DNA of 64,000 nucleotides from NCBI RefSeq assembly GCF_011397635.1, contig NC_064759.1, forward strand, positions 17,198,428 to 17,262,427, in the 5' to 3' direction. Positions 1-64,000 of the stretch are shown here, one piece after another. The notes beneath the pieces are model-generated. The model did not search any database. It was not told the origin of the DNA and worked only from the letters and a program-made list of their open reading frames with translations. The translations under genes were made by a program, and so were the position numbers. Every line of letters begins with the position of its first letter. Positions within the stretch are counted from its first letter, which is position 1. The stretch comes from Epinephelus fuscoguttatus. Lineage: Eukaryota; Chordata; Actinopteri; Perciformes; Serranidae.

Positions 1-2819
1 ATGGCTCAGATCTGATCCTGTCTGACATCATAATACTTTACGATGAGAACAGAGTGCTGTCTTTTAAGAGCCTGACCAAAAAAGACAGTGGAGAATATTC
101 CTGTACAGTCAGCAACCCCGTCAGCAGCGCTGAAGCTAAATACTCCATGGAGGTCAACTGTAGGTGACAAACTGTATATGTACTGTTCAAAATGACGAGT
201 GACATAAATAACACTGTAGTGCTGGAATGTTTTGTTTGTAGGTGTTTTTTATTTTATATTCTTCATAATTCGTGCTGCTGTGAGAGCTTTACAAATATCT
301 GTTTTTCAGATGGACCAGAAAATGTTCAAATCACAGGTCCAAGTCAGATACGTCCGAATGAGAACTTGACTTTAACCTGCTCTGCTGAGTCCAGACCACT
401 TGCCACTTACACCTGGATACTGAATGGGACAAAGATACACAATTCTGCTGTGTTCACTAAAGACAACATTCAACCCTCAGACAGTGGCATCTACACCTGC
501 GAAGCGATGAATGACGTAACTGGAAGAAAACTGTCTACAGACCATGAACTGTCTGTAACAGGTACCAGGATGGTGTTGATCGCACATTTTGTCAATAATT
601 TTAAAATAGTCCATACCCATTGAGTGCACAGTTGCCCACGTACAGTTTCACATGGTGTGTGTTTGGGATAGAGGTCATAGGAAATTGCAGATTAAATAAT
701 CAACTGAACCCATTAAGAAGAGCAATGTATTCAGACAGAGTTTTTGTGAATTTGGTAGTACGATTGCTTTATTGAAAGTACAGTAGTACCATTGCCCATA
801 GTGGGCTAAAACTGTACATTAGTAGTTGAGGTAGCATGTTGAAAGGCAGATAGTTAAAGTGTTTATATGTTGTATTGACTTAAATGTGGGGCACACTGGT
901 AGTTCACAAGGGAAAGGTGCGGCTAGCCCTTGTTGCAGCAGCAACATGACTTAGTCATACCAGATATTAGAAAAAAACCCAACATTGGGCCACAGGGGGA
1001 GCCACAGTGATCGGTCGCATTTTAGCCATGTTTAAGCATTTTTCTGTTGTTATAGCGCCACCCAGTTGCCACTTAGAGTTAAATTTCTCCAGTCACCTTG
1101 AGGCGTCCTGTTCTACATATCTACCAAGTTTAGCAAAAATCAATATGGCGGTTAGGCCTAGATAAGAAATTAGCTCTGTAGCGCCCCCATTTTGTTTGAT
1201 CAGGTCAATAATGGAGGAGTCCCCTCAGATTATGTGTGGTCATATGCCTACAAAGTTGCGTGGTGATCGGTGAAACCCTTGAGATGTTATACACCATTAT
1301 GTGATGAGCCACGCCCTCCGCAATATTCATTGCCTTATAGAAGCTCAGTTTTAGTAAGTTTTCATACTTTTGTCAAGAGGGAACTTTAGATATTGGTCCC
1401 TAGATTATGTTCACTGAGTCTCATGCAGATTGGTCAAACTTCCTAGGAAGAGATCAATTTTAAGTGTTTTTCAAAAAATTCAAAATGGCGGAAAATCTAT
1501 AAACCGGAAGTTATTGAGGCAAATTTGTTCCTCATGAGGAGAGGCATCTCTGTGCAAAGTTTCGTGTCTCTACGACATACGGGGCATGAGATATGCCCAT
1601 TCAAAGTTTGCCATTTCAATTGGTTGTTATAGCGCCCCCTTTGGCCAATTGATGTAATATTGCTTAATTCTCATGCTCCCATGACCCTCTACCACTGTAC
1701 CAAATTTCACATGGATTGACCAAGTCAGTGAGGAGAAAAACGTGGAACAGACACACAGACACACACACACACAGGCAGAATTTTCATCATTATATAGTAA
1801 GATACTGATCAACCCACAGTGTTATACTTCTGGTAATCTGAAAAAAATCTGTTGACTTCCCCTTTAAGTAGAGTGCATTGACCATCCTGCCATTCAGGGA
1901 TGTTCTCCATCTGAGCCAAAGTAGAAATCGATGCCTTACGGTTAACATTAAATAAATATGTATTTATAACTGGCCACTTGTGGAAGCACTTTAGGGGAGA
2001 ATTTACTGAAAGCTTTGTATCCATGGGCACTATAGACAGTTCCTGTTTACATGTTTACAGAGTGGTGTAAAAATCATGTTCTTTTCTCTGTTTCATTTCA
2101 GTCAAACCACATGACAAAGGAGGCTGTGGGGGTGGTTGCATTGCTGGAATAGTCATTGCAGTTCTAGTCGTTCTTGCAGCAGCTGGAGGTGGAGGGTACT
2201 TCTTTTATCAAAAAAAGTAAGTGTAAAAGAGCTTAAAGATATAACCAAGGAGCCATTTTTTAATCCCTAAGAGTCAATCACAACTATGAGAAAGATGATG
2301 GCTTAGTGTTACCAGGTTTGGACCCAAAATCAGACTCAGAGACCAGGCAGGAGGAAGTGTCACTTTGTTCATGGCAGGAGAGCAGATAGAAAATGTGGAA
2401 CTAGACTCAGGCGGACGTTGGTAAAAGTTTGTTTACTCAACCTTCAAAGGGTTGATGTTCAACAAAGGCTCACTTACCTATGTGGTGCTTTTGTTATATA
2501 TTTTCCATATAGTCCTAAGACTGCCTTTAGCTTTGACTGTAAATCTTTAGTGTTATTTCACAATGCACCTCAACACTGTTCAACCTCATGGTCTAACCTT
2601 TTGTTTTTGTCAGGTATAAATATTAAACTGTCATATATTATGTGGCTTACCATGCCTTAAAACTCTGCAATGGGTGTCATGAAACACTTACAGAACTGCA
2701 CAAAACCCTGTTCAAAAGTCTTCATAATGTACGCTAGTAAGACTAGAAGTCATTATTGTAAAGCATTCTTAAAAGAATTACATCTCTGTCATGTTAGAAT
2801 TACTAGTAAACATATTTGT

Positions 2820-2852
<33 letters not shown>

Positions 2853-2915
2853 CATATATATATATACACATATATATGTATATATGTATATATTATATAT
2901 GTATATGTGTGTATG

Positions 2916-2968
<53 letters not shown>

Positions 2969-3573
2969 ATATATATGTATGTATATATGTATATATATGT
3001 ATTTCTTAACAATATAAAAAGGATTGTGCTGATGTCAGGCTCCATTGTATTGTATGACGTTTGTGCCACACAAGACAAATGTGATCCTCAGAACAGATTT
3101 AATGTCATTAGAACCAGCTAGAAGAGAGCTAGAACCTATCCCAGATGACATTGGGCGAGAGGCAGGGTACACCCTGGACAGGTCGCCAGACTATCACTAG
3201 GACACATAGAAACAGACAACCATTCACACTCACATTCACATCTACAGACAATTCAGAGTAACCAGTTAACCTGCATGTCTTTGGACTGTGGGAGGAAGCC
3301 GGAGTACCCAGAGAAACACGGGGAGAACATGCAAACTCTGCACAGATGGGTTTAAACCTCCCACCCTGGGTTCAAACCAGGAACCCTCTTGCTGTGAGGG
3401 AACAATGCTAACCACTTGATCACTGTGCCGCCCCTATATATTTATGTTGTTGTTATTATGTTGCATTAAGACATAATGTCTGTCTAATGTCTAATCTGCA
3501 TATTAATGACTCATTACCTTTCTGAACAGGATACAGAAAAAAAACTCTACCAGCAGAACAGGTATGTGTATTA

Positions 3574-3625
<52 letters not shown>

Positions 3626-5610
3626 GAATATGAATATGTGCATTTATACAGTTTATACATTATTTACTACATTGTCTAAATTCATTGTTTATTTTTTATG
3701 TTTTAAAGGAGTTGAAGGGCAGGAAAACACAGGATTCTCAGGAGGTGAAGGGCAGGAAAACACAGGATTCTCAGGAGGTGAAGGGCAGGAAAACACAGGA
3801 TTCTCAGGAAATTCTAAGGTAAAAGTCTTCAGTTTCACTTTATATACAGTATAATAGATATTTTGGAGTTTTGTTTGATACACAATATTTAAGATTTAGC
3901 ACAAGGTGACGACTCTGCTCTTGGCTACTTATGAACATTTGGTAAGATAGCAAACAAATCTGTCCAAACATTATTAATGTCTTTATTTTCCTCTGAGACT
4001 TTTTATTTTTTTGGATTTGGATTCCATAGCCAGTCCAGTATAAAACTCAAGACAAGCCACTGCTAGTGAGGTTCAGGAAAATTTAGAGGAATAGGCGCCA
4101 GGCTGTAGACAAAAAAGTTATAACATTTGTCCACTCTAAGCTTATTTGCAGTTAATTATAAGCTAATGAAAACATAGTTATGAATATTATATTCTGTTTG
4201 TGCCAGTAGGTGCTCCTAAATCCTACACACTGAACATTTATTGATTGATGATTAATGATATGATTTATTGATTTAATACAGGGTTGTAATTACAATAGAT
4301 GGTTTTATCACATGTAGTGCACAGTATTAGTGTTGCAAGAAGGGCTGCCCTCAACTAAAAATTTTCCTAGTTGAGCAATAGCTGTTATTTAGTGCCATTA
4401 GTCGACTAGTCGCCCGCATGTTTATGATACTGATTCAATTATTGAACTATATATTTTGGGCGGGGCAACACAATGGTTTGAGTTGAAGGTGTGAGAAAGA
4501 ATAGTATCAGTAACATTGTTAACACTGTGCTACATTACAGAGAAATACAAACCGTACTAATGAACCTTCATTAATATAGGCCTATATTTTATCTACAAGT
4601 GCACGTCACACACTGAGTGAGCCGCCTGTTAATGACGCTGTGGGCAAAGCAGTAATAATTGTGCTAAGTGGCTAATGGGCATGTAGCTACTTCCATGTTT
4701 CAGATGATACGTCATGTTTGTAGTCAATCAATGAAGATGAGTTTGCATATCACCTTGGGTTCGTCCTTCACCTTCTCAGAATGATCCCACACTTTGGATT
4801 TCCTGCCCGACATGTTATTAACTAGCCTGTGGAATAACCGCAGGTACCAGCCCTGTAAATGTATGTGACTCCTGTCTGACTGCTGAGCATGGCCGCTTCC
4901 TGTGTCTGTCCTCAAATTGAATTCCCACATGGTCCACTCATAAAGGTTTTGATTTATTTTGACAAGGCAAGCTAATGGAGTTTCATGTTTTTGTGTTTTT
5001 TCTGTGACTAAGCAACCCTCCATCAAACTCCTGTGTTTACCACAGCACTCAACGTCAGGCATTGAACCAGGAAGAAGAAATTCAGTTGATACAATAGAGA
5101 GGAAGTGTGTCTTAACCTCAACAGTCTGCTGCAGCTTCTCTTGTTTATGGTCGTGTTTATTTTTGAGGATATCAATTAGATGTCAAAGTGATCTAATGTT
5201 GTCCCCCCTCACTTTTTCTTTTCTAGGAGCTCCATTATGTAGAGGTCAAGTTTGACAAGATCAAAGGTGGGGCTGTCCATCCTGGGCCACAGAATGACAC
5301 ATCAGAATATGTTGAGCTCCAAGTGAACAAAAGTCGTCCTAAACCGTCCTCACCTCCTTCCTATGATGACCATTGGGAACGACAGAAGGGAACAGCTCCT
5401 CAGCCTCCCAATGCCACACAAGTTCCCAGTTCAGGTTTGCGAGAAAGCAACCGCACTGGATCTGAAGGATCCTCTGAGGGGGTTAGACCAGAGAATGGGG
5501 TCACAGAATGTGAAGGATCCTCTGAGGGGGTTAGACCAGAGAATGGGAAGGATTTAGGGTCACAGAATGTGAAGGATTCACAGAATGTGAAGGATCCTCT
5601 GAGGGGGTAG
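1..5610 (+). CDS. CEACAM-like inhibitory Ig receptor, 3' part (2 Ig domains, TM, ITIM tail); 5' end outside window
   Basis: Six exons are joined by GT-AG introns of matching phase: 1(codon 3)-159, 310-561, 2102-2216, 3530-3561, 3709-3818 and 5227-5610 (TAG), giving 349 visible residues. The first exon is the end of an A-type Ig domain (DSGEYSCTVSN). The second is a B-type C2 domain that starts with the CEACAM linker YGP and has LTC...W...DSGIYTC. Exon 2102 encodes a Gly-rich stretch and one hydrophobic helix (IAGIVIAVLVVLAAA) followed by Lys residues, so this is a type I membrane protein. Exon 3709 is three 33-bp repeats. The last exon holds two ITIMs, LHYVEV (5230-5247) and SEYVEL (5302-5319), with tyrosines 24 residues apart, then PPSY (5353-5364). 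In mammalian CEACAM1, paired ITIMs recruit SHP-1/SHP-2, and the same inhibitory role is inferred here. The signal peptide and N domain lie upstream of the window. The family call is firm; one-to-one orthology with CEACAM1 is not. Confidence 0.85.
981..1800. repeat. teleost interspersed repeat with 'tatagcgccaccc' phrases
   Basis: Intronic, non-coding stretch between the second Ig exon and the transmembrane exon. It has recurring phrases typical of a common fish repeat (ttatagcgcc at about 1052 and 1626, accaaatttcacatggattg at about 1700) and ends in a short CA tract and tatatagtaagat. The same style of sequence recurs at about 48700-50170. It is probably a degraded non-autonomous element; the class is uncertain. 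Confidence 0.5.
2820..3001. repeat. compound microsatellite (CA)n-(AT)n-(GT)n
   Basis: A CA run (2820-2846) is followed by about 85 bp of AT-rich alternating sequence and then a GT run (2932-2964), ending in TATG/TATA repeats. The CA and GT arms are complementary, so the tract can fold back on itself. The long open frames across it are low-complexity artefacts. Confidence 0.9.
3120..3435. repeat. abundant teleost interspersed repeat ('catgtctttggactgtgg' type)
   Basis: Contains the phrases ggtacaccctggacaggtcg, cattcacactcacattcaca and catgtctttggactgtggga, then the region ending cactgtgccgccc, which I recognise as a very common fish element (LINE 3' end or SINE-like). A second, diverged copy in the opposite orientation lies at about 55660-55920. 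Confidence 0.7.
3577..3624. repeat. (GT)24 microsatellite
   Basis: Uninterrupted GT dinucleotides starting 16 bp after the donor site of the 32-nt exon that ends at 3561. Length polymorphism so close to a splice donor could affect splicing, but this is only a possibility. Confidence 0.95.
3711..3809 (+). repeat. 3 x 33-bp coding tandem repeat in receptor tail
   Basis: Three near-perfect 33-bp units (3711-3743, 3744-3776, 3777-3809) each encode G(V)EGQENTGFSG, in frame, in the juxtamembrane tail of the ITIM receptor. The only visible difference is gtt against ggt at the start of the first unit, so the expansion is recent. The unit length keeps the frame whatever the copy number. Confidence 0.9.
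4340..4740. repeat. possible hAT-type MITE fragment
   Basis: AT-rich intronic stretch with short phrases (aaaattttcctagttgagca, ttagtcgactagtcgcccgc) resembling a common fish hAT-derived repeat. Ends are not clear. It lies in the intron between exons 3709-3818 and 5227-5610 of the ITIM receptor. Confidence 0.35.
5466..5607 (+). repeat. imprecise tandem repeat in C-terminal tail, read in two frames
   Basis: A unit containing gaaggatcctctgagggggt occurs three times. The first two are read as GSSEGVRPENG; the last is read in another frame as KDPLRG and then TAG. The stop arises because the third copy has lost one t (gagggggtag against gagggggttag). The repeat therefore shapes the C-terminus of the ITIM receptor. 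Confidence 0.8.
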
Positions 5611-7589
5611 ACCAGGGGCCAGAAGCAGCTGACTTGGTTTGTGAAAAAACCTGCACTCCTCTCTCAGTTCCTTTTATAGGGGACTACTTTGGACTTGAGT
5701 TTATTTAGTCAAAGCACTTTAGCAGCAGTTAATAATCAACCAGTCTGTGACAGTTATTGCCGTGACTGAGGTCACACAGCACAATGCTGGCCTATTTGCT
5801 TTCATTCACATATAACAGCTTTGTTTGTCTGTGCACAGTTAATGCAAAGTGCGCATAACATGTGAGTGGAAATTTTCTCTTTATGTGATTCAGTTGTTTG
5901 CTTGAGCATAATGTTTCACATCGATGTGGTGTCATGTTTGACTCCTCGTGTGTACTGTGTGATGCCATTTGAGATGACTGTTTTTCAATTATGGATTCAT
6001 TTTTATATTTATTTTACATCAACAAAATCAAAAATATTGGTTATTTAGCAATATATAATTCACCTTTCACTGGTGTTTATCAGGACATGTGAACATCTTG
6101 TTAATCTGTCAGTACAGTAGTGAACTGTAATGACCTACACGTAGCACTAATGCAAAGATTTGTTATCAGTTGGTCCAAAGGAGCAGTTTAAAGATCAATA
6201 CAGATACACATCTTTATAATTAAATCCCACCATGATAAAGTTAAACTGTATGATGGCACAAGGGGAAGGTCTGCTGCCACAATATCCAAAACGCTTGCAT
6301 GAAAATGAACAAGAGTTTTCTCTCCAGTTCTACTTGAGTGGTAGAAACAGTACTTGATAGCCAAAGATAAAGGAAACCACTCGAGTGGCTATTAGATGGT
6401 TATCTACAGATTTGTTGGTATTAAAGTCCGTTCAACGGGCATGCAGAAACTGTGACCTAATGTGTCAATATGAACTGTAAGTGATCATCAGAGTTATTCA
6501 GGACAAGTTTACGGTAAATGTCAACAAAGGTTGCTATGTGATAAAATTATATGGTGCTTTCTCTCCCTGTAAGGCCTGGAGCCAACAGGAAAGTATTTCA
6601 GAGAAGTGAAACATTGCAAGGTAATGGATGTAAGTTCCCCTCAACCCTGTACATAACCAAACTTTTATGTAGACATTAGAAGTTGGGGACTGTATCATTA
6701 TTCTCAGGCATTAAATGCAGTATGTTTGCACTGATAGAGTTTCATTTGTTGATAGAGCAGAACACACTGTGTTTGAGGTTAATAAAGTAGTTATAAGATG
6801 ATGGTAATGCTGTGAGTGAGGATTAAATCAGTGTTACCTCAGATTTTTCTTAAGTTAATCCAATGGGTTTGACACTGGACAGCTAACCAATAAGCTGAAA
6901 GTCACTATAACACTCTATAAAGCCGAGGGAGGCTGCCAATTCAGGTGATAACTCTCTGTAGGGTCATCATCACCAAGGGCTGACCCCCCTTTCACATCGT
7001 CACAGTGTTTTCAAATTATCATAAAATAGATTGTTAGCATGAAAATATTGATTATAGCTTTAAGTAGACCGATATAGAGCAGATACATTGTAAATATATG
7101 AAATAACATGTATGTTGAGTGAGTGTTTTTCTCAGTTGTAAGTATCTATTTACACAGTGAGTCATTTGTCTTCAGTCAGATCGATGTCATCAGACAAGTG
7201 ACTCACGTTTTTTAAAACAATTATTGGTTCAGAACAAATGAGATGAAGAGAATGAAGTCTCCCAACCCAGGCTGATGAATGAGTGAGTGTGTGGCTAGAA
7301 TCCCCCTCCCCCTTTAGTTACTCATCAGCAAAGATCAAACTCCCTGTGAGTTTTTCATATGAGTCATTTCACCTGTGTTGTAATGAAATTTTGTATTACA
7401 AACTTAACTTTCCCACACCTTACTGGTTACCTTATGTTTTCCCCTTAAAGTTCAGTCAACTTACCCATTCATATCGATAAAAGTAGGGTATTTTTGATTA
7501 TATTTTAAGGAAAAAAATTAATGGATTGTAGTGCATTATGGTATTTTTAAAAGATATTTTAGGGCTTGTTTGCCCTTAATTGATAGGAA

Positions 7590-7745
7590 AGTTGTTAGCG
7601 TAAAAAGGGGGAAAGAGGGGGGTGATGACATGCAGCAAAGGGCCATAGGTTGGAATCAGACCTGTGGCCTCTGCGGCAAGCACACAGCCTTTGTACATGG
7701 GGCGCCTGTCCTACCAGGTGAGCTAATGGGTGCCCCTGTAAGGGA
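7590..7745 (-). repeat. tRNA-derived SINE-like segment
   Basis: The reverse strand carries a tRNA-like head: an A-box-like ttagctcacctggtaggaca (near 7715-7735) and a B-box-like ggtctgattccaacc (near 7650). The rest (gacatgcagcaaagggcc on the plus strand) is characteristic of a widespread fish repeat. It is too diverged to be a functional tRNA gene. Confidence 0.5.
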
Positions 7746-9639
7746 ATTTTTAATGGATTATATGCACTATTTATGGGGTAAAAAAAATATGAAAACCAAC
7801 ACTTAATTTATACCTTAAAAGGCCTTAAGTTATCAATTAATGTTTGAATTAGAAGTGGTTTTCATCGGTTTTAAGTTGTTGTTTTTTTACCACTTAAATA
7901 CATTGTCTGTGCATGTTATCCATTAAAATCATGTTCCCCTTAAATTCTACTTATTTTTTTCAATAATGTGCTTTCCAAATTAAGGTGCATGAAGGGGTTT
8001 TGGTTTTGCCCTTTCAAATGAATGGACAAATTAAGGGATCCCTTACCACACATCTTAATCTAATGTTAAGGGCTTTTCTGTGTTTTAAAGGGCAAATTAA
8101 GGAATAAGTCTCATACTTGTTTTGATAGTGAATTGTGTTATGTCAGTAATCTGTAATGACCAAAGTTTTTTCTTAAAGTGCCGCATGACTCATTAGACTG
8201 AACGTGTGATTAATCTTTGACCAAAGAAAGAAGTTAATGTAAAGTTCAGGTTGCATTTGTAATAATTTATTTTTCTCATTCAGATAATTAAACTGTTTGA
8301 ATTTTTGTATTTGTGTAGCATGTCTCACTTTAGTGACACTTGTGTAGACATTGCATGTGCATATCCACACACATCACACTGGTCTCCTTTTATCTTGTGC
8401 GTAGAAGTCACAGAGTCTCGGCCTGGGAGCCAGGCGAATCTGTGAGCTCATGTTTTGTTTGCTCTGGCTGATAATGTTCATTTGCAATTTGGTCTGGTGG
8501 TATCAGGCTAACAGAGTCTGATTCGAAACAGTGTATTGTTGTCTTTGTTTTCATATTTGCAAAGTTTATGGTGCATTCCATAAATACAGCGAACATGTAA
8601 ATAATCAGCGGGCACAATAGCATGTTGGTGTCTGTTATTTACAATGCCTGAGGTCAACATAAGTGCAAAGCTGAAGAGACCTAAGAAGAGACTGAAAAAA
8701 AAAAAAACATCTAAAAATAAAAATCATGAAGGGGGCGGAAGGCGTTGTACGCAAACAGTATGCAAAATTACAACCATTAACCGGATGACACTGCATTTCA
8801 ATTACTGCAATAAATTCAAAGTTCAAGGTGAATGAATACGTTGCTGTGCCAACTTGACGTCATCACAGCAACACAATCTACTCAAATAACAAAGCACAAA
8901 GATTACAGGAAGGACGTGTGTATTTTTTTCCTTTGTGCACTAAAATCTCTTAATAAATAAATGACATTATTTCCTGACAGAAAACACACCAACTTTTTAT
9001 GGTTTACTATTGTGCTGGCTACACCTGAATATACATTTTCCGTGGGAATCACATATGATAATGAACTTTTATTGTAAGAAAAATTTTGTATTCTGCTTCA
9101 AATCATATCTCCCATGTAACAGGACTCAAATGTCCCTGAGGCTAAACAATGACAGACTGTGATCATATATCGTTTCCATCTCAGGAGCTGAATAGATGCT
9201 TTACTGTGAAGCTGCTTAATAATTACATTGACACCCATTTATAGCTAGGCCTGCCGAGAAACTGTTGTAGTGATAAAATCACTCAGGCCATTGACTGTAG
9301 TTAATAATTAGGCCATGTCAAAAAGAGGAGGGAACATCAGGTCATGACAAACTCCTGTGAGACAGTGCCATCTAGTGTGTGCGTGTGTTTGAATATACAT
9401 GTGGCTATAATGCCACATGCTATTATAAATAGTTATAAGACCATAAAGCTAAAATAAAAATAAAAACGGAATTAGAATTTGTACAAATTTATTTATTTTT
9501 CAACACAAAATAACTACAAACAAATGCTTTGAGTCTTCACCTATGTAGCCCAAGGCCTCAGGAAACAAACAAAAGAAAAATGAAGTCACACATACACAGA
9601 ACTATTTACATTTTTGTATTTTATGATACATTCATTTCT

Positions 9640-10020
9640 GTCCACTTGGACTCAAGGATGAACTAATTAGGTTTTGGTGGTCAAAGGTCAAAAGTCAAGG
9701 TCAGTGTGACCTCACAAAACACATTTTTTGCCATAACTTAAGAATTCATACAGTAATTCTGACAGAATGTCACACATCAAATAGGATACATGATGAAGTG
9801 ATGACATCGTATATCCACAAGGTCAAAGGTCACCTTCACTGTGTCATCATAAAGTTCTCTACAGATCGTTTCATCTCTGGACAGTGCGCTGTTGTTTCAC
9901 TGTGTGCATCATGTGTGCACATTACAATGCTCTCCAAGCGCACACAGAGTAATCAACGTTCAGATTACTGTCTTTACAACTCACTTCACATAATGCTTCA
10001 AAACGCACCAAAACACCACA
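9640..10020. repeat. copy 1 of a three-copy interspersed family
   Basis: Shares phrases such as atttggactcaa/gatgaa, tcaaaggtcaaaagtcaagg, gtgtgacctcac and ttaagaattcat with copies at about 20450-21010 and 43235-43955. It appears to be a non-autonomous dispersed repeat; here it is truncated. Confidence 0.6.
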
Positions 10021-10229
10021 CAGTATAACCTTTGTGCTGTAATTACAGATTTCCTGTTTGCCTGTAAATTTCGAAATCAATTTCGTCATCATGTGAATTC
10101 TGATGTTAAACAAGACAATGGGTGTGACTGAAATGAGTGATATTTTCGTCATAGGTTTAGTTACAGTAGTTAGTGTATTAAAAAAAGGAGGCACAGTAGT
10201 TCTTGTTTAACCTCACAGTGGAGTAAGAC

Positions 10230-13200
10230 ATGAGAGACACCATGATACCCTACAGGAGGAGTCTTTACTGTGTTTTGCTGGTGGCACTAATAGGTAAGAG
10301 CACTTTGTTTACTGACTGCTGATTTTTACATGGACTGTAACTCTAGGGAGAGTTTTAAAAACCTGATATACGAACAGATAGATGGTTTAAGGTTGTTTTA
10401 AGAATGTGTTTAAGAGAGTGTTGGCGCCGAATGTTGCATTTCTTATTCTGCTAACTAACTGAATATGCCCCTCATGTATCCTCCTATTCTATATAATAAT
10501 TTAATTCTCAGGATTCAGTTATGTATTCTAAGTTCAGACTGGCCTTGATTTGCATGCTCTGAAGTTCAATATGACTTCATCTGTGCTTGAGTGGATTTAA
10601 CACTATAGGGGAGACTATAGAGATTCAACACTTTTTGGCTCAGCATCTATAACTTGCTGAATTTATGTTTAAGAGCTTTTAAATTTTGACACTAAGTTAC
10701 CTTGTTTGTCTTCTAAAAATAGCAGTGTTTCCAGCTTCTTTAACAATTCTTTAACCACAGAATTTGAAAAATGATGTCAAACACAAGGAGTTTCATAGAT
10801 ACAACCTGCCCCATCACTGGGTTAAGTTTTAAGACAAGCTGGGGTTAGCTGTGTTGACATTAGTAAAGAATTTAAAATTACACAGTTACACAAAGCATAC
10901 AGAAAAAAACTGATCCATCCATCCATTTTTATCCACTTATCGGGGGCCGGATCACGGGGGCAGCAGGCCAAGCAAAGCACTCCAGACGTCCCTCTCCCCA
11001 GCAACGCTTTCCAGCTCCTCCTGGTGGACTCCAAGGCGTTCCCAGGCCAGATAAGATATGTAATCCCTCCAGTGTGTTCTGGGTCTGCCCCGGGGCCTCC
11101 TACCAGTGGGACGTGCCTGGAAGACCTCTAACAGGAGGCGCCAAGGAGGCACCCTGATCAGATGCCCGAACCACCTCAATTGACCCCTTTCAACGCGGAC
11201 GGAGCAGCGGCTCTACTCCGAGCTCCTTACCCTATCTCTAAGGCTGAGCCCAGCCACCCCACAGAGGAAACTCATTTTGGCAGCTTGTATCTGCGATGTC
11301 ATTCTTTCGGTCACTACCCAGAGCTCATGACCATGTGCAGATGCATCACTGCAGACACTGCACCAAACCGAACTGACACTAATAACCAGTTCCTACTAAG
11401 TTGTTACCTGCTAACCTGTATCTGTTGAATGCTTTGTGTGGATTAGGTCCAAAATACAAGTCTGCTGCCTCAGTGAATCAGTCAGGACATATTCTTGCCG
11501 CAACCTTTTGACTGCTGTGATCACCCATGGCAGCTGTGTTGATCCTCTTTCTCTGAGGTTTTGTAATTTCTTGCAGTGTCTGCTCAATGTCACCTGACAG
11601 AGCATTCTGTGGGGACAGACCTTACTGTCTCTCCCTGCCTTACCTCATCTCATGTAGACTTGAAGACATGTGCCAGCTCACTCATCAACTTTTCTCACCG
11701 ACTCTCCTGGCATGCTGAAAAAAGAGCAAGATGTTTAGTTATCATTGGGTTTAGTTGTAGCCTAGCACTTAAAAATGTTACAACCACCCCCACCCCTGAA
11801 GCCAGCTGTAGCAGCATAGTGGTTTGAAATGAACAAAAAAAATACTTCACATTTTACCCAATTGACAACTGTCTAATCTTAACAAGTTACAATATTCTGT
11901 TTCAACAGTCCAGTAGTAATCAAAATATAATGGTCTTCACACATATTTCACAAGCTCAGGAAGGAAGTGGTCATATCATATATTAGTCATAATGGACATT
12001 CCATCTTGCTGAAAGTGGTGCTGTCACAGCCATCTCATTGTTACAACCATACCCAGTCTCCACTACTGTTAACCTTTAACTCAAATTAACAATGAGTAAG
12101 AAGAAATAGTAAGAATATAAATGCACATCGTACATTGTCTGATAAAGCCATACTGACTCCTCCTCTCCCTCAGGTGCACCAGGTTTGGAGGCCTGGGAGC
12201 AGATTTCCTGGACCGGTGAGGTGACGGCTGGTTTCAGCACCACTTTCACCTGTTCCTCTTCCTGCCGCCCAAACTGCACCTACACCTGGACCTTCGAGGG
12301 CCGCACAGTCAACGGGAGCACGTTAATTTGGGCACCGAATGGACTGGAAAATACGGTGGTGTTACAGTGTAACGTGCTCAATCCAGAAACAGGAGTCTCC
12401 AGCAGTATGAGCTCCGTTGTAGAGATTAAAAGTAAGTACAGCAGGTTTATCACTGCATTAGATGTGCGTAGGTGGAAAGGAAATAGGTACATTAACCGAA
12501 GGGGTCACTGGAAGTGTGTGGTGGTGTATTTTTCCACAGACTCTGCCCTCGGCCTGTGTTTTCTTCTTATCTTGTGTGTTCAGGATGTTCAGGCTTTATG
12601 AAAAGGTAGCGACCAAGTGCCAGGTAGTAAGCAGCAGGTATCCAAGAGACATAGTGCCATAAAAACACCAATATCGCAAGGTGGAACGCCAAATGGGTAA
12701 ATCTAAGGCTGGCTTTTACTTTCACTTTAACTGCTAAGTGTGTTTAAAGACAGTAACCCTGCACAGAATACTTCTATATGCAGTTTTTAGGTAGGCTGCT
12801 TGTACTTAACCTGTATATATACTTATGTACTTATACTTTATACATCTACTCTTCTACATTTTAGAGGGATATATCTGTACTTTTTCAGGGTAAGATTTTT
12901 TAAAATTATATTACCAGCACTCAGACTTTTCTTGGGACCTTTTTAGGGCACATGACCCCTAGGTTGGAAACAACTGGACAAAAATACCAAACAGTATATA
13001 GAGAACATAAAATCAGCTCCACCTTGACATGCTGCTTATGCATTTATTCATCAATATTAACAATCCTATAAAATATTGTCAGTCACAAGAGACATTTTTT
13101 AACAGAACAAGACTTTTATTTTGATACTTTTGTGGTGGCAATTTCTACAAAACAAAACACATCGACCCAGAAACTTGTCTTTCTGTAAGTTTAATTCAGC

Positions 13201-15365
13201 ATCTGCAGATGGACTCACAACAAACAGTCAAGAATAAGCCGAGTGCAAAGAGTGAGCCTTGAACAAGATACTTATACTCAGGTCAGGGATCTTAAACTAG
13301 CATCATCAGACGGGTGACAGAGCAGTCATCATATCTAGTCATGTCCCTGGATATCAAGTAATGTACACACTGACAAAGGGTAAACATCATGTCAGGCACT
13401 TGTGCTTGTGGCATCCCATAAAATGCAAGATTACTTCACATTGTTTCTGTTTAGCAGCACATAGTACAGAGGCCTACATGTTTCCATGACAGTGTTAACT
13501 GTTGCATAGATTTTACATAATTACACAATTTTTATTATATTTGTGATTAACTTTTTAATGATATTAATAATGTCCATTGCAGTACTGAATCCATTATTAT
13601 ATGCATTATGCATGATGTGGAAAACTACTCTGTCAGTCCCTAGTTTGATGAATAGAGCTTCAATTGTTCCTACTTCAATAATTAAAACACAAAAATACAA
13701 TACAGTACAGGACTATAATTTCAACCATATACAGCACTGGTTCCCAACTCCCACTAGGGGTCACCAAAGTGCAATGGTGGTATTGTAAAAGCCTTCTTGA
13801 TATTCTTTCATTCATTTCTGTGAGGAACCTTAAATGAAACTGTTATTTCTTAAGGTTAGAATGTTTTTCAAGATATAAAACCTAAAACACACCGCACAGG
13901 GCAGGGATAAGGGCACAGTGAAGACCTGGACACGAGTTATATTCACAGAGCCTTTACCCTGCTGAACAGCCTCATCCACATCAGAAAAGTACTGTTACAG
14001 CAACCAGAGAGCTAATTTAACAATGGCCAAACATCAGGATGAAAAGAAGACTGACTTTGTCCAAAAAAGACATCTATTAGGAACAGGAAAAGGAAATAAT
14101 CTGCTCAAAATCCATCCAAAGTGCTTGTTTTACACAAACATCCTGGAGTTACTGCGTTCACAGTTTGAGTTAAGTGCACAGTTTATCAGTTCTTCTGTAT
14201 AGTTATTGTTACGCTCTGAATACAATTTGATATATATCCATAAAATATTTCACTTAGTCAAGGGTCGTCAGTTTAGTGAATGATAGAAACGGAATCCCTG
14301 AAGGAAAAAGGTTGGGAACTGCTCTTACAGTGTCTGTCCCACATCATTCAGATCCTCATACAGCCAACATTTCTCTGACAGGCAGAAGCATTTCAACATT
14401 AAACATGCTAAGTGTGAGGAACACTGATGGTTCAGGTCAACTATGACAATGCAGAATTGGTGATACATGATTTAGATGCTTCTTCCTTCTTAATGATTTT
14501 AAAATCCCCTGCATCTGGTGTCCTCTGTTACAGATCGAGTGTCTGTGCAGCTCAGTCCACGAAACACTGTCCCATCTCTCGACCGGCCACTGGACCTGGT
14601 CTGCCACGGTGCTCCATCAGGTGACCCCTCACACCTGGAGAATGAGGTGGTCTGGTACAAAGACGGACAGAAGGTGACCCTGCGTGAAAATATGCAGCTG
14701 CTGCAAAACAACCTCACACTTCACTTTGACTCACCGCTGCCCTCTGACGCTGGATTCTACCTGTGTGAGAGTTCCGTGCCGACGCTTCAGCAGATGAGAG
14801 TTTTCAGCCTGGGGTATCTGCTCAGCTGTAAGTATTCATGAAGGGAGGAGTAGTATAAGGAGTTTAATGTTGATCATACTGGAGTAAACTTTATGTTATT
14901 TTGTAGTTGATCCGTGGGTCGTCAGCATCAGCGGACGTGACACAGTGTTTCCTGGCAGATTGAATAAATTCACCTGCTTGACGAGCTGTACCTTGAACGT
15001 GGACTGTACAGTCAGGTGGGAGTTCAGGGACGGTTTCCCCACCGGAACCTACTTTGCTGTCCATCAAAATAAGCTCCTGTGGACCCCTTCCATACCGGGT
15101 ACTGTCCAAAACTTCACCTGCATAGCAGAAAATACAGCTGTTGGACGCTCTGCTGAGGCCACCAAGATGGTAGAAGTTAAAGGTGACAGCTCTTTAGTAT
15201 TTGCTCTTGTGTCTGCTATGACATCAGTGTCAGATTTCATATCAAATCCAATGTTATCTTCATCTTTACACAGGTGTTCCTGTCTCTGGATCAGAGGCTG
15301 TGCCGCTCTGTGGACTGTTAACAATGATCGTCAGCGTGGGACTGCTGGTGCTTTTTGATCCATAG
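10230..15365 (+). CDS. three-domain Ig superfamily protein with short hydrophobic (GPI-type) C-terminus
   Basis: Five exons: 10230-10293 (signal peptide), 12174-12431, 14534-14827, 14907-15182 and 15274-15365 (TAG). All introns are phase 1; the protein is 327 aa. ATG 10230 is used, but an in-frame ATG at 10242 is equally possible. The signal core is CVLLVALIG. Domains D1 (residues about 22-107) and D3 (206-297) are alike and carry an unusual extra cysteine pair (TCSSSCRPNCTYTW and TCLTSCTLNVDCTVRW) besides the usual late cysteine. D2 (108-205) is a conventional Ig domain (LVC...W...SDAGFYLC). The last exon ends GSEAVPLCGLLTMIVSVGLL plus five residues, i.e. a hydrophobic end with no cytoplasmic signalling tail, as expected for a GPI anchor or a stub transmembrane segment. 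It lies in the CEACAM cluster and shares its exon phase, but it has no CEACAM N domain; assignment beyond Ig superfamily is open. Confidence 0.75.
10905..11345 (-). mobile_element. LINE fragment, C-terminal end of a reverse-transcriptase ORF
   Basis: The minus strand encodes MRWFGHLIRVPPWRLLLEVF and GRRPRGRPRTHWRDYIS followed by LGLLPP, the typical end of a fish non-LTR retrotransposon polyprotein. It is frame-broken and ends in a ccatccatcc tract. A longer relative lies at 48095-48662. It sits in intron 1 of the three-Ig gene. Confidence 0.75.
13734..14323. mobile_element. hAT-like element with inverted ends
   Basis: The left end cactggttcccaactcccac and the right end ggttgggaactgct form imperfect terminal inverted repeats around about 590 bp of non-coding DNA. 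This is typical of non-autonomous hAT elements. It lies in the intron between D1 and D2 of the three-Ig gene. Confidence 0.5.
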
Positions 15366-15489
15366 AGCTTAAACCTTTTTAAGCTTTAATGATTGTTTTT
15401 GCTGTTTTTGAAATGTATTTATTTGCCTTTCTCTCTCCCATAACACTATGTTTAATTTACAATATAATAATGATATAATCTTCATTCAT

Positions 15490-15870
15490 AACCACTTCTC
15501 AAAACAGAGTTACAAAGTGCTTTACATGTCAATAATTAAAACAGACAAGGCATGAAAACTTTTAAAAGAACTAATAAAAACACATGGTATTTAAAAACTT
15601 AGGAAATGACAGTCTAAATGAACTTAAAACTTAAGTAGAATCAGGGAAGGCTCTCTGATTTTAAGTATGTTTTAAGAAGGGACTTAATCACTGACTCTAG
15701 GCTGTTCCAGTACATCCTGGTGTGTATACGGCACTACCAGGTCGGAGACATAGCTGGGAGAGGGACCATGAAGAGCCTTGAAAGTAATCAGTAAAACCTT
15801 CAAAATCTATTCTACAACATACTGGGAGCCAGTGTAAGGAGGCTAAAACTGGAGGGGTGCTATCATGTTT
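15490..15870. repeat. teleost interspersed repeat ('agccttgaaagtaatcag' type)
   Basis: Phrases acaaagtgctttacatgtca, gaccatgaagagccttgaaa and actgggagccagtgtaagga belong to a family often seen in fish genomes. A related copy is at about 18320-18890 (aaagtgcttcacgtggc ... agccagtgtagtgac). Confidence 0.5.
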
Positions 15871-16252
15871 AAACACACTGGTTTTTCCATTTTAATAGAC
15901 CAGCTTCATGTCGTCATCAAATATTGTGTACCCTGAAATCCTGTAAATATAAGTGACAAAATATCTGCCATGAAACAAAATGAAATGTAAGTGTGTGTAT
16001 ATACGTTTTTTTTAGGAAAACAGTTTAAAATTGTGGGCTATAAAACCCCATAATGGCACAGTTCCAATCAAAATACTAATATATTTGACCAATATTTCAT
16101 AGTTAGTCATATACTTGACAGTGTACTCCTTTTACACAGTATTATTTATATATCTTTCTCATTGTTTGCAACAGCAGCATCCAAAATTAATGTGAACCAC
16201 AGGACTGCAATAACAGAGTTTATCCATTTAATGTGTCACCTGTTTTTCACCT

Positions 16253-16285
16253 GGTTACATTTGACAGTGAATGTCAAATGTAACC
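16253..16285. repeat. perfect 14-bp inverted repeat (hairpin)
   Basis: ggttacatttgaca and tgtcaaatgtaacc are exact reverse complements separated by 5 bp. Its role is unknown. Confidence 0.8.
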
Positions 16286-16509
16286 TGATGCATACAAAGG
16301 CTCAGCACAAATTTATGGTGTAATTTAATTAATATACACACACATACAGAGCTGCAGTATTTTTTTACTACAGTGGAATTTTCCATTGTATGTGTTAAAT
16401 AGTTTTATGAAAGATACAGTGACATAGTTTTTAACTGTTGTCATTTTCATGGTGTTTGAGTGTTCAGCTGCCGTCACATCCTGTTAAAAAATGCTAACAT
16501 TTTGTATTA

Positions 16510-16870
16510 TTAAAGGTCCAGTGTGTTGGATTTAGGGAAAAGTTACTGGCAGAAATGCAATATAATAGAATCAGTATGTTTTCTTTAGTGTATAATCACC
16601 TGAAAATAAGTGTCGTCTTGTTTTTGTTACCTTAGGATGATACATTTTTATCTACATAGGGAGCTGGTCCCCATCCACAGAGATCACCATGTTGCACCAT
16701 CATGTTTCTACAGTAGCCAAGAACAGACAAACCAAGCAGCAGCCTCTTGGAGAGAAAGAGACCTCTATGGATAATCTGTCTCTGTAAAAACCTCCTGAAC
16801 AATGAATTCTCAACAAATCCTAACTAGGAGTTCATGCTTGACTCACAGAAGTCTCAGCTGGTCACCTGTA
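16510..16870. repeat. TIR element fragment, left-end type
   Basis: Begins ttaaaggtccagtgtgttgg followed by atttaggg. This matches the reverse complement of the right end of the element at 41065-41865, so it is a related non-autonomous DNA element, here without a clear right end. Confidence 0.5.
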
Positions 16871-18319
16871 GATGCCAGGAAATCTTACATACCGCTCTTG
16901 TTTTATAAATAATATCTCTGATGGTGACACATTTGTAAACCTTTTGTCGACACCGTTGCTGACTCTTGGTGTTTCCCAGCATCATGAGACATTGTTTGAC
17001 TTGAAGTTGACCTCTGACCTGGATGTGTTACTAATTCACTTTTTGTGAAGTCACCTTCTATGTAGAGAATAACTGACTTATTATACGGATGTGTTTTTAA
17101 AGTGGCTGTGGTTAGTGACACACCAATACCCCTCTTAGCCTCCTGAAACTGAACAAATAAGACAGATAAGAGAGTCACACAGAGCAAACACACGAGGGAG
17201 ACAGAGGCCTCTGGTTGCTCTTGCAGCTGTCCTGTGACGCAACAACATAATCCATCTCTTTTTGTTTGGTGTTGTCTCACCTGTTTCATATTATTTTAGA
17301 CCTCAGGTTTGGTTGGAATGAGGAAGCAAAACTAAGAAACTATTTAAAACTGTTCATGTTAAAGCAACCACATATAAAGGTCTCCATTCGACAGCAGAGC
17401 AAAGCTGAAGCTTCATTCAAGTTTTAGTCGAAACATCACAAACTATATAGGAACAAAAGATGAATTTCAGGCACTCATGCGTGAGGCAGGAACAAATGCG
17501 TTTGAATTCAATTAAAAAGACTTTATTTCAAATACATGGCTGCTGACTTTAAAAACATCAACCAGTCTTCGTCAGGGTGCAAACTATATGTTGTAAATGT
17601 ATAGTCGTGGTAAAACAAAATACAAAGACAACGATTACATGGCATATGTCAGTGGTATAATATCTATGATTAACTGCACAAAAACTTGGACTCGCTTCTG
17701 TCCGTCATTGAAATGTTAATGATACTGATTCTGTGCTCGTAAAGTAAATCTCTCTATTGTATATATTTTCTTCTTTTCACTTGTTTTTAATGAAATATGG
17801 CATATAATATATGTTATAAAATGTTTCTATGATCTACAACTCTACTAGATGTACTTTGCTCTTACCCAGCTGCACTAAAATATCTGTTTACTTTGATCTT
17901 GGGGAGAAAAACAACATCTTTTACCATTCTTTTTTTTATTTGCTTTTATTTTCTTGGCTTTTCAATTCTTATTCTTTACTTTGTACCTCTCAGTTGTAGG
18001 CATGGCATGCTATTCACTTCCCAAAGGGGGGCACTGTTCTCTCAGTTAACAAAATTAAGTCCTTATTCAGCTTTCTTTCACTGCACTGTATGTGTTTCAG
18101 TGTAATTCACTCAGAATAATATTGCCTGTAATTTAATTAAACTCAATTCAACAGTATAATGATGGTACACTTAAGTCCAAAGATGTATTTCGATTGTGTT
18201 AATGTGAACAGAAGGAGCAAAGATGCAGACTAAAGCTGGTTAGGCAACATCATACCAGCAGCTAAACAACACAATCATTATCTGTATCATAATTGATAAA
18301 AAATCACCCTATGTCAAGT

Positions 18320-18890
18320 AACACTTTTCATACAAACATGCAGCCCAAAGTGCTTCACGTGGCAAAACTGGAATGACACAGGCACAAGACAATGAAGTAT
18401 TAAAAAAGTTAACCAACCAAAACAGAACAAACTAACAAAAAAGACCATTTAAATGCCATAGAATAAAAAAAGAGTGAATAAATAAATAGAATAGAATAGA
18501 AATAAATAAACAGGAGAGATAAAAAAAAAAGGTAAAAACCAGAGGTTGAAACTTAAAAATCAAGACTGTAATGTTACTCCACATTAAAAGCCAGATTTAA
18601 CAGATAGGTCTTTAATTCACATTTAAAAATACAGAGAGAGCCATTCTCATATCCAGAGGTCGTGAATTCCACAGTTAAGGGGCGTGAAATCAGAAAGCAC
18701 TCTCACATGAGGAACATATAAAAGTAAAGCAGTGGAGGACATACAACATAAAATTATATATATCTCTGATATACGGAGGGGGCAAGGTCATTGAAAGCTT
18801 TATAAATGAGTTAAAGAACTTCAGAATCAATTCTAAAACAGGTAGCCAGTGTAGTGACTTCAGCAGTGGGGTAATGTGATCTGTTTTCCT
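18320..18890. repeat. teleost interspersed repeat, second copy
   Basis: Related to 15490-15870: caaagtgcttcacgtggca near the left end and ggtagccagtgtagtgac near the right, with A-rich internal parts. Confidence 0.45.
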
Positions 18891-20449
18891 GGACTAGCTG
18901 TAGTTTTCTTATTGACTTTCTGGGTAGTCCAGTGAAAAGGGAATTGCGGCTGATAACAAAAGTGTGAGTGAATGTTTCGGCATCTTCCTGGGTTAAAAAA
19001 AGGTCTGACCTTAGCAATGTTCTGAAGATGAAAAAAGGATGTTTTGATGACCCTAAATAAAAAATATATTAATAATATATTACACAAAATCACATACACA
19101 TTGAAGGAAAGCCCACACTTCAGGTGTCCCATATGTGACCTGAAAGCATTAATAACAAACCAATGTGGCTTCTACTTTGTCGTGCCGCACAAGCATCCAT
19201 ATACCTGTAATAACAGGGCGTTGTCAGGACAAACTCAGGTGACAAACTCAGCCGGATGATTCTGCTCTCTTACTGGAAAATGTGGTTCCTCTGGTCAGGG
19301 TGTTGGATTACAAGATGGAGGCATGAGTCAGCTGTTTGAGACTAAATGAGTGAGATGTTAACAGGAGCATTCAGTGAAATTTTGATTATTTTAGAAATTA
19401 TTTTTGTTATTCTTATTCTTCTTATTGTTGTTATATTGTTGTTTTAATACCTTAGTTATTTTAATGAAGGCTTATACAAAACATTTGCATACAAATTTGT
19501 GCAAGTTACATTTTGCATATGACATTCAAAACAGAATATGACACACAGTCGTGGGATGATCAACGAGACTTTCTACGTCATGTGATAAACCTCAGACACC
19601 TGAACTGACATGCGCACTAATATTGTCTGACTTAAGCTAGCAGCTGGTGCAGGGACTGGGACCGTTTTTCTGTACAGACTCTTGAAAAGAAACAAAAACC
19701 CTCACACACTGATGTGAGGTTGTTAATGTGGCAGGTTACCACACATTTTGAATGTCATGGCAGAATTATTCAAACAATACGATTTGGATGTGTGGAGAGG
19801 CTCCTCAGGCAGTTTGGACTAAGTCAGACTTTCTAACTTTAGAACCATTGGTGGTAAAATTCAGTACTATTTTGGAGTATTTGTATGCTGTTGTCACTGT
19901 ATGCTGCCTAATACATGCACTTCTACTCCTCTACATTTATTTGGCAACTCTAGTCACTTTTTAGATTCAGATAATTATCACAAAATATAATCAACTAATA
20001 AATTATGATGTGATTTTATAGATTAGCTCCATCTTTACTATCAACATTAAGGTGATATTCAATCATAATGTATCATGGTTATAATCCAGTAGTGGAATTT
20101 ATATTGCCCATTATGAGTACTTTTACTTCAGTACTTTGGATGCTAATACTTACGTACTTTTACTTCAGTAGAATGCTGAAGGCATGGTAAACTGTATGCT
20201 AGGAAACATGATGGAGACAATACCAGAGCTGCAAATTTTTTGTGTGGAAGGAAATGCACTCAGCGTGTTTGTTAGGTCTCAGAGATACGCATGTGTTTTA
20301 GAGTGGAAAACTGAATGTAAACATAATTTTTGGTTGTTTACAAGAAACCCATCTGTGCCTAAACACAGATCTGAAGAAATGTTTAAAGTCAGTCAAACCG
20401 TTTGGCTGAAAAGTGAGTTTTTATGCCACAGTGCAGGCATTAGCCGTGG

Positions 20450-21010
20450 CTGAAGGCATTATGCTTTCGATTTGTCCACCTGTCTGTCCCATTCGCAAAA
20501 TCTCAAGAATACCGTAAGGGAATTTCTTCAAATTTGGCACAAATGTCCATTTGGACTCAACGATGAAGTGACTGGATTTTTGTGGTCAGAAGTCAAAGTT
20601 ACTGTGACCTGGCATCAGTCTCATTCTTGTGAACGTGATAATTCAAGAAGACATTGAGGGAGTTTCCTAAAATTTGGTACAATCGTCCACTCAAGAATAA
20701 ACTAATTAATAGTTGGTGGTCCACACAAAGCGTGATTTTGCCCATAACTCAAGAATTCATATTCTAATCGTGACTAAATTTCACACACATGTCTAACAGG
20801 ATATAGTGAAGAAGTGATAGCATCATAACGTTCTGCAAAAACACTTTTCTGGCCGTTACTCAACGTCATATCTCAGGAACAGCAGAAGCTGTATTTGGAC
20901 AGATACTGAAGTGATGACGCTACTCTTGAAACTGTACTGATTGTACAGATCTTCTGTGCTGTTAGGGGGGAAGATGTGTGTGAGGCATCCATGCTTTCAC
21001 AGACGCAGAT
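20450..21010. repeat. copy 2 of the three-copy interspersed family
   Basis: Contains aatttcttcaaatttggcac, atttggactcaacgatgaag and cttctgtgctgttaggggg, matching 43235-43955 closely and 9640-10020 in part. Confidence 0.65.
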
Positions 21011-22461
21011 GTAAACTGTAATTCTGGTACTATATTTGGTCTTTGGGTACATGGGACTACTGTTAAGAAAATTGCTGTATCTCAAAAACTACAAAGAGCT
21101 CAATCCAGTCTTTGATATCTATGAACTTGTAACAAGTTGAATATAAAGACATGCAAGCATTATATGCAGTGTAAAAAATATTTCATATGGAAAACATTCA
21201 ATGAACACATGTTAGTCATTCATTTTTCAGAAATCATGACTGATTTACTATTAAAAGTGTGATATTTTAAAGTTGTATTGTTACATACTTGTATGTCTGC
21301 ACCAGATTTTAAGACTTTAAACCATCAGTACAAATGTGGCATTTTTCCCTATCATACAAATTATCATCTGGACACATTAGTAAAAAAAAATATGAGTTCT
21401 CCTTCCGCCTTTGTTTATAACACTGCCAAGCAGACAACACCAAGTGTCAAATGAAAATGCAACAACTTTAAAAGGCCTGATGACAAACTGTTAAATTCAA
21501 TAAGTAGAAGCTGAATTTTAAGTCTAGAGTATCTGTCCTCCAGTGCTACTGCTACTTCTACTTGCCTTCATATTCTACAAATAATGCAACCTGGTCATCA
21601 ATCTCACCTCCTGTGTGTCAGGTACACAACACCTGTGTGCTCAGATACTGAACTTTGCACCACCGCTGCTCAAATAATGCCACAGGTGTTTGCTGAGCGG
21701 TATTGTTAGAGATAAAATGGTTTGACTACCCTTTACACTATACTAGAAAAGACAGCATTTCTGAAGAAGTACACCAATTGAATTGTGTAATTAATATGCT
21801 GGTCTATCATATCATACAGTAAATCTTGTTCTGCCTCTTTTAAGTTAAACAATCAGTTGGTTTATCGGTTGTTGTGTAACTACTTGCGAGATTCAGCACA
21901 CTGAATAAACAGAGCAGAGAACATTAACATTCTCAGCAAACGTACGACACAAAGGTGCTGCAGGTGCAGGTGTTTTCATTTGACACCCACACACAGCCGA
22001 AAGTGTCAAACCGAAACTTTCAGGAGTAGGGGTGGAAAGACAAAAACAGAAAACCTTCACAAAATCTAAGCCTTACCTAATAAGTGAGCAGACATCATGG
22101 TAAAGACAGACATGACACTGATGAGAAAAACAGCATAAAGTTTCCTTTAAAATTTGTTTTATTTAGCCAAAAAGGGGGGGATAAGAAACACCACCCATAA
22201 GCCCATGACCCCCTAATCCTGCCTCACATACCCTCTGTCATAATTTGTCATCTTGCTCACAGAACTTCACCCAAGATAGTAAACAGAATATGTAATGCAT
22301 CTTTTGTAAGTTTGACAGAGTGAACACCAAATAACCAGAAACCACCTGCAGATAAGAACTGGAGTATGCGGCTGGAGGTATTTATGAGTGGGGGGCTGGC
22401 CATCATATACGGGTATAATAGAGGAGAAATAGTGAGGACATCATCAGACCATCGATACAAA

Positions 22462-25400
22462 ATGGAGAAGAAAAGCAAAGGAACCCTGGCTGTTGTATTG
22501 TGGGCTTTAACACAAGGTAGGTTCTGTGTATGATGAGTAAGTTATAGTGATTAAACTGAGAGAGGAAAGGTGTTTTGTGTTATTTTTATTACAGTGAATA
22601 ACAAATATATTTCTCTTCTTCAGGTGTTCTGGCCTCTGCTGTGGAGGTCCAGCCCTCCATCAACCCTGCTGTAGTCGGGGACTCTGTGACGCTGTCTCTG
22701 TCTCCTTCAGCTGCTCTGAACAGTGGAAGCTGGGCAGTGGGAGAGTCTCTCATCCTCACCTGGCTGGGAGACCAGCAGGCAGTCTTCCCCAGTCACAGCG
22801 GCAGGGCGTCAGTCAACGTCCTCACTGGAGCTCTCACCCTGAGCTCTGTCACGGTGGCTGACACGGGAGTCTACACAGTGCAGAGCAATGACCCCCAGCT
22901 TAGTGCCAGTGCGTCCTTCACTGTCCTGGGTGAGACAAATGGCTGATGTTCAGTTACTGTTTTTAATTACAAACTCTAACGCCTCTCCTAAACATCGCAT
23001 TAAAAGCCAAACGATAGCAAACAAATGTCACTCAAGGTGAGAGTTTGGTAAGCAGCAACTGAAATATGGATTTACTTTGTGGAATATTTCCAACAGAAAT
23101 AATCACTACTCTGTCCTGTCTGTCCCGTTGATCTGCATGGAAAAGATCAAATCCAAAAATGCTGTATTAAGTCAGTTGATAAGAGACTAGAGCCCGTATC
23201 CATTCTGCCTTTTCTTTATAATATTAATCTTTTTATTACTTTATTACTATTTATTATTGAAGGGTAACTTAAGTATTTTCAAAGTGGACCTTACTTTCCT
23301 ATATGTTTGTGTCCAGGTGACTAATGGGAACAATCATTTTCAAAATTAGTCAAGTATTCAGAGAGACTGCTAGAATGTTTACCACTCAGTGCATGAGTGC
23401 AAAGTCAAATTACATCCACTAAAAGTGCTGGTTTTTGCACTGACATGTTTAGATTGTTACTGTAAGTGTCTGACAACATTATTAAAAGGATCCCTACAGA
23501 GATAGACCCATTGCGTTAACGAGAAAGATCCTTTTTGTTTCACCAGAAACAGCCCCAAAATAGCCAAAACCCTCCAATCTCCATTTAATTAAGCAATAAT
23601 TTTATCATCGTAGAACACACTTATTCAAAGTCAACAGAAACAAATTACATCTCACAAAGCCGTCTATGTTTGTTGTCTCCAGTTCCAAAAATCACAAATT
23701 CTGGTTTGGTTGAGACAGACCCTGAATTAACCCAGTTAGTCAGTGGCAAAGACAAGGGCTTTTAGTGGATGTGAATTGATGGTTCATAAATGGCCCTGAA
23801 TGGTTACGTTCTGCCAGCTGCAGCACTCTTGCTCAGTACTGTTCCAGTTTTAAACTAAGACACAGAAACATGGGCAAACAAATCCTTTATCTGTGGGCAT
23901 TGTTGAGTAAATACAGTGAATCACAAAAAACATACGGGTGTTGTATGGTTTCCCTTTGAAGCCATATAAAGCTGTTCCCGAAAAATATTATTTGTTTCTT
24001 AGAGATTGTCATGCTGATGTAATGTTGCTTATGCTGTGACCCTAGTCTCTATACAGACTCTACATTCAGTGAATGTAGAGTCTGTAGGCAAACCCCAGAG
24101 ATCTTGCCTCCGGATGAAGAGTGGAAGAGCCCTGGTTTCCAGTTGTAGGCTAATTGTAGTCCGCGACCGCGTAATATTGACCAATCACATTTGAGCCAGC
24201 TGCAGTTGTTGCCAGGTTAAACGGTCCGTGCGGTGAACTAATGAGGCGGAACATAATTGGCGTCACTGCAAACTCTGAATCCATTGCAATGGTTCAGCAT
24301 ATTTACTTATATATAAACGGAAGTCGGAAATGGAAATTCGCCTCCTCCGCCCAAATCAAACCGGAATGCCAAAAAATCAGGGGTCTACCCCCAGAGGCTG
24401 TATCGCCGTCTGCCGGAAGTCAGACGCCGAATACAGCCGATGGGTTCTGAGAATGCTGTGACCCTAACCCTGAATGACGCACCCAAGCACAATATTTACA
24501 GTCAACAAGGAAATGAATTTTAGAGGCACACAGAAAATGTCATAAAGTTGATGCTGTAACAGGACAAGCATAAATCATCTAAGCAAATAAGGATGTGTGG
24601 ACAGAAAACAGCCAAACAAGTAAAAAAGACTTATATTAAATGAAACTGGAACATACATTTGAACAGTAGAAGCATAAAAGAAAGTGACTGCCAACTTCTT
24701 GCAAAGTTCAGCGAGACACATTAGGGTGGAGAGGCAGAGAAAATTGTGCTGACGAATTGTTTACACTGCCCTTTCTACTGGAACAGGTTCTTGTTGTAAC
24801 GAGAAACGAGTATTCCCAAACAATATTCACAGAGGCCTCACAGGAATTCATGTCTCTGCCCTGTGATATTTGGACTGACAACCACCAAATAGGTCCCTCC
24901 TTGCTGTTAGTGCGGGTGTGTTTTGGTGCCCTTTTTGCTCACGTGACCATCCCAGTGTCTGTGTGTATCTGTGTCTGTCAACACTCACCTTTAACTTGTC
25001 CTTCTGCGTTTCTTGTTCTTTCAGTTTCACAGAGCCTTCGTCTGCTGGGTCAATAGCTCCTAACACATCCCTGAGCCCATAAAGCTAGCTAACGTTAGAG
25101 CCTCAAATTATCGTGTATCCTCCGCCTCACTCCCTGCCGCTGCTACAGACCACTTCACTGGCAGCAGCTCTGGTTCGAATCCTGCCAGTGCAAAACTAGC
25201 TCAAGGGGTCCGGACCACTTTAACTCCCCGACTCTGTTCCTGTTAACACAGGTTAGACTCAGTGCTGCAGCTGTGACCACTGAATTTGAGTGGCCACAGT
25301 CACCGACCAAGGGTCCGTCCCTGGAGCCGCTGTCCACCCTCCTCTTGGTGAAGCAGTCCACAGTGGCGGGCAGCGAAGTGGAGTGTAGTAGCTAGCTAAT

Positions 25401-26602
25401 TTCTGTCTCATTTAGGGTCTGATAAATGGAGAGCTGTTAAATGAAATAAGTAAAAATGTATGGGAAACACTGGGTTACTGTATGAAGTGCGCCATACTCG
25501 CCTGGTGGGAGGGGCTTAGGACAGAGAGCTTTGTCATAGAAAGCTTTGTAAAGATAGATCTTATGGCAAGGTTGTTAGATTGTACAGGTGTTCCTAATAA
25601 AGTGGCCACAGTGAGGCTTATGAGACCATTAACATCCATTTTTTGATATGGGTGCTGGTCCTTCATTATTCGCCTACTACAAAGCCTCACAGTGTACAGT
25701 ATGTTGAAACATCTTGATCGTCTCCTCCATTTGTCTTTCACAGAGCTGATTTCAAACGTGACACTGAGGATGAATCAAACTGACCTGATTGAGTTCAACA
25801 GTTCACCGGTCATTGAGTGCTCCGTCTCCTCTGGATCCTCTCTCTCTTTCCTCTGGCTGAACGGCAGCTCTGAGGTCACAGCCAGCGACAGAGTTCAACT
25901 CACTGATGGAAACTCCACTCTCACTATAGTCAACGTGACCCGCTACGACCAGGGACCGTTCAGGTGTCATGTGGTCAATGCTGTCAGTAATGGCACCAGT
26001 GATGCAGTAAACTTTACTATCAGCTGTGAGTAGGACAGTGTCGTTTGAATCATAATTTGTCCGTCCAGTTTCGCTAACAGAGCTCTAAAATGCTGCAGGC
26101 CTCTTCTCTTCTGGGTTTTTCTTTCTGTCTCTTTCTCAGATGGTCCAGATAACATGGCGCTAACAGTAAACGGACAGAACACGACTTCCTTCCCCACTGG
26201 ATCCAATCTGACCATGCTCTGTTCGGCACAGTCCAATCCTCCAGCTCAGCTTCAGTGGGCTGTCGGGGGAGAGCTCGTGAACACTACAGGTCCACTGTTG
26301 GAGCTGTTCAGTGTCAGCGAGGGCCAAAGTGGTGCATATTCCTGTCTGGCTTTCAACAATCACACCAACATCAACAGCAGCATCACTGCAAACATCCTGA
26401 TAGGAGGTGAGTTTGATAGTATAGTGACAACCTTTATATTTCTCCATCTGTTCCTGACTTCATCCTAACTTTTTTTTTTGTCCCTACAGAGTTCCCGTTG
26501 TCAGGGTCTGAACAACAGGCAGTCAATGTGTGGCTCCTGCCACTGCTACTATTGGTTGTGTTCCTCTTCTCAGTGTCAGGCAAGTTGCAGAACAACTTGT
26601 AA
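22462..26602 (+). CDS. CEACAM-like protein, N-A-B-TM, no signalling tail
   Basis: Five exons, all phase-1 introns: 22462-22516 (signal peptide), 22624-22929 (N domain), 25744-26025 (A-type Ig), 26140-26406 (B-type Ig) and 26490-26602 (TAA). The protein is 340 aa. The N domain (residues 19-120) is V-like without the Ig cysteines but keeps ILTW...[15 protein letters not shown], as in mammalian CEACAM N domains. The A domain (121-214) has IECSVSS...WLNGSSEVT...YDQGPFRC. The B domain (215-303) opens with YGPDN and has LCSA...SGAYSCLA. Many NxS/T sites suggest heavy glycosylation. The last exon encodes [17 protein letters not shown] and then only GKLQNNL, so it is a membrane protein without ITIM or ITAM. 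The N, A and B exons resemble the first three of the next gene, so the two are recent paralogs. A TATAATA at 22414-22420 may be the TATA box. Confidence 0.85.
24031..24466. mobile_element. retroposed element with 14-bp target-site duplication and palindromic head
   Basis: The 14-mer atgctgtgacccta occurs at 24031-24044 and again at 24453-24466, bracketing a 408-bp insert (24045-24452). Near its left end two 16-bp arms, acagactctacattca and tgaatgtagagtctgt, form an almost loop-free palindrome (24053-24085). The rest is GC-richer than its surroundings and has no coding frame. The long duplication suggests target-primed (LINE-driven) insertion. It lies in the N-to-A intron of the tail-less CEACAM-like gene. 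Confidence 0.7.
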
Positions 26603-26604
26603 AT

Positions 26605-26918
26605 CAGTGGTTCCCAACTGGTCCAGCCACGGGGTCCAGATTTCTCCTGAGTCATTAGTTTTGAGGTCCCACAGTTTAATACATTCAGCGTCATAGTTGT
26701 GTTTGGCCATGTCCTCGAGCTAGTTTGCTGTCTCTGTGAATTTGCTGTCTGTTGCTGTCACTCCACATCAGAAAACAGCACTTCAAAAGAAAAGCTCTGT
26801 GCTGGAAATTTTCTGTACTTAAAAATAAATTTAGATTTTTACAAACCTCACTTGTGGTCCATTTAGATTGGGCCCATGACCCACTTTTGGACCACGACCC
26901 ACCAGTTGGGAACCACTG
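26605..26918. mobile_element. hAT-like MITE directly behind a stop codon
   Basis: The ends cagtggttcccaactggtcc and ccagttgggaaccactg are near-perfect inverted repeats of the hAT type, 314 bp apart. The element begins 2 bp after the TAA of the tail-less CEACAM-like gene, so it forms the start of that gene's 3'UTR. No clear 8-bp target duplication remains. Confidence 0.7.
26824..26829 (+). promoter_or_regulatory. candidate polyadenylation signal AATAAA inside the MITE
   Basis: AATAAA lies 222 bp after the stop of the 22462-26602 gene and within the hAT-like element. If used, the transposon supplies the 3' end of the mRNA. No transcript evidence is available here. Confidence 0.4.
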
Positions 26919-27365
26919 GTTTTTTTTTATCATTCATACACTTGAAAATATTCTAATTTAGATGTTGAAATTAAATTCTGCATATTGTCAAATGTTGTTC
27001 CTTCAAAATTGTGATTTTTCTACATTATTTCAGATCAGTTCAAGTCTTGAACGAGATATGTGAGTTAAATTGTTAGATATGTGCAGCAGGGGGCAGGTAT
27101 AAAGTCAAAACTGCTTCCTGTCATGACAACAGGTTGTGACTCATCATTGTTTTTATCATTGATTACTATGACAATTATCAGTTAAAAGTTCTGTCTATGA
27201 AATGCCTTAAATTGGGACAAATTCCTCTCAGAATCTTCAAAAGCCCAAGTTGTAAGATTCAAATGTGTTGTGTTTGTCCAAACCCAAAGATATTTAATTT
27301 ACTGTCACTGGAAAAAAAGGAAAAAAAATGTAATTGGAGTTTTGGTTAAAAATGATATTAATCAA

Positions 27366-27934
27366 TTTAAAGGAGCTACATGTAAGAAATCTAAAGCAAA
27401 TAGTCATAAAATCATGCTAATATGTCACAGAGACTAAGGAATAATGTTCATATAACATACTGATCTCACCGACAACAAAGTACGGCCAGAATATTTGCAT
27501 TAATAAAAAAATTTTACAGTCCGCAAATCAAGTTTAGGTTTTGAATTCGTGTTTTGGCCTGTTGCGCCACCCACCGCCATCTACCAGTCACGCAGTCAGT
27601 AGAGTCTCAGCATCACTTACAGTTATGACTGAGCTACAGCAGCACGGCAAGTAGCATTAGCAGCCGGCCCCTGCTCAGCTGTATCCCGGCAGCAGCGTTA
27701 GCAGCAGAGAAGCCGGACTTGCTCGAACAGTCCACTGGAAAACCGAAGATCAAGGACGCGGCAATGCGGCCCTGCCATGGCAGCCGTGGCCAAACAAATC
27801 AGTCTCCAGCGTGCCGCTGTCCAGCAACCTTGAATCTGTAGGGGAGGGGGGGGGGGCGGACACGACTCGCGGCAGTATTTTGAATTTGAGTGCAGTAACC
27901 GTTTTGGCCACATTCTTACATACAGCGCCTTTAA
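27366..27934. mobile_element. non-autonomous TIR element, 569 bp
   Basis: The left end tttaaaggagctacatgtaa and the right end ttacatacagcgcctttaa are imperfect inverted repeats. The interior is GC-rich and non-coding, with a G-run at 27840-27860. Confidence 0.55.
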
Positions 27935-28053
27935 TTAATTCCAATAAAGTCAACGCGTGTTCTAGACTGTGTCTCCTTTGTTTTGCCGAATACATTTTGG
28001 AAAAAATTAATTAACAGTGTAAAGAATTACACAAACATTCAGTCATACTTCAA

Positions 28054-28363
28054 CTTAAGGAACCCCAAAATCCAAAAATATATGTTTTCCTCTTACCTGA
28101 AGTGCTACTGATCAATCTAGATTGTGTTTGGTGTGAGTTACAGAGTGTTGGAGAGACAGCTGCCTTCACTCCAATGTAATGGAACTAGATGGCACTCAGC
28201 TTGTGGAGCTCAAAGTGCCAAAATGCATGCGTTGAGCACAGAAGGCAGACATCTCTACAGCCGTTATCTCCAACACTCACACCAAAACAATCTAGATTGA
28301 TAAACAGCACTACAGGTAAGAGGACAAAAAGTATTTTGATTTTGGGGTGAACTGTCCCTTTAA
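28054..28363. mobile_element. fold-back MITE with long inverted arms
   Basis: The left arm (ccccaaaatccaaaaatata ... ttacctgaagtgctactgat, caatctagattgtgtttggt) is mirrored at the right (accaaaacaatctagattga ... tgattttggggtga). The arms cover about 100 bp each, typical of a miniature inverted-repeat element. Confidence 0.7.
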
Positions 28364-28746
28364 GGAGGGAGAATGAAATGGACAAATATTTTTGAGCACA
28401 ATAGTACTGGATGTGTACAGTGTAATATCATGTATGCTGTGAAATAACTATCAACTGCATTTCTTTCACAGATGTTGGTGGCTCATTCTGTCCATGAATG
28501 ACTCTGATACAATGAACATTTGAGCAATAACATTCACAACCACTTCTATGTGTCTCAAGATTAAAATGTTTGGTTGTTTTTTGATTCAGCGATTAAATTA
28601 TGGAAAAAATGGTTAAAATCAGTCGTGTCAAATATTTTTGTCTTTGACCTAGTATGCTGTAATGTGCAAGGCTATCAAAAAAACAGCATGCATGAGGAAA
28701 AAAGTAATGTCTGCAAACTTATTCTATTTCCACGCCCCAGTATCTT

Positions 28747-28821
28747 GATCCTGCTTGGATCTTCATCAGGTAAAAATTGATGAAGATTTTGACCTGACGA
28801 AGATCCAAGTAGGATCGAAAC
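28747..28821. repeat. 25-bp inverted repeat built on a CTGAYGA-GATCC-GGATC motif
   Basis: The left arm 28747-28771 and right arm 28792-28816 are reverse complements with two mismatches and a 20-bp spacer. The right arm reads CTGACGA, then GATCC/GGATC around a 5-nt loop, then GAAAC. The order resembles a hammerhead-ribozyme core but has an extra A before the stem. Confidence 0.7.
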
Positions 28822-30625
28822 TTTGGGTGTGTTCCAAATCACATGCTTTTTCTCTCTACTTTTAATAGGTTCTGCAGCTGCCCTTAAAAAGTAAAACTGT
28901 TGCATGCCCAATGCACACAATCGGGACACACTACTGCCTCATAACATTACACCCTGAACTTTGACCCTCTTGCTTTTATATGCATAACCTTAGAGATAAA
29001 AAAAAAATGCCACTTACTGAGTTCGCCAGATCAACCCGGAGAGCTCTGCTGTTGTTGCAATGTATGAAGTTTAACTTTAAAGTTATAACACGGATTGTAG
29101 AATTGTGACAGTGAAATCACATCTGCACTTTTCTGTCATTGTTATTTTTATAGTTATGTCCTTATGTTTTTTGTAATATTTATGATTATTTTGTTCACTT
29201 AAACAATCAATATTCCCATTATTACTGTTTGACCCGTCATCAGTCACTTGAATGCACTGTCATCCATCATTGCGACTTCTGACAGCCATCAATCAGCTGT
29301 CAATAGAACATCCTGGTATTTTTGGCACACTGCATTTCTCCTACTATCTATTGGGATACTAAATCTTTTTCTGGCATATGTATAGTATGGTAGTATGGGT
29401 ACTGGAATGCACAGATTGTCTTCATTAAACTTGTGAGGCATGGAGTATGTGTTTTCTCTTATCAAACAATGAATTCAGGCTGATAAGAACTACTTGAAGT
29501 GAGCTAAAAATACTTTGCATGACAGCAAACCTCAAACACAGCAGTCAGGTACAGGTATATTAACTGTGCCACCCCACCATAAAACGACTCAATTTTATCT
29601 TTAATAAACCCCACTGCACAGTGTTGTACCATTAGGTCTTTGTTGCCCTTCCATGTGCTTTACAGCGCTTATTATATCTACTTGAATTGCTGTCATTGTT
29701 TATGATGTACGATGAGGAAATACTCGTTCTTCTGTGGCTGAGCTCAAAAGAAAATCAAAATCACTCATTAAAGCCCGCTGACAGTTGGGAGGTAAAACTG
29801 GAAGACCGTTGATGATGATTCAAAAGACACCTATGGCATATTCTTTAGAGCTATTTGACAAATTCAGATGTTTAAATGATAGTCTTACTATGAAAACAAA
29901 TCTCCTTTGTAAAGAAATAGGATATAAATTCTGTCTGAACTACATTAAACAAAGACAGAGAAAGAGAAACGTCCAGCAAACAAACAGATGGTCTGTTGTC
30001 CTCCATTAAATCCTGTTGATACTGTTATTAATAATGCAGTAATTATAAAATAACAGTAACAGCAAAAATGTCTGTATTCCAAAATGTGCTTAAATGAATT
30101 TGTATGGCCTTTAAATAAGAAATATTAAATGCGTTTCTTTTTTGTTGGCAGTCTTTTTCTGAATTTTCCAATGTTTATTCCACCTGCACTGTGGGAGGAC
30201 GTGTTGTGTAAGCCCACAAGTATATTTTGCATAAAAGAACCAACTCCTCACTGAATGGGTATTTGCTTTTGTTACGCTTCAGAGACATACAGTACACTTA
30301 CAAAATATCCATCCATCCCATCCTCTGGTTGGTTAAAAGCTGCAGAACCACTGAGGTTTACAGTAAATGGACACTCCTTGGTGTGGACCGATGTGGACCA
30401 GGGCAAAACAAGGTGTGGCCAGGGCTGTGAGGTGGTGCTTGGTGATGGTAGGGGTAAGCATTTACATCATGCAAACAGAAGGCTTGGGGGAAGTAGAGCA
30501 AATATTTGCTGATCAAAAGGCGACTGTGACTATACAGTATCGCCAGATTTGAATTTATCCCAGCCAGGGTGAGGGCCATTTAGCCAGCAAGGAAGCATCA
30601 AACCAAAAAGAAACTGAAGAGTGAA

Positions 30626-33600
30626 ATGGGGTCTCCAGTTGTGTTTGTTCTGATCCTGGTTTCGACAACCTTTACAGCAGGTAAGTCTGAATTTTTATCA
30701 CATTGATTCAGTTCAGATGAGAGCCAGTTTATAAATCTTAATGATAATTTTTTTTTTAAACCTGCTACTTGCTTTGGCTGGTGTGCAGATTATAACTTCA
30801 TTTAAGGGTGACTGAATCTGTTCCTTGCTTTCTGTTTCTAGCTGCAACTAATAAGACAATATATCCCTCTGAGGACCCGTTACCAGTGGGCAGTACAGTC
30901 ACACTTTTCAGCCGGAACACTGTCACTACAGGTGCATGGCTGTTTGACAACGACATCATCGTGATCATATTCCCAGGAAATGAAATCATAAGTGACAATT
31001 GGAGTGACAGGGTTACATTCAATTCAACCTCTTCATCGTTGACTATAAGGTCACTACAGCTCGAAGACTCTGGAGTATACACGTTACAGGCAGTGAATTC
31101 TTTTCGTGCTCAGTTAACACTGTCAGTCCAAGGTAAGGATACTTTCTCACATTCTACTAATGCTTACTAATTGATCAGGCATGCATAGCCTCTCCATTAT
31201 TGTGTTGAAAAACCTGATATCATAAAAAGAAAAAAACACCAACGAGTGAGTATTTGCACACTCCAATGTCTACTTCTGTGTTTGACAAGTTTTGATTTGC
31301 AAGACAAAGAATAAAGCAGTGTGGGAGTGTGTGACTGTTAAGGTCACCTTGCCTTTGGCAACAGCTAGCAGAGCAAGTCAGCTTTACTTGAGTCCTAAGT
31401 TGGTTTCAGTCTTCATATTAAATATTTCATGAAAAATAAAAAAAACTTCAGTCTTCTCATTTTGTATAAATGTCATCACTAGATGTGCATGAACACATAT
31501 CGATACATAATGGAGCTGGTCCAATTACTGTATTAGTCCAAATCTAGTCTCTTACTCAACGGAAGTCAGGTATGGTTTGAAATAAGACTACATCTACCGC
31601 AGCTCAGCTTTGCTTTGCCTGGGGGGCACTTTTGCAAAACGAGAGGAGGTCAGAGGCTAGTTGCAGCAATGTGGCACAGGTCAGGTGTACACAGGCATTT
31701 CTAGGACTTGAGGATATTTGGGGCTCACCCCAGACCTATGTAGGGGGGTTCAGGGGATCCTCCCCTTGCACTTTTTTTGATAAACAAGCTCTGTTTTGAA
31801 GCATTTTAATCCACTGTGACACCTTATTAATGTTACAAGAACAAAACAACAAAATCCAAGTGAATTTATTTTCGTGGTGAATTAGAAAATGTTTGAGGAG
31901 CCACCTGGCACTCTGTTGTGGGCCTTCGGGCTGTAAGTTGAGTATCACCGATTCAGCTGACGATGAATGTTCTCATGCACTGTTCGTACATATACCTATG
32001 AAAGTAATGCACCAGAATTTGTATGTAACTGGCATAACCATGAAGGCTGCGATCACGTGATAAATGAGCTGACGGGAGTAAAGATAAATATAAATATATA
32101 GTATAAAAAGGGAAAGTCTGCAAGAGTTAGGATGGAGTCTTGGATGAGTCAAACGAACACACGACTTCCCCCGTGGGAAAACCAAGTGTATTTTGAGTTA
32201 TTTTAAGGTGTGTCACCACCACTGTTTTTTTTTTTACCTAAACCTAACCCAGGTAACTTTACTTTTTTAACCCCACCCTAAGTAACTACATTTCCAAATT
32301 GAAACCACGCAACTTTACTTTCCTAAATCTGACCGATGTCACTTTACGTAAAGTATGTAACATGACAATGCCCTACCATGATTCTTTTCCTAAATCTAAC
32401 CTACGCAACTTTACTTTTTCAAATCTAACCTATGTAACATTACTTTCCTAAACCCAACTTAAATTGCTTAACTTTCTCAAACCTATACATAACTTTACTT
32501 TCTTAAACCTAACCTACGTAACTTTACTGTCTCAAACTTAACCTATGTAACTTTACTTTCTTAAAGCTAATCCATGCAACTTTACTTTCCTAAACCCAAC
32601 CTACATACCTTCACTTTCCCAAACCTATACATAACTTTACTTTCTTAAACCTAACCTACATACCTTGACTTTCCCTAACCTTTGCACAACTTAACTTTCT
32701 TAAACCTAACCTATGTAACTTTACTTTCTGAAACCTAACCTACGTAACTTTATTTTCTTAAACCCAACCTGTGTAACATTACTTTCTCAAAGCTAACCCA
32801 TGCAACTTTACTTTCCTAAACCCAACCTACATACCTTAACTTGTCCAAACCTATACTTTACTTTCTTAAACCTAACCCACATAATTTTACTGTCTTAAAC
32901 CCGGGTCCATGTCATTGGTCCGATAGCCCATTGGTCTGACATCCCATTAGTCCGACGGTCCACGGTGCTGAATGGCTCCCGGCGGGCGTATTTCTACCTT
33001 GATGGTGTGCCGCGACTGGCTCTGGGTCAGCTGGGAAAGGCTTGAAGAGAAGCAGGCTCACAGCTTATGTGTTTGTCACTTTCTTTTTCATTTTAACCCA
33101 CACCATGATCTTTTCCTAACCCTAACCAAGTGGTTTTTGTGCCTAATCCTAACCCGACCTTAACCACAGGGCATCATGATGATTTCGGAACGGACTTCGG
33201 AACAATGGGTTTAATATGGTCGGAACAATAGGCTGTCGGACCAATGGGCAGTTCCCCTTAAACCCAATCTGCATAACTTAACTTTCCCAGATCTAGCCTA
33301 CGTAACTATACTGTTCTAACTCTAACCTACGTAACTTTATATCAAATACGTAATGTGATGATGCCCAACCATGATTATTTTTTCTAAACCTAACCAAACG
33401 TAATTTATGTAACTACATAACGCAACAACACCCAACTGTGATTCTTTTGCTAAACCTAACCAACATTGCTTTACATTCCATCCCTAACCTACATAACCTT
33501 ACTTTCCCAAATCTAACCTACATAACTTTACTATCCCAAATCTAACCTACATAACTTAACGTTAAGTACATTACGTGACAACAACCAACCATGATTCTTT

Positions 33601-36600
33601 TCCTAAACCTAACCTTAACAGTGAAGAGGCTAATTCACTGGACACGAAACTGTTTGATATCAACCGTTGTATGTGCATTTTCATAAGATATCCATTGTAT
33701 GAGGATATGTTGGAATGGGAATCTCATTAGTATTGATCATATTTAGCTATGAAACAAAATATTTAACCCGACAATGGCACTAGATACAATGGTAAGGTAT
33801 CAAAGTGATAACAATTTATCCTCAGGAGGACATGAATATTTCTGCCAAGTTTATTGGCAATCCATCCAATAGTAATAATTTCAGTCTGGGCCAAAGTAGT
33901 ACACTCACTAACCATCAGAACAACAGGTAAATATTGCCATCCAATTTAGGCTTGAATCATTATATATGTCCCGTTTCTATGTCTGCCTGCTGTTGAGAGA
34001 AGACACAACATTGCTTGTCCACTGCAGTTCCACGTTTCTACAAGACTTGACAATTTTTTTTTTCCTTTTTCTGCAGTGCCTATTTCAGGTGTGACTCTGA
34101 GGGCAAATGCAATCAACCTGGTGGAGTTCAATGACACAGCAGTTCTTACGTGCTCTGTGCTCAACGGCTCGTCCCTGTCTTATGCTTGGCTGAAAGGGGA
34201 CTCTGAGGTCACAGAGGGTGGGGGAGTACAGTTCAGCAATGGAAATGCCACTCTCACCATGGTTGGGGTGACCCGCTACGATGAGGGGCCATTCAGGTGC
34301 AATGTGTCCAATGGTTTAGGCCATGAAATCAGTCTCCCTGTGCGTCTGAACATCAGCTGTGAGTTAACAATATTGGCCTACTGTATGTATTTTAAAAACT
34401 CTAATAACTCAATATCAACCCGTAAAACAATTTTCCTCTTGTTGCTTCATCAGATGGTCCACATAACACATCAATGACGATCATGCCGATGAAGTCCACG
34501 TACAAAACAGGGTCTAACATCACGCTGTCATGCTCAGCAGAGTCCAGCCCTCAAGCGATGTTCCGGTGGATGTTTAATTGGATGTACCTGAATAAGTCTG
34601 GTCCGCTGCTTCAACTAGAGAGGGTTACAGTGAGCGACTCCGGAACTTACAAGTGCATAATTCACAACACAGTGACGGCCAGGTTTAGCAGCGAAAGTGC
34701 AATGATCAGGATTGTGGGTAAGGTTGGATTTGTAGTTTTTTCGAGGGTCCCTTATGTGTATTTGATTTTGTTTCTCTCAGCAAAGGCACTTAGAATATTC
34801 TTCAGCAGACAAGTTTTTTCCTTCAACTTATTATTATGAAGTTAGTGTCAATTGCACAGCGTAATGGCTATAGAATAAATGACACCATCTGCATTTACAC
34901 TGAACAAAAATATAAACGCAACACTTTTGTTTTTGCTCCCATTTTTCATGAGCTGAACTCAAAGATCTAAATCATTTTCTATATACACAAAAGACCATTT
35001 CTCACAAATATTGTTCACAAATCTGTCTAAGTCTGTGTTCGTGAGCACTTCTCCTTTGCCGAGATAATCCATCCCACCTCACAGGCGTGGCATATCAAGA
35101 TGCTGATTAGATAGCATGATTGTTGCACAGGTGTGCCTTAGGCTGGCCACAATAAAAGGCCACTCTGAAATGTTCAGTTTTATCACACAGCACAATGCCA
35201 CAGATGTCGCAAGTTTTGAGGGAGTGTGCAACTGGCATGCTGACTGCAGGAATGTCCACCAGAGCTGTTGCCCGTGAATTGAATGTTCATTTCTCTACCA
35301 TAAGCCGTCACCAAAGGCGTTTCAGACAGTTTGGCAGTACATCCAACCGGCCTCACAACCGCAGACCACATGTAACCACACCAGCCCAGGACCTCCACAT
35401 CCAGCATGTTCACTTCCAAGATCATCTGAGACCAGCCACCCGGACAGCTGCTCCAACAATCAGTTTGCATAACCAAAGAATTTCTGCACAACCTGTCAGA
35501 AACCGTCTCAGGGAAGCTCATCCGCATGCTCGTCGTCCTCATCGGGGTCTCGACCTGACTGCAGTTCGTCGTCGTAGTCGACTTGAGTGGGCAAATGCTC
35601 ACATTCGATGGCGTCTGGCACGTTGGAGAGGTGTTCTCTTCACAGATGAATCCTGGTTTTCACTGTTTAGGGCAGATGGCAGACAACGTGTGTGGCGTTG
35701 TGTGGGTGAGCGGTTTGCTGATGTCAACGTTGTGGATCGAGTGGCCCATGGTGGCGGTGGGGTTATGGTATGGGCAGGCGTATGTTATGGACAACGAACA
35801 CAGGTGCATTTTATTGATGGCATTTTGAATGCACAGAGATACCATGACGAGATCCTGAGGCCCATTGTTGTGCCATTCATCCATGACCATCACCTCATGT
35901 TGTAGCATGATAATGCACGGCCCCATGTTGCAAGGATCTGTACACAATTCCTGGAAGCTGAAAACATCCCAGTTCTTGCATGGCCAGCATACTCACTGGA
36001 CATGTCACCCATTGAGCATGTTTGGGGTGCTCTGGATTGGCAACTTCGCACAGCCATTGAAGAGGAGTGGACCAACATTCCACAGGCCACAATCAACAAC
36101 CTGATTAACTCTATGTGAAGGAGATGTGTTGCACTGAGTGAGGCAAATGGTGGTCACACCAGATACTGACTGGTTTTCTGACCCCCCCCAGATGCCCCCA
36201 ATAAAGCAAAACTGCACATTTCAGAGTGGCCTTTTATTGTGGCCAGCCTAAGGCACGCCTGTGCAATATTCATGCTGTCTAATCAGCATCTTGATATGCC
36301 ACACCTCTGAGGTGAGATGGATTATCTCGGCAAAGGAGAAGTGCTCACTAACACAGACTTAGACAGATTTGTGAACAATATTTGTGAGAAATGGTCTTTT
36401 GTGTATATAGAAAATGATTTAGATCTTTGAGTTCAGCTCATGAAAAATAGGAGCAAAAACAAAAGTGTTGCATTTATATTTTTGTTCAGTGTAGATTGGT
36501 TCTCTATAAGCCTCGTTTTCATTAAGCAGTTCTGTCTGCTACCAGGTACAATTGTTTGTTGAATACAAACCTGGAACTGCAGCTGGTTAACTGAGGGGGA

Positions 36601-39600
36601 GAGAGCTAGCAAACGGCTAGCTTGGCTCTGTCCAAAGATAACAAAATCTACCTAACAGCAGGTAGGGCTGTGTGCCAGATTTTTCTTGGCTGTGACTTCC
36701 TGACATCCTGTTGTCACCATGTTGCCAGGCAATCAACTGAGATGTTTTTACACTTCGGTTTTTGTGTGTAGTCTAATAAACAAATGAGACAAAGCGTAAC
36801 AGAGTGTTCTATTCTACATGAATTAATTAAGTGTTAAATTAATCACACATTAACTCCACTTGACGCTCTGTTGCTCCGTCTCCTCAGACCAGAGCCACAT
36901 GTGGCTCTTTAACCCCTCTCCAGTGGCTCCCTCTGGCTGTAAAAAAAATTAAATCACATGGAAATGAAACACGTTTTAATTATTACAACATTTTAAATTT
37001 TAGCTATCATTGTTAGGCCTAATGAAATTCCTACACACACTCTTATACGAAGAATAAAAAAAAAAGTTTTTAACATTTTGTCAACTACAACTACAGCCTG
37101 GCACCTTTCTAATAAATGCTGCTGATGTCATATCTAAATGAACTTCAGGAGTGGTGGCTAGTCTTGAGTGTTCCAAGCAAGGCTGGCTATGGACTCCAAA
37201 TCCAAAAATGTAAAAGTCTGGGAGGAAAATAGAGACATTAATAATGAGTGGAGGGATTAATTTGCCTTCACCACCAAATTTTACTGCTCATTTAGGCATA
37301 TTAGTAATGTTGATTGTGGGTGCTTTCACACCTGCCCTTTTGCTTTGGTTCAATCAAACTCAAGTTTGTTTGCAAAATTAGTCCCTGATTTGGATCAAAG
37401 CAATTTCAAACGGTACTTTCCAACAGCGCTCTGAATTCATGAACAGTCCACTTTGTGCTAGAATGCACTCTGGCATTGTGAGCCAGACTAACTGTGCCCC
37501 ACTGTTTCCGGTCTCTATGCTGAGCTAAGCTAATCGGCTACTGGTGGTTGCCATATACAGTACTTAGCGGACAGACTTGAGAGTGGTACCAATCTTCTCA
37601 TCTAACTCCCAGTGAGAAAGTTAATAAATGTCAGACAATTTTTTCAAAATATTCAGTGGCGTATGTCATACCCACTGAATTCACGTACATGTGTGAATTC
37701 AAATTACTCAATTACTTTCTTCTTCTTCTGTAGAGCCAATAGTAGCAGTTGTGGTGAACCACACAGGTAGACTACCAATCCTTCATTACCAGTTCATTCT
37801 GGACTGTCAAGTGACTGGAACTGTTGCCAGCATTTGGTGGTGGAAGAATGGTGAACCTATCACTGCTGACAATACAACATTCATTGACCAGGACAACAGG
37901 ACACTGACTCTCAACCCAGTCCAACTTTCAGATACTGGAGATTATCAGTGTCAGGCTTTAAATGCTGTGAGCAACATGACCAGCAGCCCCTACACGGTTA
38001 GAGTGAACTGTAAGTATCTTAATCTCTTTTTCTCACTTATGTCGATACACACAAAGAACAGAAACATTGAGAAATTTAACCTTCTTATTAATTGTTTGAC
38101 ATGAAAAGATGGCCCAATGAAACCAGTGATTGTGGGGCCATCCATGGCTCTGATGGGAACACTGCAAACCCTCAACTGCTCAAGCGCCTCTTATCCTCCC
38201 AGCCACATCAGCTGGCACTTCAACAATACCCAGCTGGCTACCACCTCAGAGTTGACGATTGGACCGCTAACCCTTAATATGAGTGGGATATACACCTGCA
38301 TGGCCGTCAACAACATCACCTCCAAGAACAGCACTGCCTACACGATGCTCTCTGTTTTGAGTAAGTTACTGCATAGTTTGACATTTTAAGCAAGCAAACA
38401 TTTAGCTTAGCTTAGGCGGAGGAAATGGCTAACCTGGCTCTATCCAAAAGTAGAATAAAACACCCACCTGCACTGACAAAATCACAACTTGAGTCTGAGA
38501 GGTGCTCGTAGGCTAATTTTCTTACCTTTGGATACAGCAAGGCTGACTGTTTTCCTCTGTTTCCACACTTTATGCTAAGCTAAGCTAAGCTAAAAGAAAA
38601 AAGCCTCCTCGCTGTAGATTTATACTCAGCAGTCATGAGAGTGGTATGAATGCTGACTTCAAATAAAGCAAATATTCCCAAAATATTTATTTAGTCTGTC
38701 TCAAAAAATAAAAAAAATTGCAAAACCAGTAAGCCAGTGCATCATATACGTTTTGGAGTTTTGCCACCATCCTTTTATTCTCCGCAGCTCCAGTGACCAT
38801 GGCGTTAGTAAAAATTGTCAGAGCTCAGCCAATCCAGAACCACACTTTGACTCTGACCTGTGAGACAGCTGGAAGTGTGGACTGGATCATCTGGATGTAT
38901 AATTCATCCCCACTGTATCCTGACAGCACAAGACACTTCTCAATGGATAACGCCACCCTCACCTTCAATCCTGTCATGAAATCTGACGATGGGAACTATC
39001 AATGCGTAGCTTCCAACCCATTCAGCAGATTATCCAGTCAAAACTTCACGCTGGAGGTTTTTTGTAAGTACTCACCATGACGTCTTACCCTGAGGACTTT
39101 TTCAATCTGCCAAAATAATACATTAATTAACATTAACATTAATACAGCAGTTTATAAAAAGAAATTCTAAAAAACATAGGAAAGTAAGTAAAAGTAGTAA
39201 TACCACAGTGTGAAAATACTTTGTCACAAGTGAAAGCCTCTTTTTCAAAAGTATAAGCCAGGGGCCAGCGACCTTTACCATCAAAAGAGCCATTTTTGAC
39301 CAAAAATAATCAAAAAAATCTGTGTGGCTCCTGAGCCGCAGGTAGCCCAACCCTGGTATAGGCATTGAAATATTCTTGTAAGTGCCAAAAGTAAAAGTAT
39401 TCATTATGTAGAATAGCACATTTCAGAATGATATTATTAGACTAATTACTGATGCATTTATGCGTTCACCTCCTGTCTTTAAGAGGCTTAAGCAAAAAAC
39501 ATGCAGTTGTTTGTAAAAATGTGTTGTTTTTGCCCATTGTATTCAAAATATTTCTGCATCCTGGCATCCCTAAGCAGTCTTGAAATTGCATATGACTGGA

Positions 39601-42600
39601 AAGCTGAGACTATTTTGGATTTAATGAGCCCAAATTTATTCATATGTGATGATGTTAGCCCCCATATTAGCCATTTCATTGTAATGAGACCTTTTTTTTT
39701 ATGGATGACACTGTATGAAATGACCTATTGTAACCTCAACTGAGGATAATACAGCCTCATGAAACTCTACAACCACAAACTATAGAGCTCGGACATTCAG
39801 AGGATGTATGGCCTGCATAGGTATCATGACAATTTGAGGGTTTCGCAGCAGTTTCCACAGTAGAAGTGCTCACCATCAAATTGCTGATACATGCAAGTCT
39901 ATCAGAAATCTCCAAATGTGAAAAGTTTTTGATACCAAATTATTTCCTATGGTGGTCCTCAAGGTCTATGTTTTAATTTGGTATTTTGGAGGGATTTTGA
40001 CTATTTCTATCAATTCTTGAGTGGTCAAAAATACTTAAATTAAGCACAAAACTGTGTAACTGAACCAAAATTCCTTAAAAAATGTACACACCTAACTGAA
40101 CATGTCATCATAATTTACTGGTTGATTATATTTTACATCTGCAGAGTAACTAGTAAACTAAAGCATTTCAATAAATGTAGAGAAGTAAAAATGTAAAGTA
40201 CTTGACTCTGAATTGTAGTGGAGTAGAAGTATGAAGTAGCTTAAATACAGGACTTGTGTAAATGTATCTGACGACCACACACTTAGTGGAATAATCAAAA
40301 AAATATCAACTGAAATGAACCAACATTCGATCGTTGGTGTCAGTATATTCAAAGGTGGACTTCTCCATTCATGTACACCTCTGTGTTGTATAAATGTTTT
40401 CAGTGAAGATGATCTAAAGTAATATCTGTGTGTTTAGATGGACCACAGATGCCAACTATCATGGGTCCAAATGTGGTAAGGACGGGAGACAACGTCACAC
40501 TCAGCTGCTACGCATCATCAAACCCTCCCAGCTCCTATAAATGGTTTTTCAATGATACTCTGGTGGCCAATATGTCTGAGTATACCACACCTCATGTTAC
40601 CAAAGACATGAGTGGGATGTACACCTGCGTGGCCTACAACAACATCACCCACAAAACCAGCACTGCATACACAAAGCTCACTGTTTTTGGTGAGACTTGG
40701 GTCGCAATTTCAATGTTTCTGTAAGAATGTATGTGGCCCAGGAGAGCACTAAAAATGGTTGTGTACTTTGTTTCCAGATGGATTTGAACATGTGCAAGTA
40801 GAACCACCCATGGATCCTGCCATAGAAGGTGATATTTATCAGCTAACATGCAATGTGACTGGACCTGTTGGGCATGTTTACTGGATGAAAAATGGTGAGC
40901 CACTGCATGAAGACAACAGAACTGTTTTCCACATGGAAAACAAGATGGTCACCTTCAACCCAGTGGAACAAAACGACACTGGAGACTACCAGTGTGTGGC
41001 TACCAATGCGGTTTGGAACATGACCAGCCCTCCATACAGGCTCCTTGTGAACTGTAAGTAACTTTTAAAGGTCAAATGTAAAAGATTTTGGGGGATTTAG
41101 TGGCATCTAGTGGTGAGGATTGCAGACTGCAGCCAGCTGAAACTTCACCTTGTTAGAATTCCTTCAGTGTTCACTGTCCAGATTGTTTTTACTGGGAGCT
41201 GAATTAACTGCAGAGGTCTCTTCCTCTCCAAAGAAACAGACCAGGTGATTAAAACGCTGGGCCTGGGCCTGTTTGCCCAGCACCTGCTAATGTGTGCTCA
41301 CCTACTTTCTCTGATAACTGAATGTGTGCTCACTTTGTTTCTGATCCAGACGTTCAGGAGGTTTTCACCTTGAACCGAATTGTCCACAGACGTCTCCTAC
41401 CCTCCAAAACAAACAGACCCGGTGATTTAAACCAGTAAAACCACTAAATAAAGCAGTTTCATGTTACAAATCAGTGATTCTCCGACACTCTTTGGCATGT
41501 CGAAGACGGGCCTCTTACCTAGCACCTGCTTATCTCAAGATCTAGTCATTTAGGAGGTTTTTGGCATAAATTGATTTATCTGCAGAGGTCTCTTCCTCCC
41601 TAAAAAGTGGATCCAGTGATTTAAACTGGCAAAAACACTCAATAAAGCATATTCACGTAAAAAAAATCAGTGTTCTCATTGGGCAAGGGCAGCTAACTAC
41701 AGTAGCCAATGTGATAACACGAATGGCGCTATTTAGAGCAGGTGTTCGGTTTGTCTGTTTTGGTGGTTCAACATGGCGAACTCAGTAGACGAGGGTCCGC
41801 TCTTATTATTTTATGTAACATTTCTGCAGTATGTCCCCCTAAATCCTACACACTGGACATTTTAAGGATTTATTTCACTGTAACTAACTTTTTTTTAACC
41901 CATAGTATTTGTAGTTGATGAAATACGGTACTATGCAAACTTATTTTCTCCTTTGCTGTTTCAGATGGACCAGAAAAACCTGTGATTTATGGGCCAGATT
42001 TTGGTGAGACAGGACATAACGTGACCTTCTCCTGTTCTGCCATGTCGGTGCCTCCCTGTGAGTTCAGCTGGTTGTTCAATGGCTCCAGCGTGGGCAATAA
42101 TTCAGAGTATACGACGGAGCGTTTGTCTTTTAATATGAGTGGAGAGTACACCTGCGTGGCCTCAAACAACGTGACGAAACAGATCAGCAATATCACCAAG
42201 ATGCTCACAGTCATTGGTAAGAAAATTCAGAGGACTCCTTCAATGCATGTTCATGTGACTGTACAACTGATCAGATACTGATTTCTGCTGTGCTCTCTGT
42301 CCACAGAGGCAATTGAGTCAGTGATGATCAAAAACAACACAGTCCCAATAAACTCGGAGAACTTCACTCTCACCTGTGACGTTGTTGGGCCCTATGACAC
42401 AATCTACTGGATGAAGGACAACAAGTACCTCGCCATGACAAACTCCAGCTCACAATCAAACATGTTCTACCACGCTATAAACAACACACTGCACTTCACC
42501 CCAGTGACGATGGACAATGATGGGGTATATCACTGTGTTGCTATCAATCAGGCTGGTCCACATAGAAGCCCCAAATACAACCTCTTGGTGAACTGTGAGT

Positions 42601-44700
42601 GTTGTAGGAAATGATGGAGAGTGTTTTTTTTTTTTTACTTGTTCAGTTCATTTAAACTTGTTTTAAGGTAATCAATATTCATTTCATTTTAAATGTTGCA
42701 TGACAGTGTATTAAAACTTCCTTAGCTTCTTCCTTAGCAGAACAGTGGAAGGAAAAAATAGAAATACATCATTTGACCGGCTGAAACTGTCACATTATTC
42801 ACACAGCACTAAATGAGACAGATAATCTGTGAAAGAAATTATATTCCTCTGCTTATACTCCATTGCCTTGTAGCGCTCCTAATGGCATTACCGCACCTGA
42901 ACAAAAACAACCAGTCAGAGCCGAGGAGTCTCTAACACAGCTGTTAATTATGTCGATCACTGCTTGTGAACTGCAGTCAAAGTGTAAAGCTAGGCAGCGC
43001 TGATCAAATATGAATCAAGATTTTGTTACTGCATTGCATCACCTCAAGTGTTTTCATTAACATAATTTAGTGTACTGTTTAGCTATAAAATGAGAAAGTT
43101 GCTTCGGCTGGTGGGTGCTACTTAGTACTCAATCGGTCGTCCTTTTCCAACATGGCGGCTGGGGATAGGTGTAGATTTCAGGAAGGATGCAGTATATTTA
43201 CTGTAAGAGTTTGACCAGAAATACCTGAGTGAGTTTTTATGCCTCTGCACCAGTGACAACCGTGGTCAGAGGCTTTATGTTTTCTAGGGTTGTCCATCCA
43301 TCCTCTATCCGTCTGTTCATCCATCTGTCTGTCCCACTGTTGTGAACGCAATATCTCAAGAAGACCTTGAGGGAATTTCTTCAAATTTGGCACAAATTTC
43401 CATTTGGACTCAATGATGGAGTGATTAGAGTTTGGTGATCAAAGGTCACTGACCTCATCCCTCTTATTCTTGTGAATGTGATATCTCAATAACATCGCAA
43501 GGAAATTTCTTCTCTGTGCAGAACGATGAACTGATTAGAATTTAGTAGTCAAAAGTCAAGGTCACTGCGACCTCACAATCCTGTTTTCAACCACAACTCA
43601 AGAATTCTTGTGCTAATTATGGCTATATCTTACATAAATGTCTGATAGGGAAAAATGATGAAGTGATGACATTTTATATGCGAAATGTCAAAGGCCAGCT
43701 TCACTGTGACATCATAATGTTCCGCATGTTGCCCTTACTCAACATCATAACTCGGGAACAAAAGGGGAGACATTTGGTCAGATACTATTAGTAGCACTAA
43801 TCTTTTGTGCACACCTTGACACTGATGATTTTATAGATCTTCTGTGCTGTCAGGTTGAAGATGTGTGTGAAGCATCCATGATTTCACAGATGTAGATGTA
43901 ACCTGTCAGTGCAACCTGACGGAGGCATGCAACCGCGAGGCAGTAATTCTAGTTTTGCAATGCTGCTCAGAGCAAACGTGGTTATAGGTTTGAAAAAGAC
44001 TGAGCATTTTGTGCCAAAGCAATTCATAACTTTATTGTCCATCACGCTGACTCACTCCGTCTCTCTGTGTTTGCAGATGGCCCTCTGAATGTGAAAATCT
44101 CTGGTCCATTCATAACAGGAATGAAAAACTACGTGACCATGGTGTGCTCCGCTGATTCTCGGCCCGATTGTAAATACCAATGGTTCTTCAAAACTCAGTC
44201 GTCAGTGGCTGTAGCGACTGGCCCTGTTATCACTTTCCCTTTGAAGAAAGAGAATGAGGGAACATACATATGTAAGGCGAGGAACCCTGTGACCAATATC
44301 ACACTGTACAAGACTCAAACCTTCACTTTCTCAGGTGAGTGATCCTTACTGCTTGATCAGCTGACAAGCAGAAATATGAACGGAACATGTGCCGATGTTT
44401 TGACAGGATCATTTTAAAATGTTTTTGTTAATTTGTGTTTTAGTTTCTGTTGGTTGTATAGTGTGGAATATTTGACAAACATAGATGATTACAGCCACAT
44501 AAATAATTTTGTCAGTGATCATATCAGAATAGTTGTTATACAGTTACAGATATCTCATGCTGTATTAAATGCAACGTGATTTATTTGTCATTATTTCCTC
44601 CCCTCTCTCCCTCTTAGCCTCCGCCCTCCACCTCCCATGCCGAGGCAGTCTGATGTTGATGGGTGTGTTTGCTTTGTCTGTCTCCAGGCTGTTGAGCTGA
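30626..44700 (+). CDS. long CEACAM-like glycoprotein: N domain, five A-B Ig pairs, GPI-type tail
   Basis: Thirteen exons, all phase-1 junctions: 30626-30680 (signal), 30842-31132 (N), 34077-34358 (A1), 34454-34717 (B1), 37734-38009 (A2), 38109-38360 (B2), 38788-39063 (A3), 40438-40689 (B3), 40778-41053 (A4), 41965-42216 (B4), 42307-42594 (A5), 44077-44334 (B5) and 44618-44700 (TGA). The protein is 1034 aa. The N domain (residues 19-115) is V-like without Ig cysteines (ITSL-type strand then LEDSGVYTLQAVN). A exons are 276-288 nt and B exons 252-264 nt; most B domains begin YGP and have MSGxYTC, and most A domains have DTGDYQC or similar. All ten C2 domains keep C...W...C and many N-glycosylation sites. 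The last exon encodes a hydrophobic stretch (SLMLMGVFALSV) a few residues from the end and no cytoplasmic region, so a GPI anchor is likely. The acceptor of B2 (tgacatgaaaag) has a poor pyrimidine tract. The layout equals CEACAM5 (N-A1B1-A2B2-A3B3-GPI) with two more pairs. Confidence 0.85.
32237..33613. repeat. 29-bp minisatellite with telomere-like CCTAACC core
   Basis: Roughly 35 diverged head-to-tail units of about 29 bp, of the form acctaacctatgtaacttta plus ctttcttaa, fill 32237-32900 and 33256-33613. They are interrupted by another element. It lies in the N-to-A1 intron of the long CEACAM-like gene. Confidence 0.85.
32905..33256. mobile_element. TIR element nested in the minisatellite
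   Basis: The left side (cattggtccgatagcccatt, ggtctgacatccc) and the right side (ggctgtcggaccaatgggc, gtcggaacaatagg) are inverted repeats built from CCCATTGGTCCGACA-like units. The interior is GC-rich, non-coding, and has its own cctaaccctaacc run. Ends are approximate. Confidence 0.6.
34898..36491 (+). mobile_element. Tc1/mariner element with 275-bp inverted repeats
   Basis: TA dinucleotides flank the element (34896-34897 and 36492-36493). The left arm 34898-35172 and the right arm 36217-36491 are near-identical inverted repeats starting cactgaacaaaaatataaac. The total length of 1594 bp and the central transposase frame are typical of a complete Tc1-like element. It lies in the B1-to-A2 intron of the long CEACAM-like gene. 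The high arm identity suggests recent insertion. Confidence 0.93.
35195..36118 (+). pseudogene. Tc1-like transposase with one in-frame stop
   Basis: A 308-codon frame starts MPQMSQVLRE. It has an N-terminal helix-turn-helix region (MSTRAVARELNVHFSTISRH) and the catalytic motifs FTDES (first Asp), DNARP (second Asp) and SPIEHVW (Glu), i.e. a DDE domain in order and at normal spacing. A single TAG at 35903-35905, just before HDNARPH, splits it; everything after stays in frame to TGA 36116-36118. I see no frameshift, so it has been inactive only a short time. It cannot make full-length enzyme but the element could be moved in trans by a relative. Confidence 0.9.
37490..38665. repeat. two fragments of a fish repeat ('gctaagctaagctaa' type)
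   Basis: Fragments at about 37490-37640 (tgctgagctaagctaatcgg, gagagtggtaccaatcttct) and 38390-38665 (tatgctaagctaagctaagc, gagagtggtatgaatgctga) are the same family, placed in the introns before A2 and before A3. Exons A2 and B2 lie between them and are not repeat. Confidence 0.6.
41065..41865. mobile_element. non-autonomous TIR element, 801 bp
   Basis: The left end ttaaaggtcaaatgtaaaag and right end cctacacactggacatttta are imperfect inverted repeats. The interior repeats the phrase gcagaggtctcttcctc and is non-coding. It lies in the A4-to-B4 intron. A related left end is at 16510. Confidence 0.6.
42880..43160. repeat. small interspersed repeat in the A5-B5 intron
   Basis: Phrases accagtcagagccgaggagt, aacacagctgttaattatgt and cttgtgaactgcagtcaaag are typical of a common fish repeat. 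Ends uncertain. Confidence 0.4.
43235..43955. repeat. copy 3 (most complete) of the three-copy interspersed family
   Basis: Runs from tgcctctgcaccagtgacaa to aaccgcgaggcagtaattct and includes aatttcttcaaatttggcac and aaagtcaaggtcactgcgac. It matches 20450-21010 over most of its length. It lies in the A5-to-B5 intron of the long CEACAM-like gene. Confidence 0.65.
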
Positions 44701-45311
44701 ACAGTCAGACTGAAAGACGTCTTGCTCCCTCTGCGGTCTGAGTAGTCTTACTGTAAAATGAGTGTGAAGATATTGTACAGTCTATAATCTGATGCTATAT
44801 TATCAGTCCTTGTGGGTTTTGCCGGAGAGGTAAAGAAGAATGTGAAAGTATGACAGACTTTGATTTAAGTTACAGGGTTTTTTTGCCGTTGGATACTTTC
44901 TTTTATCGGTTTTATTTTCATTATCAAACAGAATATTAACATTTATAGACACTGAAAGGGAATTAAATCACCTTATTATTGCATTGCCTGTTTTTTAGGT
45001 GACATGTTTTCAATATTAGCAAGTGAAAGTAGTTGTATTAGTGTTATGGTGTTGACTGTTGCTTTAACTGTAACTGCCTCAGAGGTAGTTTAATACAAGT
45101 AATTCAATACTTTGTATAAACAATTTACTCCTCTAAAATACCTGCACACTCTTCTGGTACCAGCTGCAATTCTTCACTGTAAACACCTGCGGCTTTTCTG
45201 TTATGTGTTATATTATTAGAACTGTAAGTAAATGTGCATCTCATCATGCTGTAATTCATGGTATTTATTTTTTAATCAGTAAATAATCAACACAATCAAC
45301 GTTGTGGAGAC

Positions 45312-45317
45312 TTTATT
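45312..45317 (-). promoter_or_regulatory. candidate polyadenylation signal of cxcl17
   Basis: AATAAA on the minus strand (ttTATTgt on plus), about 190 nt after the stop at 45506. The position is normal for a short 3'UTR. Confidence 0.45.
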
Positions 45318-45505
45318 GTGGATATACAGTGTCTTTGTGTCGAGTCAGAAAGTTACAGTTATGCAGACTTTTGTTGGTGAAATATAGTCAGAAATGTTTT
45401 GCTGTTTTATAAAAGTACAACTTGTATACAAAGAAATGTGTATGACAGTAATCATTGCATAAACCTCACTACAGGGGGAGGATATTCAGTGCTTCTTAGT
45501 GTAGG

Positions 45506-47309
45506 TCATATGGGGACACTGGGACCGTACTTCCTGGTGTGAACGCCCCTCTTCTGTTTCCAGCTGCACTTCTTCAGATTCTTATTTTTCTTCCTCTGGC
45601 AAAATGCTTTCACTTGTGGTTTGAATAAATCCACACAGATAAAGCAATAGGGTGAGAAAATAACAGGTTAAGTTCACAGTCCAAAATATTTTAAATTGTT
45701 TAGTTAACACTTTTGAAAAGTCCCTGAAGAGTTTATAATCACCTTTCACCTTTAAGGGGAGACGCCTTAAAGGTGAATTTCCCCAGCTGATAACTTACAG
45801 AAAACCAGTTATTTTTTATATTCCAAGTTTTCTGAAATGTTATGTTTAAATGCGCAAATGGTCCATTATCATACAAAAATGTGCTGATTTACATACATTT
45901 CCAAAACAGGAATCTGAACATTGGATAAAGCCAAGTTCAAAGTTCTTTTTTTTTTTTTTTTAACTTTGTCATATTTATGTCAAAGGTTTTTACAGAGGGG
46001 ATTTTGGATGTCTCTTTTTATCACTATATAAATCAAAAAACACTGTCAACAGCTATAAAAAAAATCTATTTTTGCCATGTTTTTCAGAATAAAATGTTCT
46101 ATAAATCAGGCTATGAATGATACATGAACGAACTCCTTGGTAAAAACCTTCAAAACATAAATAGGAATAAAACTGGAAAGTCTGGTGTATGTAAGCGCTA
46201 CTGAAGTGGGGATTTTTGGATCGGAGTATGAGGAAAAACTCATTTTGAGAAAATGGCCTTCAAAATCATCATTTGTAAAATCCCCCACATTTTCAGACAA
46301 ACAAAGAAGACACACGTGTAAAAATTTAACCAACAGATATCACCTTAAACTTCCCCAGCTGAGTCGTATCGTATTTTCTTAAATGTGTAAAAATTCAAAT
46401 TAGGCGTTATCTATTTAAATATACACTTTTACATACATTTCCAAAACAGAAATCTCAACTGAACTAAACACCTAAATGTGTATTTTGGATGTTTTCTTTC
46501 CACTAGTCTGAAAGAAGACATGTTAAAGTAGCCCAAAATCTCAGAACTGACCAGTACATAAACTGTATTTTCACCTCTGGTTTCTCCCCTTAGTTTGAGT
46601 TACTGAATACAAGACTGACTTACTTGTGACTGATTGTTTTACTTTAATATTTTATAAACCTGATACGCTATATGTAACTCACATTTTCCTTGTTTGCCGT
46701 TGCGTCTGCCAGACTGGTGACAAGGGCAGCGTGCATTCACCGTCTCTCCTCCCTTTCCTGGGTGACCATATGAAAAGACAAAAGAGTAGATAGGGTTAGG
46801 ACAATGCACTCAGCTAATGCTGAGGCTCTGCTTACATATAAACTGCAGATAGCTGACTAGATATGTGTTTTGTTCACAGTATACACTTCTTTCACCTTTA
46901 CAGTTACACAGCCTGACATGGTGTCTGGGGATGTGGATTGGATTTGCAGTTGTCATGGGTTTTCCAACCGCAGACGCTACGACATAAATGATATCAAATA
47001 GAATAGATTAATTGCATTTATTAGGGTCAATTAAGTGCAAATGGAAATACAAAACTTTAGATATTACTGAACCACTCTTGTGGAAAATGTGTTTTTAATC
47101 ATTAATCTTGCATACCATCAGTGAGTGTGCTGACAGTCAGGGATTGTTCCCGTGTCTCAGGATCACCTGTAATGCACACACAGGATGTAAGATTACTTTT
47201 AAAACTCATTATCTTGTCTCACTCTGATATATAAGAACACAATACCTTGGCTGTGATCAGTAAATACAAGCAGTCCAAGAACCACCAACATGAACATCCT
47301 TAATCCCAT
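45506..47309 (-). CDS. cxcl17: CXCL17-like secreted chemokine-type protein, 98 aa
   Basis: Four exons on the minus strand: 47246-47309, 47116-47166, 46683-46757 and 45506-45612 (TGA 45506-45508), all joined in phase 1. A signal peptide (MGLRMFMLVVLGLLVFTDHS) is followed by a short acidic/Ser-Thr linker, then NARCPCHQSGRRNGKQGK, AFCQRKKNKNLKKCSW and a basic end that stops ...GPSVPI. The pattern CxC-C-C, strong basicity, four-exon layout and small size fit CXCL17; human CXCL17 also has a CPC motif and ends Leu-Pro-Leu. The C-terminal Val-Pro-Ile fits the Xaa-Pro-Yaa ending that, as I recall, is proposed to activate the receptor GPR25. Synteny is decisive: human CXCL17 sits beside CEACAM1 near PAFAH1B3 and PRR19. 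The last acceptor could be at cacaag (used here) or 6 bp further on (tgaaag); both keep the frame. Overall similarity to human is too low for sequence alone to prove orthology. Confidence 0.78.
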
Positions 47310-47396
47310 GTTGTACCAAAGCCAGTCGAGGTGAAGAAATCCTGTAGGTAACCTCAGTCCCAGTGCTGGAATAAGATGGTTGCTGTTGCTGTAGTT

Positions 47397-47405
47397 CTTT
47401 ATAAA
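47397..47405 (-). promoter_or_regulatory. TATA box of cxcl17
   Basis: TTTATAAAG on the minus strand lies about 90 bp before the ATG at 47309, leaving a short 5'UTR (start expected near 47370) without need for an extra exon. Confidence 0.5.
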
Positions 47406-47848
47406 CGATGGTGTTGATGTCTGAAATTTTAGCCGTGGCGCATTCATCGACTGCCAGATACGTGAAGCGTGAAGCCTGCCCACCCAGCACCTTTCACAGT
47501 GGGTGACTGTGAATAACAGGAAATGGGTAACTTTGCCAAAAAAGAGTGATTGCGGTTTTGCGTAATGGCTCGTTGTGGTGAGAAGGTGAGGGACCCACAT
47601 GATACTGACCTACAGTTAAAGAAGATTAGGATTCAGAATATGCCTGTCTTTAAAGTCTCAATGGAAACTTTTCTTGCAGGGTCTTGTAATTATACGATCA
47701 CACTTTTTATTGTTGTTAGGTTTGTTTCATGACTGTGAGCATGTTATTTGTATTGCTGCCTGTCTTGGCTAGGAGAGTCTTGAAATAGATTGTTTTTAAT
47801 CATAATGAGTCTTTTACTCCTGGTTATATCAAGGTTCAATTCAATTAT

Positions 47849-50170
47849 AAATTAAAGCTGCTAGCAGCAATGAACAGGCCCCTGCACCTTCCTGCATGTC
47901 AAAGGTGTTGGCGGGTAGCAGGTTGACGTAGTCGTGCATTCCAGACACTACGTACACGACTTCAGACATTATTCACAGCTTGAACCATGGTGCTGGAGAT
48001 TAAGTACTGCATATTTTGTACCACCTCCTGTGTCAACTATGCTGTGCTAGAGAGCACATACTATTTATATGTCCATCCTAGAGAGCACATACTATTTATA
48101 TGTCCATCCATCCATCCATCCATTTTCATCCACTTATCTGTGCCCGAGGCGTGGGGGCAGCAGGCCAAGCAAAGCACCTCAGACGTCTCTCTCTCTCTCC
48201 AGCAATGCTTTCCAGCTCCTCCTGGAAGACTCCAAGGTGTTCCCAGGCCAGATAAGATATGTAATCCCTTCAGCTTGTTCTGGGTCTGCCCTGAGGCCTC
48301 CTACCAGTGAGACATGCCTGAAACACCTCCAACGGGAGGCGCCCAGGAGGCATCCTGATCAGATGTCCGAACCACCTCAGCTGACCCCTTTCAAAATGAA
48401 GGACCAGCAGCTCTACTCTGAGCTCCCTCCGGATGTCCGAGCTCCTTACCCTATCTTTAAGGCTGAGCCCAACCACCCCACTGAGAAAACTCATTTCGGC
48501 CGCTTGTATCCGCAGTCTCGTTCTTCTGATCACTACCCAGAGCTCATGACCAAAGGTGAGGGTTGGGACATAGATGGACCAGTAAATCGAAAGCTTCGTC
48601 TTCCAGCTCAGCTCCCTCTTCACCGCAATGGACCGGCGCAGAACCCCCATTGCTGCTGAAGCTGCGCCAAACCGCTGACCGTTTATACGTCATGTTGCTT
48701 ATATTATCTGTGAATGACACAGTCTAAATTTTACGTAAATCAGACGATCTTTGTCACAAAAGGCTGACTTCCTGTTGTCAGTAGGTGGCACTATGACTCT
48801 GAGTCAATATGGGCATGTAGATGTCGTCAGGCCTTGACTGTTACACTTTGGACTCACCTTTCACTTTAAACGTCAGCGGACAGCCATGGTCATGCAGACG
48901 GACATGCAGTTCTATTCATAGTATGATTGAGGAGGGGTCCGTGTCCGCTTCCAGCAGTAAACAGGAAGGCTAAAAGGTGAACTTCCTGTCCTCCTCCTGT
49001 TGACATCAAGTGAAAGTGAAAATAAGAAGATGCTGCTCAGTCTGAGGTGAATGTCTGCCAATTATCAAACTAACTTCACCGTGGTGAGGCAGCTGCAGCT
49101 TGACCCCAGTGTTTTGGAGTGGACTGGAGTTTGGACTGTACACCGATGCCCACATAGGGATCCGTGTTGACCCTTGCAGACATGGTTGGATGACATCATT
49201 TACATCACGTAGACCAAAGCGGACCCTTGCGACTCTCGCAGACATGTGGATGCTGAGCCTATGACTTGGCCCTTATACAGCATGTGAAATTTGGAGATTG
49301 GGTTACGTAAAGTCGTGTTACAACAGCTTACTGTTTCATGTCGAAACATTGAAATACAAAGACTCAGTCGTCATAAGAAACATCATTAAGGTCTAAAGGC
49401 TTTTAGACAAATAATGAGGTGGATCTGGTCAACTTGCAAGGAGGAGTACATCAAAGTAATAAACATGCCATTTCCTGTTGCCAGTGGATGGTGCTATAAG
49501 TAATCATTGGCATTTAGATATCTTCAGCCTGGGACTGTTATCCAGTGTGTGAAATTTGGGGAAGATTTGACCATGGACAGTAGAGCTATAAACCACTTCC
49601 TGTTTCATGGCGAAACATGAAATTTGTGCTTCACCACGGCAACACCGTTTGACGAAATCTCAAGCTTTTAACACACTTTCATGAAGATCTTAAGATGGCA
49701 CAGACAAAATTTGAAGTCGATGGGGTGAAAGCTCTAGGTATGACCCCTGAAAATAGTAAAAAAAAAAAATACTAAAATTGCACAGTTAATTCAAAATGGC
49801 TGACTTTCTGTTGGGTTCAGGGCATGGCTCTAGTCTTGGGATGTTACATGTACCTCCCAGATTTTATACATCTAGCTCTAATGCACCGCAAGGGCTACTT
49901 TGTTGAAAGTTTTACAGGGGGTGCTACTGTGCCCTTCTGTCGCACCCAAGCACAAAACCTATAAAATATCAAATTTTTCACCACTTGTGATGCGTGTACA
50001 AAGTTTTGTGAGTTTGGAGCATCTCAAAAATGTGATTCATCGCACAAAATAACAGTTCCTTCAGTTTCAATGGGGTCCTCCCACTGTTCTGTGCTGGGCC
50101 CTTAAAACTTTGACTGGTTAAGTGTGTCACAAACACATTTAGTGTTCTATGCTTTCTCGTCACGCTTTAC
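47849..50170. repeat. long interspersed repeat with a LINE nested inside
   Basis: Begins aaagctgctagcagcaatga, a start I recognise from an abundant fish repeat. It continues after the LINE with phrases such as gacttcctgttgtcagtagg, gtgtgaaatttggggaagat and cctgtttcatggcgaaacat. The style matches 981-1800. No coding frame. Confidence 0.5.
48095..48662 (-). mobile_element. LINE fragment, end of a reverse-transcriptase ORF
   Basis: The minus strand encodes VLRRSIAVKRELSWKTKLSI, YVPTLTFGHELWVV, RIQAAEMSFLSGVVGLSLKD and RWFGHLIRMPPGRLPLEVFQ, the C-terminal third of a fish non-LTR reverse transcriptase. The remaining C-terminus (WRDYI-type) continues out of frame, and the 3' end is a ccatccatcc tract. 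It is longer than its relative at 10905-11345. Confidence 0.8.
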
Positions 50171-51880
50171 AGATAGGCTTACAATTAATCACAATTCTGG
50201 GTGCTTGTTATCAGCCCTGTCAGTACCACTGCTGCGGACATGCCATTAACTGTCACATGTAAGATCATGCTTGCTGTGATCTAGAATCAGGAGCCAGAAT
50301 TGCAAGTTTGAGGTATTGTATTATGTCTGATGAATGTTGGATGCAGCTTTAGGGCAAAACAAGACTTGTTCACCCTCCTCATGTTTCAGAAATTCAGCTC
50401 TGTTCTCACAACCGAGACCAGGACAAAACCAGTCAACCAAAAGCAGTAAATCTCTGTGAGTGAGTAATCTTAATGAAGCTGCTGGTTCCAAAAATGTAGC
50501 ACTGCATCAGTGATAATGTATCATGGTCTCTTACTCTGTCAGCAGCCTGGATCTGTTAAATTAATCAAGGGACACTGAAACCATTTTTCATCTTTAATGC
50601 ATTCTTCCACTGCTTACACAATCAGCCATCCTGAAGCATAATTCAAGTCCTGCAGCACAATCTTTATCCAAGAGGCTCAGAAGCATTTTTAGTGTGAAGT
50701 AAAGCCTTTTTAAATGGTCTGATCGGCCATTATGTTGCAGATGACATTAAACTTGAAGCACGAGTGACTTTAGATATATCTATACGACTTCACAACCTAC
50801 TCAAATACATCTATGTTTGCAACAAAACACGGCCTCTCATGTCAAAATGTGTCGCTGTTATAATAGGTGAAGCAAAAAGTTACAAGGACAATAATGAGAC
50901 CTCTGACATAATAAAAGGCAAGTAAACAGTAATGGTCAATCAAAAACATTTGGTCATTCAAATGAACATAATACAAAAGACACCAGACACCACAACAAAG
51001 AAAATAAAGCTATCGCAAAAATAAATGCAAGCCATGGAACTTGGTGAAACTGAGAAACCAAAATGATGAATTACAGCAATTTCTTGGTCAGGGCAGCTAT
51101 AGTATATTTTTATTTTTTATCAGACATATCCTGGCACCTAAAGACCCAAAGTCTCATCTCTTTCCCAACTAGTACTTGTTCCAGTAGCCTCAGGTGGACA
51201 AAGCATGTGTTGCATAAGAGTTTGTCTTTCTAGAAAGCAGATATCTGTCCGTATCCTGAGGTAAATTAGGCTCTTACAGTCTCATGAGAGCAGAACATGA
51301 AAGGGGCGAGATCTGCGGCACAGCTCTAAATAAAGTTTTTAATGAAGTGCAGCAACTAATGTTTTGACCTACAGCGTATCTTCATTTGAGTAAAAAGCTG
51401 CTGCATCTTTTTCAAAGCTTTTATTCATAAGCACTGGATTTATTTACTGTGTTTTCCAGTGTCATCCCTTCATGTCACCATCTGGCTCTGACCCCCATGG
51501 ATGACAGACAGGAAGTTCCCGGTATCATATTTATCATTTGGATCATGTGGCAGAAAAATGAAGTAATCCTTCAATGGAAAAACACCGGGAACCAAAAGCT
51601 AGTGGAACACGTGCTTACTGGGAATTGAGGCAAGACTTCTCTCTCTAGCACAGCACATTATATTTCTGACTGTATCATGAACACAAAAAAGCTTAATGGT
51701 CCCATTATATGTAACAGTGGTCACCAACCCCAGCCATGGAGAGGACAAATAAACTGTGCATCTCTTTGCCTCAAGTAATTGATTCTATCTATCCTTCAAG
51801 GTGTTAATGAACTGAGTGTGATGCTCTCCTGAAACAGGGATGATGACCACTGTGGTAGTGTAAGTTTGTGCCCTGGTCGC
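50171..51880. other. gene-free stretch downstream of pafah1b3
   Basis: AT-rich unique-looking DNA; the right part is presumably pafah1b3 3'UTR. I see no gene or clear repeat. Confidence 0.5.
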
Positions 51881-54359
51881 TCAGTTCTCGGCAGGTTTAT
51901 CTAGCATGGACTTCAGATGGGCGTGCAGGAGTTCGCACACAACCTGGTAGCCCTTAGTAGTCAGGTGAAGGTAATCGTACATGTCCTGATGGGAGATGCT
52001 ACCATTGGAGTGGACGAAGCCTGGGTCTACGTTGAGGAAAGATGCATGGGGGAGGGACGATACAGCCTCCTCGACCAGCTTGTTCACCTTGGCATTCTTC
52101 TCCCGCAGAGGGTTTGGCAGTTTACCTCTGGGCAGTATACCCTGGAAAACACATGTATGGATGTTACGGTTTGAAAGATGGAACGCTCCTTAGCTTTTTT
52201 TTGTAACAGTACCAGAAATAAAAAAGTATAAAGTAAGTAAGTATAAATACTATTTACTATCTGAAAATTCAGCCACATGTCAGTTGAAATGCCCATGAAG
52301 TTTTAGCCTCACCAAACACACAACACAGGGAGTTCAATTTCAGCCCTACCTCCAACAAGTAAAGACTATAAATGTAGAGTGAAAAGTAGCGTACCATAAA
52401 TCTTAACACCCAAGATTTTATTTGCTTCGATCACTGAATGGGACGGACCTTTAATTCCTTTCGCAAAAAATTGTTGCTTGACTAAAATGGAAAATGCTAT
52501 CACATTGTTTATTTAAACCTGGTGTTGTGTCAGTATGGCACCAGCATCTCCCTTTATCCTCTTAAAACAATATTCACAACTTGGATTGATTTTTATTTGA
52601 CACTGTTTTGATTCTTTTGTTAGGTGGACCCTAACTGACTAAACAAATATAAGGATGCGAATATAAGGATACATATTCAGACCATGTCAGAAGTAGAGAA
52701 TCAGCGCCTTTTCTTCTCTCTTGTTTACCATGCCGGTAAATCTGAATGAATTATACTTACTACTTACTATACTAGCTCATGGTTTCGGTAAAATTAACTG
52801 AATGACTGATTTGTGGAGAATCTAACAGAGCTAAGGACATGTAGCATATCCACGTTGACAAAAGTTTAAACAATTATATTTATATGCGCAGTCTGGGAAG
52901 CTAACAAACATTAGCAGGTAGCCAATGAACTGTGAGTTTTTATATCCAAAGAACTAATATAAAAATGAATTGCCTCGCAGTGTCAATGGCAACCAGACCA
53001 TTTATCCGTCAAAACATGTAGCCACACCCGGCTAGTAAAATGGACTTTAGTTTTACAGCATCTCCAAACAGTTCACACACATTCTAGTAGTCTTTGTGTC
53101 TCAAAGCTGAGATGGAACTTAAACGGGTGACATCACTGTGCAATTTGATGGTTGTATGAACTTCACTTGTCATTTTCAACGGACATGTGGGCAACTAGAT
53201 TAAAACTTCCTTTAAGGAATGCATCAGAAAAAAAACCTACAAGTATGAGCGTCTTGGCATTGGGGATCTTGTTCTTGATGACTTGGACAATAGCCATGAT
53301 GCCTCCACAGACCTGTTCAGCGGTGTGACCATGGTTGTTAGTGCCTACCCACAGCACTACAACCTACAACAACAAAAGAGAAAGGCTAGACTGAGCACAT
53401 GTCATTGACAGTTTGGGGTCAGCGTATCTGGAATTTAGATTTTTACCACAAAGCACAATGACTCTACTGTGTGAATAAACAAGCATGATCATGTTCTCTA
53501 TTTTTGGCAGTGATTTGGACCTTTGGGCTGATGTTATCCAGTTCACCGTTGCACAGTCTCCACAGCACATGTTGTGTTGCATCGCCACCCACCCCAAAAT
53601 TGAGGGCATGGAGAGGAGAGAACAGCTGCCTCCATATCTGCAGACAAACCACAACAACAAAGCGTCCAGGTGTTGAAAGCCAAGCTCACCCAATTTCAAA
53701 GCGAGCACAGCTGATGATGAGAACAAGACAAGCTGTCAAACTTTGTACACAAACAGGGGAGAGTGTGTGATTTGTGTTTTACCGCAAACTGGTGCATGAG
53801 CTGAACAAGAGAGTCTCCAACAAACAGGACATCAGGCTCTTTGTCTTTGCTGTCAGACACAAAGCGGTTGTGCTATAAAGAGACAAAGTAAAAGGACAAA
53901 TACGCAGACTCAGAAATTATTTTTGACTGTACATGAGAACTACAGACACATAAAAAATGTTTTGTATTTATATGGAAACTGGAAGACATTAGCTTGGAAA
54001 CCACATAAAGTATTTTCTCAGTGGATCAAATATCAGTGCATACTCTCATATCAATCTGTCAGGATTGTTTTAAGCTTTCAGTACGGTTATATATCACCAC
54101 AATACATCACTACTGAATTATTTATGTTTTGTTCTTTACTGTAAATTCATAAAACTGAACATTAGCGACAATGCAGACCGTGAAAGCCACATAATCCACG
54201 GCTGATATACTGTAGCCATGTAAACAAAGGGAAAAAGAGATAGAAAACTCATAATAATAATAGTAATAATTCACACACCATAGACATCCATCGTCCATCT
54301 CCCTGGGTGTCTTCACAGGGAGTGGGTGTGGCGGCGGGGTTTGGGTCTTCTGCACTCAT
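51881..54359 (-). CDS. pafah1b3: platelet-activating factor acetylhydrolase 1b, catalytic subunit 3
   Basis: Five coding exons on the minus strand: 54279-54359, 53783-53872, 53521-53637, 53241-53363 and 51881-52141 (stop), all phase 0, giving 223 aa (mammalian paralogs 229-231). It is an SGNH/GDSL hydrolase that removes the sn-2 acetyl group of PAF as a cytosolic dimer, together with LIS1 (PAFAH1B1). Family blocks are all present: FVGDSL with nucleophile Ser48, NFGVGGD (Gly74), VGTNNH (Asn105) and DYLHL with Asp193 and His196 completing the triad. SLVQLMHQ, NNHGHTAEQV and DPGFVHSNGSISHQDMYDYL favour the B3 over the B2 paralog. The donor of exon 4 is ctt|gtaggt, chosen because it gives LILGILPRG. 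It is head-to-head with prr19, as in human. Confidence 0.95.
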
Positions 54360-55047
54360 GACTTGGCTCTATCTGTGTTGGGAAAGCAGTCACGTAGGGT
54401 TTTTCAGTTATTTTGACATCGGAAACAAACCGATAAATCAATAGTTTATAGCTGAAGTCGCTAGCTAAGTCTAAGGAGGTTGGCAGAATTAGCCACAGTA
54501 GCTAGCCTGTTTGCTAAAACACAAGATAGATGTAGTTTAAGAGAGAAATAGCGGTCACACACACGAGTTACACAGATTGTTAATAAATCATGCGCGCCTC
54601 TAAGTTACTGTGCAAAAGTGAAAAGGCAGAGCTTTATACAGAAGCTATATTTAGAGATATTAAAGAATAAATGCTACCATGAAATCAAAAAATCGTCATC
54701 TCCTAATTCAGTTTCAGGAAGTAAATTTTCACTATAGTTGCCAGTACCATTATAGTCTACGGCAACAACGCATATGTTTTGATACATTTTAGCATCGTCT
54801 GACACTTTACTAGTGCTGTGTGCTTGGGGTTGATTTTTAAAAGCACATATTATAATGAAATCACAAATAAAGCACTGTTCAAGTGAATAAGAATATAAAA
54901 GATGAGACAGTTTCCCCCCCGCGTCTGTGAAAGTGGACTCGCCCTAGCCGTTGGTGTTCGAGGGAGTTGGTGCTGCGCAGGGAAACACATCTACTACATG
55001 TTGCCGAGCAACGACAGATCTACAGGGGGCAATAAAACGACAGACGG
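54360..55047. promoter_or_regulatory. shared promoter region of pafah1b3 and prr19
   Basis: About 700 bp between the pafah1b3 start codon and a good donor (gacg|gtaagc, 55047/55048) on the plus strand. The GC-richer part at 54910-55047 probably holds the non-coding first exon of prr19; the first coding exon of prr19 then begins at the acceptor tttctacag near 57075. Minus-strand 5'UTR of pafah1b3 may start at an acceptor just before its ATG (ccaacacag). No TATA box is evident, as expected for a bidirectional housekeeping promoter. Confidence 0.45.
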
Positions 55048-55659
55048 TAAGCAGCGCTGTTAATTAATGATTTTAAGTTTATATAAAAGTGTTTCGTGAC
55101 AGATTCACTGTTTCTATCGCATGACATGCGCCTAGAGTTATAGAGTATAGTGTTCTTAGCAGCTACAGCTAAATACTTTAACTTTGTACACGTGTGCTTC
55201 AAGTTAAAGTGCACCTGGTGGACGTTATCGTCACCCGTTTGCTAACCACCAACTAGCAAGAATAGCTAACAGTTATGTTCCAGTTGTGCTTTGGATGAAT
55301 CCAAATGTCGGGTATTGAACCGCAGGGGGCGCAGTTGCATTGAAGTTGTGATCAATATTAATATTATGCCGTGTTTAAAGGGGGTGGAAGAAAGACCTTC
55401 CAATATTTGAATGCTAAATGTTTAATTTCCGGGTAGTCAGGTGTCACATTTTCTGCTTTTCCGTTGCTTACCCATGTGAGATTGTTTTTGCAGTTTTTAA
55501 AAATAGGTGAGACAAAGATAAACTTGGTTGGTTCATTTCCAGGTACAGAGAGGTCATGTTTTCTGTTGGCCTGTGTCAGAAATTGTCTTGACTTCCCACT
55601 TGTACAAAGTGTTAAGGCATCCAAGAGTCAAAAGTTTGTTATGCTTTATATATATATAG

Positions 55660-55920
55660 ATAGATATATTGGGGCAACATGGTGGTGCACGCACACTCCC
55701 CCTGTGTCAGTGTGGGCCCCATCCAGGTGCCCCAGCTTCCTCTCACCATCCAAAGACATGCAGGTTAGGTTAATTGGTGACTCAATTGCCTAAAATTGTG
55801 AATGTGAGCGTGAATGATTGTCTGGCTCTGTATGTTAGTCCTGCAATAGTGTGGCAACCTGTCCAGGATGTGCCCCGCATCTTGCCCATGACCCCCAACA
55901 GGATAAGCAGTTACGGAAAT
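55660..55920. repeat. abundant teleost interspersed repeat, opposite orientation to 3120-3435
   Basis: Contains ccaaagacatgcaggttagg, ttaattggtgactc, gtgagcgtgaatgattgtct and acctgtccaggatgtgcccc, the complement-oriented counterpart of the 3120-3435 copy. It lies in the presumed first intron of prr19. Confidence 0.7.
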
Positions 55921-57088
55921 GAAATGACTATATATATTGCATATATCTTCTTTTATTGACAGAATGAGTTAATATAGTGAGCTCTCTTTTACATAAATTG
56001 GATTTGTTTTTCACAATCTATAAAGTGAAGGGCCTTTGACATGGTGCACATGGAATAAATTGTGCAAAATGTAAAACACCTTTCCTGGAAATAGTTGCCT
56101 CAAAATTATTTGCAACTCAAATTAAAGTCAATTCCCCTGGATAGTTTTTTTTTTTTTTTTTTTTTACAAAGTTTCCCACTGCAAAATGACAAGATGCCTG
56201 TGAGCCTGTTTGAACACATTGTGATGTGAGTCCTGCACTTTAGAAGTGCCATTTTGATATCACCTCTGCCCAAGTAGATTAGATATGTGTCACCGTAGAG
56301 TGGGAAGCCCAGACCCACTGCCAGCTCTGTGGATTTTGTCTGTGTATGAATCGTGTCTACAGTGATAAAATCCCCAGAGACTGTGGCTGTGGTAAACCAG
56401 CAGCTGTTCTGGTTTATAATGTAAAAGTTCATCTAAATGCCATCAACAGCTGAAAGCCACATGTGCATTTTTTGCTAGAACCTCTGAGCTGCACTGTTAT
56501 CAGCATTTGTTTATGATCTTAAAGTACTGCTGACTTGAACTGAACTGCAAATATCTGTGTGGTTTCTGTGAGTCTTATCACAGAGCACAAGCTGCTGCGA
56601 GACAGAAATAATAAAGGGGTCAATAAGCGTTGCTATGTAGCCGTTACCATGCATTACATGGTTGATTGGTAAGGGCTGAATCTGTTTTATTGCAGCTGAA
56701 TTTTTGACAAAATTAGCCTTGGTACTAATAAAATACTGTAAATGCTGCATTTCAGCTGTGCAGAACTTTGCAAGGTGTGTATTGTTTAATTAGTGGTAAT
56801 GTTTTTAAATGATGCACACATTAGTTGCCTCAAAAACTGATCCTCAATTGAGGGTTCTGTGTGAATTTAACATGAGCAGAGTTAATGCTCATGTAAAGCA
56901 AGTGTGTAACTGTAGCCTACATGTCAACTGCTGTCTGTCTCTGCTAAACTATTCACAGCAGAGACTCTGCACTCTCTTGCATGAAAAAATAATCTACCTC
57001 ATTGAAGTTCCCCAGCTCTCTTATTTATATCTTCTACAGAATTACAAATGACTAACTGCAGTTTTGTTTCTACAGAATCTGATGCAGC

Positions 57089-60000
57089 ATGAGCCACGTG
57101 TGTGGCGGGGCTTTACCAGACAAAGAAAACATCTTAAATGTTTTCAACAAGCAAATAAAAACAACAGATAAGAAACATTGCTCAGTGAACAGATTCACTG
57201 TAGACTGCAAATGCTCAAACCATTATTGTATGACAGATGGGCAGCAGCACAAACTTAAACGACTGAGGAGTCGCAAGGAGAGGAGTCAGATGAGAGGTGG
57301 TGGGAGAGAGGCCTCCAAGCCCAAATCACATCACCATCACTGCCATCGCCAAAGCAGTAAAGATGTAGCACATTCCCAGAACTGCTGTCACAGTGGCTGT
57401 CATTGCTCTGCAAGAAGAGCTGCACCGTTTCCGACTGTCATTCCTGCCGCACAGGAGCCCAGTATCATCACAGACAGTCGACTGATTGGACACCACGGTC
57501 TGTTCAACCATGAGGTGAAGTCTATCGACATTGAACGCTTGTTAAGTGAGCAGAGCAAACTGGAGAAAAGCAGAGAGCAAGTTCAAGAAAAGAACAATGC
57601 TACTTCACATCCATCTTCAACATCTCACATTCCTTCTCCATTCTCCACAAATGATTTGGTGGGTGCTGATAATGATGATTGCCAGAAGACACAGAAGAAA
57701 GTCAGTCAGGGATCAGATATCACTCCCGGCCAGAAACCACAGCAACAGCTTGATCTTTCATCTGAAAGTTTTAAAAGCATTCTCTCATCTAAACACAGCT
57801 CGCCCCCTGTAGTGATGACGGAGAGCAAGAAGAGCAGCCCTGTCATGTCTGAAAAGGGCAGAGAGTCACAGCTGACTCCCACTGTTGTCAGAGCAAATGT
57901 GAAGACACTGAACAGAAAGGTAAAGCGTCATGTGATTTCTACTCCAGAGCACACCCCAAAGAACCAGTGTTTGGAGTCTCCTGTCCACCAAACACGACCT
58001 CATGGTCTCAGCCCAAGCCCACTTCAGCTCCCCAGCTCACACACCGCTGACAGCTTTGACATACAGCAGAGAAGACAACACCCTGACTGTGTATCTAAGT
58101 CTGTCAGCGCACTGGCAGCAGGTTTGTGTGACTGTCTGCAGTTCCCGCATCTGAGGAGGAGAAACCTGGTGGCAGAGAGCAGGGAGGTGTTGTTGAAAGC
58201 TCTACGGGAGAGGCATGGACCCTGGCTTCAGGAGAACCTCCTCGAGGTGCAGCGGTGCCTCAGCTTTGGTGCGGACGCCGCAAAGAAAGTCCAGCATCAG
58301 GAGCCAACCATGATGGATGAACTCTTGTCTCCAGGTAAGTTCTAAAATATTAGACAACTCTGGGATTCTCATAAAAATAAAATATGGTAATTTATCAATG
58401 ATTATGGTTGTTTATAATTGCTAATAATTTTATTGTATCTTTTAACATATCTCAATCACAAAATTCTTCGTAGAGATATAATGGTTCCCAGTTTACATAT
58501 AAAATGACTAATAAGTTAATTTTTTCCAGCATTATTGATGTTCAAGGATTCCTATCGATAACTTTTTACCTCCATTATTGACAGTGCTAGTTGTCCATAT
58601 TAAAGCTGCCCTACAGAGCCAAATGCTCCTAACATTTAATATGTTAATTTTAAACTCTGATACAGAACTATTAATACAGATGGATAACTGATACCTCATT
58701 CAAAACCACCACAAAAAGAATTTAAAAAAAGTCCCAGGCACACAAAATACAATAGATTTTTCTTTTTTTATCAACAACCTCCACACAGTGCTGGTACAGA
58801 AAAAGTTACTGAAGACACGCCTCCAGTCACGTGGTGGGTTTGTTGCTGTAGAGAATGCGGTAACAGCCACAAGTTGAGGACCAGTTGATTTTCTTTCCCA
58901 TTGTTTCATCTGTGCAGCCATAGGTTGAAAATCTGATTGTAGATCTGCTTATCTCGTAGATTTGGTACTTTTTATTCTATCGATGTACAGTTAACAGGGA
59001 TCGTGTCGTTGTAAGTGTGGTAATGAAAATGAACTCCATTCAAGTATTGATGCTTTTACCACCTAGGTCATTGTTTACATCTGTGTTTACCAGTTTGCAG
59101 TCTTCTTCCTTGCCTTGGAACATTACTACATGTCTTTGCATGTCAAGTCAAGCCAAAATTGTATTTATATAGCCCAATATTACAAATCGCTGTTATCACT
59201 GCCATCTGTCCATCATTCAGAATAGCAGGAATGTGTATTGTGTGTCCTGCATGCTCTGCATCTTCCAAAGTTAGTACTTTGAGTGCTAAATTTACTCTTT
59301 TTGTGTTCATGGAACGTGTTTCTCTGTTTATCTTCAGTGGAGGGATACTAACAGTGTCATAGTGCTTTGTAGACTACTTGCACTGATTACAATTTTTTTG
59401 GCCGATCCCGATTTCGGATTTGCAGTGTTTGGACGGCCAATAACGATTTTGGCTGATTCCGATTTCATTGTTTTTTTTTTACAAACCACTTTACAGCACA
59501 CAAGATATTGCAAAATTTTCTATCTTTCCTTTATGAGAACATTTTAACCAAGATGCAACCAGCTTTTCAATAATCATCTCAAACAAACAAAAACAGTGAC
59601 ACAGGTTAAGAAACATTTTCCTATTTGCTCAAATATAACTTCAGGTACAGTATTAAAATAAATAAGTAAAAATGAAAACACAGATAAATAAAATAATATT
59701 TCTTGGTGTATAGCATTTGTGGGTAATTTCTTGAATAGATAAAAAAGTAAAAATATCTCCTGTGGAAAATTCACACAGATCTTCACATCTACAAAGTGCA
59801 GTGTCATGGAAATTCTTATTTTAACAACTAGAAAAAAGGTGCACATTCTTCGGCACGTGGACACGCGTTTCGTCAGTTTCAAGCAGCACAGTGCACAGTT
59901 TAACACGGACAATTAACAACGTCTCCTTCTCTCTTTTGATATGTGAATGATGAAGGTGAGAAGCTGCCCATGTTTCACTTCCTCACATCGCCCAAGCTGT

Positions 60001-62848
60001 GAGTTGCACATTTGCGTGTGTGTGCGCTGCTGATGTTACACGATGTTAATCATGCGGCGCGGCAGGAATTTGACCAGTGTTTTAAATCGGCATATTTTAG
60101 ACTGACCAGCCGGTCGCAGGTCATGAAAATCGGCCCAATTCCAAGCACTGCCGATTAATTGGTACAAGTCTAGTGCTTTGTCTAACTCATATTAACTTCA
60201 GACACTGTTGCACACAACGAGGACTGTGGGTTTTGTCACCATCACTTATGCTGACAGCACATTTGGATAGCATCTTTTATTGGCCAGTGTGAACAGGAGG
60301 GATAATTAACTATTGTCTTAAGATGGACCCTGTTATTATGAATTATAAACCTATCCTTTAAAGTGGCCGTTATCGGGAGTTGAATGAGTACCAAACAACA
60401 GCATGTATTCGCGTCAGTCCATACAATACATTTCTTGTTATAAAAAAGCAGTAGTAAGCACTGTAAATATTATAGTTTATGGACAGTTTTTCAGTCGTGT
60501 CTTCTCCTTTTTAAATATATCAACAACAGCGTTTCAGACCGACACTGCCAGTCAGCCACGATTTGACACCCACACAACCACATCTTTCAGGCTGAGGGGA
60601 AGTGGGCATTTTAACTGGAAGTCCAGGTCACAGCCACACCAAAACCTAGAAGAGGTAAGTCCTGCACTCTGCCACTCTTTTACTTCAGTCCACATATGTT
60701 CCAGCTGTTACCCTTTCTATAGACGAATCCGGTGACCGCTATCTTCAGCGCCGCCATTACTGTGGTGGCATGTCATTGGTCACGGCTCCTGATGGTGACA
60801 AAAAAAAAAAAAAACAGCTCCTCCTAAACATACCTGCCACTGTTTCAGTTCAATTACTGTTTACTGGTGACTTTCAGCAAAATGTGTCTGTGGTTGCTCT
60901 CAGTTACTTATACAAGTGGTTGTCATAGATAAAGAATGTATTTAAAAGTGATTTAAGTAAAATGTAGACCTTACACAAGAATACACACGTTCTATTCGTA
61001 TTTCAGCAGCAGCCTGCAGTCACTACGAGTAACCATGATGCATTCAGCTGAGAGTCATGAGTCAGTTACCTCTCACTCATAAAACCGAAACACCAGACAA
61101 CATTGAACGCCTTCTCTATATCAGTAACGTTTACTTTGTGTTCATTGCCCAAGTTAGAGCAACTAAGCTTATTTTCCCAATAAGGCTGCAGTCAGTTGAC
61201 TGAGTTTTTTATTCTGTGGGACCACTGGCAGTGGTAGGTAGAGTACTGAAAACCTGTACTTAAGTAAAAGTGCAATTACTTACATAAAAAAAAAACATAT
61301 AACTTAATAAATAAATAAATAAATAAATCTGGTTAATATATTACTTAAAGTAAAAGTTACTTTCCATTTCAGTATTTTTAGGGTGTGCAGGTCAGTGCAA
61401 AATACTGAAAAATCAGAATAAGGAAAGTCTAAACAATTGAGATATGAAAAATCCCCCGCTCTGTCTCCATTTCTTCCTCTCTACCCCTCTCTTCCTTATC
61501 ATAACATCAAAGATTAACATTACACATAAAAAATTAACATAGCTTACATTAGCTGACTAACTACATTCTCACCTACAGTATGAACTTAAGTGTGCTTGCA
61601 GAAGTCAGATGAGGAGTTTTGAAAGGCGGAGAGCTCAGTGTTTTTCAGGAGGCACAACTCCTCATCAAGTGACTGCTGTCTGTGTGGCCAGGTGTGGTCA
61701 CAGATTGTCACTAGAAGTTGCCACTTGTTCTGGGTTTTGCTCCGTCATCACCACACTGTGGTCAGAACTCAAATGGTGCTTCTTTTTTCTTCCAGGCAGC
61801 TTAGCACCTGCAGTAGAGGTGCTCCTCACGTGCTCTCCACCCATTGACTCAATTCCTGCATTTAGAGCAGACTAGTTGTAATGAAGGTGAAAAAGTCAAA
61901 TGTAGTGAAGTAAAAAGTAGATTACTGGCTCCAAAATATACTGTATTACTATACTGTATGTAAAGTAGAATCACAGTTTTACAAAAAAGGAACATGAGAA
62001 GTACTTGCTCCTTTAAGACAAGAAGTAGCGTTACATAGAAAGTAAAAGTAAATTTAGAAAATTGCACACTTCTTTGGACAGCTTGCATTTAAACACAAGG
62101 GAGATGCCACTGCAGTAATGGCGACTTATTTACTTCCCCAGATTTGTCGATAGTAATCCTCAGATAATTTAAGATTCCCTTACTCTGGAATAAAATGCCT
62201 TCTGGTTTTTCTGTGAAGACTGCTGAATGGTTGACAAGCCCTGCAGAGACTTCTGTCAGCCTTTTGGATGATATCCTCAGACCAGCTAGCCCTCCACAGT
62301 TCTGCATGGAGTTTGAGCCCTGTGGAGTTACAGCCAGTGATCATTTGTTCTCTTCCACCTCACACTGGGGAGAAAAAGCCGCAGCCTCTCAGCACTGGGA
62401 AGACAGTTTCAACAGGCCAAAGAGCAGAGGGGCTGTTATGTTTGATTCCTTTGAAGACAGCTTTATGAAGCACACCAGAGCACTTCCAGAGAGGAGCAGT
62501 GGGTCTCAGTACAGTGGCAGCAGCATCGAGCCTTTCTTTCCTTACAAACCACAGCTGCCAGATAGACGTTCAGCAGAGCCAGTGCACTTTCCTCAGGGAA
62601 AAGACCCATTTGAAACTGACAGATACTCTTTTGCTCCCCCCTTCTCTGCCCAAAATAACTATCCTCAACTGAGCTTCCAGGCTTTCAACCAATTCAGTCA
62701 CCCTTCAACTTGCCCTCCCCTCAGGTCCCACCACACTGACATGACGCATTACCCACCATCTTACATGCTTGAAAGAGACCCAGCAGCTCCCCTTTCTTCT
62801 TTCCCGAGCCCTGAGCGTTGGTCCTTCCCTCCTATGAGACTGTACTAA
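57089..62848 (+). CDS. prr19: proline-rich protein 19-like
   Basis: Three coding exons: 57089-58334, 60530-60654 and 62174-62848 (TAA), 681 aa. Phases fit (1, then 0). The acceptor of exon 2 (caacaacag) and of exon 3 (taatttaag) are weak but are the only ones that keep the frame. The N-terminal third has a Cys/His-rich stretch (residues about 80-106) and the motif GHHGLFNHEVKSIDIERLL (134-152), which I recall as the conserved core of PRR19. The middle is Ser/Pro-rich and disordered. Exon 3 has KMPSGFSVKTAEWL, a Ser/Pro/Phe-rich region and a final FPPMRLY. Mammalian PRR19 works with CNTD1 in meiotic crossover formation; that role is inferred here. The identification rests on the motif and on the head-to-head position next to pafah1b3. 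Introns hold repeats but no further exon that I can see. An ATTAAA at 62994-62999 may be the poly(A) signal. Confidence 0.75.
59360..60180. mobile_element. TIR-like element in prr19 intron
   Basis: The left end (gcactgattacaattttttt, ggccgatcccgatttcgg) and right end (ggcccaattccaagcactgc, cgattaattggtacaagtct) are loosely inverted and both rich in 'ccgat' phrases. The interior is AT-rich and non-coding. Probably a degraded non-autonomous DNA element. Confidence 0.45.
60655..62173. other. prr19 intron 2, no gene seen
   Basis: Contains an AAAT microsatellite (61306-61327) and AT-rich DNA. The open frames around 61609-61875 have no family signature. Confidence 0.5.
61306..61327. repeat. (AAAT)n microsatellite
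   Basis: About five uninterrupted ataa/aaat units. Confidence 0.85.
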
Positions 62849-63477
62849 TGTGTGGTGAAGCTTTGCATAGAGACATGCCTGTGAACATTACTTTGGTTAA
62901 CTAAAAAAACAGTGCTCTCTTAATTAATACCATCAGGACTTTTTGTTTGGCAAGAATATATGTTGTGTGCTCATATTTTACTAAAAACACAGTATTAAAT
63001 GTGACAGTTATAGCTGTTAGAGTTACCTCTTTTATTCTTTTGTCCCATTTATGCTGTGATAAAGAAACACACAATTATGTCTTGTTTGCATCCTTGGAGC
63101 ATTTATGTTATTATGCAGAACTGTACACATTTCTTCGTCATGGGAGATTATTTACAGACCAAGAGCCAAGAACATGCTACTGTGAAAGCTGTTTGATATT
63201 TAGTTGTGTATGTAGGAAACATTTAAATGTAATGAAACACTCTTGTACAACTGTGGGATAATTTAAAAAAAGACATACATTGTCAAGCATTGCTAAATAT
63301 GATTAAACTGAGTACATGATTTTAAATGACATTTCTGATTCATGCTTGTATGAATTGTCACACTGCACATTTACATCATATTTTCATGACCCATTCCCTG
63401 CAGCAGAAAACTGTATTATTCATTTATCACAGTGAGAAGTTTGTCTTGACAATCACCAGTAAAAATGTCAAAACATT

Positions 63478-64000
63478 TTATGGAAGCAAGTAATAGTTTT
63501 CATCTGAGGTGTGAGCATCAGCATGTTCTGTTCTGTCTTCTTTTTCACGACCTTCACTGCAGTTTTCCTCTGTTTCAAATCTGCTCCCTGTTCTCATCGC
63601 CCTACGTAGCTTATTCCAGAACAGCTCTTGGGCCTGTGTGGGGTTAGTGCAGTCTGAGCCAGGCCACTGCAGATACGTCTTTTTCAACATGACTTTCCTC
63701 ATGCGGTGATAGGACGACAACTGCCTCTCAGAGATTGGCTCCAGAAACACGAGCAGGAGAACGTCCCGGTGCTCGTCGAAGAGCCGGTAGCTTGCCAGTT
63801 GGATTTCCAGAGAACACCATTCACTTGTCAGGAAGTTCCTGCTCACCACACAGATAGTTTTCCGGCTGCTGTACACAGCAGAGACAATGTTGTCCACAAT
63901 ATCACGGCCAAGTTCAAAGTCCCTGTGATGTAGGCAAAGTTTAAAAGATGATCCATTTCCCTCCAGGTTGGGCATTAACTGCTCAATGACCCATTGTTCA
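63478..64000 (-). CDS. Toll-like receptor, C-terminal TIR domain (5' part outside window)
   Basis: The minus-strand frame is open to the window edge (64000) and stops at 63478-63480. It begins EQWVIEQLMPNLE, then LCLHHRDFELGRDIVDNI (box 2, BB loop), SRKTICVVSRNFLTSEWC, RLFDEHRDVLLLVFLEPI and LFWNKLRRAM (box 3 region). The spacing and wording match TIR domains of the fish TLR11 superfamily (tlr21/22/23-like); I cannot fix the number without the ectodomain. The TIR domain is cytosolic and recruits MyD88 or TICAM adaptors. The BB loop has Leu where most TLRs have Pro. After the TIR comes a 30-residue acidic, charged tail. The gene is tail-to-tail with prr19, 629 bp apart. Confidence 0.9.
   Translation of the reverse strand, partial: EQWVIEQLMPNLEGNGSSFKLCLHHRDFELGRDIVDNIVSAVYSSRKTICVVSRNFLTSEWCSLEIQLASYRLFDEHRDVLLLVFLEPISERQLSSYHRMRKVMLKKTYLQWPGSDCTNPTQAQELFWNKLRRAMRTGSRFETEENCSEGREKEDRTEHADAHTSDENYYLLP

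Follow-up and report, generated by a model that had tools for sequence, protein, structure and literature searches.

The protein CXCL17 was still called mammal-specific in January 2024, in a study (PMC10792014) that also sets it apart from the canonical chemokines even at the loosest clustering threshold, so that for CXCL17 the word chemokine denotes an activity and not an ancestry. While it shares its name and its chemoattractant activity with the canonical CXC chemokines, it differs from these in contacting its receptor by its C-terminus (PMC12905490). The closest described system is that of the zebrafish (Yu et al., Biochem J, 22 January 2026, PMC12905490). Dr-CXCL17 (zgc:158701, UniProt B0S594, NP_001138293) is a protein of 109 aa encoded by four exons, with a 25 aa signal peptide and an 84 aa mature part of pI 10.5, predicted disulfides on Cys 47, 49, 60, 62, 80 and 91, the C-terminus Leu107-Pro108-Ile109, and a structure model of low confidence. 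Its gene is flanked by pafah1b3 and ceacam1, with cnfn nearby, an arrangement similar to the human one. Dr-CXCL17 acts on zebrafish GPR25 with an EC50 of about 100 nM, and this activity is nearly lost without the last three residues, which are needed for binding, for activation of the receptor and for the chemotaxis of transfected cells. The zebrafish paralog CXCL17-like (si:dkey-112a7.5) is also a GPR25 agonist, and is likewise small, secreted and basic with six cysteines and an Xaa-Pro-Xaa (XPX) end, but has its cysteines in the order CXC-C-CXC-C and lies on another chromosome with ponzr and ugt5g1 as neighbours. CXCL17 homologues were also reported in several other ray-finned fish (PMC12905490). 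Judged by title, this was the only paper on fish CXCL17 among the papers on CXCL17 and GPR25, in a search with bioRxiv and most subscription journals outside its scope, and none of the literature on CXCL17 and teleosts from 2024 onwards had a title concerning fish CXCL17.

Here we describe the corresponding locus of the grouper Epinephelus fuscoguttatus, in a window of 64,000 nucleotides (the whole stretch of DNA analysed). The gene lies between a cluster of CEACAM-like immunoglobulin (Ig) genes and the pafah1b3 and prr19 genes (Table 1), in the neighbourhood that an earlier note on this DNA had already recognised. In the CEACAM-like cluster, Ig families matched all nine of the scanned ORFs, seven of them above the curated cut-off, and eight further ORFs were taken for Ig by eye. 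When ORF 22602-22943 was compared with solved structures, the top match was biliary glycoprotein (E 5.2e-05), a synonym of CEACAM1, and CEACAM1 or CEACAM6 made up 9 of the 21 structure matches, the others being Ig proteins such as titin. On the other side, the ORF assigned to pafah1b3 scored best as the alpha1/gamma subunit of PAF-acetylhydrolase IB, the product of PAFAH1B3. The cnfn gene was not found among the 10 ORFs of at least 50 aa between cxcl17 and pafah1b3, which gave a single weak match, to a DNA-ligase zinc finger, below the cut-off.

Table 1. Coordinates, strand and supporting evidence of the features at the grouper cxcl17 locus, numbered from the first letter of the window.
Feature	Position	Strand	Evidence or remark
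CEACAM-like immunoglobulin gene cluster (flank)	168..44339	+	Ig-family matches
Possible poly(A) signal, AATAAA	45312..45317	-	189 nt 3' of stop; motif match only
cxcl17 exon 4	45506..45612	-	Two cysteines, basic tail, Val-Pro-Ile end followed by TGA
cxcl17 exon 3	46683..46757	-	Carries second CXC (CPC); phase 1-1
cxcl17 exon 2 as corrected	46896..46976	-	ASAVGKPMTTANPIHIPRHHVRLCNCK; 81 nt; carries first CXC (CNC); phase 1-1
Alternative exon 2 of the earlier note	47116..47166	-	GDPETREQSLTVSTLTD; phase 1-1; optional cassette or chance
cxcl17 exon 1, coding part	47246..47309	-	MGLRMFMLVVLGLLVFTDHSQ; putative signal peptide; phase 1 at its end
Possible TATA box, TATAAA	47398..47403	-	94 nt 5' of ATG; motif match only
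pafah1b3, last coding part (flank)	51884..52189	-	PAF-acetylhydrolase IB alpha/gamma 103.8 bits vs beta 87.1
prr19 (flank)	57083..58342	+	Pfam PF15455, 45.3 bits, cut-off 27

Several other features were seen in the flanks. After the first Ig ORF there is a 33-nt minisatellite (3707-3809, plus strand) which encodes GGEGQENTGFS in frame, and ORF 5227-5607 on the same strand matches no Pfam family and contains the sequences LHYVEV and SEYVEL, which fit the ITIM motif; the region 3510-5607 looks like an inhibitory tail of the CEACAM1 type. The cluster also contains a Tc1-like transposase ORF (35156-35902, plus strand, with Pfam helix-turn-helix and Tc3 transposase matches) and, at 32392-33557, satellite-like arrays in three blocks of a 29-nt unit, AAACCTAACCTACGTAACTTTACTTTCTC, and its variants. 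An ORF of 226 codons with a high content of Pro, Ser and Phe and no Pfam match is located 3' of prr19 (62168-62845, plus strand) and is perhaps a further exon of that gene or of a neighbour, while the end of the window is taken up by a Toll-like receptor TIR domain (63481-63999, minus strand) with TLR2 and TLR1 as best matches. A search of the whole window with Rfam gave no matches.

The cxcl17 gene as we model it has four coding exons on the minus strand, with every intron in phase 1 and the frame open throughout, from an ATG beginning at 47309 to a stop codon ending at 45506. The earlier note had these end coordinates exactly right, leaving out the strand, and its four tiny exons are indeed bounded by GT and AG, consistent in phase 1 and at most 107 nt each in their coding part; joined, they give the basic protein of 98 residues (pI 10.35) ending in Val-Pro-Ile that it had announced, with four cysteines at positions 49, 51, 68 and 79. 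What could not be upheld was the use of 47116-47166 as constitutive second exon, as this leaves four cysteines against the six of published CXCL17 and overlooks the exon at 46896-46976. Splice-site strength, scored with splice matrices, was expressed as percentile among the sites of the window and placed the exon 1 donor at 89.0 among the GT sites and the exon 3 acceptor and donor at 98.3 and 98.6, with a weak acceptor for exon 4 (31.8). Read by eye, this exon has a second in-phase AG that would let it start two codons further on. The corrected model has two possible start codons, and the TATAAA upstream of it is one among 12 TATA- or poly(A)-type matches listed for the stretch. Intron 3, the longest of the gene, contains two 43-nt direct repeats (45877-45919 and 46417-46459, 84% identity), which are perhaps remnants of duplicated or mobile sequence.

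Since the published CXCL17 family has six cysteines in the order CXC-CXC-C-C (PMC12905490), the second intron of the earlier model was read for a missed exon, and a frame with the sequence CNC was found there between an AG ending at 46977 and a GT at 46895. With acceptor and donor percentiles of 79.9 and 96.4 for this CNC exon versus 95.6 and 95.3 for 47116-47166, splice strength gives the CNC exon no advantage, its acceptor being the weaker of the two. The two candidates were therefore also compared by the number of phase-1 exons expected by chance in the interval of 488 nt that separates exon 1 from exon 3, using 60 shuffles and thresholds lowered slightly so that both candidates pass. The shuffles predicted 0.002 CNC-like exons (0.06 when the CXC is not demanded) and 0.014 exons like 47116-47166, whereas the window's own density is higher, with 11 CNC-like exons and 27 like 47116-47166 on both strands (real exons counted), corresponding to approximately 0.04 and 0.10 exons per interval, respectively. 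As these expected counts are low, both second exons look better than chance, 47116-47166 less so, and it may be a real cassette. Inclusion of both exons would give a protein of 125 aa, which may be made from some of the transcripts, and some fish CXCL17 homologues have two splice variants according to a figure legend (Figure 1 of PMC12905490).

The gene can also be read in two other ways, both of which turn on the second exon. One takes the 98 aa protein as the main product, the first CXC having been lost from grouper CXCL17 together with one disulfide; the good frame and splice sites of 47116-47166, with an acceptor surpassing that of the CNC exon, speak for this, but it makes no use of a suitably placed exon that is open, matched in phase and carries a CXC, an exon of a quality expected only 0.002 times in the interval, the addition of which brings the length and all six cysteines to within 2 residues of the zebrafish protein, and we thus regard it as very unlikely. 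The other holds that the two frame-neutral second exons are alternatives, with splicing switching between six-cysteine (108 or 125 aa) and four-cysteine (98 aa) forms which all end in Val-Pro-Ile. We consider such a switch unlikely; if true, the receptor-activating tail would be kept constant, while the body that sets the disulfides and glycosaminoglycan binding would be swapped.

The corrected exon set encodes a preprotein of 108 aa with Cys 45, 47, 59, 61, 78 and 89, and thus with the CXC-CXC-C-C order which the 98 aa model lacks; the CPC...C...C pattern of the earlier note is present, but was incomplete without the CNC of the missed exon. The residues between the cysteines number 1/11/1/16/10 with a C-terminal tail of 19, compared to 1/10/1/17/10 and a tail of 18 computed from the positions printed for zebrafish (PMC12905490). 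The protein has a hydrophobic start with a candidate signal peptide, and cleavage after Ala24, at an Ala-Ser-Ala site judged by eye, would leave a mature part of 84 aa with a pI of 10.93 and 22 Lys or Arg against a single Asp or Glu, hence strongly basic like CXCL17. The terminal Val-Pro-Ile has the Xaa-Pro-Yaa form of CXCL17 with large aliphatic residues. The grouper gene and protein therefore resemble Dr-CXCL17 in the pafah1b3/ceacam locus, the four coding exons, the CXC-CXC-C-C order, the basic mature part (84 aa as predicted here), the X-Pro-Ile end, and the length and six cysteine positions, all within 2 residues by comparison with the printed positions. They differ in that the grouper protein is one residue shorter, has spacings off by 1 and ends in VPI instead of LPI, and in the possible extra cassette exon.

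Mammalian CXCL17 (Pfam PF15211) has the CXC-CXC-C-C order, basic charge, X-Pro-X end and a similar neighbourhood in common with the grouper protein, as well as a signal peptide like the one proposed for it (PMC12905490), but has cysteine spacings of 22 and 25 where the grouper has 11 and 16, counted on a human sequence. The PF15211 model, which by its name is built on mammalian members, matches this human sequence at 6.7e-53 and did not match the grouper protein, for which no Pfam family was found at E-values up to 1, the chemokine family profile included. As zebrafish CXCL17 likewise lacks overall similarity to mammalian CXCL17 (PMC12905490), this miss cannot separate fish members from non-members. 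Alignment to the human CXCL17 sequence was also near shuffle level, with the local score reached by 446 and the global score by 122 of 2000 shuffles. As no alignable similarity was found, it is the locus, the architecture and the motifs that support orthology to mammalian CXCL17. Neither the 98 aa nor the 108 aa protein had a match in Pfam or the PDB, the PDB contained no close match to the human CXCL17 sequence (one at E 0.53), and a scan for relatives in non-fish collections yielded 1 pattern match in viral contigs and 55 in bacterial and archaeal genomes, none of which was confirmed.

The likelihood of such a gene arising by chance was assessed with a scan of both strands for four-exon chains with a hydrophobic start, loose splice thresholds, an aliphatic-Pro-aliphatic-stop end and the zebrafish cysteine spacing (PMC12905490) within 3 residues. 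This gave five models in the window, all of them using exons 3 and 4 of the cxcl17 locus, and two of these are the corrected cxcl17, one for each start codon. The remaining three take their first exon from 48494, about 1.2 kb upstream, and combine it with a shortened CNC exon (46896-46912 or 46896-46924) in two cases and with a CVC exon (47167-47217) in the third; they were set aside by judgement, since this first exon is distant from the strongly hydrophobic start at 47309 and sits in an ORF that by eye is repeat-derived. In dinucleotide shuffles of the whole window, neither the three-exon part nor the whole chain was found (0/300 each), with a scan that was written after the CNC exon was known and with thresholds lowered until the observed sites passed, whereas a terminal exon with C..C..XPX was found in 78 and exons 3 and 4 together in 13 of the 300 shuffles.

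The result argues against the view that the gene encodes another kind of secreted basic protein, or is a decayed pseudogene, with a resemblance to CXCL17 in end and cysteines that is due to chance. That neither Pfam nor alignment finds similarity to known CXCL17, and that exon 4 has a weak acceptor, would fit such a view, but the frame passes through all exons without a stop, the chain is absent from the shuffles and the locus is the same as that of zebrafish cxcl17, which together make it improbable. It is still harder to see the gene as the fish-specific paralog CXCL17-like, a reading to which we give almost no weight: the small size, basic charge, six cysteines and XPX end are indeed common to both, but the cysteine order of the paralog is a different one, and the grouper gene has CEACAM-like genes and pafah1b3 as neighbours in place of ponzr and ugt5g1. 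There is very probably a real cxcl17 gene at 45506-47309, and because its locus, its exon count, the length and basic charge of its product, the cysteine spacing and the Val-Pro-Ile end match zebrafish cxcl17, we consider it highly likely that this four-exon gene for a protein of 108 aa is the ortholog of zgc:158701 and, judged by locus and architecture, also of mammalian CXCL17.

As the probable ortholog of zebrafish cxcl17, the grouper gene is expected, by analogy, to be transcribed and its product to act as the zebrafish protein does. Cleavage of the signal peptide after about Ala24 would release the very basic 84 aa protein, the six cysteines of which would form three disulfides; the basic body may anchor the protein to glycosaminoglycans of the tissue, and Val-Pro-Ile at the free C-terminus would enter the Gpr25 pocket and so attract the leukocytes that carry this receptor.

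The earlier note's identification of a fish CXCL17 ortholog is thus supported by locus, cysteine spacing, charge and Val-Pro-Ile end, although its exon set was wrong, while its prediction of an old CXCL17-GPR25 pair in fish was right in substance, but had been tested in zebrafish by 22 January 2026 (PMC12905490). What is new here is one more fish gene of a known family, for which the second exon has been corrected and a cassette exon is possible. A single missed exon of 81 nt can turn a standard family member into an apparent four-cysteine oddity, and locus, exon phase, cysteine spacing and XPX end can jointly reveal such genes in raw sequence. The grouper gene lends support to the published view of CXCL17 and GPR25 as an old pair in fish, with a protein too divergent for profile searches.
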